Source: an uncultured Roseobacter sp. (GTDB lineage Bacteria; Pseudomonadota; Alphaproteobacteria; Rhodobacterales; Rhodobacteraceae). Taken from it: a stretch of 64,000 bases of DNA. This document shows positions 1-64,000 of the stretch, in pieces. How positions within the stretch are numbered: position 1 is the first letter of the stretch; each line of letters opens with the position of its first letter. Location: positions 1 to 64,000 of the forward strand of contig CANMWT010000007.1 of the NCBI GenBank assembly GCA_947501635.1, given 5' to 3'. Position numbers and translations under genes: made by a program. The notes beneath the pieces were generated by a model. The model was not told the origin of the DNA, searched no databases, and worked only from the letters and a program-made list of their open reading frames with translations.

Positions 1-3000
1 CCGCATCCTCACCCCCCACAAGGCTGTCAGACCCCGCACCACCACGCAACGTGTCATCACCAGAACCACCCGTGAGCGTGTCAGCCCCGGTCTCACCGCT
101 CAGCGTATCGTTACCGCTACCGGTTTCCAGCAGGTTGTTTGCACCGTTCCCCGTGATGAAATGGTCAAAGTTGCCAAGCATCCGGACGTTCTCGATCGAG
201 ATGAGCGTGTCGAAGAATTCCGGCGCCCCCTGAGCATAGAAACGACCGGCTGTCAGGTTGACTTCGGCGACGAAGGCTCCATCGTCAAAATCGTCCGACA
301 GGTTGCGTTCGAAGGTGTCGATACCGCCGCCACCATCTAGTGTGTCGGTGTCTCTGCCATCCGTCAGCGTGTCGTTACCCAAACCGCCTTCAAGCGAGTC
401 GTTGCCCGCGCCGCCAATCAGCAGGTCATCGTCTGCGTCACCGAACAGGCTGTCATTGCCTTCTTCACCGATCAGCGTGTCATTGCCGTCGCGCCCCTGC
501 AGGCTGTCGTTGCCGCCGCGCCCCTCGAAAAAATTGCCCAGTGCATCGCCGCGGATTTCATCGTCACCCGTGCGCGAGCCTCGTACCGCGTCGATATTGT
601 CGATGAAGGTCTCGAATGTGTCGGGCACGCCATCGTTTGTCCATGCGCCCAGGGCATAACCGGCAGAACCGCCCTGTGCATCCTCCAGATCGACCACCAC
701 ACTGTCGATAAAGCTGCGGTCGTAGCGCAGCGTGTCGAAACCACCCGCGCCATCAACGGTGTCGCTTCCCAGCCGTGTGATGAAACGCTCATCCCGCAGC
801 GATCCGGTAATGTCATCGTCGCCATCGCCGGTGCGGAATTCCTGAATACTTTCAACGCCGTTAATGTCTTCGACATTGCCGAAACCATCGTTGATCACCT
901 GATCGTCCGTAAGACCGAGATCGAGGACAACACCTGTTTCACCGCCCCGGAAATCAAGACGGATACCGCCAGTGCTGACACCGATGCTGTAGAGATCTTC
1001 ACCATCGCCGCCCCGCAAGGCAACGAAACTATTGTTAAGATTGTTGGTGATGTTGAAGGTATCGTTCTCTGTGGAGCCGATCAGGTCGAGCCCACCTTCA
1101 TCCGAATCAATCAAACCTGAGACATTGACCAACGTGGTCAGGCCAAGCGCGCCTTTGTCTACGGTGCCGTTTGCATTCGCGGTATCAACGTTGAATGTGA
1201 CACCTGTCAGGTTTTCTTCTTCAGGGCCTTCATCTCCGTAGTCGAGATCGCCAAATGAAACCGACGCGCCATAGGAGCCTGACACAGTGGTGAAATCGAC
1301 AATGTCATTGCCTTCACCGGTCTCGATGAAATCAAAGCCCGATGCCCCGCCCGCAATGATTGAATCGTTACCATCTCCACCAAAGATGTCGTCATTGCCC
1401 AGACCGCCGTCGATGGTGTCATTGCCGCCGTTGCCGAACAACAGGTTGTCGCCATCATCGCCGAGGATCGAGTCGCCGAGTTCCGACCCGTTGACCCATT
1501 CGATAGAGTTCAGTTGATCCTGTCCGTTCCACCCGTCTGTGGCCGTCCCATTAACAAGGTCAACTGTCACGCCCTGAAAAATCAAACCGGCGGCGTCAAA
1601 TCCGTCGTCAAAATAATCAACCACGTCGTTGTCAAGATTTGACCCCCACATCGTGTCGTTGCCGCTGCCCGCAGCAAAGATCAGACCGTTACCAGTGTCC
1701 GGCGTGTCACCGGCAAAAATCTCGTCGTTGCCTGCACGGTCAAATACATAGCTGGAGGAGTTACCGGCGTAGATCGTGTCATTCCCATCCGACCCGTGGA
1801 AGTTTTCAACGTCAGTCAGACTGTCAAAGCCTACGCCCTTATCCACGGTGAATGCCGCGACACCATCGATCTCGGCGTTGGTGTTATTGATGAAGATACC
1901 GTTAAAGCTTGGATTGAGGTCGTAAAAGATTACGTCCTGATCAGAGGCCCCACCGTCGATGGTATCGTCGCCAAGCGAGCCGATGAACCAATCTTCACCG
2001 CCAAGACCAAAAATGTTTTCCGACGCGTCAGTGCCCGCAATCGAGTTATCGAAGTTGTCATCATCTTCAGTGCCGACGATATCGTCGCCGGCCCCAGCAT
2101 TGTTGATCTCATCAATGATCTGTTGAGCCGTAAACCCTTGCAGTGTCAGGGTGTTTCCGTCTCCGAAATCGATTACTGCATCGTTTCCATCGTCGGATAT
2201 ATTATTGATGATGAATTCGTTTTCTTCCTGCTCGTTCGCAAATCCCCAAGAAAACAGATCGACAAACTCATTGGTCAGATCAAAGTCCGTGATGGTATCG
2301 TTGCCGCCCGTGTACACGAAAATGTCAAAGCCTGTACCACCGGTCAGCTGGTCGTTGCCACCCTGGCCTTCCAGCGTATCGTCCCCGCCACGACCGTTCA
2401 GCGTGTCGTCCCCGCCGCGACCTTCAAAGCGGTTGCCCTGAGCATCGCCGAGCAGCTGGTCATTCCCTTCGCGCGAACCCCGCAGATTTTCGACGTCCGT
2501 GATGAACGTCTCAAACGTTCCATTGCCACTGCCGTCAGCCCAGAAACCAGACGCAAAACCGCCCGAAAACTTGCCGTCATAGGCGCGCGAGTCTTCCAGA
2601 TCCACAACGACACTTTCGACGAAACCGCGATCATACCGCAGAGTGTCGGTTCCGCCGCCAGCTTCGAGGGTGTCAGAGCCTTTACGCAGAATGAATTGTT
2701 CGTTTCCATCCGCACCAATAACGCTGTCATCACCATCTGTACTACGCAGGTTATTGATCGTACCAACCGGCCCCAGATTTTCGGTATTGCCGTAACCGTC
2801 ATCGATGATTTGATTGGAGTCGAGGGACAAATCAACGACAGCACCGTCGCCGCCGCGCAGGTCAAAGCGTACCGTGCCCACGCTTGCACCAAAGGTATAG
2901 ACGTCGAGCCCGTCGCCGCCTCTCACCTGAATAAAGCCATCGGACTCGGTATTTGTAATGAAGAAAGTATCTGCCTGATCCGTTCCCTCGATGCCCAAGC

Positions 3001-4957
3001 CGTCAGAACCAATCACGGAGTTTACATTGAAAAAGTCTGTCGTGCCCTGAACGCCTTTGTCCGCTCGGTCGCTCTGTCCGTTCTCGTTGACATAGACCGT
3101 GATCCCGGATGTCAGATCACTAAAGCTAACAAAAGCATCCATCAGGCTTGTGGTGAAGAAGTCGATCGCGTCGTTACCTGCACCGGATTCAACGAATTGG
3201 GATCCGTCCCCCCCCTCCAGAACCATATCGTCATCGCCGGCGCCGCCGATGAATTCGTTGCTGCCACTCCCGCCAATCAGCGTGTCGTTACCAGTACCGC
3301 CAACAAGGGTGTCATTGCCTTGCCGCCCCTCAAAGCGCACACCACTGTTGTCGGCGATCATCAGGTCGTCCTGACGGCTACCGCGGAATTCCTCGATATC
3401 GTTGAAATAGACTGTAAATCCGACCGACGTGTTACCGTCGTTGTAAGAGCCAACAGCCGTACCGTCATAGTCGATGGACTCGTCGATCTCGGCCGTAGAC
3501 GTATCATCGCCAAGGCTGCCTGTATCGGTCATGTCCAGCGTGATGCCTTGGATCTCAGAGCGATCAAAGCGCAATCTGTCAAATCCACCACCGGCTTTGA
3601 TGGTGTCATCACCACCCAGCATCCGGAACAATTCGTCATTGTCCGAGCCTATTACAACGTCGGAAAACGCGCCCAACTGGAATTGGTTGACAGTCGCTTC
3701 TTGCGAATTGTCGTCCGGATTTTCGCCCTTCACGTATGTTTCGGTATTGCCGTAGCCGTCGTTGATGATCTGACCCGAGGCAAGGTTGGTATTCAGAAAC
3801 ACAGCCTGGTCACCGCCACGCAGGTCCAGCCGGATCGCTGACGTGCTATAGCCGATATCATAGCTGTCAACGCCACCAAATCCCGCAAGCTGGATATAGC
3901 TGCCGTCTTTGCTTGTGACATTGAAGGTGTCATCTTGGTCAGTACCGCCGATGTACATGCCAAAGGCATCCAACGCATTCTCAACGCCAAGCAGGGTGGT
4001 TTCGCCAGCCGTACCTTTGTTGATCGTATCAATGTCAGAGTCATCATATGTCAGCTGTACGGTGATCCCCTGATCGCCCAAGCCATCGTGGCCGATGCCA
4101 ACAAACGCCTCTGGGTTTGCCGCGGTCCCGGTCATATCGATGATATCTATACCGGCGCCGGCATCCACAAAGTCCTCAAAATCGTTGCTACCAGTTATGA
4201 TGAGGTCATCATCATCACCACCGATCAGCACATCGTCCCCGTCGCCGCCGTCAAGGGTATCATTGCCGGTGTCGCCGATTAGCGTATCATTGCCAGCGTT
4301 GCCTTCGGCGTCGTCATTGCCCGCACCAAGGTCGACAAAGTCATCGAATTCCGAACCGAAAAAGACGTCATCCTCAACAACGACCCCATCGGTAAAGTCA
4401 CTGGCAGGAAGGTCGGCGTTCTGTGGAATATTCACGCCGGGATCGGTCGGGGACACGACCGTTGTGATTTGATTGTCGTCAAAATCAATGAAGGCGTCGA
4501 TCTTGGCCTGTTCCGGATTGCCCGGATTTGCTGCCGCGATCGCATCAAAGTCAGGAATGCTGCTGCCCGGAATGCTATCAAGCTGGTAAATGTACTCTTT
4601 GTTTTCCGAGACATCCACAAGCACAATGACGAGGATTGCACGGTCGTCGTTCGGGGCGTTCGGATCGACATAATTGACGACGCCGAACTCAAGCCTGTCT
4701 CCATTGTCCTCATCAAAAAAGAACGCAGGGTCGTTTCCGGACTGCCCGTCGATAACGACATCCGCGAAGTTTCCGTCGAACTCCACAACGGCCAGATCGT
4801 CGCCGACAACTTCCGGCTCACTTATGACAGAATATGTAAATGTTGGTGCAAGGTCGTCACTGAAGACGAAAACAACGTTAGAAGTTTCGACCGAGGTTAC
4901 TTCATCCGTTTGGCCATCGCGCGTTACAACGATGCCATCAAATACATAGCTTGCCAT
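1..4957 (-). CDS. RTX-type calcium-binding repeat protein (3' end outside window)
   Basis: The frame is open from an ATG at 4957 to the left edge, giving at least 1652 residues without the C-terminus. After a non-repetitive N-terminal part of about 200 residues it carries many GGxGxDxLx nonapeptides (such as GNDTLIGDTGNDTLDGG near 4300), the Ca2+-binding beta-roll of secreted type I substrates. Between the roll blocks a longer module recurs three times: a DTFxxT...RGGD...INDGYGNTE block (about 3950-3735, 2985-2755, 1085-875), each followed by an FDxLRxDR...RGSR block (about 3600-3370, 2660-2465, 745-567). A serralysin-like C-terminal motif (FVYTGGNDTITDF) sits internally near 2330. There is no Sec signal, as expected for a C-terminally targeted type I substrate. 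An AGGGA ribosome site precedes the ATG. Probably a secreted or surface structural protein; no catalytic domain is visible. Confidence 0.9.
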   Translation of the reverse strand, partial: MASYVFDGIVVTRDGQTDEVTSVETSNVVFVFSDDLAPTFTYSVISEPEVVGDDLAVVEFDGNFADVVIDGQSGNDPAFFFDEDNGDRLEFGVVNYVDPNAPNDDRAILVIVLVDVSENKEYIYQLDSIPGSSIPDFDAIAAANPGNPEQAKIDAFIDFDDNQITTVVSPTDPGVNIPQNADLPASDFTDGVVVEDDVFFGSEFDDFVDLGAGNDDAEGNAGNDTLIGDTGNDTLDGGDGDDVLIGGDDDDLIITGSNDFEDFVDAGAGIDIIDMTGTAANPEAFVGIGHDGLGDQGITVQLTYDDSDIDTINKGTAGETTLLGVENALDAFGMYIGGTDQDDTFNVTSKDGSYIQLAGFGGVDSYDIGYSTSAIRLDLRGGDQAVFLNTNLASGQIINDGYGNTETYVKGENPDDNSQEATVNQFQLGAFSDVVIGSDNDELFRMLGGDDTIKAGGGFDRLRFDRSEIQGITLDMTDTGSLGDDTSTAEIDESIDYDGTAVGSYNDGNTSVGFTVYFNDIEEFRGSRQDDLMIADNSGVRFEGRQGNDTLVGGTGNDTLIGGSGSNEFIGGAGDDDMVLEGGDGSQFVESGAGNDAIDFFTTSLMDAFVSFSDLTSGITVYVNENGQSDRADKGVQGTTDFFNVNSVIGSDGLGIEGTDQADTFFITNTESDGFIQVRGGDGLDVYTFGASVGTVRFDLRGGDGAVVDLSLDSNQIIDDGYGNTENLGPVGTINNLRSTDGDDSVIGADGNEQFILRKGSDTLEAGGGTDTLRYDRGFVESVVVDLEDSRAYDGKFSGGFASGFWADGSGNGTFETFITDVENLRGSREGNDQLLGDAQGNRFEGRGGDDTLNGRGGDDTLEGQGGNDQLTGGTGFDIFVYTGGNDTITDFDLTNEFVDLFSWGFANEQEENEFIINNISDDGNDAVIDFGDGNTLTLQGFTAQQIIDEINNAGAGDDIVGTEDDDNFDNSIAGTDASENIFGLGGEDWFIGSLGDDTIDGGASDQDVIFYDLNPSFNGIFINNTNAEIDGVAAFTVDKGVGFDSLTDVENFHGSDGNDTIYAGNSSSYVFDRAGNDEIFAGDTPDTGNGLIFAAGSGNDTMWGSNLDNDVVDYFDDGFDAAGLIFQGVTVDLVNGTATDGWNGQDQLNSIEWVNGSELGDSILGDDGDNLLFGNGGNDTIDGGLGNDDIFGGDGNDSIIAGGASGFDFIETGEGNDIVDFTTVSGSYGASVSFGDLDYGDEGPEEENLTGVTFNVDTANANGTVDKGALGLTTLVNVSGLIDSDEGGLDLIGSTENDTFNITNNLNNSFVALRGGDGEDLYSIGVSTGGIRLDFRGGETGVVLDLGLTDDQVINDGFGNVEDINGVESIQEFRTGDGDDDITGSLRDERFITRLGSDTVDGAGGFDTLRYDRSFIDSVVVDLEDAQGGSAGYALGAWTNDGVPDTFETFIDNIDAVRGSRTGDDEIRGDALGNFFEGRGGNDSLQGRDGNDTLIGEEGNDSLFGDADDDLLIGGAGNDSLEGGLGNDTLTDGRDTDTLDGGGGIDTFERNLSDDFDDGAFVAEVNLTAGRFYAQGAPEFFDTLISIENVRMLGNFDHFITGNGANNLLETGSGNDTLSGETGADTLTGGSGDDTLRGGAGSDSLVGGEDA

Positions 4958-5365
4958 TAAATACTGTCCCTGTTCTTATTCGTGTCGTTTTTTCGCATCT
5001 TTATCAATCGGCAAGTCGTTTTCAACCCTCCTTGATAATAAAGGGTTAACCACAATTGAGATCCGCATTAGGTGTGCGGGGCGCGGTCATTAATCTGCAG
5101 TCCAAGCGGCCCTTCATAATATGGCGATCCGTCTGATTATGTGCTGTGCCACCGTGTTTCCTCACTGTGACATGCCGCGCATGTCCTGTGCAAAAAAGAA
5201 CCGCGCGCATTGTTTTCGGCGGACAGGCGCCACAAACAGCGGCGTCCCGATCTGCCCCTGCGCCGCGTCTTGCCTTCTTGCATTTCCACCCCGAAGGCCC
5301 GAGTTTGTTGTTATGCGGTCAACGTGACCCCCAGACACGCAGACCTGTGCGCGACCAGAGGTACG
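4958..5365. other. Intergenic region between divergent RTX and DUF1989 genes
   Basis: About 400 bases without a supported gene. It must hold the promoters of both divergent neighbours. The only structure noticed is a short hairpin, AACCCT/AGGGTT, around 5022-5047, in an AT-rich stretch upstream of the RTX gene. No promoter hexamers could be assigned with confidence. Confidence 0.5.
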
Positions 5366-6046
5366 ATGATGACAGACCACGGCACCCCCGACGGCACCAA
5401 CGCCACGCTCACACTGGGAATTTCTGCGGACGGCACCGCCGTGGCAGGCGATGTTTACACGATCCCCGCACGCTGCGGCATAGCCGTGCGCCTGACCAGA
5501 GGGCAGGTTTTGACAGTTGAGAACCCCAGCGGCCATCAGGTCTGTGATTTCTGGGCTTTCGCAGCAGAGAACATGGCCGAACACCTTTCGATGGCGCATC
5601 TGCACACGTCGCTCGGGTCGCTTTTTCCCAAAACCGGCGACGCGCTTGTGTCGAACCTGCGACGCGCGCTGCTCACCATAACACTGGACACCTCGCCCGG
5701 TGTGCATGACACGGTCATCGCCAGCTGTGACCACGCACGCTACCGCGAGCTTGGGTGCACCGACTATCATGACAACTGCGCGGACAACCTGCGTATGGCG
5801 CTTATGGCCATCGGGTTGCGCGCCCCGCTAGTACCCGCGCCGTTCAACATCTGGATGAATGTCCCGGTGGGATCCGACGGCGCGACCAGCTTCGCTGCAC
5901 CGGTATCTCGCCCAGGCGACCGCATATCCCTGCGCGCAGAGGACGATCTGTTGGCGGTCATGTCCGCCTGCCCTCAGGACCTGACGGCGGTGAATGGCGT
6001 TGGTGTCGCGCCGGATATTCTGCGCTTTTGCGTGACCGACAGCTAG
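5366..6046 (+). CDS. DUF1989 / urea carboxylase-associated family protein
   Basis: A 226-residue protein matching the DUF1989 family, often found beside urea carboxylase and other nitrogen-compound genes. Family features are the NPSGHQVCDFWAF segment near the N-terminus and the DYHDNCADNLRMAL segment in the middle; the conserved Cys and His residues may bind a metal. The frame is open upstream, but the ATG at 5366 is chosen because an AGAGG site lies just before it and the similarity starts there. The catalytic role of the family is not settled. It ends four bases from the convergent phosphoribosyltransferase gene. The context (nucleobase-type deaminase, amidinotransferase, ABC importer) suggests a part in catabolism of a small nitrogen compound. 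Confidence 0.8.
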   Translation: MMTDHGTPDGTNATLTLGISADGTAVAGDVYTIPARCGIAVRLTRGQVLTVENPSGHQVCDFWAFAAENMAEHLSMAHLHTSLGSLFPKTGDALVSNLRRALLTITLDTSPGVHDTVIASCDHARYRELGCTDYHDNCADNLRMALMAIGLRAPLVPAPFNIWMNVPVGSDGATSFAAPVSRPGDRISLRAEDDLLAVMSACPQDLTAVNGVGVAPDILRFCVTDS

Positions 6047-6050
6047 AGCG

Positions 6051-6674
6051 TTACTTCGGAAAGGCGAGTTGCGGGCGGTAGCTGGCAAAGCTGGAAAGCT
6101 TTTGTGCGTTGCACTCCTCCTGCCAGCGCGAACCGGGCACCACCGCCGACACGCAGGCAAAGCGTTGCCGGTAGCCTTCGGTCCGCTCATTCTCTTCAAT
6201 TGCGATCGCGACCAGCCCGGCAACCACCCCGCCCTGACGTTCAACCAGCCTGATGGCCCCATCCATAGTGCCACCAGTCTCGACCCATTGGTCAACCAAC
6301 AGCACGCGCGTTCCGGCGGCAAAGGCGGGTTTGCGCATTTCCATATCCTGCGTTTTGCCCGAATAATTGCCAAAACTGACAGCATCCGTGTCGACGCACA
6401 ACTTGCCAGCTTTGCGGATCGGCAGAAACCCAACACCCCTGCGCGCCGCCAGCGCAGCCCCCAGAACGAAACCCATGGCATCAAGACCTGCAGCCACGTC
6501 GAAATCCACGCCATCCAGATCAGCCAGCAGGTCGTCCAACAGGTCGTTGAAAGCACGGGCATTGATATACAGCGACGTAGGGTCCAGCCACGCGAACTTG
6601 TCCCCTTTGGTATTGGGCGCCATAAGATTGAGATACCAGCGATCCTCGCGCGGGCCTTTGTCATACTCTGTCAT
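6051..6674 (-). CDS. Adenine-phosphoribosyltransferase-like protein
   Basis: A 207-residue type I phosphoribosyltransferase. The PRPP-binding loop reads VLLVDQWVETGGTMDGAI: hydrophobic strand, acidic residue, then a TGGT loop, as in APRT. The FVLGAALAARRGVGFLPIRK segment resembles the APRT core. The ATG at 6674 has a GGAAAG site 8 bases upstream and overlaps the stop of the BtpA-like gene by four bases (ATGA), so the two are probably translationally coupled. The usual APRT reaction is base plus PRPP to nucleotide plus pyrophosphate. The substrate here is not certain, because an Asp-Gln-Trp replaces the usual double acidic pair of the PRPP motif. Confidence 0.8.
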   Translation of the reverse strand: MTEYDKGPREDRWYLNLMAPNTKGDKFAWLDPTSLYINARAFNDLLDDLLADLDGVDFDVAAGLDAMGFVLGAALAARRGVGFLPIRKAGKLCVDTDAVSFGNYSGKTQDMEMRKPAFAAGTRVLLVDQWVETGGTMDGAIRLVERQGGVVAGLVAIAIEENERTEGYRQRFACVSAVVPGSRWQEECNAQKLSSFASYRPQLAFPK

Positions 6675-7417
6675 AGGGGTGCTTTCCTTGCCAAATCCCG
6701 CGTTACACGCATCAATGCGGCAAGGCGGTCGGGTGAAATGTCGTAGAAATTTCCAGGTTTGTTGATGCCGGTGGCCACCATAAAGCAATCCACATCCGCA
6801 TAGCTTGCAGCGTTTTGCGCCGTGACACCTGATGCAAGTGCCAGTGTCTTGTCACCAATTGCCTCTCTGAAAGTGCGGATCTTGTCGCGGTCGGCCTCCT
6901 GCCCTGTCGCTGTGCCGGAGGTCGTGACCACATCCATAAAACCGCAGGCCGCGCGGGCCGCATCCGGATAGTGCTCCGGCGCCACTTCTCTCTGCTTTTT
7001 GAAACAGGTGCCACCAAAGTAAAGCCCGCGCCAGCCGCTGTCTTCGTAGGCTTGAGCAATCTTTAGGGCTTCGTCATTGCCGCCATGTTCATCAATGCGG
7101 GCGTCATCCGCCCAATAGCCATCAACGCGGCAGCCGTCACGCTCCAGTGCGCCCAGCATGGGAAAAGCATCCTTCCCCGTCACAGCCAGAAAGTTTACGC
7201 CCATCCACAAAGCAGGATGGCGCGCGCGCACCGCGTGGATGATCGGTAGAAAGGCATCTGGTGCAAAGTCATGGTTTATCAAAAAACAGCCGGCGGCCCC
7301 CGCCCCAATAACCTCTTGCAGGTTGTTCATAGTGCGCGGCGCATCCAAAACATGGATCACCGGCAAGACCACGGGCCCCGTCGTTTTAAAGAGCTTGTGA
7401 AAGTCATGGCGCTGCAT
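6671..7417 (-). CDS. BtpA/SgcQ-family TIM-barrel protein
   Basis: A 248-residue protein with BtpA-family features: an early IGAGAAGCFLIN strand, and late motifs TTSGTATG, ALASGVTAQNAASYADVDC and FMVATGINKPGNF that would form a phosphate-binding site of a TIM barrel. BtpA was named for a role in photosystem I stability in cyanobacteria, but most homologues lie in sugar or nucleoside clusters and are of unknown function. It is the first gene of a two-gene unit with the phosphoribosyltransferase (4-base overlap) and is divergent from the LysR gene. A ribose-phosphate or nucleoside-linked substrate is an inference from this pairing. Confidence 0.72.
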   Translation of the reverse strand: MQRHDFHKLFKTTGPVVLPVIHVLDAPRTMNNLQEVIGAGAAGCFLINHDFAPDAFLPIIHAVRARHPALWMGVNFLAVTGKDAFPMLGALERDGCRVDGYWADDARIDEHGGNDEALKIAQAYEDSGWRGLYFGGTCFKKQREVAPEHYPDAARAACGFMDVVTTSGTATGQEADRDKIRTFREAIGDKTLALASGVTAQNAASYADVDCFMVATGINKPGNFYDISPDRLAALMRVTRDLARKAPL

Positions 7418-7445
7418 GCCCGCACGCTATCCAGCGGGCAATGAT

Positions 7446-7462
7446 AAGTAAAATTTATACTT
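7446..7462. promoter_or_regulatory. Candidate LysR-type operator
   Basis: AAGTA-N7-TACTT is an interrupted palindrome in the 80-base gap between the divergent BtpA-like and LysR genes, where LysR regulators typically bind. It contains the T-N11-A spacing of a LysR box. Function is inferred from symmetry and position only. Confidence 0.4.
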
Positions 7463-7497
7463 GCAATCCTGTAATTAAGATATGAAATTCCTGACCC

Positions 7498-8403
7498 ATG
7501 CGAAACGTTAACCTGCCAACCGACCTGCTGCGCGCTTTCGTCACCGTCATCGAGGTAAAAAGCTATACCCGCGCTGCGGACCTGTTGAACCGGTCACAGC
7601 CTGCCGTCAGCCTTCAGATCAAGCGCCTGGAAGATCTGGTCGGATACAAGCTGATAAGGCAAAAGGGCCGCAGCATGATTGTCAGCGAAAAAGGCGAGGC
7701 ACTGGCAATGCACGCGCGCCAGATTTTGCGTCTCAATGACCTCGCCATGGGTCTGTTCGAGCGATACGATACAAGTGATCAGCTGCGCATCGGGCTGCCG
7801 CTGGACTATGGTGTGCGCCTGCTGCAGCGCAAGCTGACCGAACTGATCCGAGAGAACAAAAATCTCAATATTATTGTGCAGTGTGATTTGTCGACAAACC
7901 TGCATGACGCGCTTTTGCGCGACGAGTTAGATATCATCGTCGCACTGTATCAGAAAGGCGATCCGCAGTACCTTGTCCGCCACTGGAGCGAGCAGCCCTT
8001 CTGGGTCGGATCGGACAATGCGCGTCCTGGCGCTCACGGCGATCTGCCGCTGGTCGCCCACCCGCCCGGCTGTGTCTACCGCCAGCGGATGACAGACGGG
8101 CTAAGATCGGTGCGGCGCGGATGGAACGTTGTCTTTTCCAGCCCGGCGATTGAAGCGGTCCAGCAGGCGGTACGCGACGGTCTTGGGTTTTCCTGCCTCA
8201 CCTCGCCCACCTCGCAGGAAGGCTTGCGCAGGATCGACCCCGGCGAAGGCCTGCCACCGCTAGAGCCTCTGCACATTGGCCTGTTCTACCGCCAGACCCG
8301 GCTGGGCAGCTGGGGCAATCTGGTGGCCGATCACCTGACCGAAACAATAGAAGGAGTACTGCAAAACGATGAAGTTTTGCACAGTCTGCATAAGCAGGGT
8401 TAA
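7498..8403 (+). CDS. LysR-family transcriptional regulator
   Basis: A 301-residue LysR regulator. The N-terminal winged helix-turn-helix is clear: LLRAFVTVIEVKSYTRAADL then LNRSQPAVSLQIKRLEDLVG. A periplasmic-binding-protein-like effector domain follows from about residue 90. It stands between the divergent BtpA/phosphoribosyltransferase pair and the PotABCD-like importer operon that starts 140 bases downstream on the same strand, so it is the best candidate regulator for both. The effector is unknown. Confidence 0.92.
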   Translation: MRNVNLPTDLLRAFVTVIEVKSYTRAADLLNRSQPAVSLQIKRLEDLVGYKLIRQKGRSMIVSEKGEALAMHARQILRLNDLAMGLFERYDTSDQLRIGLPLDYGVRLLQRKLTELIRENKNLNIIVQCDLSTNLHDALLRDELDIIVALYQKGDPQYLVRHWSEQPFWVGSDNARPGAHGDLPLVAHPPGCVYRQRMTDGLRSVRRGWNVVFSSPAIEAVQQAVRDGLGFSCLTSPTSQEGLRRIDPGEGLPPLEPLHIGLFYRQTRLGSWGNLVADHLTETIEGVLQNDEVLHSLHKQG

Positions 8404-8542
8404 TACCGGCATATCTTCGATAAATTTCCTATCGCAAGATAATCTGGCTACTCTGGTGCCTGCAAACATGCTCATGTCCCACTGCAGCGAAAAACGCGTT
8501 TCAGGGGACCAATAAACGCCAGAATTCAGTGGAGGTTCACTC

Positions 8543-9679
8543 ATGGCTTCAAAGCAAAAAACAACTTCAAATCATTACCTTAGAAGAGATATTCTGCGCA
8601 TCGGCGGCGGCGTAGCACTGTCCGCGCCCTTTGTTGGCCGGGCGTGGGCAGAGACGGTCGAAATCAACATGCTGGCATGGTACGGCCATGGTGAACCGGA
8701 CATGGTCGGGGCCTTTGAAGAGGCCAATAATGTTAAGTTTGTGCCTAAGTATTACGCAGGTGGTGACAATATGTTGGCACTGATCGCGCAATCGCCTCCC
8801 GGCACCTATGACATCATTCTGTCCGATGCAGAGTTCGTACAGCAGCTGAACGCGGCCGGCTACATCGAAGCGCTGGACGCCAATGACTACCCGTTCGATG
8901 ATATGCTGCACGAGGACTTCACCAAGTTCCCGGGGCATTGGGATGGCGACACTCTCTATTCGATGATCCTGCGCGGCGGGCATCTGGGCGTATCCTACAA
9001 CACGACCGCGCTCAGCGCTGAGGAAGCATCCAGCTACGAGGGCTTCTGGAAGCCGGAAATCAAGGGCAAGGTCGGGCACTTTGACTGGCACCTGCCCAAC
9101 CTTGGCATGATGAGCCTGAAGAATGGAAACGGTGCCAATCTGTGGAACCTCAGCGACGACCAATGGAGCGCGGTGCAGGAAACCACCATGAGCCTGCGTG
9201 AACAAATCGGCGGCTATTTCGACTATGGTGGCACCTTCAACGGGCTCAAGAATGGTGAGATGCTGGCAATGTGTGGCATCGGCGACTGGATCACCGGCGT
9301 GCTGGAGCGCGATGGCGCCCCTGTCGCGTCAGTCATTCCCAAAGAAGGTGGCATCCAGTTTACCGAAAGCTATTGCATTGGCAAAGGCAGCGGCAAGGCC
9401 GATCTGGTAAAGACCTTCATCCAGTACATGATGTCGCCCGAAGGTCAGGTCAAATCGGCCCAGATGCTGGCCTATCCGGGTTTCTGCGTCACCAAGGGCG
9501 GTCGCGATCTGCTGCAACAGGTCGACCCGAAAGAGGCCAACCGCAGCCATCAGATCGACGGCATGCCCAATGAGCCGATAGCCCTTATCAACGAGGGGCG
9601 CATTCACTACCGCAACATCCCCCAGCAACAGACGCTTGAGGATTGGAACGACTTCTGGTCGGAATACAAAAACGCCTGA
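8543..9679 (+). CDS. Tat-exported ABC substrate-binding protein (PotD-like)
   Basis: A 378-residue periplasmic binding protein of the spermidine/putrescine type. The N-terminus carries a twin-arginine signal (RRDILRIGGG, hydrophobic stretch, then GRAWA) with likely cleavage near residue 36. The mature part begins EINMLAWYGHGEPDMVGAF, as in the PotD/iron(III)-type cluster. A GGAGG site lies 8 bases before the ATG. It is the first gene of an operon with two permeases and an ATPase. The ligand cannot be read from sequence; downstream enzymes suggest a small nitrogenous compound rather than a simple polyamine. Confidence 0.88.
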   Translation: MASKQKTTSNHYLRRDILRIGGGVALSAPFVGRAWAETVEINMLAWYGHGEPDMVGAFEEANNVKFVPKYYAGGDNMLALIAQSPPGTYDIILSDAEFVQQLNAAGYIEALDANDYPFDDMLHEDFTKFPGHWDGDTLYSMILRGGHLGVSYNTTALSAEEASSYEGFWKPEIKGKVGHFDWHLPNLGMMSLKNGNGANLWNLSDDQWSAVQETTMSLREQIGGYFDYGGTFNGLKNGEMLAMCGIGDWITGVLERDGAPVASVIPKEGGIQFTESYCIGKGSGKADLVKTFIQYMMSPEGQVKSAQMLAYPGFCVTKGGRDLLQQVDPKEANRSHQIDGMPNEPIALINEGRIHYRNIPQQQTLEDWNDFWSEYKNA

Positions 9680-9758
9680 TCCAGAGCGTTAGACAAAAGA
9701 GGATACAGGCCACCACAGCGAGGCGGCCTGTATCCCCAGGGATGAAAGGCCAATCCGC

Positions 9759-10616
9759 TTGCCCGCAAAGAAATCCATAGACCTTTACGCGCTGACGTGG
9801 CGGGTGCCCATTATCCTGTGGCAACTGCTGTTCTTTGTCGGGCCGGTTCTGTTCATGGTCGCGATCTCGTTCTTTGTTGTGAAGAACTACCGCATGACCG
9901 AAGCTTTCGAGTTCGTGAACTGGCAGAAAATGCTCAGCCGCAGCTATTTCTGGGACAGCTACTGGTACACGCTGTTCATTGCCTCCTTCAGTGCGTCGGT
10001 TGCGATGATCGTGGCCTTCCCCGCTGCCTGGGCACTGGCTTTCCGCGCCTCTGACGCGTTGCGCCGGTGGGCGGTTTTCCTACTGATTATTCCGTTTTTC
10101 ACCTCGTATCTTGTACGCACCTTTTCGTGGTACGTGATCCTTGCGGAAAGTGGCGTGCTCAATGCAATGCTGGGGTTCGTGGGTCTGGGGCCGTTCACCA
10201 TGCTGAACACGCATTTCGGCACCGTAGTCGGCTATCTGACCCTGACCCTGCCACTGGCGGTAATCTTGCAGACCGTCACCATGGCCAACATCGACAAAAC
10301 CCTGATCGAAGCGGCCCGCAACCTTGGATGCAAACCTCTTGCCACGATCTGGCGGGTGGTGCTGCCGTTATCCAAAACAGGGTTCATCATCGCGGCGCTG
10401 TTTTGCTTTATCCTGTCCTTTGGCGACTTTGTGGCCCCGTTCTATCTCGGCGGCTCTCAGGAGCCGACGCTGCCCATCCTGATCCTCGATACGACGAAAT
10501 CAGGCCAGCAGTGGCCGCGCGCGGCGGTAGTCGCAATCATGATGATGCTCACACTCTTTACCATAGCCTTCACCGCCATCGCACTGGCTTACCGCAAGCC
10601 CAAAGGTGCGAAATGA
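9759..10616 (+). CDS. ABC transporter permease (PotB-like)
   Basis: A 285-residue inner-membrane permease with about six transmembrane helices and the EAA loop (IEAARNLGCKPLATIWRVVLP) that docks to the ATPase. No ATG fits; the TTG at 9759 is chosen because a GAAAGG site sits 9 bases upstream and it precedes the first helix by a suitable distance. The last four bases overlap the next permease (ATGA), so the pair is translationally coupled. It belongs to the importer operon 8543-12497. Confidence 0.88.
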   Translation: MPAKKSIDLYALTWRVPIILWQLLFFVGPVLFMVAISFFVVKNYRMTEAFEFVNWQKMLSRSYFWDSYWYTLFIASFSASVAMIVAFPAAWALAFRASDALRRWAVFLLIIPFFTSYLVRTFSWYVILAESGVLNAMLGFVGLGPFTMLNTHFGTVVGYLTLTLPLAVILQTVTMANIDKTLIEAARNLGCKPLATIWRVVLPLSKTGFIIAALFCFILSFGDFVAPFYLGGSQEPTLPILILDTTKSGQQWPRAAVVAIMMMLTLFTIAFTAIALAYRKPKGAK

Positions 10617-11410
10617 AGCAAAACCGCACCAGCAACATTCTCCTTGCGCTTTATGTGGCGCTTGTCTTCGTGTTCATCTTTGCGCCCATACTGTTTAGTC
10701 TGGTGTTCTCGCTGAACTCACAACGTTTCCCCACCATCCCGCTGGGTAGCTTTTCCACCGAATGGTACAGCAAGATCTGGAACGACCCGGACGTGTGGCG
10801 CGCCGTGATGAATTCGGTGATCGTGTCCAGCTGCACCGCGGTGGTCGCAACAACCCTCGGATTCTGCACGGCCTACACCGATTTTCGCTATAACTTCCGG
10901 TTCAAGGGTCTCTACCTCGCGCTGATCCTGTTGCCGCCGACCATTCCGCTTATCATCATGGCGCTGGCCATGCTTGCATGGCTGTCGCGGCTTGGACTGT
11001 CAGGCCAGCTTTGGTCGATCATCCTTGCCCACTCCGTGCTGACCGCCCCTTTTGCAATGGCGATCATCAGGCTGCGCCTGCACCAGATGGACCCCGACCT
11101 CGAAGCCGCCGCCTGGAACCTCGGCGGGAGCGAATGGCAGACCATGCGGCACGTCATCCTGCCGTTCTGCGCGCCTGCGATCGTGTCCTCGCTTTGTCTG
11201 ACCGCTGCCGTGTCATTCGATGAATTTGCGGTATCGTGGTTCGTTTCCGGCCTGAACAAGACAGTGCCGGTGGCGATCCTCGAAATTGTGCAAGGCAATA
11301 TCGACCCGCAGGTCAATGCCATAGGCACCTTCGTCTTCCTCACCTCGATGACGCTTGTCGTTCTCGCACAGGTGTTCCTTTTCAGCCGCCAGATAAAGAG
11401 CCATTCCTGA
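10613..11410 (+). CDS. ABC transporter permease (PotC-like)
   Basis: A 265-residue second permease with about six membrane helices. The EAA motif is EAAAWNLGGSEWQTMRHVIL. The ATG at 10613 overlaps the stop of the first permease (ATGA); the open frame further upstream is an artefact within that gene. It pairs with the PotB-like subunit to form the channel for the solute delivered by the Tat-exported binding protein. Confidence 0.9.
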   Translation: MKQNRTSNILLALYVALVFVFIFAPILFSLVFSLNSQRFPTIPLGSFSTEWYSKIWNDPDVWRAVMNSVIVSSCTAVVATTLGFCTAYTDFRYNFRFKGLYLALILLPPTIPLIIMALAMLAWLSRLGLSGQLWSIILAHSVLTAPFAMAIIRLRLHQMDPDLEAAAWNLGGSEWQTMRHVILPFCAPAIVSSLCLTAAVSFDEFAVSWFVSGLNKTVPVAILEIVQGNIDPQVNAIGTFVFLTSMTLVVLAQVFLFSRQIKSHS

Positions 11411-11411
11411 C

Positions 11412-12497
11412 ATGACAGAACCGCTTGTCACCTTTCGAAATGTAGAAAAACGTTTTGCCGATTTTGTCGCAGTACAGGACCTTAACCTGGATATCCACGA
11501 AGGCGAATTTCTGGCCATCATGGGGTCTTCGGGCTGCGGCAAGACCACGACGCTGAGAATGCTCGCAGGGCTGGAAAGCCCCACGCAGGGCGAGATCCAC
11601 ATCGGCGGCAGGTTGATGAACGACGTCAAACCGCATGAGCGGGACACACCGCTGGTCTGGCAGTCGCTGGCACTTTTTCCATTCCTGACCGCACGCGAAA
11701 ACGTAGAATTCGGGCTCAAGATGCGGGGCGTCGAAAAGGCCGAACGCAGGCGCCGCGCTCTGGACTGGCTGGAGCGTATGGACATTTCGGAGTTTGCGGA
11801 GCGCAACGTCGATACTCTGTCGGGTGGGCAAAAACAGCGCGTGGCGCTGGCCCGCAGTCTGGTGATGGAGCCACGGATGTTGCTGCTGGATGAGCCGTTG
11901 TCGGCGCTTGATGCCAATCTGGTGATCCGCATGCAAGGCGTTCTGACACGGCTGCAAAAGGAACTGGGTATCACCTTTGTCTATGTCACCCATTCTCAAT
12001 CGGAAGCCTTTGCAATGGCTGACCGGGTTGTCATCATGAGCCGTGGCAACATAGCTCAGGTCGGAACCCCCAAAGACATTTACCGCGCCCCCGCAAACCG
12101 CTTCGTCGCCGAGTTTGTCGGGCGCAACAACATTCTCTCCGGCAAAATTGACACCATCGATAGCGACACCGTGTCGATCACCACCCCCGCGGGTCAGTTT
12201 ACTGCCAAGCCGCCCGCTTTTGCCATTCAGTCCGGGCAGGACACCAGCTTTGTCGTCTCTGCCGATCTGGTGTCGCTGTCGCGCACGGCACCCGACGGCG
12301 GCAACAAAGTGCAGGCCACGCTGATCTCGGAAGAATTCATCGGCTCTGTGGTCACGCTTTTTCTGGAAAGCGCGGACGGGCACGAGTTCAAGGTACAAAT
12401 GCAGGAGCGCGAACTGCTCGACCTTGACCTTGCCGCCGACCAGTCCGTTTGGCTGAGCTGGTCCGCCGGCAACGCGCATATTCTGGAAGGAGGTTGA
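11412..12497 (+). CDS. ABC transporter ATP-binding protein (PotA-like)
   Basis: A 361-residue ATPase with Walker A GSSGCGKTT, Q-loop WQSLALFPF, signature LSGGQKQR, Walker B MLLLDEPLSALDA and H-loop THSQSEA, followed by a TOBE-type C-terminal domain from about residue 240, as in PotA/MalK importers. It begins one base after the permease stop. Its own stop overlaps the start of the deacetylase-fold gene by one base (TGATG), tying transport to the downstream enzymes. Confidence 0.93.
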   Translation: MTEPLVTFRNVEKRFADFVAVQDLNLDIHEGEFLAIMGSSGCGKTTTLRMLAGLESPTQGEIHIGGRLMNDVKPHERDTPLVWQSLALFPFLTARENVEFGLKMRGVEKAERRRRALDWLERMDISEFAERNVDTLSGGQKQRVALARSLVMEPRMLLLDEPLSALDANLVIRMQGVLTRLQKELGITFVYVTHSQSEAFAMADRVVIMSRGNIAQVGTPKDIYRAPANRFVAEFVGRNNILSGKIDTIDSDTVSITTPAGQFTAKPPAFAIQSGQDTSFVVSADLVSLSRTAPDGGNKVQATLISEEFIGSVVTLFLESADGHEFKVQMQERELLDLDLAADQSVWLSWSAGNAHILEGG

Positions 12498-13396
12498 TGG
12501 TGCTTCGCAATCCGCTCCCCTGGCCCAACGGGGCAAAATGCGCTGTGGCGATCACGTTCGACATGGACGCAGACAGCCTCATCCACATCGCCAAACCCGA
12601 TGACAGCCACCGCCGGCTCTACCCGATTTCGATGGGCCGCTATGGCCCCAATGTGGCTGTGCCCCGCATACTTGATACGTACCGCCGGTTCGGCCTCAAG
12701 CAGTCTTTCTTTATCCCTGGATGGTGCCTTGAGCAGTATCCGCAAACCGTTGAAGATATCCTCTCCGACGGCCATGAAATTGGCCATCACGGCTATTTGC
12801 ATGAGGACCCGATCACGACATACGGCAACCAGCGCGAGTGGTTTGAAAAGACGCTCGACGCGCACGCCCGCATCTGTGGCCGGCTGCCACAAGGGTATCG
12901 CGCGCCGGTCTACAACATCACCGACGAAGTGATCGACCTGATGCTGGAACACGGCATGCGATATGACAGCTCACTGATGGGAGACGACATTCCCCATGCG
13001 CTGGAAACGCCCAAGGGGCGCCTTTTCGAGATGCCCGTGCATTGGGGCACGGACGACTGGCCGCCCTTCGCTCATTACGAAGAAATCGGCTATATGATGC
13101 CTGTCAAAGCGCCCTCGGAAGGGCTGAACGCGTTTTGGGAAGAGTTCGAAGCGCAATATGCGGCAGGCGGTTTCTTTATGTTGATCGTGCACCCTTTCCT
13201 GACAGGGCGTCTTGCGCGCTGGCGGCTGGTAGAGAAGTGGATCGAGGAAACGCTGGAAACCCGTGATGTCTGGTTTACCACGCTCGCAGGTATTGCCGAT
13301 CACATGGAGGCACTGGAAAAGGCGGGAACATGGTCCCCGTCGGTTGAAAAGATGCCGTTTTTTGACGCTCCTCCATCAGGGCGGAAAGGGGTTTGA
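12497..13396 (+). CDS. Polysaccharide-deacetylase-fold hydrolase
   Basis: A 299-residue NodB-fold protein. The metal/catalytic motifs are present: FDMDAD (motif 1), GHEIGHHGYLHED (motif 2 with the His pair) and GYRAPVYNIT (motif 3). The subfamily resembles the PuuE/CDA1 group, some of which open cyclic ureides such as allantoin rather than deacetylate polysaccharides. GGAAGGAGG directly precedes the ATG at 12497, which overlaps the ATPase stop by one base. Placed between an importer ATPase and a cytosine deaminase, it is more likely a cyclic amide or amide hydrolase than a cell-wall enzyme; that is inference. Confidence 0.82.
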   Translation: MVLRNPLPWPNGAKCAVAITFDMDADSLIHIAKPDDSHRRLYPISMGRYGPNVAVPRILDTYRRFGLKQSFFIPGWCLEQYPQTVEDILSDGHEIGHHGYLHEDPITTYGNQREWFEKTLDAHARICGRLPQGYRAPVYNITDEVIDLMLEHGMRYDSSLMGDDIPHALETPKGRLFEMPVHWGTDDWPPFAHYEEIGYMMPVKAPSEGLNAFWEEFEAQYAAGGFFMLIVHPFLTGRLARWRLVEKWIEETLETRDVWFTTLAGIADHMEALEKAGTWSPSVEKMPFFDAPPSGRKGV

Positions 13397-13397
13397 G

Positions 13398-13844
13398 ATG
13401 ATGACCGAAGACGACAAACGCATGCTGCGCGTCGCCTATGAAGAGGCGAAAGCAGGATATGACGAGGGCGGGTGCCCCATCGGATCGGTGCTGGCGCGCG
13501 GGGGGCAGGTGGTCTCTCAGGGTCGCAACCAGCGGGTACAGGGCGGTGACCCGATCGCGCATGGCGAAATGGACGCGTTGCGCAAGGCCGGTCGGCAAAA
13601 GACATACCGCGACACCGTGCTTTATACGTCACTGAGCCCCTGCATGATGTGCTCAGGCACGATCATTCAGTTCGGCATCCCCCGGGTCGTGATCGGCGAC
13701 ACCCAGAATTTCGGCGGCAACGAAGAGTTCTTGCGGTCGCGCGGAGTCGAGGTCGTCATTGCCGAAGACCCCGACTGCATCGCCCTGATGAAACGCTTTA
13801 TCGCCGAAAAGCCCGAACTGTGGGCAGAGGATATCGCGGACTGA
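13398..13844 (+). CDS. Cytosine deaminase, yeast FCY1 type
   Basis: A 148-residue zinc deaminase: HGEMDALRKAG (His ligand and catalytic Glu) and SLSPCMMCSGTII (two Cys ligands). Overall it resembles yeast cytosine deaminase closely, including the EGGCPIGSVL segment, the second-half IPRVVIGDTQNFGGNEEFL and the C-terminal pattern KPELWAEDIAD (yeast ends in RPQDWFEDIGE). It would convert cytosine, or a related aminopyrimidine, to uracil and ammonia in the cytoplasm. The start follows the deacetylase-fold stop by one base. Last gene of the operon. Confidence 0.85.
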   Translation: MMTEDDKRMLRVAYEEAKAGYDEGGCPIGSVLARGGQVVSQGRNQRVQGGDPIAHGEMDALRKAGRQKTYRDTVLYTSLSPCMMCSGTIIQFGIPRVVIGDTQNFGGNEEFLRSRGVEVVIAEDPDCIALMKRFIAEKPELWAEDIAD

Positions 13845-13862
13845 CAGACTGATAGACTGACA
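13839..13862. repeat. Three tandem copies of GACTGAYA across a stop codon
   Basis: GACTGACA, GACTGATA, GACTGACA run head to tail. The first copy contains the deaminase TGA stop. Probably a replication-slippage product. Confidence 0.6.
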
Positions 13863-13880
13863 GCCGGAACGTCTGGATGC

Positions 13881-14996
13881 TTACGCGCTTTGATGGGGAA
13901 AATAATCCTCGCACCCGCCTTCGCGGTAGACATCGGCCGTGCAGCAATGCAACCCGCCGCCAAAGGCATAGGCATCGCGCAGTTCGACTTCGACCACTTC
14001 CATGCCCAATTTGTCCATCTGTTCAGCTTGGTAGACCTCTGATTTTTCGACACAGACGGTTTTGGGATCCAGCACCAGCACATTCATCGACAGCCACACA
14101 CTGGAGTAGCACAGCGGCGGCGGCGTGTTGTGGGCCGGCTGTGCCGCATCCACGATTTCCCAGCCGTTGCGTTCAAACAAATCGCGCTGGTCGTCCGGCA
14201 GCCGCCGCTGCGGGTTGTTCAGGATCAGACCCGGTCGCAGGGGGGTAAAGGTCGCATCAATATGGATCGGATAGGGATCACCGGGGAAGTTGACCGTATG
14301 CACGCGGTGGTCCGGGTAGTGCCTGCGCAACCACTCGATTCCCTTCAGGTTGGTTGTAAAGCCGTGCTGCACAACAAGGTCGCGCCCGAAACGCAGCACG
14401 TCTGCCGCATCGAACAGAGGCTCTTCCTCGGTCGTCACAAAGAACTTCTCGGCCGCCCACTGTAGGCGTTTCTCGACACCGATTTTATCCGACAGGTAGT
14501 CGGGGTGGTAATCGGCATCGGTCAGCCGCGGTTTGGGTGCGGCCTCGTGGCGGAAATTAGGGTCTTCATCCCAATAGCGCTGCAACAGGGGGCGGTAGTT
14601 GAGATACTCAAACCAACGGCAGCGATAGGACATGGTCGCTTCAAGGATCTCAGAGCCAACGGTCAAAAGCACATCGCGGGGCGGCATGCAGCCAAACTGG
14701 CTGTCGGTGTGGAAATCCGGTGTTGTGACAGGCAGCGCGTGGTCAATCGGCTCCGGGCGGTCGACGCGCACACCACGCGCTTCAAGCTGGGCCGCAAATG
14801 CATCCAGCAACTCGTTTGCGCGATCAATCGTTTCCTGCGGGCGTCGCCCCCACTGCCCGCGCATATCGCTGTCTTCAGGCACTTTGGCCTCGAGCGCGGG
14901 TTCTTCAGGAGGAATATGACAATCATCCGCCCGCCCGACGATCACGTGTCTAAGCGGGTCCCACTCGTTCCAACTGTTCACAACGGTCTTTTGCAT
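13881..14996 (-). CDS. Glycine amidinotransferase (AGAT)-like protein
   Basis: A 371-residue amidinotransferase. The active site of the AGAT family is visible: HIDATFTPL (catalytic His) and GGGLHCCTADVYREG (catalytic Cys; animal AGAT has GGGFHCWTCDVRRRG). MSYRCRWFEYLNYR and FDAADVLRFGRD correspond to substrate-binding segments. AGAT moves the amidino group from arginine to glycine to make guanidinoacetate; bacterial relatives use various amine acceptors. The ATG at 14996 with GGGAGGC 6 bases upstream is chosen over an upstream in-frame start. It is convergent with the cytosine deaminase and divergent from the alcohol dehydrogenase. The acceptor is unknown. Confidence 0.85.
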   Translation of the reverse strand: MQKTVVNSWNEWDPLRHVIVGRADDCHIPPEEPALEAKVPEDSDMRGQWGRRPQETIDRANELLDAFAAQLEARGVRVDRPEPIDHALPVTTPDFHTDSQFGCMPPRDVLLTVGSEILEATMSYRCRWFEYLNYRPLLQRYWDEDPNFRHEAAPKPRLTDADYHPDYLSDKIGVEKRLQWAAEKFFVTTEEEPLFDAADVLRFGRDLVVQHGFTTNLKGIEWLRRHYPDHRVHTVNFPGDPYPIHIDATFTPLRPGLILNNPQRRLPDDQRDLFERNGWEIVDAAQPAHNTPPPLCYSSVWLSMNVLVLDPKTVCVEKSEVYQAEQMDKLGMEVVEVELRDAYAFGGGLHCCTADVYREGGCEDYFPHQSA

Positions 14997-15145
14997 AGAT
15001 GCCTCCCAGATAACCGAATTCCTCTTAGAAGGATTGCCAGACCGCAGCAAGAACCCTTCTTCATCGGCGCAAAATGCGGGCTGGCGCAGGCTTGACAACG
15101 CCTTGTCCATAGCCATGGTGCCAGCCGCAAAAGGGAGGAAATGTG

Positions 15146-16180
15146 ATGCGCGCAGCCGTTGTCAGAACGTTCAATGAAAACCTGTCCATTGAAACCGTGG
15201 CCGATCCGATCTGCCCCGATGACGGTGTAGTGCTCAGGGTCGAGGCCTGCGGCGTGTGCCGCTCTGACTTTCACGGCTGGACCGGCGAGCATCCCAAGGT
15301 GCAAAATGGCTCGATCCTCGGGCATGAGTATTGTGGCACCGTTGTTGAAGCGGGTCCGCAAGCCAGACACAAGGTCGGCGACCGGCTGATCGCGCCATTC
15401 ATCCTGGCCTGCGGCAGCTGCCCCGCCTGTCACCAGGGCGTGTCAAATACATGCGCGCATCAGATTGTTCCGGGTTTTGGCGCTCCGGGTGCTTATGCGG
15501 AATACGTGGCCGTGCCCTTTGACCACAACCTTGTGCACCTGCCCGCTTCCATGTCCCCTGCCCTCGCCGCGGGGCTGGGCTGCCGTGTCACCACCGCCTG
15601 GCACGCGCTGACCGACCGGGCGGCGGTTAAAGCCGGGGAATGGGTTGCCGTGCACGGCACCGGTGGTATCGGCCTCGCCACCTTGTTGCTGGCCAAAATG
15701 CTGGGCGCACAGGTCGTCGTTGTGGACGTTGTCGAAGAAAAGCTGGCACATGCTCGCACGCTGGGGGCTGATGCTGCGGTCAATGCTGCAACCACGGACG
15801 CGGCAGCAGCGATCCGTGATATCACGGGCGGCGGCGCACAGGTCTCTGTCGAGGCGCTGGGGATCGAGGTCACAACCAACGCCTCTGTCGACTGTCTGGC
15901 AACGCTGGGACGTCATGTTCATGTCGGCATGCCTGCGGGCGACGGGATGATGCAACTCAATCTGCGCGCGATCTACTCCAAGCAACTTTCGTTTTTCGGC
16001 ACGCGCGGCATGCCGGCGTGGAAATACCCGACCTTGCTCGACATGATCGAACGCGGGCAGGTAGACATCAGCCCTATGGTCGCGCGCGAAGTGGCCCTGT
16101 CCCAAGCCAGCGACGAGTTGCGCGCGATGCATGGACCGACCGCGCCGGGAACAGCCGTCATCACCGACTTTGCAGCCTGA
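15146..16180 (+). CDS. Zinc-dependent medium-chain alcohol dehydrogenase
   Basis: A 344-residue MDR enzyme. Catalytic zinc ligands lie in GVCRSDFHGWTGEHP and GHEYCG. The structural zinc site is the four-Cys cluster in ACGSCPACHQGVSNTC, and the NAD(P) site is GTGGIGLATLL. It oxidises an alcohol or reduces an aldehyde with NAD(P). A GGGAGG site lies 7 bases before the ATG at 15146 (a GTG three bases earlier is possible). It diverges from the amidinotransferase and ends 8 bases from a convergent nitroreductase. Substrate unknown. Confidence 0.88.
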   Translation: MRAAVVRTFNENLSIETVADPICPDDGVVLRVEACGVCRSDFHGWTGEHPKVQNGSILGHEYCGTVVEAGPQARHKVGDRLIAPFILACGSCPACHQGVSNTCAHQIVPGFGAPGAYAEYVAVPFDHNLVHLPASMSPALAAGLGCRVTTAWHALTDRAAVKAGEWVAVHGTGGIGLATLLLAKMLGAQVVVVDVVEEKLAHARTLGADAAVNAATTDAAAAIRDITGGGAQVSVEALGIEVTTNASVDCLATLGRHVHVGMPAGDGMMQLNLRAIYSKQLSFFGTRGMPAWKYPTLLDMIERGQVDISPMVAREVALSQASDELRAMHGPTAPGTAVITDFAA

Positions 16181-16188
16181 CATAGCTG

Positions 16189-17031
16189 CTAATCAAGCGT
16201 GAAGCCCTGTGCGCGAACGTAGGCGCCGAACCCTGCGCGCTCTTGTGCACTGTACTGACGCACCTTGTCGTCCGACCAGCCGTATTGCGCCGTCTCGCCG
16301 AAGGTCTCGGCATACCGTTGCGTCGCATAGGGCTGGCTCCTTGCGCGCGCAGCATCATACTCCCGCACCGCCTGCTCCAGCCCGTCCTCGCCGTAGTGGT
16401 CCGTGTGGCAGGTGACGTCCAGCGGCAACCTTTTTGACACCGTCGGAGGGTTTTGGGGATAGCCGATGGCCAGACCAGCGAGCGGAAACACATGCGGCGG
16501 CAACTGCAACAGCTGCGATACGGCCGTTGCCTCGTTGCGCACCGCGCTGATGGGGCAGCACCCCAGACCGATAGCCTCTGCAGCGGTGACAAAAGCACCA
16601 AGGGCGATCGCCGCATCGGCCACCGCGTTGAAGAATGCATCAAGGTGATCGTTGGCAAAAGGCACCCCATGCCATTCGTGCAGCAGGCGCTGGCGTCGGT
16701 TATTGCCGCAAAAGACCGCAATCATCGGCGCAGCGGCAACCCAATCCTGTCCAACCACCCGCTGAGCAAGCTGCGTGCGCACATCAGGCGACTTCAGCAG
16801 GATGATGTCACGTTGCTGCAGATCGCTCTTGGTCGGGGCCGCAAGTGCGGCCGCGCAAAGCACATCTAAAACATCATCGGGCACCGGCATTTCCAGAAAT
16901 GACCGACAGGAACCGCGCGACAACATCTGCGCCAGCGTATCATTTGCCGGCAGCACATCGGTTGTGGCCAGCGCCGCGCCGTAGCGCGTCGCAATGCGGG
17001 CCGCCATGTCTTGTTGTTGATTGTCACTCAT
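16189..17031 (-). CDS. Nitroreductase-family flavoprotein
   Basis: A 280-residue FMN-dependent nitroreductase of the NfsA/Frp-like kind: LSRGSCRSFLEMPVPDDVL near residue 40 (FMN phosphate contact), APTKSDLQQRDIILLK, and AAEAIGLGCCPISAVRN before the C-terminal extension. It reduces a nitro or quinone substrate with NAD(P)H. No good ribosome site precedes either the ATG at 17031 or a GTG at 17049; the ATG is preferred. Monocistronic, convergent with the alcohol dehydrogenase and divergent from the complex-II-like operon. Confidence 0.85.
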   Translation of the reverse strand: MSDNQQQDMAARIATRYGAALATTDVLPANDTLAQMLSRGSCRSFLEMPVPDDVLDVLCAAALAAPTKSDLQQRDIILLKSPDVRTQLAQRVVGQDWVAAAPMIAVFCGNNRRQRLLHEWHGVPFANDHLDAFFNAVADAAIALGAFVTAAEAIGLGCCPISAVRNEATAVSQLLQLPPHVFPLAGLAIGYPQNPPTVSKRLPLDVTCHTDHYGEDGLEQAVREYDAARARSQPYATQRYAETFGETAQYGWSDDKVRQYSAQERAGFGAYVRAQGFTLD

Positions 17032-17128
17032 AAGGATCAGCGTATCCACTCTTATTTGTAATTTTGCCTTACAATTATCTTAAGATTTTATCGCGTTTAT
17101 TAAGGCATACTTTCATATATACTCTGCC

Positions 17129-17884
17129 ATGAAGATCGCGGTCATTGAAAGTCTTCAGGAGACACCAGTGCAGAATTTACGGGTCACGATTGAACGCGGG
17201 CCGGATCAGCCGAACGCCCAGCGCGAGTTTGACGTCCCGGCACAGGCGAACCAGACCGTTTTGGACGTGGTGTCTTGGATACAGCAAAATGCCGACCCGA
17301 CCCTGAGCTACAGGTTCGCCTGTCGCGTCGGCATGTGCGGCAGCTGCGCGATGATGGTGAACGGGGTGCCTCGGTGGACCTGCCGCACCCATATCTCCAA
17401 AGTGCTGGAGGGCGACAGCGTCACGATCGGGCCTTTGCGCAACTTGCCCGTCATCAAAGACCTTGCAGTTGATATGGATCCGTTTTTTGACAAATGGGTC
17501 GCCGCAGAAGGTGTGCATCACGGCGCTTTGACACGGGATGACCCTATAGCGCCAGTAGATCCAGCGGAAGCTGCGCGCGGCCAAGCAGATGCGGGCATCG
17601 AATGCATCAACTGTTCTGTGTGCTATGCGGCATGCGACACCGTGACCGGCAACCCCGATTACCTCGGCCCTGCGGCCCTGCAACGGGCATGGACCTTGTT
17701 GAACGACAGTAAAGACAGCGCACGCAACGCCATTCTGGAGGCGGTCTCTGGAGTTGGAGGCTGCCACAACTGCCATTCCATCGGATCGTGCACCGCCTAT
17801 TGTCCGAACGATCTGGACCCGCTTTCGGCCATTGCCGGCCTCAAGCGGGAAACAGCAAAATCCTTTTTCAAACGCGGGCGCTGA
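17129..17884 (+). CDS. sdhB: Succinate dehydrogenase/fumarate reductase-like iron-sulfur subunit
   Basis: A 251-residue complex-II B subunit. The 2Fe-2S ferredoxin domain is CRVGMCGSCAMMVNG with a later Cys in WTCRTH. The 4Fe-4S and 3Fe-4S clusters are in CINCSVCYAACD and CHNCHSIGSCTAYCPND. It carries electrons from the flavoprotein to the membrane quinone site. It starts the operon; the next gene overlaps its stop (TGATG). An in-frame ATG 39 bases into the gene region is absent, so the precise N-terminus (17129, or a GTG at 17168) is open. This looks like an additional complex II rather than the TCA-cycle set, because a fumarase follows instead of TCA genes. Confidence 0.85.
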   Translation: MKIAVIESLQETPVQNLRVTIERGPDQPNAQREFDVPAQANQTVLDVVSWIQQNADPTLSYRFACRVGMCGSCAMMVNGVPRWTCRTHISKVLEGDSVTIGPLRNLPVIKDLAVDMDPFFDKWVAAEGVHHGALTRDDPIAPVDPAEAARGQADAGIECINCSVCYAACDTVTGNPDYLGPAALQRAWTLLNDSKDSARNAILEAVSGVGGCHNCHSIGSCTAYCPNDLDPLSAIAGLKRETAKSFFKRGR

Positions 17885-18216
17885 TGCTGAACCTTCGTCT
17901 TTACATGCTGCAGCGGCTCACTGCCCTTTTGATGGCACCACTGGTGCTGGGTCACCTCGCGGTCATGATCTATGCCATCCAAGGCGGGTTGAGTGCCGCT
18001 GAGATACTGGGGCGGACCCAAGGTTCGGCCCTTTGGTTCACCTTCTACGGCACCTTTGTCGTAGCAGTCTCGATACATGGCGCTATCGGCTTGCGCAGCA
18101 TTCTGCATGAGTGGGCAGGCCTGAAGGGCGCGCTGCTTGAGGCCGTGATGTGGCTTGCAGGGATTGGCCTTTTCATCTTGGGAGCGCGCGCCGTTTGGGC
18201 CGTAACCTTCGCATGA
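17884..18216 (+). CDS. Complex-II-like membrane anchor subunit
   Basis: A 110-residue protein with three predicted membrane helices. A His-Gly element, HGAIGLRSILHEW, in the second half matches the haem/quinone side of complex-II anchors. The ATG at 17884 overlaps the Fe-S subunit stop by one base. It pairs with the next gene to anchor the enzyme and bind quinone. Confidence 0.78.
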   Translation: MLNLRLYMLQRLTALLMAPLVLGHLAVMIYAIQGGLSAAEILGRTQGSALWFTFYGTFVVAVSIHGAIGLRSILHEWAGLKGALLEAVMWLAGIGLFILGARAVWAVTFA

Positions 18217-18566
18217 CCCGGACCGCCGATATCAAATTGCGCGCGCACCCCTTGTGGCTCGCCTATATCCTGCACCGCCTGTCAGGCCTCGCACTGGCCG
18301 TTTTCCTGCCCTTTCACTTCTGGGTGCTGAGCCTGGCGGTTACCCGCCCGGACCAGCTGGACGGGTTTCTGACACTGACAGAGGCACATGTGGTAAAGCT
18401 GGCCGAGGTCGGTCTGGTTTTCCTTCTGGCGGTTCATATGTTCGGCGGTCTGCGCCTGATGGCGCTCGAATGGCTGCCTTGGACCCCGTCACAAAAGAGT
18501 TTGGCCGCAGGGGCGACAGCCGCGTCTTTCCTGATCGCCTGCCTCTTCTTTCTAAAGGCGATTTGA
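18213..18566 (+). CDS. Complex-II-like membrane anchor subunit (SdhC type)
   Basis: A 117-residue protein with three membrane helices. The SdhC hallmark HRLSGLALAV follows a short N-terminal amphipathic part, and HMFGGLRLMALEW carries the second conserved His. The start overlaps the previous gene by four bases (ATGA). The flavoprotein starts one base after its stop. Confidence 0.82.
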   Translation: MTRTADIKLRAHPLWLAYILHRLSGLALAVFLPFHFWVLSLAVTRPDQLDGFLTLTEAHVVKLAEVGLVFLLAVHMFGGLRLMALEWLPWTPSQKSLAAGATAASFLIACLFFLKAI

Positions 18567-18567
18567 T

Positions 18568-20328
18568 ATGCGCTTTGCAGACATCGAGCGACACGACACA
18601 GACATCCTGATCCTTGGCACGGGCGGTGCGGGGCTCTTTGCCGCGTTGCACGCACAACAAAGCGCGCCGGAAGGTACAAAGATCACCATCGCGGTCAAGG
18701 GCCTGATCGGGAAATGTGGCTGCACGCGCATGGTTCAGGGCGGCTACAACGTGGCTTTGGGCGGCGGCGACACAGTCGAGCGGCACTTCATGGATACCAT
18801 ACAGGGCGGCAAATGGCTGCCCGATCAGGACATGGCATGGCGGCTTTGCGAACAGGCCGTGGTGCGCATCCGCGAGTTGGAAAACGAGGTGGGGTGTTTC
18901 TTTGACCGCAACCCCGATGGCACGCTGCACCAAAAGGCCTTCGCAGGGCAGACAGCCGACCGCACGGTGCACAAGGGCGATCTGACCGGTATCGAGATCA
19001 TCAACCGGCTGATGGAGAAAGTGCTCGCCAGCGGGGTCGAGAAGTTGCAGGAGCACCGTGCCGTTGGCCTGATCCCCACGCGCGATGGCACGGCGCTGGC
19101 CGGCGTACTGATGATCGACATGCGGACTGGCAAGTTCCGTCTGGTGCGCGCCAAAACCGTTTTGATGGGCACCGGTGGCGGGCCCACGATGTACAAGTAT
19201 CACACACCTTCCGGCGACAAGACGATGGACGGGCTTGCCATGGCCTTACGCGCGGGCCTGCCGCTTCGGGATATGGAGATGGTCCAGTTTCACCCGACGG
19301 GCCTGCTGGCCGGCGATCATACACGTATGACCGGCACGGTGCTCGAAGAGGGGCTGCGCGGCGCAGGCGGAGAACTTCTTAACCACGCGGGCCAGCGGTT
19401 CATGTTCGACTATGACGCAAAAGGCGAACGTGCGACGCGCGATGTTGTCAGCCGCGGGATCTACGCGGAAATGCGCAAAAACAACGACCCCCGGCAAGAA
19501 GGCGTTTTCATTTCCATGGCCCATCTGGGGCCTGACAACGTGCGGCAGAAATTCAAAGGCATGGTCCAGCGCTGCGCCGACAGCGGCTTTGATCTGGCCG
19601 CCGGCAAGGTAGAGGTCGTGCCCACAGCACACTATTTCATGGGTGGCGTGGTCGTTGACGTGCACACGCGCACCGCTCTGGAGGGGTTGTATGTTGCCGG
19701 CGAGGACGCAGGCGGCGCGCATGGCTCCAACAGGCTTGGCGGAAACGGTGTTGCAAATTCAACCGTTTATGGCGGCATCGCTGGCGACACAATGGGCGCA
19801 GACATTCGCACCATCCCCAGTCTGCGTGACCCGGACGAGGCGGTTCTGGCGGCAGAGTTCGAGCGCGCGATCTACCCACTGACACAAAAGCCGGAACTGG
19901 TTTTGCCGCTGCGCAAGGAATTGCAGGATCTGATGTGGGCCGAGGTTGGCGTCATCCGGACCGAAGCCGGCATGAAGCGCGGCCTCGACGGTATCACCCA
20001 CGTATCGGATGCCTTGATGGATGTCGGTGTGGATGACGCCAACCTGGCCTTTAACCTGACCTGGCATGACTGGCTCAACTTACGGTCGCTATGCGACATC
20101 TCCGAAGTCATCGCCAAGGCGGGCCTTGCCCGCCAGAACTCCCGCGGGGCCCATTTCCGCGAAGACTTCCCCGAAAGTGGCAGCATGCAAGACAGCGAAT
20201 ACACAGTCGCCCGCCTGCAAAACGATACCGTCCACGTGACCAACGAACCCGTTCAATTCACCATCGTGCGCCCGGGCGAGACGCTCCTTCCCGATGACGC
20301 ACCCGAAACACTGGTGGCAGCACAATGA
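18568..20328 (+). CDS. sdhA: Succinate dehydrogenase/fumarate reductase-like flavoprotein subunit
   Basis: A 586-residue FAD subunit. Seen: dinucleotide fold ILILGTGGAGLFAALHA, substrate-site QFHPTG, a catalytic-region Arg in LEEGLRGAGGELLN, HYFMGGVVV, and HGSNRLGGNGVANS near the FAD. In succinate dehydrogenases a conserved SHTVxAQGG carries the His that binds FAD covalently; here the aligned stretch is GCTRMVQGG, with Cys52 at that place. FAD is therefore probably bound non-covalently. This is known to favour fumarate reduction over succinate oxidation in engineered complex II; the effect here is inference. The next gene overlaps by four bases. Confidence 0.88.
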   Translation: MRFADIERHDTDILILGTGGAGLFAALHAQQSAPEGTKITIAVKGLIGKCGCTRMVQGGYNVALGGGDTVERHFMDTIQGGKWLPDQDMAWRLCEQAVVRIRELENEVGCFFDRNPDGTLHQKAFAGQTADRTVHKGDLTGIEIINRLMEKVLASGVEKLQEHRAVGLIPTRDGTALAGVLMIDMRTGKFRLVRAKTVLMGTGGGPTMYKYHTPSGDKTMDGLAMALRAGLPLRDMEMVQFHPTGLLAGDHTRMTGTVLEEGLRGAGGELLNHAGQRFMFDYDAKGERATRDVVSRGIYAEMRKNNDPRQEGVFISMAHLGPDNVRQKFKGMVQRCADSGFDLAAGKVEVVPTAHYFMGGVVVDVHTRTALEGLYVAGEDAGGAHGSNRLGGNGVANSTVYGGIAGDTMGADIRTIPSLRDPDEAVLAAEFERAIYPLTQKPELVLPLRKELQDLMWAEVGVIRTEAGMKRGLDGITHVSDALMDVGVDDANLAFNLTWHDWLNLRSLCDISEVIAKAGLARQNSRGAHFREDFPESGSMQDSEYTVARLQNDTVHVTNEPVQFTIVRPGETLLPDDAPETLVAAQ

Positions 20329-21281
20329 TCCCGATCAGCCTCATTCAAAGCACAGCCGAAGACCTGATGGACAAGGCGGCAATTGAAATCCCCCAAGACT
20401 ACCTTGACGGTTTGCAGCGGGCCGCACGCACCGAAGACGGCGATCTGTCGGCCTTTGTGCTCAAAGCGATGCTGGAAAACTACGCGGCGGCCAAGGAAGA
20501 CCGACGCGCAATGTGTGGCGACACCGGCGTGCCACGCTGGTTCGTGAAAATGGGCAACGACGCCACGGTCGAGGGCGGCATGATCGCGCTGGAGGCCGCA
20601 TTGCGCCGCGCCACCGCGAATGCCACCAATGGCGTGCCCCTCAGACCCAACCGCGTGCATCCGCTGTGGCGCACCGACCACGACAACAACGTTGGCATCG
20701 GCGCGCCCGAGATAGAATACGGGTTTGAGCCTGAGGGGGAATGGATTGACCTCATCACCGTTCACAAGGGCGGGCTTTTTGGCACCGATTACCGCATGCT
20801 CTTTCCATCCGATGGCATTCAGGGGATCAAGCGGTTCTACCTCGACAGCCTGATGGCCTTTGGCAAACGGGGGCTAGCCTGCCAGCCAGCCATTATCGGG
20901 ATCGGGCTTGGCGGGTCAAAAGACATCTGCATGACCCTGGGCAAACGCGCCTCGACCCTGCGCGTCGTCGGCAGCCGCAACTCGGACCCCCGCATCGCGG
21001 AAATGGAAGACGAGTTCAAGGAACTGGGCAACTCTATCGGGATGGGTGCCATGGGTTTTGTCGGCAAGAACATGGTGATCGACTGCAACATCGAGGTCGG
21101 CTACTGCCACACCGGTGGCATGCCCATGTCGGTGCATGCTTTCTGCCTGTCATCGCGCCGCGCCGTGGCCCGTATCTTTCCCGATGGCCGCGTCGAGCAC
21201 CGAACTGACCCCGACTGGTTCACAGACTACCAACGCCGCGAAACGATAGACTGGGAACCTGTACGGGAGGCCGCAGAATGA
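20325..21281 (+). CDS. Class I fumarate hydratase, alpha subunit (TtdA/FumA N-terminal type)
   Basis: A 318-residue subunit of the oxygen-sensitive 4Fe-4S hydro-lyase family. Three cluster Cys are visible: AMCGDTGVPRWFVK, GGSKDICMTLGKRA and GYCHTGGMPMSVHAFC. It adds water to fumarate or a related dicarboxylate (tartrate dehydratase and mesaconate hydratase share this fold). The start overlaps the flavoprotein stop (ATGA) and its own stop overlaps the beta subunit in the same way, so reductase/dehydrogenase and hydratase are made together. Confidence 0.88.
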   Translation: MIPISLIQSTAEDLMDKAAIEIPQDYLDGLQRAARTEDGDLSAFVLKAMLENYAAAKEDRRAMCGDTGVPRWFVKMGNDATVEGGMIALEAALRRATANATNGVPLRPNRVHPLWRTDHDNNVGIGAPEIEYGFEPEGEWIDLITVHKGGLFGTDYRMLFPSDGIQGIKRFYLDSLMAFGKRGLACQPAIIGIGLGGSKDICMTLGKRASTLRVVGSRNSDPRIAEMEDEFKELGNSIGMGAMGFVGKNMVIDCNIEVGYCHTGGMPMSVHAFCLSSRRAVARIFPDGRVEHRTDPDWFTDYQRRETIDWEPVREAAE

Positions 21282-21946
21282 GCGCCCCACGCGAGGTCCG
21301 CCTCTCCACCACCCCAACCAATGAGGCGATTGCCGACCTGCGCTTGGGCGACGTCGTCTATCTTGACGGGCTGATGTACACCGCGCGCGAAGGCGTTTAC
21401 ATGCGCGCGCTGGAAGAAAAGGCAAACATCCCCATGGAATTGCCTGGCCAGTCAGCTGCCAACTTTCACTGCTCACCCGCCGCGCGCATCAATGCAGACG
21501 GGTCTTTTGACATGGGGGCCGTGACGGCAACAGCCTCTTTTCGCTTTGCCAAATGGTTGCCCGAATGGATAGCCAAGACAGGCGCGAAACTGATCGTCGG
21601 CAAGGGCGGGATGACGTCGAAAGACTACAAGGAATACTTTGTGCCAAACGGCGCTGTCTATCTTTCAACCGTCGGCTATGGCACCGGCGCACTTTTGGGC
21701 CGTGGGGTCGAAAACGTCGAGGCGGTCCACTGGAACGAGGAATTGGGGCTCGCCCAAGCCATGTGGGTCATCAAATGCAACAAAATGGGCCCCTTCATTG
21801 TCGCCTCGGACATGAACGGAGAGTGTCTGTTTGAACGGGAAAACGCCAAGATCGCCCAGAATGTCGCGCGCGTCTACGAGGGCACGAAACCCGCTGTTCT
21901 CAAGCGTTATGGCGAAAGCGACGACAGGACGGATGAGGTGATCTGA
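21278..21946 (+). CDS. Class I fumarate hydratase, beta subunit (C-terminal type)
   Basis: A 222-residue beta domain of class I fumarase/L-tartrate dehydratase: LSTTPTNEAIADLRLGD at the N-terminus, then GKGGMTSKDYKEYFVPNGAV, the typical substrate-loop segment of this domain. In enterobacterial FumA this is fused to the alpha part; here it is separate, as in TtdB and archaeal enzymes. It completes the operon begun at 17129. Confidence 0.88.
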   Translation: MSAPREVRLSTTPTNEAIADLRLGDVVYLDGLMYTAREGVYMRALEEKANIPMELPGQSAANFHCSPAARINADGSFDMGAVTATASFRFAKWLPEWIAKTGAKLIVGKGGMTSKDYKEYFVPNGAVYLSTVGYGTGALLGRGVENVEAVHWNEELGLAQAMWVIKCNKMGPFIVASDMNGECLFERENAKIAQNVARVYEGTKPAVLKRYGESDDRTDEVI

Positions 21947-22378
21947 CACCCCAGCAGACCGGAAACAAGCGACACAAGCGGCCGAAAACCCTTGTTATCA
22001 CGCGACTTCGCTGATCATCAGCCCCCCATACACAACCTCAGACTGACGACACCCCGCCGGAACCCGGTGCCACTGGGATACCAAAACACCCAGATACCGA
22101 CCTAAGCGGCAATCAGCCCGCAAGCGATCGCAACTGCCAAAGCGGAAATCGGCTCAATCTGTGTGGCTCGGACAAGATTTATCTGCACACGATCCAAAGT
22201 CCCTGCATCCCGACAAGAACTGACAAGAAGGCGACCACGGCGACAGATTTCAGGGCTCAAGCAACAGCAAGTAAAACCCCATCGCGAAAAGGGCCGTTTC
22301 CGTTCCGGCAAGACTGCTAGTAAACCCTTCTGTCGCAGCCCCGGGCACACCGGAGGAAAGAACATCTCCAAGCTGATG
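21947..22378. other. Intergenic region, no gene recognised
   Basis: About 430 bases between the fumarase beta gene and a convergent LysR gene. The only open frames run against the expected codon bias and show no family features. No convincing terminator was seen. It may hold decayed sequence. Confidence 0.4.
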
Positions 22379-23278
22379 TCACGCGCGCGCAGGTCTGCTG
22401 TCCCGGGCCCTCTCAACAACACTGGAAAAAGCATCGTAAAGGGCCTCCATCGCCTGCGCCTTTAACTGATCCTCATGATACGCAAGCCCGAGCACGCGGC
22501 TGGGTGCATCATCGCCAAGGGTCAGCCGCTTCAGCGCGATACTGTCGGGCGGCGGCACCGTCAGACGCGGGACGATGGAAACTCCCAGATTGGCATGCAC
22601 CATGCTTGCGATCGCCTCCGCACTGTCAAGCTCCATCGCCTCTGACACCCGAATACCTTTCGACAACAGCCAGCTGTCGATCAGCGACCCAACGACAGCA
22701 TTTCGGTTGAACCTGATAAAGGGTTTCGTTTTTAATAATTTAAGAGGATCCTCTTCAGTTTCCTCAATCGCTGCAATCAGCTCCATCCGCTCCTGCGCCA
22801 ACGGGCGGAACAATACGCCGGCGGGCATCAGATGCGGCTTGGTTACAAGCGCCGCATCAAGGTTTCCCCTCTCTATGTCGGCCAGCAACGTACTGGTCAA
22901 TCCCGGCCTGATGTGCAAGCCAACCTCGGGATACTCCGCTTTGAGCACCGCCATCGCCTGAGGTGCAAGACCCGTCAACGTCGTACCCAATGCCCCTACC
23001 TTGACCGTACCGCGCAAGCCGCCATCTGCCAGAACCGATGGCACGAGCGTGTCATAGTCATGGATGATCTTGCGGGCCTTGGCGACCACTTCTCTTGCGA
23101 CAGGCGTCAGTACCGGTGTGCGTTTGCTGCGATCAAACAGCGCCACCCCCAAGTCAGCCTCGAGAGCCTGCATTTGCTGGCTCACAGCGGCATGCGTCAC
23201 ATGCACCACCTCAGCCGCGGCACTGAAGGTTCTGTGGTCGGCGACCGCAACCAATGTACGCAGATGTCGTATCGTCAT
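22379..23278 (-). CDS. LysR-family transcriptional regulator
   Basis: A 299-residue LysR protein: IRHLRTLVAVADHRTFSAAA then VHVTHAAVSQQMQALEADLG forms the helix-turn-helix; the effector domain starts near residue 90 (LRGTVKVGALGT). The ATG at 23278 is chosen because the DNA-binding domain begins immediately after it; the open frame continues upstream without support. It is convergent with the complex-II/fumarase operon, which it might control from a distance; nothing in the sequence proves this. Confidence 0.88.
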   Translation of the reverse strand: MTIRHLRTLVAVADHRTFSAAAEVVHVTHAAVSQQMQALEADLGVALFDRSKRTPVLTPVAREVVAKARKIIHDYDTLVPSVLADGGLRGTVKVGALGTTLTGLAPQAMAVLKAEYPEVGLHIRPGLTSTLLADIERGNLDAALVTKPHLMPAGVLFRPLAQERMELIAAIEETEEDPLKLLKTKPFIRFNRNAVVGSLIDSWLLSKGIRVSEAMELDSAEAIASMVHANLGVSIVPRLTVPPPDSIALKRLTLGDDAPSRVLGLAYHEDQLKAQAMEALYDAFSSVVERARDSRPARA

Positions 23279-23442
23279 GCCCGGCAAATCCAGATTGAAA
23301 GCATATCTTTCAACTTTGCACCCGTCACACCGGAATATCAAAGCGAACTTACCAAAGCCGTACATCGACTGGCTCAGGGAGAACCGACCAGACTGCAAGA
23401 AAGCTGTGCAGGCTCAAACGGCTCAAAGCCAATAGGGTCGGC

Positions 23443-23688
23443 TCAAACCTTTCGGAGCCTGTCCGCACCACGTTGCAGCAGTCTGGCCAAAACTTCCAAC
23501 ACCGGCGCAACCGAACACTGTAAAAGCACCACCGCGCGTTCCCGCTTTCGCCGACGCGCGTCGTCAGCCTCCAGCTGCAAGACCGCACGGCGCTTGGCAA
23601 GGCTGGTCTCCCGCGCGATCCCCAGACGAGAACGGGCAGCTGGCGGTCGCGGTCTGTCATATTGGAAAATGCTATGCTCCTGTACCAT
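23443..23688 (-). CDS. Possible small basic protein, unrecognised
   Basis: An 81-residue frame with an ATG preceded by CGGGAG 7 bases upstream, rich in Arg and Ala with a Leu-rich C-terminal helix (VLEVLARLLQRGADRL). It fills most of the gap between two LysR genes, which otherwise holds nothing. No family is recognised; the frame could be chance in a GC-rich region. Confidence 0.3.
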   Translation of the reverse strand: MVQEHSIFQYDRPRPPAARSRLGIARETSLAKRRAVLQLEADDARRRKRERAVVLLQCSVAPVLEVLARLLQRGADRLRKV

Positions 23689-23751
23689 GCCGTGCTCCCG
23701 AGTTTCTCCAACGCGTGCTCTGACCTTGGTCTATTTGTTTTGATTTAGTGG

Positions 23752-23784
23752 CGGAATAATGCAATATTGCAATTCACTATTCCG
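23752..23784. promoter_or_regulatory. Nested palindromes upstream of LysR gene
   Basis: A perfect 12-bp palindrome, TGCAATATTGCA (23760-23771), lies inside a wider inverted repeat CGGAATA (23752-23758) / TATTCCG (23778-23784). It is 22 bases before the ATG at 23806, a typical position for an autoregulatory operator. Confidence 0.5.
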
Positions 23785-23805
23785 AAATTCAGAACAATTG
23801 GCGAC

Positions 23806-24720
23806 ATGGACAAACTTCACGCGATCAAGGTCTGCCGCGAGGTTGCGCGGCAAGGGGGATTTGCAGCAGCCGCCAGAAAGTTAAGCATCTCCACACCGAG
23901 CGTCAGTCGCCTCGTATCCGACCTGGAAGATCATCTGGGCGTGCGCTTGTTCTTACGCTCGACACGCCAGATCAGCCTGACGGAAGAAGGTGTTTCGTTT
24001 CTCGACCGTGCCGGGTCACTTGTTGACGAACTTGACGCGGTCAGTGCCGAGATCAGGGCCCGCCGCTCGGTCCCGCGCGGGCATCTCAAGATCAGCAGCG
24101 TGGTCGCTTTCGGACAAGAAATGATCGCTCCGGCCATCCCCGGTTTTCTGGCAGGTTACCCGGGGGTAACCCTTGATCTGTGTCTGGAAAATCGCGAGGT
24201 CGACCTGATTCAGGAGAATATCGACCTCGCAATTCGGATCGGGGCGCACGATGGGTTGGCCGCCTCTGGATTGATGGCGCGCAAACTTGCGTCGCAGAAA
24301 CTGATCTTTGTGGCCACGCCCGACTACATCCGACGCTATGGAGCACCCAAGAGTCTGGAAGAGGTCGCGCAGCGCCCGACGGTCAAACAAGTGGCCGGCA
24401 ACTGGGGCGTGGTCAACCAGTTGCTCAACGGCAACGCGCAGACGGAATTCCGGATGCCCGATACATTCGTTGTGAACGCCGCCAATGCCGCGGTCAATGC
24501 TGTTAGATCGGGGCATGTCATGGGGTTGATCGGCGACTATCTGGTGCAGGACATGCTCGCGACAGGCCAACTGCAGCGGCTTTTGCCCGACTATGCGACC
24601 GCAGATCAACCGGTGTATGCCGTATTCGTACACCGCACCTACATGCCCGCGAAACTGCGGGCCTTTATCGACCATATGGTTGGAGTGCTGGGGAAAGATG
24701 CAGGGGGCGTCAGCAGCTAG
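23806..24720 (+). CDS. LysR-family transcriptional regulator
   Basis: A 304-residue LysR protein beginning MDKLHAIKVCREVARQGG, with the recognition segment LSISTPSVSRLVSDLEDHLG and an effector domain from about residue 85 (RGHLKISSVVAFGQEMIAPA). It is of the CrgA/DsdC-like type that often acts on a neighbouring oxidoreductase, but the next gene is a methyltransferase. The ATG at 23806 is chosen over an upstream TTG because the HTH starts there and the palindromes lie before it. Confidence 0.87.
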   Translation: MDKLHAIKVCREVARQGGFAAAARKLSISTPSVSRLVSDLEDHLGVRLFLRSTRQISLTEEGVSFLDRAGSLVDELDAVSAEIRARRSVPRGHLKISSVVAFGQEMIAPAIPGFLAGYPGVTLDLCLENREVDLIQENIDLAIRIGAHDGLAASGLMARKLASQKLIFVATPDYIRRYGAPKSLEEVAQRPTVKQVAGNWGVVNQLLNGNAQTEFRMPDTFVVNAANAAVNAVRSGHVMGLIGDYLVQDMLATGQLQRLLPDYATADQPVYAVFVHRTYMPAKLRAFIDHMVGVLGKDAGGVSS

Positions 24721-24852
24721 GCGCAACAAACGATGCCATTTATCTTCAACGCCCGGTCCGATTGGAACCTGCCGCCGCATATCGCTTTTATCTGGCCCGA
24801 GTTAGGGAATACTTGTTTTTCAACGCCCCCTTGTTTGCTAGACACCAAGGAA

Positions 24853-25635
24853 ATGAGCACCAACACCACAGAAAAAGTGACTCTTGCAAGGCCTTGGGCG
24901 GCGCGCTCTGCGCTGCGCTCATTCTTTTTGTCCGCCGTTGATAAATCGGCCAGCGAGACTGTGCATTTTGTTCAAGTGGGCGCAAACGACGGCAGGCTGG
25001 CTGATCCGATACGTCCCTTCATCGATGCGGGACACTGGCGCGGACTGATGATTGAACCTCATCCGGTGTATTTCGAAGATCTGGAAGCGCTGCACGGTGG
25101 CCGTGAGAATATCCGTCTTGTCAATTGCGCCGTTGCTGAAAAGCCGGGAACAATGTTGCTGCATCACCTTGCCGAGGAAGAGCGGGCACATTTCCCTCGC
25201 TGGGCACGTGGCTGCGCTTCTCTCAAGAAAGAACGCTTGGAGCATGTACTTTCTGGCAGACGCCTCGACAACGAAAAGCTTGACCCTCAACGAGACATCA
25301 AGTCCGTCAGAGTGGACGTCAGACGCCTGGACGATATCCTTGCGCAAGAGAACCTGAACAGTGTCGACATTCTCGTGGCCGATGTGGAAGGCTTTGAACT
25401 GCAGGTTCTGAACTCTGTTGATATTGCCAGCTTGAACCTTCGTGCGGCGATGGTCGAATGCAACGGCGTTGACAGTGATTCAGAAGGCGCCTTGGCGCAT
25501 CGGTTGCAAGACGCCGGATTGATCACATTCCGCTTTGGCGACGACCTCTGTGCAATACATCCCGAGCGATGCAAAATTGAACTTGCGCAGGTGTTCTGCT
25601 TTCTTGGACTTGATCCGGTGCGGCTGCTGGAATAA
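24853..25635 (+). CDS. FkbM-family methyltransferase
   Basis: A 260-residue SAM-dependent methyltransferase: HFVQVGANDGRLADPI is motif I, GLMIEPHPVYFEDL the acidic end of strand 2, VDILVADVEGFELQVL the FkbM signature. FkbM enzymes methylate hydroxyls of polyketides or of surface sugars. It stands alone, convergent with the DUF1348 gene. An upstream in-frame ATG at 24733 is possible but adds 40 residues without family features. Confidence 0.8.
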   Translation: MSTNTTEKVTLARPWAARSALRSFFLSAVDKSASETVHFVQVGANDGRLADPIRPFIDAGHWRGLMIEPHPVYFEDLEALHGGRENIRLVNCAVAEKPGTMLLHHLAEEERAHFPRWARGCASLKKERLEHVLSGRRLDNEKLDPQRDIKSVRVDVRRLDDILAQENLNSVDILVADVEGFELQVLNSVDIASLNLRAAMVECNGVDSDSEGALAHRLQDAGLITFRFGDDLCAIHPERCKIELAQVFCFLGLDPVRLLE

Positions 25636-25728
25636 CCGTCGTGCCCGCGATTGGCCCCAGGCACTGCCAGCGCGCGCGCGGTATCTGTCAGGCGGCATGG
25701 AACATGGCGCCGGCTTTATGCGACACGG

Positions 25729-26193
25729 TCAAATGCCTAGGTCAGTCAGGCCTGGATGGTCTTCGGGCCGCGGCCCTGCGGGCCAGCGGAACAGACGCTC
25801 GCTTTCAGAGATGACAACGTCGTTGATAGAGGCGTGGCGGGTTGCCATGTAACCCTCTGCATCGAATTCCCAGTTCTCGTTGCCATATGCACGAAACCAG
25901 CTGCCTGACACGTCGCAGTATTCATAGCAAAAGCGCACCGCAATGCGTGTTGCGTCATGGGCCCAGATTTCTTTTATCAGGCGGTACTCAAGCTCCTTTT
26001 CCCATTTGCGGGTCAAGAAGGCTTCGACTTCGGCACGGCCGCGCAAGAACTCAGACCGGTTGCGCCACCGGGTATCCGGCGTGTAGGCAAGTGCCACTTT
26101 GGCAGGATCGCGCGTGTTCCACGCATTTTCGGCCATACGCACTTTTTGCACAGCATCATCGTAAGAAAAGGGCGGGACGGGCGTTCGTGTCAT
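25729..26193 (-). CDS. DUF1348 (NTF2-like) protein
   Basis: A 154-residue NTF2-fold protein of the DUF1348 family: [38 protein letters not shown], then [19 protein letters not shown] and [13 protein letters not shown]. Function unknown; the cavity of this fold often binds a small molecule. A GGAGAGC site precedes the ATG by 9 bases. It is the last minus-strand gene after cyanase, separated by 62 bases with a hairpin, so it may be only partly co-transcribed with the cyanate operon. Confidence 0.85.
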
Positions 26194-26213
26194 TGTTACT
26201 TGCTCTCCGGAAG

Positions 26214-26238
26214 GGGACGGCCCGACCCGGACCGTCCC
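26214..26238 (-). terminator. Hairpin after cyanase gene
   Basis: GGGACGG-N11-CCGTCCC forms a perfect 7-bp stem between cyanase and the DUF1348 gene. There is no strong U-run on the minus strand, so it may attenuate rather than stop transcription, or protect the upstream mRNA. Confidence 0.5.
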
Positions 26239-26255
26239 GATAACAGCCGATTTTT

Positions 26256-26726
26256 TTACCAGCTGTTGTAGGCCAGATACTTGCCGGACATTTCGATTTT
26301 GACGCGGTCGCCTTTAGGGTTTTCGACGCGTGTGATCTGCATGTCGAAATCAATCGCAGACATGATGCCTTCGCCGAACTTTTCGTTGATCAGAGCCTTG
26401 ATTGTTGGGCCATAGACGCCGACGATTTCATACAGGCGATAGATGCACGGATCGGTAGGCACCGACTGCTCCCATATTTTTGTCGGGCTTTCCGCCAACA
26501 CAAGCGCGGCCTCCTGTGGCAGTCCCATGACTGTCGACAGCGCCTCTGCCTTGTCTTTTGGCATCGCGTTCATACCCATGGCCGCCGAATGCGTCCAGAC
26601 CGGTGACATGCCGATCTTGTCCGCGATTTCTTCCCATGTCATGCCGGATGTCCGCTTGGCGGACAGGATCATCGCGGTGACGTCTTCCTTTGTCATCATG
26701 TCAGTCATTTCACTCATGTCTTTCAT
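26256..26726 (-). CDS. cynS: Cyanate hydratase (cyanase)
   Basis: A 156-residue cyanase, the same length as the E. coli enzyme. The N-terminal half is the HTH-like oligomerisation domain ([17 protein letters not shown]). The catalytic C-terminal half [20 protein letters not shown], then [13 protein letters not shown], holds the conserved Arg, Glu and Ser. It converts cyanate and bicarbonate to ammonia and CO2. GAGAGGAG lies 9 bases before the ATG at 26726. It follows the importer ATPase by 34 bases, so uptake and breakdown of cyanate are one transcription unit. Confidence 0.96.
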
Positions 26727-26760
26727 TGCTGTTTCTCCTCTCTTTTCAGCGCGCACGCGA

Positions 26761-27666
26761 TCAGCTGTTCACGGCGCGCAAGGGTCGTGGGGTTTCTGGC
26801 TCGCTTTCCGAAACCGACACTGTCTTGTCGATCCGCACAGGAACCGGCTTGTTGACCTCGTCGCCTTTTTGCCCCGCCAGTTCCTTTGAGCGTTCGCCCA
26901 GGAAATGCACCAGATGGTTGCGGATCGCATAGTAGTTCGGATGGTCCACGATCGTTGTCCGTGTGCGCGGGCGCGGTATCGTAATCTCTACCGACTCCGC
27001 CACGCGGGCGAAGGGCCCGTTGGTCATCAGCAGTATGCGATCCGCAAGCAGGATCGCCTCGTCGATGTCATGGGTAATCATGAACACGGTCTGTTCGGTG
27101 CCGCCCCAGATCTTCAGCAGTTCGTCCTGAATGGTGCCCCGCGTTAGCGCGTCCAATGCGCCGAAAGGCTCATCCAGCAGCAGAAGCTGCGGGTGATTGG
27201 CAAAGGCGCGCGCAATCGACACACGCTGGCGCATGCCGCCCGACAATTGGCTGGGCTTGCGATGGATCACATCACCCTCCAGACCGACCATCGCGAGGAA
27301 CTTGGTCGAATGCTCGACCACCTGCGCCTTGGACCACTCAGGATGCCGCGCGGCGACGCCGAAGGTTACGTTCTTGAGGGTCGATAGCCACGGCAGCAAC
27401 GAGTAGTTCTGAAACACCACCCCCCGGTCGAGACTGGGTCCGGACACCTCGTAGCCGTCCATTTTCACAACACCGCTGGTCGGCTCTGCAAGCCCGGCAA
27501 GGATGTTCATGATGGTGGATTTACCACAGCCCGAATGCCCCAGAATAACAACGAACTCGCCCTTTTCGACACCGAAGCTGGCCTTTTCGAAAACCGTCAG
27601 CTCTCCTCCCTTCCCGTCGGGATACACCTGTGTCAGTTCTTCAATGCTCAGAAATGGTTTTGACAT
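26761..27666 (-). CDS. Nitrate/cyanate-type ABC transporter ATPase (NrtD/CynD)
   Basis: A 301-residue ATPase: Walker A GHSGCGKST, Q-loop VFQNYSLLPWLS, signature LSGGMRQRV, Walker B LLLLDEPFGALDA, H-loop THDIDEA, as in the NrtD/SsuB/TauB group. An extra C-terminal tail of about 50 residues is rich in Pro and Glu. Third gene of the minus-strand operon, 8 bases after the permease. With cyanase next to it, cyanate is the likely substrate. Confidence 0.93.
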   Translation of the reverse strand: MSKPFLSIEELTQVYPDGKGGELTVFEKASFGVEKGEFVVILGHSGCGKSTIMNILAGLAEPTSGVVKMDGYEVSGPSLDRGVVFQNYSLLPWLSTLKNVTFGVAARHPEWSKAQVVEHSTKFLAMVGLEGDVIHRKPSQLSGGMRQRVSIARAFANHPQLLLLDEPFGALDALTRGTIQDELLKIWGGTEQTVFMITHDIDEAILLADRILLMTNGPFARVAESVEITIPRPRTRTTIVDHPNYYAIRNHLVHFLGERSKELAGQKGDEVNKPVPVRIDKTVSVSESEPETPRPLRAVNS

Positions 27667-27674
27667 AACTGCTC

Positions 27675-28508
27675 CTATTCAACGTACGAGACGGTGCGCT
27701 GCAGATACCCGAAGGCAGCATCCAGCATCATGCCGACCACACCGATCATGAGGATCGAGAACACCACCGACGTGAGATCAAGATTGTTCCATTCGTTCCA
27801 GACGTAGTAGCCGATGCCTGTACCGCCCACGAGCATCTCTGCCGCGACGATGACCAGCCACGCGATGCCTATGGAAATCCGCATACCTGTGACAATCGTG
27901 GGGGCTGCTGCAGGAAGGATCACAAAGAAAGCCGTTTTGAGATGCCCCAGTTCATGGGTGCGCGCCACATTGACCCAGTCCTGCCGGACTGCGGCCACGC
28001 CGAAAGCTGTGTTGATAAGCATGGGCCAGATCGAGCAGATGAAGATCACAAAGATGGCCGACGCCTCACTATCGCCGATGATAAACAGCGCCAAGGGCAT
28101 CCACGCCAGTGGCGAAATCGGGCGCAGCACCTGAATAAACGGGTTGAGCGCTTTGTAGGCCACAGGCGACATGCCGATCAGGAACCCCAGAGGGATCGCG
28201 AGGGCGGCAGCCAGCGCATATCCGGTAAGCACGCGGTAGATCGAATACCCGATCTGGATGCCGATCCCCTTGTCGTTGGGCCCTGCATCATAAAACGGGT
28301 TCGACAGTTGCTCCCATGCCTTGGCGAGTACATCACTTGGAGGCGGCACACCGGCCTTTGCCGACCCGGCCCCGGTGAGGCGTTCGTATTCGGTCAACTC
28401 TTCCGCCGCTTTCTGAGCGGGGATGGAGAGCTCCCACACGAGGAGCCCCACCACCAGCATCACAAGAGACAAAAGAGCCGCACGTTGGTTCAGCGAAAGC
28501 TGGCCCAT
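27675..28508 (-). CDS. Nitrate/cyanate-type ABC transporter permease (NrtB/CynB)
   Basis: A 277-residue permease with about six membrane helices. NVARTHELGHLKTAFFVIL is the cytoplasmic coupling loop, and GGTGIGYYVWNEWN is typical of NrtB/SsuC. Residues 35-85 form a periplasmic insert after the first helix. It starts 3 bases after the binding-protein stop. The inner-membrane channel of the cyanate importer. Confidence 0.92.
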   Translation of the reverse strand: MGQLSLNQRAALLSLVMLVVGLLVWELSIPAQKAAEELTEYERLTGAGSAKAGVPPPSDVLAKAWEQLSNPFYDAGPNDKGIGIQIGYSIYRVLTGYALAAALAIPLGFLIGMSPVAYKALNPFIQVLRPISPLAWMPLALFIIGDSEASAIFVIFICSIWPMLINTAFGVAAVRQDWVNVARTHELGHLKTAFFVILPAAAPTIVTGMRISIGIAWLVIVAAEMLVGGTGIGYYVWNEWNNLDLTSVVFSILMIGVVGMMLDAAFGYLQRTVSYVE

Positions 28509-28511
28509 GGA

Positions 28512-29900
28512 TCACCCCTTCCCGATCGCAAAGCTCTTGACGTATTCCTCGGGCGTCGCAGGATCGAAGGTCTTGCCCATTATCATATGCGACTTGTAGG
28601 TCACGTCAGGGGCGTCATAGCCGAGGCTCTCCATCACCTTCTTGGCATCAGCAGCAAGGTACACCTGCTCTGCGACCGATTTATAGTCAACGTCACCTTC
28701 GATATAGCCCCAGCGCTTCATCTGCGTGAGTATCCACACGCCCATGGAATGCCATGGGAACGGGTCAAAATCGATCCGGTCTGGCACGCGTTGCACTTCG
28801 CCAAGACCGTCCGCATAGGTGCCGGTCAGCACTTGCTCGATGACGGTTACGGGCTGGTTCAGATAATTCGTTGGCGCAATTGCGGCCGAGATTTCCTTGC
28901 GGTTGTCTGGGTTTGAAGCATATTGCGTCGCGTCGATGATCGATTTCAGCAAAGCGCCATAAGTATTGGGCAGTTCAGTTGCAAAGGACAGCGGCGCGGC
29001 GAAGGCACAGCAGGGATGGCCTTCCCAGATTTCCTTGGTCAGCAGGTGGATGAAACCGATGCCTTCGTAGACTGCGCGTTGGTTGAACGGGTCGGGAGAC
29101 AGGTATCCGTCGAGGTTCCCGGCGCGCAGGTTGGCGACCATCTCCGGCGGCGGAACAACACGGATCTGGATGTCTACATCGGGGTCCAGACCGAACTCTG
29201 CCACGTAGTAGCGCAGCAGGAAGTTGTGCATCGAGTATTCAAACGGCACGCCGAAAGTAAAACCCTTCCACTGCTTGGGATCGCGCTTGTCGAGGTGCTC
29301 GTTGCTCAGGACGATCGCCTGACCGTTGATGTTTTCAACTGCGGGCATGATGTAGGGCTCTGCCACCGACCCCGCCCCCAGTGTCATCGCCAAAGGCATC
29401 GGTGTCAGCATGTGGCTGGCGTCATATTCGCCGTTCAGCGACTTGTCGCGTGCCACGGCCCAACCTGCCGTCTTGATAACTTCCGCATTCAGCCCGTAAC
29501 GCTCGTAAAAGCCCAACGGCTGAGCCATGATGATCGGTGTCGCGCAGGTGATGGGAACAAATCCGATGTTGAGATCCGTCTTTTCCGGTGGGCCCAGTTC
29601 ATCGAGGATTGCCGCTTTGGCTTGCTCGAGAGGAAACACCGAGGCCAGTGCGGCCGCTGCTGTCGTGCCGCCGATCATGCCCATGAACGAGCGTCTGCCG
29701 ATGTCGCTCTGTCCGAAAACCGACCGTACGATCGCACTTTCAACTGCGCGCTCCAGCATGCCTTCGCTGGTGCTCAGATCGGGGCCTGCCTCGCTCTCGA
29801 CGTGCTGCCCCCCTGAACTACAAGAGGAACAACCGCAATCCGCCCCATGGCGCAGATCTGACTTTTCTGAAAATGGATTTCCCAAGCTTTTTGGCGACAT
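28512..29900 (-). CDS. Nitrate/cyanate-type ABC substrate-binding protein (NrtA/CynA), Tat-exported
   Basis: A 462-residue binding protein of the NrtA/CmpA family (DLNIGFVPITCATPIIMAQ, KGFTFGVPFEYSMHNF, YLSPDPFNQRAVYEGIGF). The twin-arginine signal GRRSFMGMIGG with hydrophobic core and LEQAKA lies unusually far in, near residues 68-95, after a hydrophilic leader with a CGCSSC cluster near residue 22. A CAGGAG site 7 bases before the ATG at 29900 supports this start, so the leader is probably real. First gene of the cyanate operon, divergent from the regulator at 30107. Confidence 0.9.
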   Translation of the reverse strand: MSPKSLGNPFSEKSDLRHGADCGCSSCSSGGQHVESEAGPDLSTSEGMLERAVESAIVRSVFGQSDIGRRSFMGMIGGTTAAAALASVFPLEQAKAAILDELGPPEKTDLNIGFVPITCATPIIMAQPLGFYERYGLNAEVIKTAGWAVARDKSLNGEYDASHMLTPMPLAMTLGAGSVAEPYIMPAVENINGQAIVLSNEHLDKRDPKQWKGFTFGVPFEYSMHNFLLRYYVAEFGLDPDVDIQIRVVPPPEMVANLRAGNLDGYLSPDPFNQRAVYEGIGFIHLLTKEIWEGHPCCAFAAPLSFATELPNTYGALLKSIIDATQYASNPDNRKEISAAIAPTNYLNQPVTVIEQVLTGTYADGLGEVQRVPDRIDFDPFPWHSMGVWILTQMKRWGYIEGDVDYKSVAEQVYLAADAKKVMESLGYDAPDVTYKSHMIMGKTFDPATPEEYVKSFAIGKG

Positions 29901-30037
29901 GTTTGATCTCCTGTTGTGCTGTCCCGTATGAACCTGTTGCAGACAAGGAGAATGGAAAAGCTTTTTTGAAAATTTTTTAAGTTCACGTAATATTCTGTAT
30001 TTATTATGTTTTTTTAAAATCATGGTGATGAATTGAT

Positions 30038-30068
30038 TACGAAAATTAGTAATTTACTAAATTTCGTA
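30038..30068. promoter_or_regulatory. 31-bp near-perfect palindrome between cyanate operon and regulator
   Basis: The left arm TACGAAAATTAGTAA and right arm TTACTAAATTTCGTA are reverse complements with one mismatch and a one-base spacer. It lies between the divergent NrtA-like gene and the NtrC-family gene, as expected of the operator of that dimeric regulator. Confidence 0.6.
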
Positions 30069-30070
30069 TT

Positions 30071-30082
30071 GTCCGGCCGGAC
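30071..30082. promoter_or_regulatory. 12-bp perfect palindrome GTCCGGCCGGAC
   Basis: This lies two bases from the 31-bp palindrome and 24 bases before the regulator ATG. It may be a second binding site or part of the 5' leader of the regulator. Confidence 0.4.
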
Positions 30083-30106
30083 GTTTGACAGCATCATCGC
30101 TGTGTT

Positions 30107-31960
30107 ATGAACGTGTTTTCCGACAATAACGTGCTGATCGAGTCGCAGGTTGCCCCGGCGCTTGTGCTCTGCCCGTCAACCGACCGGATCGAGGCATGCA
30201 ACGCGCCCTGCCTGAAACTCTTTGGCGCGCGGGATCTGATGCACCACCGCTTTAGCGCATTTCTTGATGGATCTGTTTCGGATATGCGGCTTTTTCTGGA
30301 AGAAGCTGAGCATCGCAGGTCGGCATGGACACGCAGCGTGGCCTTGCAAACGTCCGACCAGAAGCCGCTGCGATGTGAAATTCGAGGTGCCTTCCAGAAC
30401 GGCGAAACCGACCGGGTTTTGCTGGTTTTTCTGGATCTGGAAGAGTTGGACGCCCGTGCACGAAAAACAGAAGTTGCCAATCTACACCGGCACGGGTTGA
30501 TGGAATGGCAGCGCGCCCAAGAGTTCTTTGCCGATCTCGAACGCCAGAACCAACTTATCCTGAATGCGGCCGGTGAAGGCATTTACGGTGTGAACGCCGA
30601 TGGCAAGACCAGCTTTGTCAATCGGGCCGCACAAGAGATGCTGGGCTGGTCCGCCGAAGATCTGCTTGGACATGACATCCACTCCATGATCCACCACCAC
30701 CACCTGAACGGTGATGTCTATCCTTCGCATCATTGCCCGATTTACCAGTCGTTCCGGCATGAAGAGGTCAATCGGATCGAAGACGAAGTTTTCTGGCGCA
30801 AGGATGGCAAACCGATCCGCGTTGAGTATGTTTCGACGCCGATTTACGACAACGACGAGCTGGCGGGGGCGGTGGTGATTTTTCGCGACATTACCGAACG
30901 CAAGGAAAACGAACGGCGCCTGCGTGAAGCCAGTGAAGAGGTGGCTGCCCTGCGGGACAAGCTGGAACAGGAAAACACCTACCTTCAGGAAGCGATCAGC
31001 ATCGAGCGTGCGCACCATGACATCGTCGGCGCCTCACCTGCGACCGAAGCCTTGCTGGCGCGTGTCGAACTTGTGTCGCGGACGTCGGCAAATGTTCTTG
31101 TGACCGGCGAGCCGGGCACCGGAAAGTCCCTGGTTGCCACCGCTATCCACAAAGACAGTGACAGGCGACGCAGGCCGCTTATCCATTTCCAATGTGGTTC
31201 CTTTTCGGATTACACCAGCGAAGATGAACTTTTCGGCCACGTGCGGGGGGCGAATGCAGATGCCCGACAGGACAAGGCCGGCAGTCTGGAGCTTGCACAT
31301 GGCGGCACGCTGTTTCTTGATGAGGTCACCGAGATACCGCTCGAGCAGCAGGGGCGGCTTCTCAATGCGCTTCAGTCCGGCTTTGTGTCGCGCGTGGGGG
31401 AAACGCGCAAACGCGAGGTGGACGTACGCATCATCGCGTCGACAAGCAAAAACCTTGAACGCGAGGTTCAAGCCGGGCGCTTCCGGCAAGACCTGTTTTT
31501 TCACCTGAGCGTCTTTCCCATACACTGTACACCGCTGCGCGACCGGCCCGATGACATCCCTCCTCTGGCCGCGCATCTTTTGAAAATCGCCTGCAAACGG
31601 CTGAACCGGAAAATCCCGCTGGTGACCGAAGGGACAGTTCGCACCCTGCGCAACTACGACTGGCCCGGCAATGTCCGTGAACTGGCCAATGTGATCGAAC
31701 GCGGAGCAATCGTCTCAACGGGCGGAAAGCTGCAGGTGGAAATCATGACAGCACCGCTTAGCGACGCGCGCAAACGCGCCACGCTGCTGACAGAGCGAGA
31801 TATCGAAAACATGGCAACGGCAAACCTCATCGCGTGCCTGCGCGAAACGGGCGGCAAGGTTTCCGGCCCCGACGGCGCCGCATCAATCTTGGGCATTCAA
31901 CCCACAACGCTTTATTCGCGGATCAAGAAACTGGGGCTGAGCGATTCCGACTGGCGTTAA
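30107..31960 (+). CDS. NtrC-family (AAA+/Fis) regulator with PAS domain, GAFTGA loop lost
   Basis: A 617-residue regulator. An N-terminal sensory region of about 145 residues is followed by a PAS domain (QLILNAAGEGIYGVNADGK to VVIFRDITERKENE), a coiled coil near 270-300, and an AAA+ domain with Walker A GEPGTGKS and Walker B GGTLFLDEVTE. The C-terminus has a Fis-type HTH (GAASILGIQPTTLYSRIKKL). The sigma54-contacting loop, ELFGHEKGAFTGA in NtrC, is ELFGHVRGANADA here (residues 381-386). GAFTGA is required for sigma54 activation, so this protein probably acts without sigma54, as described for Rhodobacter capsulatus NtrC. It is divergent from, and presumably controls, the cyanate operon. Confidence 0.9.
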   Translation: MNVFSDNNVLIESQVAPALVLCPSTDRIEACNAPCLKLFGARDLMHHRFSAFLDGSVSDMRLFLEEAEHRRSAWTRSVALQTSDQKPLRCEIRGAFQNGETDRVLLVFLDLEELDARARKTEVANLHRHGLMEWQRAQEFFADLERQNQLILNAAGEGIYGVNADGKTSFVNRAAQEMLGWSAEDLLGHDIHSMIHHHHLNGDVYPSHHCPIYQSFRHEEVNRIEDEVFWRKDGKPIRVEYVSTPIYDNDELAGAVVIFRDITERKENERRLREASEEVAALRDKLEQENTYLQEAISIERAHHDIVGASPATEALLARVELVSRTSANVLVTGEPGTGKSLVATAIHKDSDRRRRPLIHFQCGSFSDYTSEDELFGHVRGANADARQDKAGSLELAHGGTLFLDEVTEIPLEQQGRLLNALQSGFVSRVGETRKREVDVRIIASTSKNLEREVQAGRFRQDLFFHLSVFPIHCTPLRDRPDDIPPLAAHLLKIACKRLNRKIPLVTEGTVRTLRNYDWPGNVRELANVIERGAIVSTGGKLQVEIMTAPLSDARKRATLLTERDIENMATANLIACLRETGGKVSGPDGAASILGIQPTTLYSRIKKLGLSDSDWR

Positions 31961-32543
31961 AACCCAACGCGAGGATAGCGGCCAACGCGCCCCGCCACTC
32001 ATCCAAATCCGGCGCCCTTGGAATACTGGGTTTATCGAGGTTTGACTAACTCTTTGGTTTCTTAGTGGTGCCAGGCGCGGAGGAAAACCACCGACACGAG
32101 GGTTTTCAATCAGTCCGGTTTACCCCACATACCGCCACAAACTGCATCATCCGACAACACTAACTTCATGGCAAAAGTGAATTTCTGGCGTGCGCACCGC
32201 CACATTCAACCACGGAGGTTTGTGTCACCCATAAGCCACTCAAACACCGTTTCAAAACCAATAGCGGACGTTCAAGCAAACTGCAGCGAATGACCGCTTT
32301 GCGCCCATAGTTCCGGATGCTGCAGTATGCACCAAGGTCTGAAAACCGGAACGAAACGGTCATTTGATGACGGTCTTTGCCTCTTTACTATGATGGATGT
32401 TGGCGATTTCGACGGAATATCAGATACTTGTGGGGCGTCGTGCACAACAGGTGTTCACGTTTCTATCGCACAGTATCGTCTTCTTTGCGAAGCTGAGTCG
32501 GCAAGCAATTAAGGTTGGTCGTTTGTACGCCGAATATCAGCGT
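31961..32543. other. Intergenic region holding the left island boundary
   Basis: About 580 bases with no credible coding frame. It contains the degenerate tRNA-Phe copy at about 32047-32136, taken here as the left end of a genomic island. The rest shows no recognisable element. Confidence 0.5.
32047..32136 (-). repeat. Degenerate direct repeat of tRNA-Phe 3' half and flank (candidate att site)
   Basis: A 26-base core at 32086-32111 matches the intact tRNA-Phe gene (47833-47858) with one mismatch, covering the anticodon arm and T arm. Weaker similarity continues through the CCA end into downstream flank (AACTCTTTG at 32048-32056 and at 47796-47804), and faintly into the 5' half (TTTACCCC against TCTACCCC). 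Orientation is the same as the tRNA, as expected for the duplicated end of an element inserted in the tRNA 3' end. It cannot fold as a working tRNA. Confidence 0.7.
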
Positions 32544-32675
32544 TTACTTCCGTTTATTCCCGATATTGAGCGGCGTCTTTTCCTTGGCGAAATCAGCCGT
32601 CGCCAGGACCTGCTCCTTTACTTTTTTCGGTTTCTTCACTTCACGATTTCCACGCTTCTTGTTGCCTTTGGACAT
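32544..32675 (-). CDS. Small basic protein of 43 residues
   Basis: This short frame starts at an ATG with a perfect GGAGG 7 bases upstream and encodes a Lys/Arg-rich peptide beginning MSKGNKKRGNREVKKPKK and ending GNKRK. Small proteins of this type (MSKGN...RGNRE.KKPKK) recur in alphaproteobacterial genomes as hypothetical proteins. Nucleic-acid binding is plausible from charge only. It is the first gene inside the tRNA-Phe island. Confidence 0.7.
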   Translation of the reverse strand: MSKGNKKRGNREVKKPKKVKEQVLATADFAKEKTPLNIGNKRK

Positions 32676-32885
32676 CTGATTTCCTCCAATGTCATGTTTG
32701 TTGTGCTTTCAAATGGTCGGACTGATACCGACGTTTCTTGCCAGCAGAAACTCTGTCGTGCGTCGTTGGACAGCATCATTGAGCCGGTTTTCATCATGCC
32801 GCCCATGGCATCGATTTCGGACATTCCAGCGGGCCTGTTCGGCTTCTATTGCGAGATTGCGGATCGCGACCGCCGCTGTATTGCA

Positions 32886-33122
32886 TCACGGGCGTCGAAC
32901 AGAGTTCCCGCTAGCGATGACGGCGTTGATCATTTCGGCGACGGCCCGGTGCCTTTCCATTTCGAGTTCGGTGCCAAGGGCGTTCACATGGGTCGCCGCG
33001 GCGTCACGAAGTACCCCCACGATCTCGTGTTCCGGCAACAACCCGCGATCGTTCATGGCAAGCAGGAGCGCCTCGCAGATCGATAGGGCGGCCTGGCCTG
33101 CATGTTCGCTTGCGGTGGACAT
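32886..33122 (-). CDS. Hypothetical helical protein, 78 residues
   Basis: It starts at 33122 with GGAAGGAAAC just upstream. The sequence is mostly helical and amphipathic (AALSICEALLLAMNDRGLLP, then IVGVLRDAAATHVNAL and a C-terminal helix). Similar short proteins occur in alphaproteobacteria, without assigned function. It is divergent from the Crp/Fnr gene, which may control it. Confidence 0.65.
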   Translation of the reverse strand: MSTASEHAGQAALSICEALLLAMNDRGLLPEHEIVGVLRDAAATHVNALGTELEMERHRAVAEMINAVIASGNSVRRP

Positions 33123-33272
33123 CTGAGTTTCCTTCCTTGGCATCGTGAGCCTGAGAAAAGGTGAGACTCAGATGCATCCGTACATCTCGCAGGAAGTGCT
33201 CTATGATGGACTGATCCAGAGCAGTGCCTGAGCCGATTTCTGCTCTTGGGTCGCGACACGCCGGGAGGCCCA

Positions 33273-34007
33273 ATGACATCTGCTGAACACAGCCCCCTGA
33301 CCCGCAAGCTCTCGGCCTTTGTCGCTTTGTCAAAGGCGGAGTTGGATGTGCTCGAGCGCCTGCACCAGCGCCGCCGCTCCTTCGTCGCTGGGCGCGATAT
33401 GGTCCATCAGGGGCAGTCGGCTCAGGCCGCTTATATTCTGTCCTCGGGTTGGGTCTGTTCCTACAAACTGCAGGCCGACGGGACCCGGCAGATCGTGGAT
33501 TTCCAAGTGCCGGGAGATTTTCTCGGGCTGCGGAGCGTCCTCTTGCGCACGTCGGACCATAGCTTCGAACCCATCGTCGACATCGAGGCTGCGGAGGTGC
33601 TGAAGAGCGACCTACTGGCGGCCTTCTCGGATACTCCGCGGCTTGCGACAGCCATTCTTTGGGCGGCGTCGCGGGACGAGGCAATGGTGGTCGAACACCT
33701 TGTAGGGATCGGCAGGCGTGATGCGGACGCCCGCATGGCGCATTTTCTGTTGGAGCTGGGATCGCGGCTTGCGCTGGTGGGCATGGGGACTAAGGATGGG
33801 TACGACTGCCCGCTGACCCAGTACCACCTCGCGGATGTGCTGGGACTGAGTGCCATCCACGTGAACCGCGTTCTGCGCCAGCTTCGCGAGAGTGGACTGG
33901 TGACCTTTCGGGACGGTCGCGTGACGTTTCACGACTATGGTGGCTTGGTGGACCTTGCCGAGTTCGATCCGGCATATCTGGACCAGACCGGACCGCTCCT
34001 GAAGTGA
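33273..34007 (+). CDS. Crp/Fnr-family transcriptional regulator
   Basis: A 244-residue regulator: an N-terminal cyclic-nucleotide-binding fold (FVAGRDMVHQGQSAQAAYIL, VDFQVPGDFLGLRSVLL) and a C-terminal HTH (LADVLGLSAIHVNRVLRQLR). It lacks the N-terminal Cys cluster of true FNR, so it does not look like an iron-sulfur oxygen sensor. GGGAGG precedes the ATG at 33273. In the island it sits among small stress-type genes and is the only global-type regulator there. Confidence 0.9.
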   Translation: MTSAEHSPLTRKLSAFVALSKAELDVLERLHQRRRSFVAGRDMVHQGQSAQAAYILSSGWVCSYKLQADGTRQIVDFQVPGDFLGLRSVLLRTSDHSFEPIVDIEAAEVLKSDLLAAFSDTPRLATAILWAASRDEAMVVEHLVGIGRRDADARMAHFLLELGSRLALVGMGTKDGYDCPLTQYHLADVLGLSAIHVNRVLRQLRESGLVTFRDGRVTFHDYGGLVDLAEFDPAYLDQTGPLLK

Positions 34008-34009
34008 GA

Positions 34010-34039
34010 GGGCCGCCCTCCCTATTCGGCAGGCGGCCC
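34010..34039. terminator. Bidirectional hairpin between convergent genes
   Basis: GGGCCGCC (34010-34017) pairs perfectly with GGCGGCCC (34032-34039), directly after the Crp/Fnr stop and before the convergent 62-residue gene. No clear U-run. Confidence 0.55.
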
Positions 34040-34064
34040 CGTTGATCACGTCAGACGCTGGTTG

Positions 34065-34253
34065 TCACGCAAGCGCATGCTTCGCGGCATCGAGTTCCTT
34101 GTTGGTCTCGGCGTCGTTCTTCGCCGTGTTCGCCTTCTCGGCTGCCTGGTAGTGCTTCAGCGCTGCATCCTTCTTTGGACCAGCGGGCGCCTTGTCCCAC
34201 TCGGCTTTCACAGAGGTCATCTTCTCGGCAGTCTTGTTCTGTTCGGGAGTCAT
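34065..34253 (-). CDS. Small 62-residue protein, paralogue of the gene at 41871
   Basis: It starts at 34253 with AGGAAAGGAC upstream. It is hydrophilic and helical, with many Ala, Lys and Glu. It aligns end to end with the product at 41871: both are 62 residues, share the SEKM/AEKM-x-SVKA start, a central Tyr-containing HY..AE segment and the ending ELDAA+.ALA. No function is known. Confidence 0.75.
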   Translation of the reverse strand: MTPEQNKTAEKMTSVKAEWDKAPAGPKKDAALKHYQAAEKANTAKNDAETNKELDAAKHALA

Positions 34254-34468
34254 TGGAATTGTCCTTTCCTGGAAGCTCCGAGAATAAGAAGCGTGCCGAC
34301 ATGCCGACCCTTTTAGGGTCAACACGCCGACGCGCAACTCAGGTACTCGGAAATCTTCTCTGCCACCAAATATTCGGCGGGCATGTTTGACCTAGCCTTG
34401 CCAGAGGTCTTCCAGACTGCCGTAGGTTAGTCCCGGCGCCTGCGGCAGATCGATTGCCTCTACGCTTC

Positions 34469-34882
34469 TCAAGTCACCACAGTTTGCTGATGGGAAATCC
34501 TCAGCCAGATTTCGTTATCGTGGAGGTAGGTCGAGGCGCAGAGGGCTTTGTAGATTGGCACGTCGGCCTTCTCTGCCGAGGCTCGATAGGTGAGAATGGC
34601 GATGTCACGACACCGCGTCACGCGCCGTTCGGCCATGACAACGGTGCGCCAGCCTGTATTTTCATGAAGGTGGGTCCAGATCTGGTCACCTTGGAGGATG
34701 CCTGGCGGATAGGGGAAGACCATGACTGCGTTGGTCGCAGTCGTTGCCCGCGCGTTATCGGCGCTACTGGTCCAGAAGTGTTCCTCCATGTCCCACAGAA
34801 CGCCCTGTTCGTGTGGAGAAAGCCTACCGGACTTGTGTGCCGCATGGGCCGGTCTCCTCGCGGTCGCGGTTGATACGGTCAT
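34469..34882 (-). CDS. NTF2-like (DUF4440-type) protein
   Basis: A 137-residue protein whose C-terminal half has the pattern common in NTF2-like/DUF4440 proteins: RTVVMAERRVTR, DIAILTYRASAEK, YKALCASTYL, IWLRISHQQT. Its start overlaps the stop of the upstream minus-strand gene by four bases (ATGA). Probably a small-molecule-binding or minor enzymatic protein; no substrate can be named. Confidence 0.75.
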   Translation of the reverse strand: MTVSTATARRPAHAAHKSGRLSPHEQGVLWDMEEHFWTSSADNARATTATNAVMVFPYPPGILQGDQIWTHLHENTGWRTVVMAERRVTRCRDIAILTYRASAEKADVPIYKALCASTYLHDNEIWLRISHQQTVVT

Positions 34883-35304
34883 TCGCCTGACCCCGAGCCG
34901 CCAACCATGAACATCTGAAACAGTACAAAGATTGTCGCGAGCACCGCCCAGATCGCGCCGCTTTTGCCCGGGTGGTCGTCTGTGACGGTCGAGGCGGCGC
35001 GCTGCAGGGCACCTGACGTTGGTCTTTCGGGAAGCAGCTGGCTCAGGTCTCGTGCAATCCTGCCGTGGTCGCTGGCGAGCGCCGGAACGTCCCGAAACCG
35101 GGCAAGCAGCGTTCCCAATCGCGCTCGCGCGCCATCGCGCCCCAGCGTGACCAGTTCAGCGGTTTCTATCCATGGATCGAGGCCAAGCCGCGCGAGCGTG
35201 GAGAGCACAGTCACGGCAAAGCCATTCCGGTCCTCGCCGACGGAGGCATGGAGAAACCGATCGAACTCGGGCGGGTGCGGGTTGAGTACATTGGGGTCGG
35301 CCAT
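34879..35304 (-). CDS. Hypothetical protein with C-terminal membrane anchor
   Basis: A 141-residue protein with a soluble N-terminal part (FDRFLHASVGEDRNGFAV, LARLGLDPWIETAELVTLG) and one C-terminal helix (SGAIWAVLATIFVLFQMFMV). It is translationally coupled to the NTF2-like gene by a 4-base overlap. Family not recognised by name. Confidence 0.68.
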   Translation of the reverse strand: MADPNVLNPHPPEFDRFLHASVGEDRNGFAVTVLSTLARLGLDPWIETAELVTLGRDGARARLGTLLARFRDVPALASDHGRIARDLSQLLPERPTSGALQRAASTVTDDHPGKSGAIWAVLATIFVLFQMFMVGGSGSGE

Positions 35305-35459
35305 AGCCAATCCTTTCAAGGGTTGCAGGAATGCAGATCATCCCTGTTTTCCAAAGTGTACGTGCAGGTCGGTCCCCGCGCCCTTACACAGGTCAGTGCC
35401 CGCAAACCTCTCCAGGGAGTTCCCTACCCGCGCGGCGCCCGGGACTAACATGTGTCAGT

Positions 35460-35507
35460 ACCAGTCGAACGTTTCCGAAGTACAAAAGGAGAAATCGTTC
35501 GACTGGT
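35460..35507. promoter_or_regulatory. 12-bp perfect inverted repeat upstream of small-protein operon
   Basis: ACCAGTCGAACG (35460-35471) and CGTTCGACTGGT (35496-35507) are exact reverse complements separated by 24 bases, 70 bases before the gene at 35577. It could be an operator or a long-loop leader hairpin. Confidence 0.45.
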
Positions 35508-35576
35508 CAGGTCCGGAATCCAAGGGGCCGTCAACAGTGGCGAGCGACGGATCTGCCAAAATCATGGAGGCCAGAG

Positions 35577-35891
35577 ATGAGCGTGCGTTCATCCAGTTTG
35601 AGGGTGACTTTCCTGCACCCGTTCAGCCTAGCCGATTTTCCGGACGAACTTCCGGCCGGGAACTACGAAGTCCTGATTCAGGAAGAACTTCTCCGCGGGC
35701 AAGGTTTCGAAACGTATCAGAGGACGGCGACCCATATGACCGTTCCTGGCAGAGGGGATCGGGCGGGTTGGATGGAACTGCATACGATATCAGAGCGCGA
35801 CCTGAATGAGGCGCTGAGCCGGGATCAGGGACCGACTGAGATGAACAACCACAGCGAAGCGGCGCTTTCTCCGCAGGAGGACTTGAAATGA
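35577..35891 (+). CDS. Hypothetical protein, PF...LPAGxYE domain
   Basis: A 104-residue protein with GGAGG 7 bases upstream of its ATG. The N-terminal part reads FLHPFSLADF then ELPAGNYEVLIQEELL, and matches the N-terminus of the protein at 38366 (FSRPFTVPGF, TLPAGEYEIETELV). The shared domain is a short beta-rich module of unknown role. Its stop overlaps the next start (ATGA). First of four chained genes. Confidence 0.7.
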   Translation: MSVRSSSLRVTFLHPFSLADFPDELPAGNYEVLIQEELLRGQGFETYQRTATHMTVPGRGDRAGWMELHTISERDLNEALSRDQGPTEMNNHSEAALSPQEDLK

Positions 35892-36274
35892 ATACTCCCG
35901 AATGGCTCAAACCCGGCACCTATGGTGCCGTGATCGGTGCTGTCTTTGTCGGCGTCGTCGGATTCTCATGGGGCGGCTGGGTAACCGGCAGCACTTCGAA
36001 TGACCGGGCGATGGCGATGTCCCGTGACGATGTCGTCGCCTCAATGGTACCGGTCTGCCTCGACATGGCGCGGTCAGACCCGGCTAGGGCGGACAAGCTT
36101 GCAACGATCCGGGCAGCCTCAACCTACAAGCGGCGCGACGCCCTCATGACATCCGGCTGGGCGACGATGCCCGGAACCGAGGCCCCGGACCGCGAAATCG
36201 CGCAAGCTTGTCTGGCAGCCCTTGATGTCGATGGATCACCGGTGCGCCCGGAAGGCGCGGTCGATGAAGGATGA
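35888..36274 (+). CDS. Hypothetical membrane-anchored protein, 128 residues
   Basis: One N-terminal helix (GTYGAVIGAVFVGVVGFSWG) is followed by a soluble domain with two Cys (VPVCLDMARSDPARADKL; IAQACLAALDVDG). It is probably inner-membrane with the domain in the periplasm. It overlaps both neighbours by ATGA. Similar proteins occur in alphaproteobacteria without assigned function. Confidence 0.7.
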   Translation: MNTPEWLKPGTYGAVIGAVFVGVVGFSWGGWVTGSTSNDRAMAMSRDDVVASMVPVCLDMARSDPARADKLATIRAASTYKRRDALMTSGWATMPGTEAPDREIAQACLAALDVDGSPVRPEGAVDEG

Positions 36275-36744
36275 ACTGCGTCATGCCGATAGCTTCCCCC
36301 GAGACTACCGACCTCGAACGGCGTGTGCTGGCCCATGAACGGATCCTGCAAGCTCTGATCGCTTTCATGGCGCGCACTGAACCGCGATTTGTCGATCATT
36401 TGAGAGAACGGTTCGTCGAGCCGATGAGTATGTCCCGGCACGAACATGACCACCGCGAAACGGATGATTACGCGGAAGAATTCATTCGCGCGGTGATGCT
36501 CCTCGGAGAGGTGCGCGCACCCAAAGTGAAGGAGCCGGAAAAGACTGACAAGCAACCCGTGTCGCCGAATGGCAGTGGGGGACAAGGTATTTACATGAAC
36601 CGACCAACGCAGCGCGGTGGGGTTCAGGTACGCGAAAGAAACGGCATCTGGGAGGTGCAGGTCGATGGCAAGTTCCGCGGCGACTACCACCAGAAGGAAC
36701 ATGCACTTGCCGCTGCGGCCTTGCACAAATTGTCGCCCCGATGA
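36271..36744 (+). CDS. Hypothetical soluble protein, 157 residues
   Basis: The N-terminal half is a charged helix (LERRVLAHERILQALIAFMA, then an HEHDHRETDDYAEEFIRAV segment rich in His and acidic residues). The C-terminal half is a small beta domain (RERNGIWEVQVDGKFRGDYH). It overlaps the preceding gene by ATGA and the following frame in the same way. Function unknown. Confidence 0.65.
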   Translation: MNCVMPIASPETTDLERRVLAHERILQALIAFMARTEPRFVDHLRERFVEPMSMSRHEHDHRETDDYAEEFIRAVMLLGEVRAPKVKEPEKTDKQPVSPNGSGGQGIYMNRPTQRGGVQVRERNGIWEVQVDGKFRGDYHQKEHALAAAALHKLSPR

Positions 36745-37190
36745 CCGGGAACACTGATCCGACAGTTTCGCAGGACTTCTCGATCCAGGTGGCCGAGAAC
36801 GAAGGCATGCCATCGAGATCGAATTCCTGGGGCTACCCGCCCGCGCCCAATCGACGGCTGACCGGAACGCTCACTCTTGGACTATCGAAGACTCGCGCGG
36901 CAACCGGCGGACTCTGGTCCGCCAAGGAGCAAGCGGCGATGAGGCATCCCCTCGCGAGGCTGATCGCGAAGTCGGCATTCATGACCGGTGTGATCGCGTC
37001 CTTCGCCTTCCCCGCGCTTGCGCAGGATGGCACGGGGCCGATTCCGCAGAATGCTCAGGCGCCCAGCTATGGTGGCGGTAGCATCGACATCAATCTGGCG
37101 GCGAACGCCTATCTCGATCGATCCGGCAACCGCTGGAGCTGCAATCGAGGCTTCCGGCTCTCTGACGGGATGTGCATCCTTGCACGGTGA
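36741..37190 (+). CDS. Hypothetical protein with internal signal peptide; start uncertain
   Basis: The frame of 149 residues begins with an ATGA overlap and carries AENEGMPSR near residue 18. At residue 67 (36939, AAGGAG upstream) begins a classical signal peptide (MRHPLARLIAKSAFMTGVIA ending FPALAQ), then a short mature domain of about 50 residues with two Cys (WSCNRGF, GMCILAR). Either a secreted protein of 83 residues starts at 36939 and the upstream part is a separate remnant, or both parts are one protein. The first is favoured for export. Confidence 0.55.
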   Translation: MTGNTDPTVSQDFSIQVAENEGMPSRSNSWGYPPAPNRRLTGTLTLGLSKTRAATGGLWSAKEQAAMRHPLARLIAKSAFMTGVIASFAFPALAQDGTGPIPQNAQAPSYGGGSIDINLAANAYLDRSGNRWSCNRGFRLSDGMCILAR

Positions 37191-37221
37191 TGCGGATTTT
37201 TCTAGTGGTGGCGGGTCCGGC

Positions 37222-38028
37222 ATGCGCGTCAGCATCGGGTGTCGTCTGCGATACAGCTTCCCGCAGTCGACGCCGCTGATTGCGATGCTGAACGTCCACT
37301 ATTCGCGCTTTGGCGATCTGGAGCGTGCCGATTACCTCGTGACGTCGCCAAGCGTGCCGCTCGAAAGCTATCGGGACGGCTTCGGCAACTGGTGTACGCG
37401 CATGCTGGCTCCGGAGGGCGACTTCTGCCTGTCAACAGATGGCATCTTCCGCGACACGGGCCAGCCCAATCCCGTCTTTCCCAACGCGCAACAGCACGCG
37501 GTTCAGGATCTGCCATCCAATACACTCATGTTCCTGCAGGGGAGCCGGTATTGCGATACCGATCTTCTTTCGGAGGAAGCCTGGCGTCTTTTCGAGACCA
37601 CGCAACCCGGTTGGTCTCGCGTTCAAGCGATCTGCGATTTCGTGCACGGACATGTCCGCTTCGACTACATGCAGGCGAAAGCGACGCGCACCGCATCGCA
37701 GGCAATGGCCGAGCAACAGGGTGTCTGCCGAGACTTTGCCCATCTCGCCATCGCGCTGTGTCGTTGCATGAACATTCCGGCCCGCTACTGCACCGGATAT
37801 CTGAGCGATATCGGTGAACCTCTCCCTCATCCGCCGGGGGACTTCGCCGCGTGGATGGAGGTCTTTCTCTTTGGCGAATGGCACATGTTCGACCCGCGGA
37901 ACAATAAGCCGCGGTTTGCCAGAATTCTGATCGCGCGGGGCCGCGATGCCGCTGATGTCCCTTTGACCCAGACATTCGGTCAGAACACTTTGACGGAATT
38001 CAAGGTCTGGACGGATGAATTGGCCTGA
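37222..38028 (+). CDS. Transglutaminase-like cysteine protease-fold protein
   Basis: A 268-residue protein. An N-terminal beta domain is followed by the transglutaminase core: GVCRDFAHLAIALCRCMNIP (catalytic Cys), DFAAWMEVFLFGEWHMFDPR (usual HAW is AAW here, with the later His and Asp), then ILIARGRDAADVPLTQTFG, typical of this bacterial family. The His of the triad is therefore unusual, though Ser or Ala occurs there in related sequences I recall. Probably a cytoplasmic peptidase or amide hydrolase; substrate unknown. Confidence 0.82.
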   Translation: MRVSIGCRLRYSFPQSTPLIAMLNVHYSRFGDLERADYLVTSPSVPLESYRDGFGNWCTRMLAPEGDFCLSTDGIFRDTGQPNPVFPNAQQHAVQDLPSNTLMFLQGSRYCDTDLLSEEAWRLFETTQPGWSRVQAICDFVHGHVRFDYMQAKATRTASQAMAEQQGVCRDFAHLAIALCRCMNIPARYCTGYLSDIGEPLPHPPGDFAAWMEVFLFGEWHMFDPRNNKPRFARILIARGRDAADVPLTQTFGQNTLTEFKVWTDELA

Positions 38029-38160
38029 CCGACCTTGGGTTCTTTTTCGATGCGCCATCGTAAACCGGGTCGCCAATCCCTATATGTTATGTACTGGCGT
38101 CAAGCATCTCGGTCCGTCATGGACAAGGAGTTGGCACCGGCCAATCAAAGGATCGATGAT

Positions 38161-38289
38161 ATGTCCTTCAAGGACCTGACAGCCAGGGCTGCGGCCGCAA
38201 TGAAGCCGACGCCTGCGAAAACCCCTGCCAAAGAGAACGAGTCCAAAGCCGTTGGCAAGGAAGCACCAGCGAAATCCAAGACACCTTGA
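38161..38289 (+). CDS. Small Lys/Ala/Pro-rich protein, 42 residues
   Basis: It starts at 38161 with AAAGGA 8 bases upstream: a short helical start (MSFKDLTARAAAAMK) followed by a disordered Lys-Pro-Glu tail ending KSKTP. Similar short basic proteins are common in alphaproteobacteria. No function known. Confidence 0.5.
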   Translation: MSFKDLTARAAAAMKPTPAKTPAKENESKAVGKEAPAKSKTP

Positions 38290-38365
38290 GATTTGCACCG
38301 GCCAAGCGCCCCATTCTTAACGGGCGCGCGGACCACCCACAGCAACAAGGGAAAGGACCATACTA

Positions 38366-38899
38366 ATGGAAGAATTGATGAGCAAGACCGTTGCAGTTTT
38401 TTCCCGCCCGTTCACCGTTCCAGGCTTCAACGAGACGCTTCCGGCGGGAGAGTACGAGATCGAAACGGAATTGGTTTCACCCCCGGGTCAACAGGATCCC
38501 GCAGCCTGGAAAGCCTCAGTCCTGGTTAAACTTCATCCCCGGACATCGCATCCGGGGCTTACACGGTCTCTGACCGTTTCCCTTGCCGATCTGGACTATG
38601 CCCGCGCCAGGGACAAGCTGACAGGCAGAGCGTTGTCCGACTTCTTCCTTGAGGAAATGCTTGCTGATCCGATGGTGCGCCTTGTGATGGAGGCCGACGG
38701 GGTCTCTGCAGCACAAATGCGGCATCTCTATTCGGCGCACCGAACGCCCCAGTCTGACAGGGATGTCCTGGACCGGAACCCGGCGCGTCTAGGTGCACGT
38801 GACATGTCGTCAATCCATGCTGCTGAAAACGAGGGCATGCCTCCACGACCGACAGGGACGTCGGCTATGCGCACCAAAGTCAGCGCGAATTTAACATGA
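38366..38899 (+). CDS. Hypothetical protein, PF...LPAGxYE domain with AENEGMP tail
   Basis: A 177-residue protein with GGAAAGG 9 bases upstream. The N-terminal domain matches the product at 35577 (FSRPFTVPGFNETLPAGEYE). A middle helical region (DKLTGRALSDFFLEEMLADP) and a C-terminal segment SSIHAAENEGMPPR follow; the latter resembles the motif early in the frame at 36741. Its stop overlaps the next gene by ATGA. Function unknown. Confidence 0.7.
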   Translation: MEELMSKTVAVFSRPFTVPGFNETLPAGEYEIETELVSPPGQQDPAAWKASVLVKLHPRTSHPGLTRSLTVSLADLDYARARDKLTGRALSDFFLEEMLADPMVRLVMEADGVSAAQMRHLYSAHRTPQSDRDVLDRNPARLGARDMSSIHAAENEGMPPRPTGTSAMRTKVSANLT

Positions 38900-39108
38900 T
38901 CGCGAACAAAACCTCGGTCGACGTAGCATTTTCGGACATCGCCCGCGGAAGGGCCTTTGGCGACGTACCTCGAGAGCGTCCTTGTCTGAGATGCGATATT
39001 GTTTTCCGGAGTGAAGGCTTTGGAGAACGGATCTGTCGGCGCTGCAAGGGGTTGAGCGCCTGGCGGAATGCCGTGCCCGTCAGCCCTGGTGCGTCTCGCC
39101 GCTGCTAA
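38896..39108 (+). CDS. Small zinc-ribbon-like protein, 70 residues
   Basis: Two Cys pairs, PCLRCDIVF and RICRRCKGLSAW, separated by about 16 residues (RSEGFGERICRRC) suggest a zinc ribbon. Similar CLRC...ICRRCK proteins occur widely in alphaproteobacteria as hypothetical proteins. It is coupled to the preceding gene by an ATGA overlap. A nucleic-acid or protein contact role is possible. Confidence 0.65.
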   Translation: MIANKTSVDVAFSDIARGRAFGDVPRERPCLRCDIVFRSEGFGERICRRCKGLSAWRNAVPVSPGASRRC

Positions 39109-39570
39109 TCTCTATCGGTGCCCGCGCCGTCTTCCTAGTACCGTACCGGACCCGTCAATTCGCCCTGTCTAGACGTCGCTCGCATCACGCCGACCGATGT
39201 CTTATAGGGCGAAAAGGGCTTTAATCTTCCCCACCGTCACAGGAAACGCAGACGGCTCTATCACAAGTGCAGTTCTATCATTCGCCTGCGCCCAGGAAAC
39301 CCAATCAAGAAAAGCCGAAGGTCTCTGCCACAGTCAACTCCGTCGCAGGAACGCCTGCGCTGGTGATTGGTGGGAAATAGGTAAAGTAGGCAGCCGTTCA
39401 GGCCGCGATTCCTGAAAAGCAGATTTGGGCGAAATATAGTTCAACAGCCTATTGTAGAGTTCCGTCCGGATAGCCACTTTTGACACATTGGCACTCAGGT
39501 GTGGCGAGTGCCAATGTGTCCCTACGCATGCCACCCCTACCCGGAAATCTCGAGAAGGAGCATTTCCCTG
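39109..39570. other. Intergenic region upstream of groES
   Basis: About 460 bases. The right end contains the CIRCE operator; the remainder shows no gene with family features. A TTGACA at 39480-39485 abuts the CIRCE arm and could be a -35 element, but no -10 at suitable spacing was found. Confidence 0.5.
39483..39519. promoter_or_regulatory. CIRCE operator (HrcA binding site)
   Basis: TTGGCACTC-N9-GAGTGCCAA at 39488-39514 is a CIRCE element with the standard 9-bp arms and 9-base spacer (consensus TTAGCACTC/GAGTGCTAA). The symmetry continues outward, giving perfect 14-bp arms (ACACATTGGCACTC). It lies 52 bases before the groES ATG, so HrcA heat-shock repression is expected. Confidence 0.93.
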
Positions 39571-39855
39571 ATGTTTACTCCATTACATGACCGTGTCTTG
39601 GTCCGCCGTATTGAAGACGACGAAAAGACCTCGGGCGGCCTGATTATCCCAGACAATGCAAAAGAAAAACCGCAGGAAGGCGAAGTCGTATCCGTTGGTG
39701 CCGGTGCAAAAGACGATGCCGGCGCGCGTATCGCAATGGACGTCAAAGCTGGCGACAAAATTCTGTTCGGCAAATGGTCGGGCACGGAAATCAAGATCGA
39801 AAGTGAAGAGTTGATGATCATGAAGGAGAGCGACATCTTGGGCATTATGGCCTGA
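39571..39855 (+). CDS. groS: Co-chaperonin GroES
   Basis: A 94-residue Gro[21 protein letters not shown] start, the mobile loop around [16 protein letters not shown] and the C-terminal strand ESDILGIMA. It caps the GroEL ring in ATP-driven protein folding. The ATG at 39571 with AAGGAG upstream is the family start; the open frame before it lies within the CIRCE leader. It is the first gene of the groESL pair within the tRNA-Phe island, suggesting a second copy besides the usual chromosomal one. Confidence 0.96.
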
Positions 39856-39865
39856 ACGACGCTGA

Positions 39866-41533
<1,668 letters not shown>

Positions 41534-41742
41534 AAGCGAACTTTTGCTCGCGGCATTGGAACCAATTTTTATGAGCAGCGAGCAGCATATTTCTGAAGAC
41601 GGCTGGCACCAGCGACCTTGCTTTTTTGGTCGCTCTGCCCCATGAGTAGACCATGTCTGAAGGCTCCGCTTTCTGACGTTAAATTGCTCCAAGCTGATCT
41701 GTGTAAGCGTCGTTAACTGGAATGTAAGCTAGCTAGAGAATG

Positions 41743-41762
41743 CCTGCTGAAAATTCAGCAGG
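41743..41762 (+). terminator. Hairpin with T-rich tail
   Basis: Perfect 9-bp stem CCTGCTGAA/TTCAGCAGG with an AA loop, then AAGTGTGTTTT. It lies about 210 bases after groEL. Confidence 0.5.
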
Positions 41763-41783
41763 AAGTGTGTTTTCGAGTATTTA

Positions 41784-41838
41784 AGCGGCGCGCAAGTGGC
41801 AGTTCCCTAAAAAAGAAATTCTTCTTTCGCGTGCCGCT
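41784..41838 (+). ncRNA. Structured 5' leader of the 62-residue gene at 41871
   Basis: AGCGGCGCGC (41784-41793) pairs with GCGTGCCGCT (41829-41838) with one G-U pair, and an inner AAGAA/TTCTT stem sits in the loop. It ends 32 bases before the ATG and could be a regulatory leader or an mRNA-stabilising structure. Confidence 0.4.
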
Positions 41839-41870
41839 CTTTCTCGAGGTGCCTAGGAAAGGACACCACA

Positions 41871-42059
41871 ATGAAACTCAACACCAATACCATCTCGGAA
41901 AAGATGAAGTCCGTTAAAGCCAGCTGTGGAGGCGCACCCTTCGGTGAAAAACGAACGCAGGCCTGGAGACATTACAACGCTGCTGAGGCCGCGCACAAAG
42001 CGAATGACGACATCAAGACGAAATACGAACTCGACGCTGCCAGGAAAGCCCTTGCGTAA
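41871..42059 (+). CDS. Small 62-residue protein, paralogue of the gene at 34065
   Basis: A hydrophilic helical protein of the same length and pattern as the product at 34065: SEKMKSVKAS start, HYNAAEAAHKAND centre, ELDAARKALA end. GGAAAGGACACC lies before the ATG. Two copies in one island, both as single genes, suggest a small family with a role that tolerates or needs dosage. No function known. Confidence 0.78.
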   Translation: MKLNTNTISEKMKSVKASCGGAPFGEKRTQAWRHYNAAEAAHKANDDIKTKYELDAARKALA

Positions 42060-42113
42060 TAAATAACGACCGCGTGGAAAAACGGGCCAGTTTGCGCAAA
42101 TGCAGAATGCAAT

Positions 42114-42419
42114 ATGCCGGGACCTGAAACGCAATCCATGATGGATTGCCCTACATTGATTGGAAAAAACGTGGAAAATGCAACTCTCGTAGCAGCCCTT
42201 GTGACATCCGTCGCATTCTCTGCCAATGCAGTGTCCGCCGACACTGATACCGACGGCGACGGCATGGCTTCCTTCGCTGAACTTCAGCTTGTGTACCCTT
42301 TCCTTACCGATTCAATGTTCATGGACATCGATACAAATGGCGATGGCCTTATCAACGACGAGGAAATGGCTATCGCCTTGGAGCTTGGCAACCTCGAAAA
42401 TCCTGAAACCGACTCCTGA
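42114..42419 (+). CDS. Secreted EF-hand protein
   Basis: Up to 101 residues; a GTG at 42171 would give an 82-residue protein beginning with a signal-like stretch (NATLVAALVTSVAFSANAVSA). The mature part has two canonical EF-hand loops, DTDGDGMASFAE and DTNGDGLINDEE, so it should bind Ca2+ in the periplasm or outside. Calmodulin-like role unknown. The start is uncertain between 42114 and 42171. Confidence 0.75.
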   Translation: MPGPETQSMMDCPTLIGKNVENATLVAALVTSVAFSANAVSADTDTDGDGMASFAELQLVYPFLTDSMFMDIDTNGDGLINDEEMAIALELGNLENPETDS

Positions 42420-42442
42420 AACAAAAGGTTGGAGTATGCGCT

Positions 42443-42799
42443 ATGCAAAATCGTGAAGTTTTCAGATGGACCTTCACAGCTTCAGGGCTCTGGCTCATCT
42501 TGTCGCCATTCATGCTTCTCGGCGGCCAATCGGCTCTTAGCAATGCCCTCGTTGGCGATGCAGGACTTCTCATTCTCTCGGGTCTTTTGGCTTTGACCGT
42601 AGCGGGTTACGGCCACAACAAACATTACCTGGTCCAGACCTACTTGGGAGTTTCCTACGGTTTGATTTTGGTAGCGGCTCCTTGGCTGTTCGGATTCACC
42701 GAACCTGTGACCGCCTGGAATGCCGGCGTCGTCGGAACGGCTTTGGTTCTGGCGGGCCTTTATGTGGTGTTTCAAAAAATGCCGAAACACCACGCATAG
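42443..42799 (+). CDS. SPW-repeat membrane protein
   Basis: A 118-residue protein with four membrane helices. SPW repeat motifs are seen twice: LWLILSPFMLLG and APWLFGFTEPVTAWN with the typical following VVGTALVLAGLY. Often found near stress genes; function unknown. It starts 23 bases after the EF-hand gene and ends before a strong terminator. Confidence 0.82.
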   Translation: MQNREVFRWTFTASGLWLILSPFMLLGGQSALSNALVGDAGLLILSGLLALTVAGYGHNKHYLVQTYLGVSYGLILVAAPWLFGFTEPVTAWNAGVVGTALVLAGLYVVFQKMPKHHA

Positions 42800-42811
42800 T
42801 GAAGACACTGC

Positions 42812-42834
42812 TGTGGGGCGGCAAACGCCCCACA
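42812..42834 (+). terminator. Hairpin terminator after SPW gene
   Basis: TGTGGGGCG (42812-42820) pairs with CGCCCCACA (42826-42834) across a 5-base loop GCAAA: a perfect 9-bp stem, followed by CTTCT. Confidence 0.7.
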
Positions 42835-43216
42835 CTTCTAATCGTTGTCCTTGCCAATACTACTCACCCTGCATCTCTTCCGGAGATGGCTATTGGCCAT
42901 TGACCGCGAGTCGAACGCTTCGCGACTTATGGAGAAATGGACAGACTGTCTCACTGGACCAAGGTCGTAACCACTGGAGGTGTGCAACTCGTGTGCACTC
43001 CAAAGTGAAGGTCCGGAAAGCGCACGAAAGCAGCCTCTTGCGCAAACGCAGCGAATTCACCCTTTGTCCGCGGAGCAGACCTCAGTGCATCGCGCAGCTA
43101 ACGGCAGCTCCGAGCCCTATACCCTCTAAATGCTGCACTAAGTCCAAATAGCCGCGACACGCCAAAAGCCGACTTTGATCCCCAAAAACCTGGCCCCAAC
43201 GGCCGGCTGAGCGTGG
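42835..43216. other. Intergenic region, no gene recognised
   Basis: About 380 bases between the SPW terminator and the convergent DUF4274-like gene. No family features or clear repeats. Confidence 0.4.
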
Positions 43217-43909
43217 TCACATAAAGAACATACGTTGTAGCGATGGCCACATGAGCAAGATCGCGGCGCCCCAAATCGCGACGAGTGGCCACTTTTTCCC
43301 TCGTTTAGGTTTTTTGGCCTGCGTCGCGATTAATTCTTCGACGCGCGTTTCAACCCGTCGCCCAGCGATAACCGCGCGCATGGCGACGGGCTTTATGGCC
43401 GCTGCGCCTCCCGGAGCGGCTTCTTTCATCGCTTCAAAAATCTCTTGTGCCGTCTCTTCTTCGTATTGCGAAAAAGGGCGTTGAGCGACAGCTGACCTGT
43501 CGAGCGCAGGATTGACGATCTTCGAACTCAGCGCCCAGGGAGCAATGGGACTGGCCGCGTTGTCGAGGTATTGGGTTACTTCCGGGCTGTCGCCGACGAG
43601 ATGGTCATCGTGCCGATGCGTATATTTCCCTCCGTTGATCCGCTTCTGTATGCGCAGGAAAAGATCGAACATTTCAGGATCGCCCTGAACTGCCGGGTCT
43701 GAATGATACGCCGCATCACCAAGATCAAACATGAACAGAACAGCCAATAGCGGACAATCTTCACGATCCGCAATGGCGCTCATGGTTGAGGCAACACAAG
43801 AGTCCCAATTGTGGCTCAGCACAGCCTCCACAAGGTCTTCGCGAGGCAAAGAGGTCGCGATAGTGGTCTCTTCTTCACATGTCGCTGCGTATTCAAATGG
43901 GTAGTTCAC
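43217..43909 (-). CDS. DUF4274-like protein with C-terminal membrane anchor
   Basis: A 230-residue protein. The N-terminal part resembles DUF4274 (SHNWDSCVASTMSAIADRED, then CPLLAVLFMFDLGDAAY), a family of unknown function. A His-rich KYTHRHDDHL segment lies in the middle and a single helix at the C-terminus (WPLVAIWGAAILLMWPSL) anchors it to the membrane, domain in the cytoplasm. Monocistronic. Confidence 0.65.
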   Translation of the reverse strand: MNYPFEYAATCEEETTIATSLPREDLVEAVLSHNWDSCVASTMSAIADREDCPLLAVLFMFDLGDAAYHSDPAVQGDPEMFDLFLRIQKRINGGKYTHRHDDHLVGDSPEVTQYLDNAASPIAPWALSSKIVNPALDRSAVAQRPFSQYEEETAQEIFEAMKEAAPGGAAAIKPVAMRAVIAGRRVETRVEELIATQAKKPKRGKKWPLVAIWGAAILLMWPSLQRMFFM

Positions 43910-44400
43910 GCTGGTCGCTTTCGTTTAATTGTCAGGTCTGGATCGCACGGCTTCATGGCATTTTTGCGGCTGGCTACGGGCCGATAGTGATGGGGATACG
44001 TGTTGCATGGAGCTTGGAACCACAGCACGCCGACCACTTTCTAGACCGGGACCAATGTGGCGGGTGACTGGCGCTGCCGCTCCGATGCGGTTGATGGCAC
44101 TTCTGTGGCGCTGTTTTAGCAGCGCGACACCCTCCGCATTTGCTCAGCAGAGCGGGTTCAAAGGGCGGGCACACACCAACGCGGTCATTCAGCTGCAGAA
44201 ATCAAACGGCAGAAATGTCCGCAGACTGTCAATTCGACGGCACCTTGTTCATGCAGACGCCGCGAAGGTCCGGTGTGGTGAAGCCGCGGTGCAGCACTTG
44301 ACTATAAGATGAAGGTCTGGTTCGGGCCGTGTGCCTTCGTTTGGACCGTTTCTTCTGCCAAGGCGCAAGATTTAATACAACGGCAGCAATTTGTACGGTG
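43910..44400. other. Intergenic region, no gene recognised
   Basis: About 490 bases between the DUF4274-like gene and a LysR gene. Open frames exist but without start sites or family features; this may be decayed sequence within the island. Confidence 0.4.
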
Positions 44401-45279
44401 TCATCTGATGTTTTCATCCAAGAGGTTCTTCGCCATCAACGCAATAAATTCGCGCGAAGCAGCCGGCTGAAAGGGCGTTGGAGACCATATGGCGTGAATT
44501 GGAAAGCCTTCGAAACGGGCTTTAGCCAGCACTTCTACGACGCTCCCCTCCTTCAGATCGTCACGAAACGCCCAAAGTGGTCCGAGATGCGCGCCGCGAC
44601 CGGCTAAAACCGCTTCGCGCACAGCCGCCATTGAATTCACCGCGTAGCGACAAGGCATACGAAATTCCCGACGCATGCCTTCCCATTCGAAGCTGGAGCG
44701 CATCTCTGTCATGCCGGTCCGGTAGGACACAATGTTGATCTTGCTCAGATCCTCAGGCGAAAGAACCTTTGCTGCAAGGTGCGGTGCCGCCACAAGCACA
44801 CGATGCGATGTGCCGATCTGCCGCGCCCTCAACGTGCTATCCGCAAGTTTGCCGATGCGAATTGCGACGTCTATTCCTTCGGCCAGCAGATCTGCAAATC
44901 CTGATCCCAACCTAAGATCGACACTCAGATCTGGGTGGGCTTCTGACATCTCCGTCAGTACAGGGGCGACATAGCGCGCGCCAAAATCAGTGGGTGCCGC
45001 CACGCGCAAACGGCCTTTCGGGAGATCCTGACCGCCTGTGACTTCTGCAAGCAGTGCCGCGCGAGCGTCACTCAGGCGTCGCACCCCTTCAGCATAGCGT
45101 TTTCCGGCTTCGGTTGGCGCCGACGCCCGGGTGGTACGGTTGAGCAGTTTTACGCCCAACTGCGCCTCAAGCGCTGCGATACGCCTGCTGACGCGGCTGG
45201 GATCAAGGCCGGCAACCTGCGCTGCGGATCGAAAGCTGCCGCCGTCGACAACAGCGAGGAATAACTCGTCATCATTCAT
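44401..45279 (-). CDS. LysR-family transcriptional regulator
   Basis: A 292-residue LysR protein starting MNDDELFLAVVDGGSFRSAA, with recognition segment GLDPSRVSRRIAALEAQLG and effector domain from about residue 85 (KGRLRVAAPTDFGARYVAPV). The ATG at 45279 is chosen because the HTH begins there. It is divergent from the Tat-SDR gene; LysR regulators of this AaeR/DmlR-like kind often control the neighbouring oxidoreductase. Confidence 0.88.
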   Translation of the reverse strand: MNDDELFLAVVDGGSFRSAAQVAGLDPSRVSRRIAALEAQLGVKLLNRTTRASAPTEAGKRYAEGVRRLSDARAALLAEVTGGQDLPKGRLRVAAPTDFGARYVAPVLTEMSEAHPDLSVDLRLGSGFADLLAEGIDVAIRIGKLADSTLRARQIGTSHRVLVAAPHLAAKVLSPEDLSKINIVSYRTGMTEMRSSFEWEGMRREFRMPCRYAVNSMAAVREAVLAGRGAHLGPLWAFRDDLKEGSVVEVLAKARFEGFPIHAIWSPTPFQPAASREFIALMAKNLLDENIR

Positions 45280-45403
45280 TGGTGCGTTTTTCGCAATTCT
45301 GATTAGTCTTATCGCCCCATACCGGATAATCAACGCACGTTCCATATGTTTCTCACGGAAAGGCATTGCGCCTTTTGACAGCAAGGAAACGAAAGGAACG
45401 GCA

Positions 45404-45523
45404 ATGTTCAGACTATTTGCATCGCACCGTCGCGCGCCTGTTTTGCCTGCCAAGCGGGATAACGTGCTGAAGGGCCTCGCAGCCAGCGAACGGCTCAGTC
45501 ATCTGGTTCTGCTCTCGTTCTGA
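45404..45523 (+). CDS. Possible 39-residue leader peptide
   Basis: AAAGGA lies 7 bases before the ATG. The basic peptide (MFRLFASHRRAPVLPAKRD, then a Leu/Ser-rich end) lies between the LysR gene and the Tat-SDR, 70 bases before the latter. It could be a short upstream reading frame; no family is known. Confidence 0.35.
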   Translation: MFRLFASHRRAPVLPAKRDNVLKGLAASERLSHLVLLSF

Positions 45524-45593
45524 CCGCGTTTCGCAACTGTCCAGATTTACCTCAAAACGCGCCCGGACCGGGCCAAAACAAGGAGTGACCACA

Positions 45594-46577
45594 ATGACGT
45601 CCAATTCAGAAGACACCACGCCCGCACAGAAAATGTCGCGCCGCCAAATGCTGCGCACAGGCACAGTTGGCGCAGCCGCTGTGGCCGCATCCACCGTGAT
45701 GACCGCGCGCCACGCGGCGGCACAATCCTCTCCCACGACCCGAGAGCTGGAAGGCAAAACCGCTTTTGTGACTGGTGGCGCACGCGGCATCGGGCTGGCC
45801 TCGGCCGAAGAATTTGCAAAGGCCGGTGCCAATGTCGTCTTGTTCGACATCGCGACACCAAGCATGCCACACGTAAGCTATGCTTTGCCTAGCCAGGCCG
45901 ACCTCGCCGCAGCGCAGGCGCGGATCGAGGCGCTCGGAGCCCGGTGCATGACTTACCGGGGCGACGTGCGCAACTTGGAGGACCAGCAAGCCGCCATGCA
46001 GCAGGCGGTAGACCGCTTTGGCAGCCTCGACATCGTACTCGCCAATGCAGGCGTAGGTCATGCAGGCGCAATCGAGACTGTCACAGCGGGCGAAATCTCG
46101 ACACTCTACGAGGTCAACGTCGGCGGCTACATGAAAACGACACAGGCCGCCTTGCCGCATCTGCGGGCCGCCGGAGGGGGCAGGATCATCTATATCTCTT
46201 CGGGTCTCTCACGCACAGGCAATGGCATTTTTGGCTCTTACGGGGCGACAAAATGGGCCGTGAACGGCTTTGCCAAAAGTGCAGCACTGGCATATGGGCG
46301 CGAAAATATCATGTGCAACGTGGTAGCGCCTGGGCTGGTGCGCACACCTTTCGCCGACAATGAGGCGGTTCTGCGCGCAATTCTGCCGACCGCAGAGAAC
46401 CCGACCTTCGACGACGTGTCAGCGGCGATCGCATCCGGCAGCACGCTCGGCATCGGACATCACGAGGTCGAGGACATCGCAAAAGCTGTCATGTGGTTTG
46501 CAAGCGATGCGACCAAGCGCATGACGGGTGAGGTCATGGACGTCAGCTATGGGGATGCCGCACGCAGCGTCGGCTAA
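45594..46577 (+). CDS. Short-chain dehydrogenase/reductase with Tat signal
   Basis: A 327-residue SDR with a Tat signal in front: SRRQMLRTGTVGAAAVAAST to ARHAAA, cleavage near residue 45. The SDR core follows: cofactor motif TGGARGIG, NAG in LANAGVGH, catalytic Ser in ISSGLS, and YGATK (Tyr-x3-Lys). An AGGAG site lies 8 bases before the ATG at 45594. The enzyme would be exported folded with NAD(P), as known for glucose-fructose oxidoreductase, but most SDRs are cytoplasmic. Substrate unknown. Confidence 0.85.
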   Translation: MTSNSEDTTPAQKMSRRQMLRTGTVGAAAVAASTVMTARHAAAQSSPTTRELEGKTAFVTGGARGIGLASAEEFAKAGANVVLFDIATPSMPHVSYALPSQADLAAAQARIEALGARCMTYRGDVRNLEDQQAAMQQAVDRFGSLDIVLANAGVGHAGAIETVTAGEISTLYEVNVGGYMKTTQAALPHLRAAGGGRIIYISSGLSRTGNGIFGSYGATKWAVNGFAKSAALAYGRENIMCNVVAPGLVRTPFADNEAVLRAILPTAENPTFDDVSAAIASGSTLGIGHHEVEDIAKAVMWFASDATKRMTGEVMDVSYGDAARSVG

Positions 46578-46639
46578 GCCGAAAACACTGTGCCTCGCCG
46601 GTACTGGCGGGGCACACAAAACCAAAAGGAGCATCAATC

Positions 46640-47057
46640 ATGTGGAATGAAGCACTCAAGAAAGGCGGCGTTGCGGTCATCACAGGCGGGGGGCGAGCCG
46701 TGTCGGTCTGGCGAAAGCAAAGGTGGCGCGCAACTTGTCTGGTCTGGGCACCGATGTCAGGGCCGTCGAAACGGACGTAAGCGCCCACAAGCCGTCCAAC
46801 GGTTGGCCGATATCGCCTGCGACGCAGGACCGGACGCGCTGTTGATGAACACTGCGGGCGTCGCGCGACCCACAAAAGCCTGGGCGCATGCGGTCAATTT
46901 GCGTCGCACGTTTGAAGTCAATGTAGTCGGGGTCCTAAATGGCGCACAGAATTTTCTGCCCCGCATGATCGAGGCGGACAGGCCTGCCGTTGTCATCAAC
47001 ACGCTCTCGAAACAGGGCATCACGGCACCACCGGTCTATCCGGCGTCTGGTTTCTAA
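46640..47057 (+). pseudogene. Decayed short-chain dehydrogenase
   Basis: AAAAGGA precedes an ATG whose frame gives KKGGVAVITGGGR, the SDR cofactor loop. The sequence then jumps frame to VGLAKAKVARNLSGLGTDV and again to LADIACDAGPDALLMNTAGV and FEVNVVGVLNGAQNFLP, finally stopping at VYPASGF, inside the catalytic YxxxK. There are at least two frameshifts and the C-terminal half is missing. It was probably a second SDR behind the Tat-SDR. Confidence 0.82.
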
Positions 47058-47259
47058 AGCTCGTTGAATAGGATGCCTATGTGCCGACACCCGATGTCAT
47101 AGCAGCGCCACGACGTGCAGGGTGTGAGATTACTGATCTGCAAAACACCAAGTGCGACCTTGCGCGTGGAAATTTAAGCGTATTGGTCGTTAGCAACAGT
47201 ACAGTAATTATTTCCTTGATGAGATTTTTTGGATGGGGAACATCTACGAGAACCCGGAG

Positions 47260-47727
47260 CTACTGAAACAGTAATCCAACTAAATCACCGAAGCCCCAAA
47301 TCAGAGTTCCAAAAAATGCAGCGTAAATGGCGGGCTTATAGTACTTCAACGACTTGTCCGCGTTCTGGATAGCCTCTCTCTGACTGGTCATCGCGCCCTC
47401 TAGCTCCGTTACCAATTCATCCAAAACCGCAAGTCTTTCGTCGTCTGTCTGTTCTTTTAGTTCTCGCTTGATGAGCTTTACACTAACCGCGTCAGGTCGC
47501 AGACCGTGTAACGCCACTCTCACATCTGAGACGTACGCCAGACCAAATGCGAGAACTGCGATCATTACAACTACAGATCCCGAACGCGCGAACCATGTCC
47601 AATCTCCGGTACTTACACTAACGACCGCACCAAAAACTGGTGAAGACACTAACATGCCAATAATCATCCAGTGTTGAACACGTTCCGAGCGTGAAAAAAC
47701 ATGCTCTCTTTTTGGATGCTCTGCCAC
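47260..47727 (-). CDS. Hypothetical membrane protein, 155 residues
   Basis: Two N-terminal helices (WMIIGMLVSSPVFGAVVSVS; VVVMIAVLAFGLAYVSDV), a charged helical middle (LIKRELKEQTDDERLAVLDE) and a C-terminal helix (AIYAAFFGTLIWGFGDLVGL). It is the last island gene before the tRNA-Phe gene. Not an integrase. Function unknown. Confidence 0.65.
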   Translation of the reverse strand: MAEHPKREHVFSRSERVQHWMIIGMLVSSPVFGAVVSVSTGDWTWFARSGSVVVMIAVLAFGLAYVSDVRVALHGLRPDAVSVKLIKRELKEQTDDERLAVLDELVTELEGAMTSQREAIQNADKSLKYYKPAIYAAFFGTLIWGFGDLVGLLFQ

Positions 47728-47811
47728 TCAAACTCCTTAAATTTCACGAGACAAAAGTGAGACAATAGCCCCTCTGGGTCAATCTAAAATCTCGTAACTC
47801 TTTGATTTTAT

Positions 47812-47886
47812 TGGTGCCCGGGGGCGGAATCGAACCACCGACACGAGGATTTTCAATCCACTGCTCTACCCCTGAGCTACCCGGGC
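47812..47886 (-). tRNA. tRNA-Phe (GAA)
   Basis: The minus strand reads GCCCGGG...CCCGGGCACCA: 7-bp acceptor stem, D arm, anticodon loop TTGAAAA (anticodon GAA), T arm GGTGG-TTCGATT-CCGCC, discriminator A and an encoded CCA. The anticodon stem has one T-T mismatch. It is the right boundary of the island 32047-47811; downstream of its 3' end lies foreign-looking sequence. Confidence 0.95.
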
Positions 47887-48109
47887 ACGGGTGTCATCAA
47901 CATGACTGGGTGAGCGGGTTCTAGGAGGTTGCGGCTGGGGTGTCCAGCCTCTTTTTCATGTAAATGACCTGCGGATCCACGCGCGTGGCGCAATTTACAA
48001 CAGACACGCCTCCACGTCCGTCCCGCATGCGTTGGCGGTGGCGTAGGCGAGCCACACGGTATCCGCGCACGCACTGCCTATGCTGGTGCCCTGCGCTACG
48101 TCCAGCAGA

Positions 48110-48307
48110 TCAGTGCGGCGTCTGCCCTTTGTTGTCTTTTTCAGCTTTTTCAAGCGCTTCACCCAGATCCGCCGCATCCTCCAGATCATGGGACGGCACA
48201 GCATAACTGCCGTTAAACCAACGCGCCAGGTCAAGGTCGGCGCAGCGTTTCGAGCAGAAGGGACGCATTTTTTGTTGCGTCGGTCTTCCGCACATCGGGC
48301 AGGTCAT
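48110..48307 (-). CDS. yacG: DNA gyrase inhibitor YacG
   Basis: A 65-residue zinc protein: TCPMCGRPT and FCSKRCADLDLARWFNGSY supply four Cys ligands, then AVPSHDLEDA and an acidic tail. YacG binds the GyrB subunit and inhibits gyrase. It overlaps the RNase E/G gene by four bases (ATGA) and lies at the end of the infA-maf-rne-yacG unit. Confidence 0.93.
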   Translation of the reverse strand: MTCPMCGRPTQQKMRPFCSKRCADLDLARWFNGSYAVPSHDLEDAADLGEALEKAEKDNKGQTPH

Positions 48308-49326
48308 TGCAAAACCTCCGCCACTGGGGCGCGGGCCCGCTTGCGTTGCAGCTCGTAGTGCCCCAGAGGGGTCCAGCCGACCAGAGCTGTGTCGATATCA
48401 TCAGCCTTGAACCCCTGCCGGAGCGCGGTTTCAAAGGCGCGCCGGTCTTTTTTGGCCATCGGAGCCAGATCCAATACAATCTGCCCGCCCAGGCCACGCA
48501 CCCGCAACGCGCGTGGCAAGACACGCGCGCAGGCAAGGTTGGCCTTCACCCCCGCCGCCAGTGACGCATCCGCGCCAGTGTTCACGTCAACGGCCACCAA
48601 TGCGCGAGTAGGCTCAATATAGAGGAAAGCCCCCCCTTCCAAAGCGACCCGCGCCCCGCGTGCGGTCTCCAACGCGTCCAGAATACCGTGTGTTTCGAAC
48701 CCACCCGCATCGGTTGCGACCTCAGCGGGCGCGACCCAGTCACGCCATGCCAAAACGTGCGGGCCATCCCCCTGCACGAGCATTTCAGGACCAGCCCCCT
48801 CGTCACCGGCGACATCCATGGCGACGGCAACCATTGCCTCGATGTCCTCTGCGATGTCTTCGGCAGCCGCACCCTCGGCACAGGACCGCACGATCAGGCC
48901 GAAAGGTTCAGTGGACAATGCCTCATGCGCGATCTCAAGCAAGCGGTCACGCTCAGCCTCATCCTTGATGGAGCGGCTGATGTTCAGCCCCGGCGCATCT
49001 GGCGTCACGATGGCATAGCGGCTCTTGAACAAAAGCTTTTGTGACACGGGTATCGCCTTGCCGGGCTCTGCATATCCGCTGACCTGTACTTTGAGCGACT
49101 GACCCGGGGCCAAACCCTTGACCTGGCGCAAAAAAGCAGGGCCATCGGGCGTTTTGAGAAACATCCCCCCCTGCCCTTTGATCGGCCGGTCGGCCACCGC
49201 GCGATACACGGTGCCGATACGCGGCGCGCGCGGCTCGATCAGGAAATCATCAAGCTGCCCATCCACCATGAGTGCGGCCGCTTCATGCCCGTTAATGTGA
49301 TCAAGGACGATCGTACGGCCTTTCAT
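48304..49326 (-). CDS. Ribonuclease E/G-family protein
   Basis: A 340-residue protein of the RNase G/E family, shorter than full RNase E. The catalytic metal Asp residues are in [10 protein letters not shown] and [10 protein letters not shown], and the surrounding [16 protein letters not shown] is typical. No C-terminal scaffold or S1-type OB domain is obvious beyond the core. The start at 49326 overlaps maf by four bases. It degrades or matures RNA; this shorter form is usual in Rhodobacterales beside maf and yacG. Confidence 0.88.
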
Positions 49327-49892
49327 ACTGCCCCCATCTTCAGTCCCGCGGCGCGCAACAGATTTGCCGTTTCCGCCAGTGGCAACCCGACGATACCGGT
49401 GTAAGAGCCGCTGATCCACTGGATCATAACCGCGGCGGGCCCCTGAATGGCGTATCCCCCCGCCTTGCCTTGCCAGTCACCTGTGGCGATATAACCATCG
49501 ACATCAGCCCGCGAAAGCGGCTTCATGCGCACCAGACTGACCACGTCTTTCTCCCAAATCCGCTCGCCGGCGCGGACGGCCACGGCGGTGATAACCCGGT
49601 GGCGCCGCCCCGACATCAAAGACAAAAACCGTCGTGCTTCTGCCGCATCTTCGGGTTTGCCGAGGATGCGACGCCCCAAAGCGACGGTGGTATCGGCACA
49701 CAGCACAATGTCAGATGCCGCAGCTGGCACGGCACGGACTTTCTCGCGCGCCATGCGGCTGCAATAGGGGCGCGGCAGTTCATTGGCCTGTGGCGTTTCG
49801 TCAATCTCGGGCGCGCGGATTGCATCGGGGACAACGCCGATTTGCGCCAGCAATTCCTTGCGGCGCGCCGATCCGGACCCAAGAATAAGCAA
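49323..49892 (-). CDS. maf: Maf-family nucleotide pyrophosphatase
   Basis: A 189-residue Maf: [11 protein letters not shown], the acidic [27 protein letters not shown] and the C-terminal [12 protein letters not shown]. Maf proteins hydrolyse non-canonical or bulk nucleoside triphosphates such as dTTP or UTP. The start is a TTG at 49892, three bases after the infA stop, because no ATG or GTG fits. Translationally linked to its neighbours. Confidence 0.92.
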
Positions 49893-49895
49893 GGG

Positions 49896-50114
49896 TTATT
49901 TGAAGCGGTAGTTGATCCGACCCTTTGTCAGATCATATGGGGTCATTTCGACCTGCACCTTGTCGCCTGCCAGAACACGGATGCGGTTCTTGCGCATCTT
50001 GCCTGCCGTATGTGCGATAATCTCATGGCCGTTTTCAAGCTCGACCCGGAATGTCGCATTAGGCAGGAGTTCCTTCACGACACCGGGGAATTCGAGCGTA
50101 TCTTCCTTGGCCAT
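49896..50114 (-). CDS. infA: Translation initiation factor IF-1
   Basis: A 72-residue S1-fold protein, the usual length: [20 protein letters not shown] and [20 protein letters not shown], ending GRINYRFK. Binds the A site of the 30S subunit during initiation. First gene of the infA-maf-rne-yacG unit. Confidence 0.98.
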
Positions 50115-50191
50115 GTTCTCTCCTGTAAAACGCGCCCACGTGATGTGGACGCCGCTTAAATGGGCGCATTTGCGAATATTTTCAAGTGAAA

Positions 50192-51067
50192 TCAGCTTAA
50201 TTTGCAGATTGATGCCGTCTCTGCGCGCCCATCCTGCTCTGTCCAGTGCTTTCGCCCCAACACAACGCCATCCGCGCGCACATGCGAGACCGCCTGCAGG
50301 TCAACTTCGGCATAGGTCCAGCCCGGCTGATTGAGTGTCCCCTCAGCCAGAACGCCCGTCTGTGGAAAACCAGTATCGGGCGGGCCGAACACTCCACCTG
50401 CTCCGGTGGACACATCCACCGCGTCGGACCAGTCCACCTGTCCGACGACGGAAGACATCACAGCGACACATTGGTTTTCAAGCGCGCGTGCCATGGCCCC
50501 GATGCGGACACGCCAGTATCCCGCAAGCGCTTCGGTGCAAGAAGGCACCAGAATAACATCGCAATCAGCCAAGGCCCGCCCCAAAAGCGGGAACTCTGCA
50601 TCATAGCAGATCAGGATGCCCAGTTTGCCAAGCTCGGTTTCAAACACGCGCAAGGGGCCACCACCCGCGACATGCCAAGCCTCTCGCTCAAAGCGGGTCA
50701 TGATCTGCTTGTCCTGCTGACCGATCCGCCCGCTTGGCGTCACAAGCCGCGCGCGGTTGACGGGCCGGTCTGCGGTCGCCGCGGGGCCGGATGCCGCGAG
50801 AATATGAACCCTGTGCTCTGCAGCGAGCTTTGCGTGCAGTTTGTCGGCCTCTGCCAGACGGTCTGAAACAGCATAGAGCGATGCTTCAAGATCGGACGCG
50901 ACCGCAAGCCCGGCCAGCGTTGCAAGTTCCATTGCGCCATATTCGGGAAACACAAGCAAGTCAGCATCAGCCTCAGCGGCGTGTCTCACCCAGTCCGCGA
51001 TCTTGTCTTCGTAGTGGGCCCAGGACTGCAGGAAATCCAGCGGATAGGCGGCGGTTGCAACTTTCAT
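50192..51067 (-). CDS. Carbon-nitrogen hydrolase (nitrilase superfamily)
   Basis: A 291-residue protein with the nitrilase triad: Glu in [12 protein letters not shown], Lys in [12 protein letters not shown], Cys in [11 protein letters not shown]. Members cleave amides, nitriles or ureido groups. The ATG at 51067 has GGAG 6 bases upstream. Divergent from the sirtuin gene. Substrate not readable. Confidence 0.88.
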
Positions 51068-51187
51068 GTCGGGCTCCGGTTTTTTCGATGTAACCGTCTC
51101 GAAAATCAAAGAGCAGCGCAAGAGGTCATCGCCCTTTGACAGGAGCATCCCACCTGTGGAACACAACCTCACGAGAGGGGCGAAAAC

Positions 51188-51880
51188 ATGCAAAAAATCG
51201 TGATACTGACAGGTGCCGGGATATCAGCCGAAAGCGGGTTGGGCACGTTCCGCGCCGAAGGCGGGCTTTGGGCAGAGCACCGCATTGAAGATGTGGCGAC
51301 ACCCGAAGGGTTTGCGCGCAATCCGAAACTGGTTGTGGATTTTTACAATGCGCGGCGTGCGCAGGCTGCCGAAGCTGAACCCAATGCAGGTCATCTGGCT
51401 CTTTCACGTTTGGAAAAAGACTTTGCCGGCGAGGTGGTTCTGGTCACTCAGAATGTGGACGACCTGCACGAAAAGGCAGGAAGCAGGCGTGTCATGCACA
51501 TGCATGGGGCTCTCAAGGGCGCGTTGTGCGGCCGGTGCGAGCACCGCTGGGAAGCGCCGCTTGTCATGGCCCCCGGCGACAGTTGCCCCCAGTGCACCCA
51601 ACCGGCTGCACGGCCCGATATCGTCTGGTTCGGAGAAATGCCCTACGACATGGAGCAAATCTACGAACACCTCTCCGAAGCGGATCTCTTTGTCAGCATC
51701 GGCACATCCGGCAACGTCTATCCGGCCGCCGGTTTTGTTTCCGAAGCGCGCCGGCATGGCGCGAGATGCATGGAGTTCAACCTCGAGCCGTCTGCGGTGG
51801 GCGGGCTTTTCAACGACATTCGGATCGGTCCCGCGACCCAGACCTTGCCGGAATGGGTCGCGGAAGTCCTGGCAAACTAG
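51188..51880 (+). CDS. cobB: NAD-dependent protein deacylase (sirtuin)
   Basis: A 230-residue class III sirtuin: ILTGAGISAESGLGTFR, QNVDDLHEKAG, catalytic His in MHMHGALKG, zinc Cys pairs LCGRC and CPQC, then ARPDIVWFGE and GTSGNVYPAAGF. Removes acetyl or succinyl groups from lysine with NAD. It may be a class III desuccinylase, as the Tyr/Arg acyl-pocket residues (YNARRAQ) are present. Confidence 0.93.
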   Translation: MQKIVILTGAGISAESGLGTFRAEGGLWAEHRIEDVATPEGFARNPKLVVDFYNARRAQAAEAEPNAGHLALSRLEKDFAGEVVLVTQNVDDLHEKAGSRRVMHMHGALKGALCGRCEHRWEAPLVMAPGDSCPQCTQPAARPDIVWFGEMPYDMEQIYEHLSEADLFVSIGTSGNVYPAAGFVSEARRHGARCMEFNLEPSAVGGLFNDIRIGPATQTLPEWVAEVLAN

Positions 51881-51886
51881 CCGAGG

Positions 51887-52378
51887 CTAGTTGCCGGCGT
51901 TGTGTTGCATGGAACCATGGCCCATCGCCCCGTGATCAGGCTTGCGTTCATTGTCCACAGGCACCGAGATCGTAATGTCGCCTGCGTTTTCAAAGGACAG
52001 GGTGACCTCGACTGTTCCGCCCTGATCAAGCGTCTTTGTGAGGCCCATGAACATCACATGGTCGCCACCGCGTGCCATCACATGGCTTTCGCCGGCAGCG
52101 ATTACGATGCCACCTTCGATTTCGGTCATTTTCATGATGCCGTCGCCCTGATCGATATGGGTATGCAGTTCCACCCGTTTGGCGACGGTTGAGCTGGCAG
52201 CCACGAGGCGGTCCGCGCTGTCGCCGGTGTTCTGAATGATCATAAAGGCAGCACCGGTCGGTGCGTTCGGGCGTGACACCCGTGCATAGGGGTCACTGAC
52301 AACAATGTCGGCAAGTCCCAGCGCGGGCATGGAGATAAGCGCCGCAACTGCGGCTGTACGGATAAAGATAGAGGACAT
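51887..52378 (-). CDS. Periplasmic copper chaperone PCu(A)C
   Basis: A 163-residue protein with a signal peptide (FIRTAAVAALISMPALGLA). The Cu(I)-binding His/Met set of the family is seen: VELHTHIDQGDGIMKM, GESHVMARGG and HVMFMGL. The C-terminal tail is His/Met-rich (DHGAMGHGSMQHNAGN). Delivers copper to cytochrome oxidase assembly. Convergent with the sirtuin; the DUF2946-like gene lies upstream on the same strand. Confidence 0.9.
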   Translation of the reverse strand: MSSIFIRTAAVAALISMPALGLADIVVSDPYARVSRPNAPTGAAFMIIQNTGDSADRLVAASSTVAKRVELHTHIDQGDGIMKMTEIEGGIVIAAGESHVMARGGDHVMFMGLTKTLDQGGTVEVTLSFENAGDITISVPVDNERKPDHGAMGHGSMQHNAGN

Positions 52379-52421
52379 AAGTCCCTCCTGAAGTATTTTG
52401 TGTTTGGTCTGTTTGGCGAGA

Positions 52422-52772
52422 TCAAACGCGAGGCGGCGGCGCCCGGGACCAAAAGGATGCCGCAGGCCAGACAGCAGTCACCACAGGGTGCAAAGCATGC
52501 GTGTAGGCCGTCTCGGCCAGTCTTTCGGGAGGCGTGTCCAGAAGGGTTGGTTTGCCTTCGGCAAGGGTCAGAACGCAGTCCGGACAGATATGCGCGGCCT
52601 GCGTCGGCTGGCCTTCGCTGTCGATATAGACCACGACAACCTGATCCCCGATGCAGATTTCCACCTGACCGGTTGCGGCCGCCGCGCCGCGCGCGATGGC
52701 CATGCTCTGCCCGGTCAAGGTCAGCATCAGGGCCAGAAGAAAGCCACCCAAAGGTTTCAGACAAGCGCGCAT
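52422..52772 (-). CDS. DUF2946-like secreted small protein
   Basis: A 116-residue protein with a signal peptide (LGGFLLALMLTLTGQSMA) and a Cys pair in AAHICPDCVLTLAEG. Similar proteins sit beside PCu(A)C genes; the Cys pair and context suggest a copper link. The ATG at 52772 is chosen because the signal peptide begins there. Confidence 0.65.
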   Translation of the reverse strand: MRACLKPLGGFLLALMLTLTGQSMAIARGAAAATGQVEICIGDQVVVVYIDSEGQPTQAAHICPDCVLTLAEGKPTLLDTPPERLAETAYTHALHPVVTAVWPAASFWSRAPPPRV

Positions 52773-52824
52773 ATCGTGCAGGGATATATGCGGTTTACCG
52801 ACCTTCCGCCAGCGCAAACGAAAA

Positions 52825-52850
52825 GGCCCCGCTTGTTTCCAAGCAGGGCC
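52825..52850 (-). terminator. Rho-independent terminator of rpmB
   Basis: On the minus strand GGCCCTGCTTG-GAAA-CAAGCGGGGCC (one mismatch) is followed by TTTTC, about 40 bases after the L28 stop. Confidence 0.8.
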
Positions 52851-52887
52851 GTTCACGTCTGGTTCAGTCGTCCCTCAGGACAGGGTT

Positions 52888-53187
52888 TCAGGACAGGGCT
52901 TCAGCTGTTCCCGAAGCCTTCTTGATGGCTTTCTTGACCTTTAGCGCGTTAGGCGACAGTTCGCTGTCTTTCGCCTTGGCCATGAACTTGTCCAGACCAC
53001 CGCGGTGATCGACAGTCCGAAGCGCCGCTGCCGAAATGCGGAACTTGAAACCACGGCCCAGTGCCTCGGACTGCAGCGTGACATCGTTCAGGTTCGGCAG
53101 GAAACGCCGACGGGTTTTGTTATTGGCGTGGCTGACGTTATTGCCAGTCATTGGGCCTTTTCCGGTCAATTCGCAAACGCGCGACAT
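52888..53187 (-). CDS. rpmB: Ribosomal protein L28
   Basis: A 99-residue L28: [32 protein letters not shown] and the C-terminal helix [10 protein letters not shown]. Component of the large ribosomal subunit. It is followed by a clear terminator. Confidence 0.97.
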
Positions 53188-53333
53188 GGGTTCATCCTTT
53201 TTTCTCAGGTCGCACCGGCGGTCCGGTGAACGACAAAGGGGGCGGCCTCAGGCCACGCCCCGGAAATTCGTTTGCTGGCTTTAGTGGGAATCGCGCGCCC
53301 GGTCAACCCAAGCGATACGCGAATTGCACAGTT

Positions 53334-54314
53334 TCATGAGCGGCTCTTGCCCAGCTCGGCCAAAAAGGCTTGCGCGGCCACGGATGGCGGCATGTCTCCG
53401 CGGGCGACATCGGCACCAAAAGCATCCAGAAGCGCCCGCGCCGCGCCGGTATCAAGCTGCGCGAGCATCGCATTGCGGACTTCCTGGCCAAACCAGTACC
53501 GCGCCTGATCCGACCTGTTCTTTTCCCAAAAGCCTTGTTGCTTGCGCCACGTCACCAGCGCCTCGATGTCGCGCCACACCTCTGTGAGGCCGTTTTCCTC
53601 CAGCGCCGACACCATCATCGCCTTGGGGTAGCCATCCGGATCTTGCGGCCGTTTGCGCAACAGCCGCAAAGCGCCTGCATAATCCGCGCAGGTCCGCGTT
53701 GCAGCAGGCTTGAGATCTCCATCAGCCTTGTTGATGAGGATCATATCCGCAATTTCCATGATCCCGCGCTTGACCCCCTGCAGTTCATCGCCACCCGCCG
53801 GGGCCAGAAGCAACAGGAACAGATCGGAAATCTCGGCAACCACTGTTTCGGACTGCCCGACGCCCACAGTCTCGATCAATACGACGTCAAATCCAGCGCC
53901 TTCACACAGCGCAACCGCTTCGCGCGACCGCCGCGCCACCCCGCCCAGATGCGTCTGGCTGGGTGACGGCCGGATAAAGGCGTTCGCTTCGCGCGACAGC
54001 CGGTCCATCCGCGTCTTGTCACCCAGAATTGACCCGCCCGATCGAGCCGAGGAAGGGTCAACGGCCAGCACGGCCACCTTTTTGCCCAGACCGACCATCA
54101 TCATGCCGAAGCTTTCGATAAAGGTCGACTTGCCGACCCCAGGAGTTCCCGACAGGCCGATACGCAGCGCCTGACGGTCCTTGGGCAGATATTGCAAAAG
54201 CTCCATGGCTTGCGCGCGATGGTCTGCACGCCCGCTTTCGGCAAGCGTGATCGCACGTGCAAGGGCGCGCCTTTCGCCCCCGGCTACTCTTGTCGCCAAA
54301 TCCTTGATGTCCAT
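53334..54314 (-). CDS. meaB: MeaB/ArgK-family GTPase
   Basis: A 326-residue G3E GTPase: G1 GLSGTPGVGKSTFIES, VLAVDPSSARSGGSILGDKT, VLIETVGVGQSE and G4 NKADGD. MeaB protects and reloads methylmalonyl-CoA mutase with B12. An ATG at 54314 is preferred over a GTG at 54320. Divergent from hrpB; no mutase gene is in the window. Confidence 0.93.
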   Translation of the reverse strand: MDIKDLATRVAGGERRALARAITLAESGRADHRAQAMELLQYLPKDRQALRIGLSGTPGVGKSTFIESFGMMMVGLGKKVAVLAVDPSSARSGGSILGDKTRMDRLSREANAFIRPSPSQTHLGGVARRSREAVALCEGAGFDVVLIETVGVGQSETVVAEISDLFLLLLAPAGGDELQGVKRGIMEIADMILINKADGDLKPAATRTCADYAGALRLLRKRPQDPDGYPKAMMVSALEENGLTEVWRDIEALVTWRKQQGFWEKNRSDQARYWFGQEVRNAMLAQLDTGAARALLDAFGADVARGDMPPSVAAQAFLAELGKSRS

Positions 54315-54409
54315 GCGCACCCGTTCCGCCTTGCCTGAAAAGGTTTTCCGGCACGGGCGCGGGAATGTCCAGAGCTTGGCGCGCCGGTTGCCTTCCGCTA
54401 AGCAGTGTC

Positions 54410-56848
54410 ATGACCCGCGATCTTCCCATTGACAGCATCCTGCCTCGCGTCACGCAAACGCTACGGGACGCGGGCCGTCTTGTCCTGCAGGCCCCGCCTG
54501 GTGCAGGGAAAACAACGCGGGTGCCGCTGGCCCTGCTTGAGGCACAAGTCACGAAGGGCCGCATCTTAATGCTGGAGCCGCGCCGGTTGGCCGCGAGAGC
54601 AGCAGCCGAACGGATGGCTGAAACACTGTCAGAGCCGGTGGGGCGCACTGTCGGCTACCGCATGCGTGGAGATGCAAAGATCAGCGACAGGACGCGTATC
54701 GAAGTCATCACAGAAGGCATACTAACGCGCATGCTGCAGGAGCAGCCCGACCTGCCGGACGTGGGCGTGGTGATTTTCGATGAATTCCACGAAAGATCGT
54801 TGAATGCAGACCTTGGCCTCGCGCTGTGTCTCGAAGTGGGTGACGCACTGCGTGACGACCTGTTTATCATGGTGATGTCGGCGACACTGGATGCCGAACC
54901 AGTTGCCGACCTGATGGCCGCGCCTATCCTGACCTCCGAGGGTCGCAGCTTTGAGGTCACGCAGCACTGGCTTGCCAAACCACTGCCCAAAAACCTCAGC
55001 TTTGAACAATCGGTCGCTGATCTCACCTGCACAGCACTGGAAGCCGAAGACGGGAGCGCGCTGATCTTTTTGCCCGGCGAGCGTGAGATTAACCGCACGC
55101 GCGCCCTTCTGGCCCCTTTGATACCCAACGACACAAGCCTGCACGCGCTCTACGGCGCTATGGATTTCAAGGACCAGCGCGCAGCGATCACGCCGGCCAA
55201 ACAGGGACGCAAAGTGGTGCTTGCCACCTCCATTGCCGAAACGTCACTGACCATCGAAGGCATTCGCATCGTGGTGGATGCGGGCCGCGCACGCCGGTCC
55301 GAATATGACCCTTCTTCGGGCATGGCGCGGCTGGTAACAACCCGCGTCTCGCGCGCCGAAGCGACCCAGCGCGCGGGCCGTGCCGGCCGCGTGGCACCTG
55401 GTGCCTGCTACAAGCTTTGGACAAAGGGCGAAGATGGCGCCCTAAGTGCCTTCCCCCCGGCCGAAATAGAGGTGAGCGACCTAACCGGGCTTGTTCTGGA
55501 AACAGCGCTATGGGGCAGCCGACCGCAGGACATGCGGTTTGTGTCCCAGCCCAATCAAGGACGGCTCGACGAGGCGGCGGCCGTTTTGAAAATGCTCGGT
55601 GTGCTGGATGAAAGTGGACGCATCACTACCCATGGCAAAGAGCTTGCCAAGCTTCCTTTGCATCCTCGCCTTGCGCATATGGTGATGAAAGGCGGCTCCA
55701 ACGCGCCCCTGTTGGCCGCTCTTCTGGCCGAGCGTGATATTCTGCGCGGCAGCTCGTGCGATCTTACCTTGCGGTTTGACGCGGCACGCGACCCGCAGAC
55801 CTTTCGGCGCACACAGGGGATTGAGCCGAACCGAGCGGCTCTGTCCCGCGTACGCGACGAGGCCAAAAGGTTGGCGCGCCGCAGCCCGGCGACCGGGCCC
55901 GACACACTTGGAGTGCTCGCAGCACTTGCCTACCCCGACCGCGTCGGGCTGCGCCGGGACACTGTAGCCCCACGTTTTGTGCTGTCCGGCGGCAAAGGGG
56001 CGGTGATGCCTAAAGAAGATGCACTCGCGTCGGCCCGGTTGATCGTGGCCACCGACCTTGACGGCGACCCGCGCGAAGCGCGCATCAGGCAGGCTGTTGC
56101 CATCTCAGAAAAAGACCTCCGCGCCACCTTCGGCGACCAGATCGCATGGCACGACATCTGCGCATGGAGCCGCCGCGACAGCCGGGTAGAAGTCCGACAG
56201 CATGAAAAATTCGGCGCATTGGTGCTGCAAAGCCGCATCTGGCCTGATGCACCCGATGAAGCGATTGCCAAGGCGATGCTGGAGGGCGTGCGGCAACTGG
56301 GCCTGTTGCCCTCGTCCGCCGCCGCACGCCTGATGGCCCGCGCCCAGCTTTTGCACAGCGCGCATCCGGAGTTTCCTGACTTGAGCGAAACATCCCTTAT
56401 GGACAGTCTGGACGAGTGGTTGCTGCCCTTTCTCAATGGCGTGAAAACTGCGGCACAGTGGAAAAGCTTCGACATCCTGCCAGCCCTGCAGGCAAAGCTG
56501 GGGTGGGAGAGGATGCAACAGCTGGACAAGGCCGCACCTGCGCATTTCGAAACACCTTTGGGGCGGCGCGTGCCGATCACCTATGAGGACGACCAGCCCC
56601 GCATCTCGGTGCGGCTACAGGAACTGTTCGGCGTGGCCTCTCATCCGACGGTGGCAGGCCGGCCGCTGCAGGTAACGCTGTTGTCGCCCGCCCAACGCCC
56701 CGTGCAAGTGACCGAAGACCTGCCCGGTTTCTGGCGCAGCTCTTATGCCGACGTGCGCAAGGACATGCGTGGCCGCTATCCCAAGCACCCGTGGCCAGAA
56801 GACCCGACAGTCGCAGACCCGACACTACGTGCCAAGCCGCGCAGCTAG
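54410..56848 (+). CDS. hrpB: ATP-dependent helicase HrpB
   Basis: An 812-residue DEAH/RHA helicase: motif I APPGAGKTTRVPLALLEA, motif II FDEFHERSL, motif III VMSATLDAEPV, motif VI EATQRAGRAGR, and the HrpB-type C-terminal domain. Length is normal for the family. Role in mRNA or stress handling is poorly known. The ATG at 54410 is the family start. Confidence 0.95.
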   Translation: MTRDLPIDSILPRVTQTLRDAGRLVLQAPPGAGKTTRVPLALLEAQVTKGRILMLEPRRLAARAAAERMAETLSEPVGRTVGYRMRGDAKISDRTRIEVITEGILTRMLQEQPDLPDVGVVIFDEFHERSLNADLGLALCLEVGDALRDDLFIMVMSATLDAEPVADLMAAPILTSEGRSFEVTQHWLAKPLPKNLSFEQSVADLTCTALEAEDGSALIFLPGEREINRTRALLAPLIPNDTSLHALYGAMDFKDQRAAITPAKQGRKVVLATSIAETSLTIEGIRIVVDAGRARRSEYDPSSGMARLVTTRVSRAEATQRAGRAGRVAPGACYKLWTKGEDGALSAFPPAEIEVSDLTGLVLETALWGSRPQDMRFVSQPNQGRLDEAAAVLKMLGVLDESGRITTHGKELAKLPLHPRLAHMVMKGGSNAPLLAALLAERDILRGSSCDLTLRFDAARDPQTFRRTQGIEPNRAALSRVRDEAKRLARRSPATGPDTLGVLAALAYPDRVGLRRDTVAPRFVLSGGKGAVMPKEDALASARLIVATDLDGDPREARIRQAVAISEKDLRATFGDQIAWHDICAWSRRDSRVEVRQHEKFGALVLQSRIWPDAPDEAIAKAMLEGVRQLGLLPSSAAARLMARAQLLHSAHPEFPDLSETSLMDSLDEWLLPFLNGVKTAAQWKSFDILPALQAKLGWERMQQLDKAAPAHFETPLGRRVPITYEDDQPRISVRLQELFGVASHPTVAGRPLQVTLLSPAQRPVQVTEDLPGFWRSSYADVRKDMRGRYPKHPWPEDPTVADPTLRAKPRS

Positions 56849-56852
56849 TCCC

Positions 56853-57779
56853 CTAGACATCAAGACACCAGCGCATGATCGCTTTTTGCGCATGTAACCG
56901 GTTTTCAGCCTCGTCAAAAATCACCGAATGCGGCCCGTCCATGACCTCGGACGTTGCTTCATCGTCGCGGTGGGCCGGCAGGCAGTGCATGAACAACGCA
57001 TCCGGTTTCGCCCGAGACATCAACTGCGCGTCCACGCGATATGGGCGCAACTGATTGTGGCGACGCTCGCGGGCGGACTGGGCATCATGCATCGACACCC
57101 AGGTATCGGTTACGACCAGATCGGCCCCCTCCACCGCCTTGAGAGGGTCGCGTTCAATTGTCACTGTGACCCCTTTGGAGCGGGCAAGATCTACAAACTC
57201 CTGCTCGGGGTCCAGCGTCGGTGGCCCGGTGAAGGTCAGATCAAAACCGAACTGCCCCGCGGCATGCAGAAAAGACGCGCACACATTGTTACCATCGCCC
57301 GACCACACGACTTTTTTGCCGCGGATCGGGCCTCGGTGTTCTTCGAAGGTCAGGACGTCCGCCATGATCTGGCAGGGGTGCGTGCGATCGGTCAGACCGT
57401 TGATCACCGGCACTGTCGCAAACTCCGCCATTTCTGTCAGGACGGCCTCGTCAAAGGTGCGTATCATGATGAGATCGACATAGCGGCTGAGCACGCGCGC
57501 GGTGTCTGCGATCGTCTCGCCATGACCAAGCTGCATGTCCGAACCTGACAGGACCATCGTCTGCCCGCCCATCTGCCGCACACCTACATCAAATGACACA
57601 CGCGTCCGCGTTGACGGTTTCTCGAAGATCAGCGCAACCATCCGGTCCTGCAGAGGAGTTTCGTCATCGCGTGCGCCGCGTGGACGGCCGCTGCGCTCCT
57701 GCTTCATGCGCGCAGCATGGTCTATGATATGCCTAAGATCGGCGGGTTGGGTCCGGTGAATGTCTAAAAAGTGGTTCAT
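56853..57779 (-). CDS. argF: Ornithine carbamoyltransferase
   Basis: A 308-residue OTCase: carbamoyl phosphate site [25 protein letters not shown], ornithine-side DTWVSMHD, and [12 protein letters not shown]. Makes citrulline from ornithine and carbamoyl phosphate in arginine synthesis. It lies downstream of argD on the same strand, 52 bases apart, probably one operon. Confidence 0.96.
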
Positions 57780-57831
57780 ATCGAAGTGTTCTTTTTTGTG
57801 TCACGCAAGCGGGACCTGCGCGGATAGAGGA

Positions 57832-59007
57832 TCAGGAGGTTTCCAGAGAGGAGGCCGAGGCCTCGAGACGATCTACAGCCTCGGCAATCTCGGCGTCTGT
57901 GATAGTCAGCGGCGGCAACAGGCGCACGACATTGTCGGCAGCGGGAACCGTCAGCAGAAGCTGTGCGTAGCCACTCTGCACCACGTCGGTGTTTGGCACC
58001 TTACACTTGATACCCAACATCAGACCCGCCCCGCGCACGCTGTCGAACACATCCGGATGCGACGCCACCAGCCCTTCCAGTTTTTGGCGCATCAGGGCCC
58101 CTTTGCGGGCTACCTCGGCCAGAAACGCAGGATCGGACACGTGATCAATTACTGCGCAGCCAACGGCACATCCCAGCGGGTTGCCGCCATAGGTGGAGCC
58201 ATGCGTGCCCAGCCCCATACCGCTGGCCGCCTCTTCCGTGGCCAGAACGGCACCGATGGGAAATCCGCCGCCGATCCCTTTGGCGACCATCATGATGTCA
58301 GGTGTGACACCCGCCCATTCATGCGCAAAAAGCTTGCCCGTGCGTCCGACGCCGCATTGCACCTCGTCAAAGATCAGCAAAATGCCGTGCGTGTCGCACA
58401 GCTCACGCAAACCTTTCAGGCATTGGTCGGGCACCGGACGGATACCGCCCTCCCCCTGCACCGGTTCGATGATGATTGCCGCTGTTTGGTCTGAGACAGC
58501 CGCTGTCAGCGCATCGTGATCACCAAATTCCAGATGCTTAAAGCCCGGCAGCAACGGGCCAAAGCCCTTGGTCATTTTTTCAGAGCCCGCAGCGGCAATC
58601 CCCGCTGATGAACGTCCGTGGAATGATCCCGTGAAAGCCAGAATTTCAGACCGCTCCGGTTGGCCTTTCTCGTGCCAGTATTTGCGCGCCATCTTTACCG
58701 CTAATTCACAGGCCTCTGTGCCCGAGTTGGTAAAGAAAACGGTATCCGCAAAACTCTGGTCGCACAGTTTGTCGGCGAGCATTTGCTGCTTGGGGATCTG
58801 ATAAAGGTTCGACGTATGCCAGAGCTCGCCCGCCTGTTCGGTAAGTGCAGCCACCAGTTTGGGGTGCGCATGGCCCAGTGCCGTCACCGCGATGCCTGCC
58901 GCCAGATCAAGAAAACGTCGCCCGTCTGCCTCGATCAACCATGAACCTTCGCCTTTCACAAAGCTCAGAGGGGCGCGGGCGTAAGTCGGCAGTAGTGTCG
59001 GGATCAT
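57832..59007 (-). CDS. argD: Acetylornithine aminotransferase
   Basis: A 391-residue PLP enzyme of class III aminotransferases: TNSGTEACELAVKMAR, LIFDEVQCGVGRTG, PLP Lys in MMVAKGIGGGFPIGA, and HGSTYGGNPLGCAVG. Converts N-acetylglutamate semialdehyde to N-acetylornithine, and succinyl-diaminopimelate in some bacteria. Upstream of argF. Confidence 0.95.
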   Translation of the reverse strand: MIPTLLPTYARAPLSFVKGEGSWLIEADGRRFLDLAAGIAVTALGHAHPKLVAALTEQAGELWHTSNLYQIPKQQMLADKLCDQSFADTVFFTNSGTEACELAVKMARKYWHEKGQPERSEILAFTGSFHGRSSAGIAAAGSEKMTKGFGPLLPGFKHLEFGDHDALTAAVSDQTAAIIIEPVQGEGGIRPVPDQCLKGLRELCDTHGILLIFDEVQCGVGRTGKLFAHEWAGVTPDIMMVAKGIGGGFPIGAVLATEEAASGMGLGTHGSTYGGNPLGCAVGCAVIDHVSDPAFLAEVARKGALMRQKLEGLVASHPDVFDSVRGAGLMLGIKCKVPNTDVVQSGYAQLLLTVPAADNVVRLLPPLTITDAEIAEAVDRLEASASSLETS

Positions 59008-59403
59008 CGGATCGTCCTTAGCAAAAGTCGCAAGCCAGAACGCAAAACGTGCATGAGCCTGCAGACGGGGTCAACATTGTTTCTTGGGTTTCGGAGAGTT
59101 GGGAGCACGTGAAATTGCACGCGTGACGACAGGCCGCACAGGGCAGCAGGCACTTAGCGTCGTCGGTTCTTGCGTATGGTCATAGCAATACTCATGCGAT
59201 GCCTCTACGCGAGCTTGTCCCGAATGCAAAGGCTTTTTTGTATCCGCGTGCAGTGATGCCGCCTGAGCATGCGCCAAAACCCGCTTCTTTGCTTGATGCA
59301 CGTTCACCGCTTGTATCTCCCCTGCCAGTGCTTAAAATAGAGGCCTGACGCGATGGGTGGCGGTCCTGATGATATGGACCGCCTTTTGATTAGGGATTTG
59401 CTG
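59008..59403. other. Intergenic region between argD and gcrA
   Basis: About 400 bases. It includes a possible minus-strand small gene (59071-59307) and the gcrA promoter. Otherwise nothing recognised. Confidence 0.45.
59071..59307 (-). CDS. Possible small protein, 78 residues
   Basis: A GTG start at 59307 has GGGGAG 9 bases upstream. The sequence (VHQAKKRVLAHAQAASLHAD start, then SACCPVRPVVTRAI) is basic and has three Cys. No family known; divergent from gcrA. Low confidence. Confidence 0.35.
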   Translation of the reverse strand: MNVHQAKKRVLAHAQAASLHADTKKPLHSGQARVEASHEYCYDHTQEPTTLSACCPVRPVVTRAISRAPNSPKPKKQC

Positions 59404-59967
59404 ATGTCTTGGACAGACGACCGGGTTGAATTGCTCAAAAAAATGTGGGGCGAAGGCCAATCCGCCAGCCAGATTGCAAAAGAACTGGGCGGTGTGACCC
59501 GAAATGCTGTCATCGGCAAGGTGCACCGACTGGGCCTGTCCAACCGCGCCACGTCCACGACAAAGGCCGAGGCCAAACCGAAAGCGGCCCCGAAAGCAGA
59601 AGCCAAGGCCAAGCCTGCGTCAAAGCCTGCCGAACCCGCACCAAAGACAGAGACTGCGCCACCAGCGCCGAAACCGATTGCTGCGCGCAAGCAAATCATT
59701 CCTGCCGGGCAACCGCTGCCACCGCAGCCCTCGGCAAATGAAATCAGCCCCGAGGCGCTCGCGAAAGTGTCCGCAATCGAAAAGAAGGCAAAGAAGCTGT
59801 CTCTGATGGAGCTGACAGAACGCACCTGCAAATGGCCCGTGGGCGACCCCGCAACCGAAGACTTCTGGTTCTGCGGCTTGCCGGTACAACAAGGCAAGCC
59901 CTACTGCGAAGCCCATGTCGGCGTCGCGTTCCAGCCCATGTCATCGCGGCGGGACCGTCGCAGGTAA
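59404..59967 (+). CDS. gcrA: GcrA cell cycle regulator
   Basis: A 187-residue GcrA: MSWTDDRVELLKKMWGEGQS and GGVTRNAVIGKVHRLGLSNR form the DNA-binding part. A long Ala/Lys/Pro-rich linker follows, then the C-terminal RTCKWPVGDP and FWFCGLPVQQGKPYCEAH that contacts sigma70. Activates genes with methylated GANTC promoters in alphaproteobacteria. The ATG at 59404 is the family start. Confidence 0.95.
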   Translation: MSWTDDRVELLKKMWGEGQSASQIAKELGGVTRNAVIGKVHRLGLSNRATSTTKAEAKPKAAPKAEAKAKPASKPAEPAPKTETAPPAPKPIAARKQIIPAGQPLPPQPSANEISPEALAKVSAIEKKAKKLSLMELTERTCKWPVGDPATEDFWFCGLPVQQGKPYCEAHVGVAFQPMSSRRDRRR

Positions 59968-60080
59968 AGGCCCGTGCCTGCGGGCAGCGCTGAAACATCT
60001 GCAAACGCAAAGGTGAGTTGCACCCGCCACACCATCCGGTATGACCCGTTGCCAGACATTCAAGCAAAGGGTGCCGGCCC

Positions 60081-61703
60081 ATGACAAACAGTGACTTCAT
60101 ACGTGCAGCCGACGCTCTGGCGCAGCGCCTTTATGCGGCAGGGTGTCGTCATGCCTTCGGAATGCCCGGCGGCGAAGTGCTGACACTGGTCGATGCGCTT
60201 GAAGCAGCTGGTATTACCTTTGTTTTGGCCAAACACGAAAATGCGGCGGCCTTCATGGCGGAAGGCGTCTACCACAGGACGGGCGCGCCGGGCATTCTTG
60301 TGGCTACTGTCGGACCGGGCGCTTTGAACGGTGTAAACGCCGTGGCCAACGCCCATCAGGACCGTGTTCCTCTGATTGTACTGGCCGGCGCTGTCGATGC
60401 GGACGAAGCGCAAACCTACACCCATCAGGTGCTCGACCAGCAAGCAGTCTTCAGGCCGATTACCAAGGCAAGTTTCGCGTTGGTGCCGGGCGCGGCACAT
60501 GTCATTGCGGACAAAGCTGTGGCCATCGCGACCGAAGGACGCCCGGGCCCGGTGCATATCGATGTGCCGATTTCGGTGGCAGACGCCCAAGTTCCCGCTG
60601 CAGCGCCGCCGGCACGCGCGCACGCTGCGCGCACCGCACCGGCTGGCGATGACCTGAAAACAGCGCGGCGCTGGCTTGCAGAGGCGACGCGTCCACTGCT
60701 GGTCGTTGGCGTGGACGCGATGAACGAGCAGTCAGGCGATGCGCTGACCGCTTTTGCCGAAAAATACGGCGCGCCGGTCGTTACGACCTACAAAGCGAAG
60801 GGGCTGATATCAGAAGATCACCCGCTGGCGTTGGGTGGTGCCGGGCTGTCGCCTTTGGCCGACAGGCACCTGATGCCACTGGTACAGGCCGCAGACCTTA
60901 TCATTTGCGTCGGATACGACCCGATCGAAATGCGAACTGGCTGGCGGGATGCGTGGCTGCCCGACCGGCAAAGGGTGATCGACATCACTGCAGAGCCAAA
61001 CCACCACTACATGCACCAATCAACGCTCAACATAATTGCGCACAGCGCCGCATCGCTTGTGGCGATGTCGGACGGCATTTCTGGTCAAGCCACCTGGCCC
61101 GACGACGCGCCCACAAAAACCAAAGCGGCACTTTCTGAGGCCTTTCCGCGCACTGACAACTGGGGCCCTGCCGCCATCATCGACTGCTGTCGCGAAACAC
61201 TGCCGCCCGATACAATTGCAACGGCTGACAGCGGCGCGCACCGCATTCTGCTCAGCCAGATGTGGCAGTGCTATGAGCCGCGCGGTCTTTTGCAATCTTC
61301 TGCACTTTGCACGATGGGATGTGCGGTTCCGCTTGCGATGGGCGCCAAACTTGCCGCGCCCGACCGTCCGGTTGTCTCCTTTTCCGGCGACGCCGGTTTT
61401 TTGATGGTTGCAGGAGAGCTTGCGACAGCCGCTGAACTGGGGTTGCGCACTGTCTTTGTGGTTTTTGTCGATGCGTCGCTCTCCCTTATCGAACTCAAGC
61501 AACGCTCGCGCCAGCTGCGCAATGCTGGCGTGGATTTCGCGACCCACGACTTTGCCGCGATGGGCCGCGCCTTCGGAGGGGCTGGCGTGGATGTGCGCAG
61601 CCGCGACGACCTATCCGCAGCTTTGCAAAACGCCCTCTCCGCAGATACCTTTACCGTGATCGCAGCCCATATCGAACGGGGGGCCTATGACGGGCGCATC
61701 TGA
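60081..61703 (+). CDS. Thiamine pyrophosphate-dependent enzyme, acetolactate-synthase fold
   Basis: A 540-residue TPP enzyme of the acetohydroxyacid synthase/oxalyl-CoA decarboxylase class: catalytic Glu in LAKHENAAAFMAEG, TVGPGALNGVNAVA, VPLIVLAGAVD, and TPP motif GDAGFLMVAGELATAAEL. The usual Asn-Asn after it is replaced by FVDASLSLIELKQ, as in some 2-oxoacid decarboxylase-like members. The stop overlaps the CoA-transferase start by 17 bases, so the two act together; oxalyl-CoA or another 2-oxoacyl substrate is a guess. Confidence 0.88.
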   Translation: MTNSDFIRAADALAQRLYAAGCRHAFGMPGGEVLTLVDALEAAGITFVLAKHENAAAFMAEGVYHRTGAPGILVATVGPGALNGVNAVANAHQDRVPLIVLAGAVDADEAQTYTHQVLDQQAVFRPITKASFALVPGAAHVIADKAVAIATEGRPGPVHIDVPISVADAQVPAAAPPARAHAARTAPAGDDLKTARRWLAEATRPLLVVGVDAMNEQSGDALTAFAEKYGAPVVTTYKAKGLISEDHPLALGGAGLSPLADRHLMPLVQAADLIICVGYDPIEMRTGWRDAWLPDRQRVIDITAEPNHHYMHQSTLNIIAHSAASLVAMSDGISGQATWPDDAPTKTKAALSEAFPRTDNWGPAAIIDCCRETLPPDTIATADSGAHRILLSQMWQCYEPRGLLQSSALCTMGCAVPLAMGAKLAAPDRPVVSFSGDAGFLMVAGELATAAELGLRTVFVVFVDASLSLIELKQRSRQLRNAGVDFATHDFAAMGRAFGGAGVDVRSRDDLSAALQNALSADTFTVIAAHIERGAYDGRI

Positions 61704-62898
61704 GACGTCGCCACAAGCGCTTGAAGGGCTGGTCGTTCTGGACCTGAGCCGCATTCTCGCAGGCCCCACGGCAACCCAGTTGCTGGGTGATTTCGGCGCG
61801 ACGGTCCTGAAGGTGGAAAATCCGAAAACCGGCGGTGACGACACGCGCAGTTGGGGCCCGAATTATGCTTTGGACAAAAGCGGCGCACGCACCGATCTTT
61901 CTGCCTATTTCATGGCCGCAAACCGCAACAAACAGTCGATCGCGATCGATCTGTCGACAGAAGACGGGCAAGCGACGGTCCGCAAGCTGGCCGCGCGCGC
62001 GGATGTTGTGATCGAAAATTACAAACCCGGCGGCCTTAAGAAATACGGACTTGGTCACGAAACGCTCTGCGCCGCGCACCCGGGCCTTGTGTACTGCTCG
62101 ATCTCCGGCTTTGGCCAGACAGGCCCCAACCGTGACCAGCCCGGTTATGATCTGATGGCACAGGGCTATGGCGGGATAATGTCGTTAACTGGATCACCGG
62201 AAGGCCCGCCAATGAAAGTCGGTGTTGGCATTGCGGATGTGATGTGCGGCATGTACGCGACAATCGGTATTCTTGCAGCGTTGCGCCACCGCGATGCGAC
62301 CGGCGAGGGTCAGCATATTGATCTGTCGTTGGTCGATGCACAGATGGCGTGGCTTATCAATGAAGGTACTAACTTTCTAACATCGGGGCAGCTGCCCAAG
62401 CGCCGTGGCAACGCGCACCCCAATATCGTTCCGTACGAAGCTTTCGCCTGCAGCGATGGTCACATTTTGATTGCGGTTGGAAATGACGCTCAGTTCAAAC
62501 GCTTTTGCGACGCGATAGATATCGCGCACCTGGGATCGGACCCAAGGTTTGCCACCAATCTGGACCGGATCGCACACCGCGAAACGTTGATCCCGCAGAT
62601 CAGCGCGCGCTTGGCCAGCCTGCCCAAGAAGGACGCGATCGCACGGCTGCAAGCGGTCAAAGTGCCGGTGGGTCCGATACACACCGTTGCTGAAGCGCTT
62701 GAGAGCGATCAGGCAAAAGCCCGTGAAACAGTCGTCGAGGTTGCGCATCCCGATGTGGCGGACGGGCATGTCAAGCTTTTGGCCAATCCACTGAAACTAT
62801 CGCGCACACCCGTGCGCTACCGCTCCGCACCGCCGCGTTTCGGTCAGGATACCCAAGCGGTTTTGGACAGTTTGCACACCGAAAGCGACGAGGTCTGA
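61687..62898 (+). CDS. CaiB/BaiF-family CoA-transferase
   Basis: A 403-residue class III CoA-transferase: VLDLSRILAGPTATQLLGDF, KVENPKTGGDDTR, ADVVIENYKPGGLKKYGL, and MTGSPEGPP-like LTGSPEGPPMKVGVG. The catalytic Asp is in the KVEN...D region. Moves CoA between organic acids. Overlaps the TPP enzyme gene by 17 bases. Confidence 0.92.
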   Translation: MTGASETSPQALEGLVVLDLSRILAGPTATQLLGDFGATVLKVENPKTGGDDTRSWGPNYALDKSGARTDLSAYFMAANRNKQSIAIDLSTEDGQATVRKLAARADVVIENYKPGGLKKYGLGHETLCAAHPGLVYCSISGFGQTGPNRDQPGYDLMAQGYGGIMSLTGSPEGPPMKVGVGIADVMCGMYATIGILAALRHRDATGEGQHIDLSLVDAQMAWLINEGTNFLTSGQLPKRRGNAHPNIVPYEAFACSDGHILIAVGNDAQFKRFCDAIDIAHLGSDPRFATNLDRIAHRETLIPQISARLASLPKKDAIARLQAVKVPVGPIHTVAEALESDQAKARETVVEVAHPDVADGHVKLLANPLKLSRTPVRYRSAPPRFGQDTQAVLDSLHTESDEV

Positions 62899-62994
62899 AA
62901 CTTTACCGCCGTTTTGCCCCGGCGTCGGCCACTAACAACACTGCTGAGCAGCCGAAAACGTGAAATATTAAGCGATTTCAAACACACGCAATCA

Positions 62995-63020
62995 CGTTGG
63001 CGTGTAACGCCCCGCCAACG
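62995..63020 (+). terminator. Hairpin after CoA-transferase gene
   Basis: CGTTGGCG and CGCCAACG pair perfectly over a 10-base loop, about 100 bases after the stop. No U-run, so termination is uncertain. Confidence 0.4.
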
Positions 63021-63073
63021 CCTATCTCAACGCGCATATTGCGGTAAACGTAGTCAACGTTTGCGAAAAGGTA

Positions 63074-64000
63074 TGCCCAATATGATGTTCGATCTCTGCC
63101 AAAGTCCTGTTTCTCTGTCGCAAAAACAGAGCTTGTCGGAATGGAACAGTATGATACGCGCCTTTCTGGCGCATGGCACGGCAACACCGCTACACCTGGG
63201 CGCAGTGCTGACGGCGGAACCTGATTTCGCGATGGGACACACGGCACGCGGCCTTTTTTCGCTGATGATGGGGCGCAAGGAACTGGTCGTCACAGCGCAA
63301 GAGGCACTAAGCGCCGCGAAGAAAGCGCGTGGTGGTGCTGCAGTCACCCGCCGCGAAGTGCTCTGGATAGAGGCGTTGGAACACTGGCTTGCGCGCAACC
63401 CGGCGGGCGCCGTTTCTGCCATGGAAGAAGTGCTGTCAGCGCACCCCGCTGACACGCTCTCGGCCAAGGTCAGCCATGCGATCCGGTTCATTCTGGGGGA
63501 TGTCAAGGGAATGCGCATGTCGATCGAACGCGTGCTGCCCGCACATGACGGCGCGCATGCGCTGCGCGGTTTCGCGCTCGGATGCCATGCCTTCACGCTC
63601 GAAGAAACGGGCGATTACCATGCCGCGGAAAGTGCCGGGCGCGCTGGTCTGGAGTTGACCTCGGATGACGCTTGGGGCCTGCATGCCGTGGCCCATGTCT
63701 TTGACATGACCGCCCGACCGGATCTGGGCATAGACCTTATCGAAACGCACTGCTCTGCCTGGGATCACTGCAACAATTTCCGTTATCACGTCTGGTGGCA
63801 CAAAGCGCTGTTGCACATGGATCGCGGTGAATTTGATGTGGCGCTCGGGCTTTATGACGCTCAGATCCGCGCCGACAAGACGGATGATTACCGCGACATT
63901 TCCAACGCGACCTCGCTGCTGGTACGGCTCGAACTGGAAGGGTTGAACGTTGGCGCGCGATGGGAAGAGCTGGCCGATCTGGCCCGAAAACGCACCGATG
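63074..64000 (+). CDS. TTC38-like tetratricopeptide repeat protein (3' end outside window)
   Basis: At least 309 residues, cut by the right edge. Features of the TTC38 family are seen: FALGCHAFTLEETGDYHAAE, then DDAWGLHAVAHVFDMTARPD and FRYHVWWHKALLHMDRGEF, ending in LYDAQIR and SLLVRLELEGLNVGARW. Helical repeat scaffold; function not known in bacteria. ATG at 63074 or 63083; the second has better spacing to AAAAGG. Confidence 0.85.

Follow-up and report, generated by a model that had tools for sequence, protein, structure and literature searches.

A probable tRNA-Phe island remnant without its integrase, largely occupied by a gene cassette shared among Rhodobacterales

The window, a stretch of 64,000 nucleotides from a contig (C7) of an uncultured Roseobacter sp., contains a tRNA-Phe gene and, 15.7 kb downstream of it, a displaced and decayed copy of the 3′ half of that gene; the interval between them is probably what is left of an anticodon-loop-type tRNA-Phe island whose integrase was subsequently lost. 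About two thirds of the interval is a largely intact cassette that looks like a separate, younger arrival than the island. The arrangement suggests that an island without an integrase was subsequently filled by a self-travelling Rhodobacterales cassette of stress type, and the filling is more interesting than the frame, which is an ordinary island remnant. The gain in knowledge is modest because islands in tRNA genes have long been known as a kind, and the portions of the literature that were searched contain no description of this tRNA-Phe hotspot or of the cassette.

The tRNA-Phe gene and its displaced half

According to ARAGORN, tRNA-Phe(GAA) is the sole tRNA gene of the window. A search of the whole genome with the tRNA-Phe region (E ≤ 10) returned nine places, among which the gene of the window is the only full-length copy of high identity; no second one was found. 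The best place after the gene itself is the displaced fragment on the same contig (E 4.7e-10, 82% identity, same orientation), the third is a match on contig C9 (72%, E 8.5e-7), and the remaining six comprise 14-21 bases each. The sequence-only reading had placed a degenerate direct repeat of the 3′ half of the gene at 32047 and seen in it the geometry of an element inserted at a tRNA 3′ end. Its coordinates, core and flank are correct by ARAGORN, search and alignment, and the geometry is borne out, with the fragment downstream of the gene and a spacing of 15,747 nucleotides from start to start. The alignment of the fragment to the tRNA 3′ half and flank has 54 identical columns out of 69 and includes both the 26-base core (one mismatch) and the flank AACTCTTTG. 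The anticodon loop (tRNA nucleotides 29-30) is where strong similarity sets in, and the C5G3 run close to the acceptor end has one base fewer in the fragment, the exact base being ambiguous. The coordinates of all features are collected in Table 1.

Table 1. Features of the tRNA-Phe interval and its surroundings (positions in the window)
Feature	Coordinates	Strand	Basis or remark
Displaced, decayed tRNA-Phe 3′ half with about 20 nt of 3′ flank	32047..32111	-	Search, alignment, shuffles
Largely intact cassette, presumed stress-type	32290..43076	.	About 10.8 of 15.7 kb; block matches across species and genera
Crp/Fnr-family regulator (cassette)	33246..34007	+	Below all NCBIfam cut-offs
Transglutaminase-like protein (cassette)	37237..38028	+	Domain search and genome scan
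groES and groEL (cassette)	39499..41533	+	Near full-length family matches
EF-hand small protein and SPW-domain protein (cassette right end)	42114..42799	+	Domain matches
Rest of interval: unknown protein, LysR regulator, SDR, SDR remnant, unknown protein	43090..47790	.	Family searches and DNA search
SDR pseudogene, frames broken	46640..47057	+	No plus frame reads through
DNA just 3′ of tRNA-Phe, probably element end	47740..47811	-	Comparison of 31 flanks
Intact tRNA-Phe (GAA), probable regenerated insertion target	47812..47886	-	ARAGORN and whole-genome search
Core side: YacG-like, RNase E/G, Maf, InfA	48110..50114	-	Pfam for RNase E/G and Maf

In the sections of the Islander paper that were consulted (PMC4383910), 2083 anticodon-centred and 1836 T-region sites are listed, so the anticodon-loop subsite is an ordinary one, and certain island fragments are described as having a small deletion 3 bp upstream of the discriminator. 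As far as those sections go, the interval resembles the site A islands of Islander in its intact tRNA gene, in its displaced 3′ fragment, which lies beyond the island, is correctly oriented and has its boundary at the anticodon loop, and in its length, which falls within 2-200 kb. It differs from them in the decay of the fragment and in having no integrase, and the Islander integrase filter would reject it (PMC4383910).

DNA downstream of tRNA-Phe in relatives and the missing integrase

For comparison, up to 40 kb of DNA on the 3′ side of tRNA-Phe (5.4 to 40 kb each) was taken from 26 relatives, namely ten genomes from other genera of the family and 16 of 18 congeners, G001 (no tRNA match) and G015 (tRNA close to the contig end) being left out. 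The interval of the window is not conserved at the same place in any of these regions, as the sequence-only reading had anticipated. Comparison of the 27 regions, that of the window included, yields 33 DNA matches 250 bases or longer (E 1e-10). At the protein level, 27 groups of orfs with 40% identity or more are common to two or three regions, and some five of these groups are putative integrases by similarity. At E 1e-4, proteins of the interval find in the downstream regions a GroEL in G016 and members of the LysR, SDR and Crp families of approximately 26-31% identity. Because the DNA on the 3′ side of tRNA-Phe is hardly conserved among the 26 relatives, the comparison indicates that this side of the gene is an insertion hotspot in the genus.

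Fragments of tRNA-Phe that start at the anticodon loop were found in four of the 26 downstream regions, at 14.8 kb from the gene in G002, 15.4 kb in G016, 0.8 kb in G010 and 28 kb, inverted, in G004. G010 has a second such fragment on contig C6, and the boundary of the window fragment is the same as that of both G010 fragments and of those in G002, G016 and, inverted, G004. The C5G3 run is also one base short in the G010 fragment on contig C2. Three more of the relatives (G003, G019, G017) have only 17-19 nucleotides from the T-arm end, matches that are weak alone (E 0.28-0.75 for G003 and G019), and the weaker matches of G005 (31 nucleotides) and G008 (inverted, 71%) were excluded from the count.

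Every one of the 19 genomes from this genus has Phage_integrase family matches (from at least 4 to 38 listed per genome, probably including Xer-like ones). A search of these genomes with the integrase protein of G002 (E ≤ 1e-30) gave 12 places in ten of them. Nearly full-length matches of 48-100% identity are present in G002, G004, G016 and G010 (C6); they sit between tRNA-Phe and the fragment, except that the integrase of G010 is instead beside the C6 fragment. Partial copies of 82-83% identity are found in G003 (C33) and in G005 (C13), where a match to the tRNA-Phe 3′ end is 2.3 kb away, and the other six places are of 31-35% identity. To this last class belongs the only match in the genome of the window, which is on another contig and has an in-frame stop. 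This grouping is by identity. In the Pfam domain test, which was run on the integrases of G002 and G018, that of G002 has Arm-DNA-bind_3 and Phage_integrase domains. The anticodon-loop subsite is linked to a group of similar integrases.

The resemblance of the interval to the tRNA-Phe islands of G002, G016, G010 and G004 consists in the same tRNA gene, the same fragment boundary and, for G002 and G016, a similar size; the difference is that they have integrases, whereas none was found in the interval. The island of G002 differs further by an AAA_25 ATPase, a UvrD-type helicase and a match to a defence model (PADLOC was applied to ten proteins from the islands of relatives), G010 by the nearness of its fragment and the location of its integrase on another contig, and G004 by its inverted fragment. 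A tblastn search with 11 proteins of relatives, presumed to be integrases by similarity (Pfam having been applied to two), detected no integrase or recognisable remnant in the window (best E 0.30), and no Phage_integrase domain was found among the orfs of the window given to Pfam, in agreement with the sequence-only reading that no integrase is left. The element can be called only an island remnant because it has no integrase gene inside.

The DNA directly 3′ of the intact tRNA gene is probably an end of the element. When its first 45 nucleotides were compared with 31 flanks, that of G010 ranked first (z 6.0), followed by the flank of the displaced fragment of the window itself (4.1), G002 (3.0) and G034 (2.8), the last from another genus, in which no tRNA-Phe fragment was found and yet the flank scores this high. 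G004 (1.8) and G016 (0.3) do not stand out despite having integrases of this group.

The cassette, the remainder of the interval and the flanks

The groESL copy noted in the sequence-only reading is indeed present, and its groEL is the second in the genome, 79% identical to the other on contig C2. Several small proteins of the cassette have no Pfam match. A role in stress may be supposed because groESL and a Crp/Fnr-family regulator are present.

A congener, G007, has 7.1 kb of the cassette at 92% identity, corresponding to its left two thirds and running to the end of contig C11. Two other matched stretches of the two genomes are 70% and 75% identical, and long matches in other genera are of 76 to 95% DNA identity; thus the cassette (92% against a background of 70-75% in G007, and up to 95% in other genera) is shared between species at an identity above the genome background. 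At E 1e-6, 11 of the genus's 19 genomes, that of the window among them, match the left part of the interval; the matches are long and 86-94% identical in G007, G018, G014 and G006, none of them on the contig with tRNA-Phe, and about 70% identical or short in the remaining six. Plasmid records that match the cassette number 142, and among the 30 of them listed, six match beyond groESL (Paracoccus aminovorans, Phaeobacter porticola, Roseovarius indicus, Tritonibacter mobilis, Pseudohalocynthiibacter and Qingshengfaniella), those of P. porticola and R. indicus in its left part. A genome scan with the transglutaminase-like protein yielded 435 relatives, 80 of them being kept. In 60 cassette loci, taken with up to about 10 kb on each side, many cut by contig ends and some places fetched twice, tRNA-Phe is beside the cassette in none, and three hold other tRNA genes (Ser, Met, Pro). 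Cassettes of other Rhodobacterales have the same Crp/Fnr, transglutaminase and groESL genes as the window; they differ in that many have the groESL match in the opposite orientation and on the left side, and in that the cassette of the window lies within a tRNA-Phe interval.

The edges of the cassette are unequal. On the right, the match ends at 43069-43080 in seven loci, past which the neighbours differ except that L146 and L163 are alike, and in an eighth locus (L141) it stops at 42942. On the left, the closest relatives match from 32290 or 32316, others from 32545, 32683 or 32719, and many loci from 32834-32898. In L148 (32683) and L123 (32719), domains of IS-type transposases (rve) are directly adjacent to the left edge; Pfam found no recombinase domain in ten flanking orfs of seven cassette loci. 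The left edge in the window falls at a repeat-like intergenic stretch, the core motif of which occurs once in the window, at 32283, and at ten places in the genome, versus one for the reversed control. It is conceivable, if rather improbable, that the cassette is transferred whole from genus to genus, keeping its right edge constant and having no recombinase of its own, through recombination at small dispersed intergenic repeats or with the aid of nearby insertion sequences, and that tRNA islands with a dead integrase are among the places where it lands.

To the right of the cassette, the DNA of 43090-47790 has a match in one other genome (G213, in two pieces) of 198 searched with at most two candidates scored per genome. 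The pseudogene that had been reported in the interval is there, as the SDR remnant of Table 1. The earlier description of the island as decayed and old fits the displaced fragment and this remnant; it does not fit most of the interval, which is the largely intact cassette.

The far (left) flank is ordinary metabolic DNA, as had been stated, but pieces of window positions 8000-27600 are at several separate and distant places in congeners, among the matches listed, so the far flank is not established as the original neighbour of tRNA-Phe. Its sigma-54 regulator (PAS and sigma-54 activator domains by Pfam) has relatives of at least 60% identity in G008 and G019 and of 48-50% in G010, G015, G006 and G003 (59 genomes searched), in each genome on a contig other than that of the tRNA gene. 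The sequence-only reading proposed looking for genomes in which tRNA-Phe is directly followed by the regulator region; none of the 26 relatives has this arrangement or any of the window's far flank beside tRNA-Phe, and no empty site was found. Nor did the proposed GC shift at the borders appear: the GC content is 0.568 in the interval, 0.576 to the left and 0.603 to the right, and neither GC nor tetranucleotides show a clear step. On the core side, the YacG-like protein (48110-48307, minus strand) lies outside the orf 47995-48234; this protein and InfA are putative assignments from their translations.

Origin of the interval

The history that we consider probable would begin when an integrative island that uses the anticodon loop entered the single tRNA-Phe gene. 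The attP of the island would have restored a working tRNA-Phe, and the old 3′ half with a short flank would have been pushed to its present position 15.7 kb away. The element most likely brought a tyrosine integrase like those of G002, G004, G010 and G016; we infer the group of the lost enzyme from the boundary of the fragment and from the 45 nucleotides after the tRNA gene. With the integrase gene then lost, the island would be expected to be unable to excise unaided, and the displaced half would have decayed. The cassette would have arrived later by another route, since tRNA-Phe is absent from the 60 cassette loci and close copies exist elsewhere, as against the decayed fragment, the divergence of the cassette and that of the fragment being on different scales. 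The similar flank beside the fragment may mean that two related insertions took place at the site in succession, which would explain the likeness between the flanks of the two copies. Against the island weigh the absence of an integrase and of an empty site, a far flank that none of the 26 relatives conserves beside tRNA-Phe, the inverted fragment of G004, the weak trace of a tRNA 5′ half and the mixed result of the flank test.

In an unlikely alternative, the entire tRNA-Phe gene was once duplicated together with its 3′ flank, without site-specific integration; the sequence at 32047 would be what remains of that old copy, and the interval would be ordinary variable DNA. Two observations lend it something. 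The flank common to both copies extends about 20 nucleotides beyond the tRNA end, more than in the fragments of congeners, and the DNA beside the fragment is somewhat more like a tRNA 5′ half than theirs is: its alignment score of 2.0 is equalled by 9% of 5000 random 34-mers of the window, whereas 66-99.5% of random 34-mers score as high as the four congener fragments in the same test. Against a duplication speak the onset of strong similarity at the anticodon loop as in those four fragments, the recurrence of the one-base loss from the C5G3 run in another fragment of the genus, and a site that in relatives acts as a hotspot for insertions and has integrases. That the similarity at 32047 arose by chance has a practically negligible probability; nothing but the decay of the fragment speaks for it, and it is contradicted by the genome-wide E value of 4.7e-10 and by a local score of 42 where 60 triplet-block shuffles of positions 31001-47700 reached at most 18, in line with the earlier expectation that the repeat is not chance.

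It is quite improbable, too, that the fragment is a true mark of a tRNA-Phe island of which the original element is gone or has moved, the present 15.7 kb having come from later rearrangement and cassette traffic. The occurrence of the cassette elsewhere in other genomes would agree with such a replacement, as would the distant pieces of the far flank in congeners (among the matches listed) and the inverted fragment of G004, 28 kb away. The island that lost its integrase in place fits better with a fragment and a tRNA gene that are correctly ordered and oriented, with a spacing close to the 14.8 kb of the G002 island and the 15.4 kb of that in G016, and with DNA adjoining the tRNA gene that is still like that of G010.

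Repeats and the left edge of the cassette

A small dispersed repeat of intergenic appearance, with the core GCAGCGAATGNCNG, has one copy in the window, and in the window's own genome the core occurs in 10 places, as against one for the reversed control. The same genome carries, on a different contig from the window's and close to that contig's end, a piece of 144 bases that matches the cassette's left end (32353-32496) at 92% identity. In two other cassette-bearing genomes, transposase (rve) domains abut the cassette's left edge.

The YacG-like gene

The frame encoding the YacG-like protein differs from that of the listed ORF 47995-48234.

DNA 3′ of tRNA-Phe in congeners

Likely phage-defence cargo in the G002 tRNA-Phe island comprises an Mrr-type nuclease-domain protein, a UvrD-type helicase and a protein that PADLOC matches as PD-T7-3-like (E 1e-44). 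In G018, an integrase gene comes first in the stretch 3′ of tRNA-Phe, which also encodes a VapE-like protein and a caspase-domain protein. The G016 tRNA-Phe island encodes a 664-aa GroEL. Relative to the window GroEL, it has an in-frame insertion of about 115 residues, which follows the window protein's residue 354.

Coordinates of the features in the window, its own genome (G000) and other genomes (L, region or locus; C, contig)
Feature	Location
Repeat GCAGCGAATGNCNG, window copy	32283-32305
Repeat GCAGCGAATGNCNG, other own-genome contigs	C2, C11, C17, C19, C22, C26, C27, C31
Cassette-like piece	G000:C9:134099-134242
rve domain, cassette left edge	L148:4745-5707
rve domain, cassette left edge	L123:3-212
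YacG-like protein	window 48110-48307, minus
G002 tRNA-Phe island	L072 523-14758
G018 stretch 3′ of tRNA-Phe	L070 407-16981
G016 island GroEL	L073 12019-14013, minus (tRNA-oriented region coordinates)
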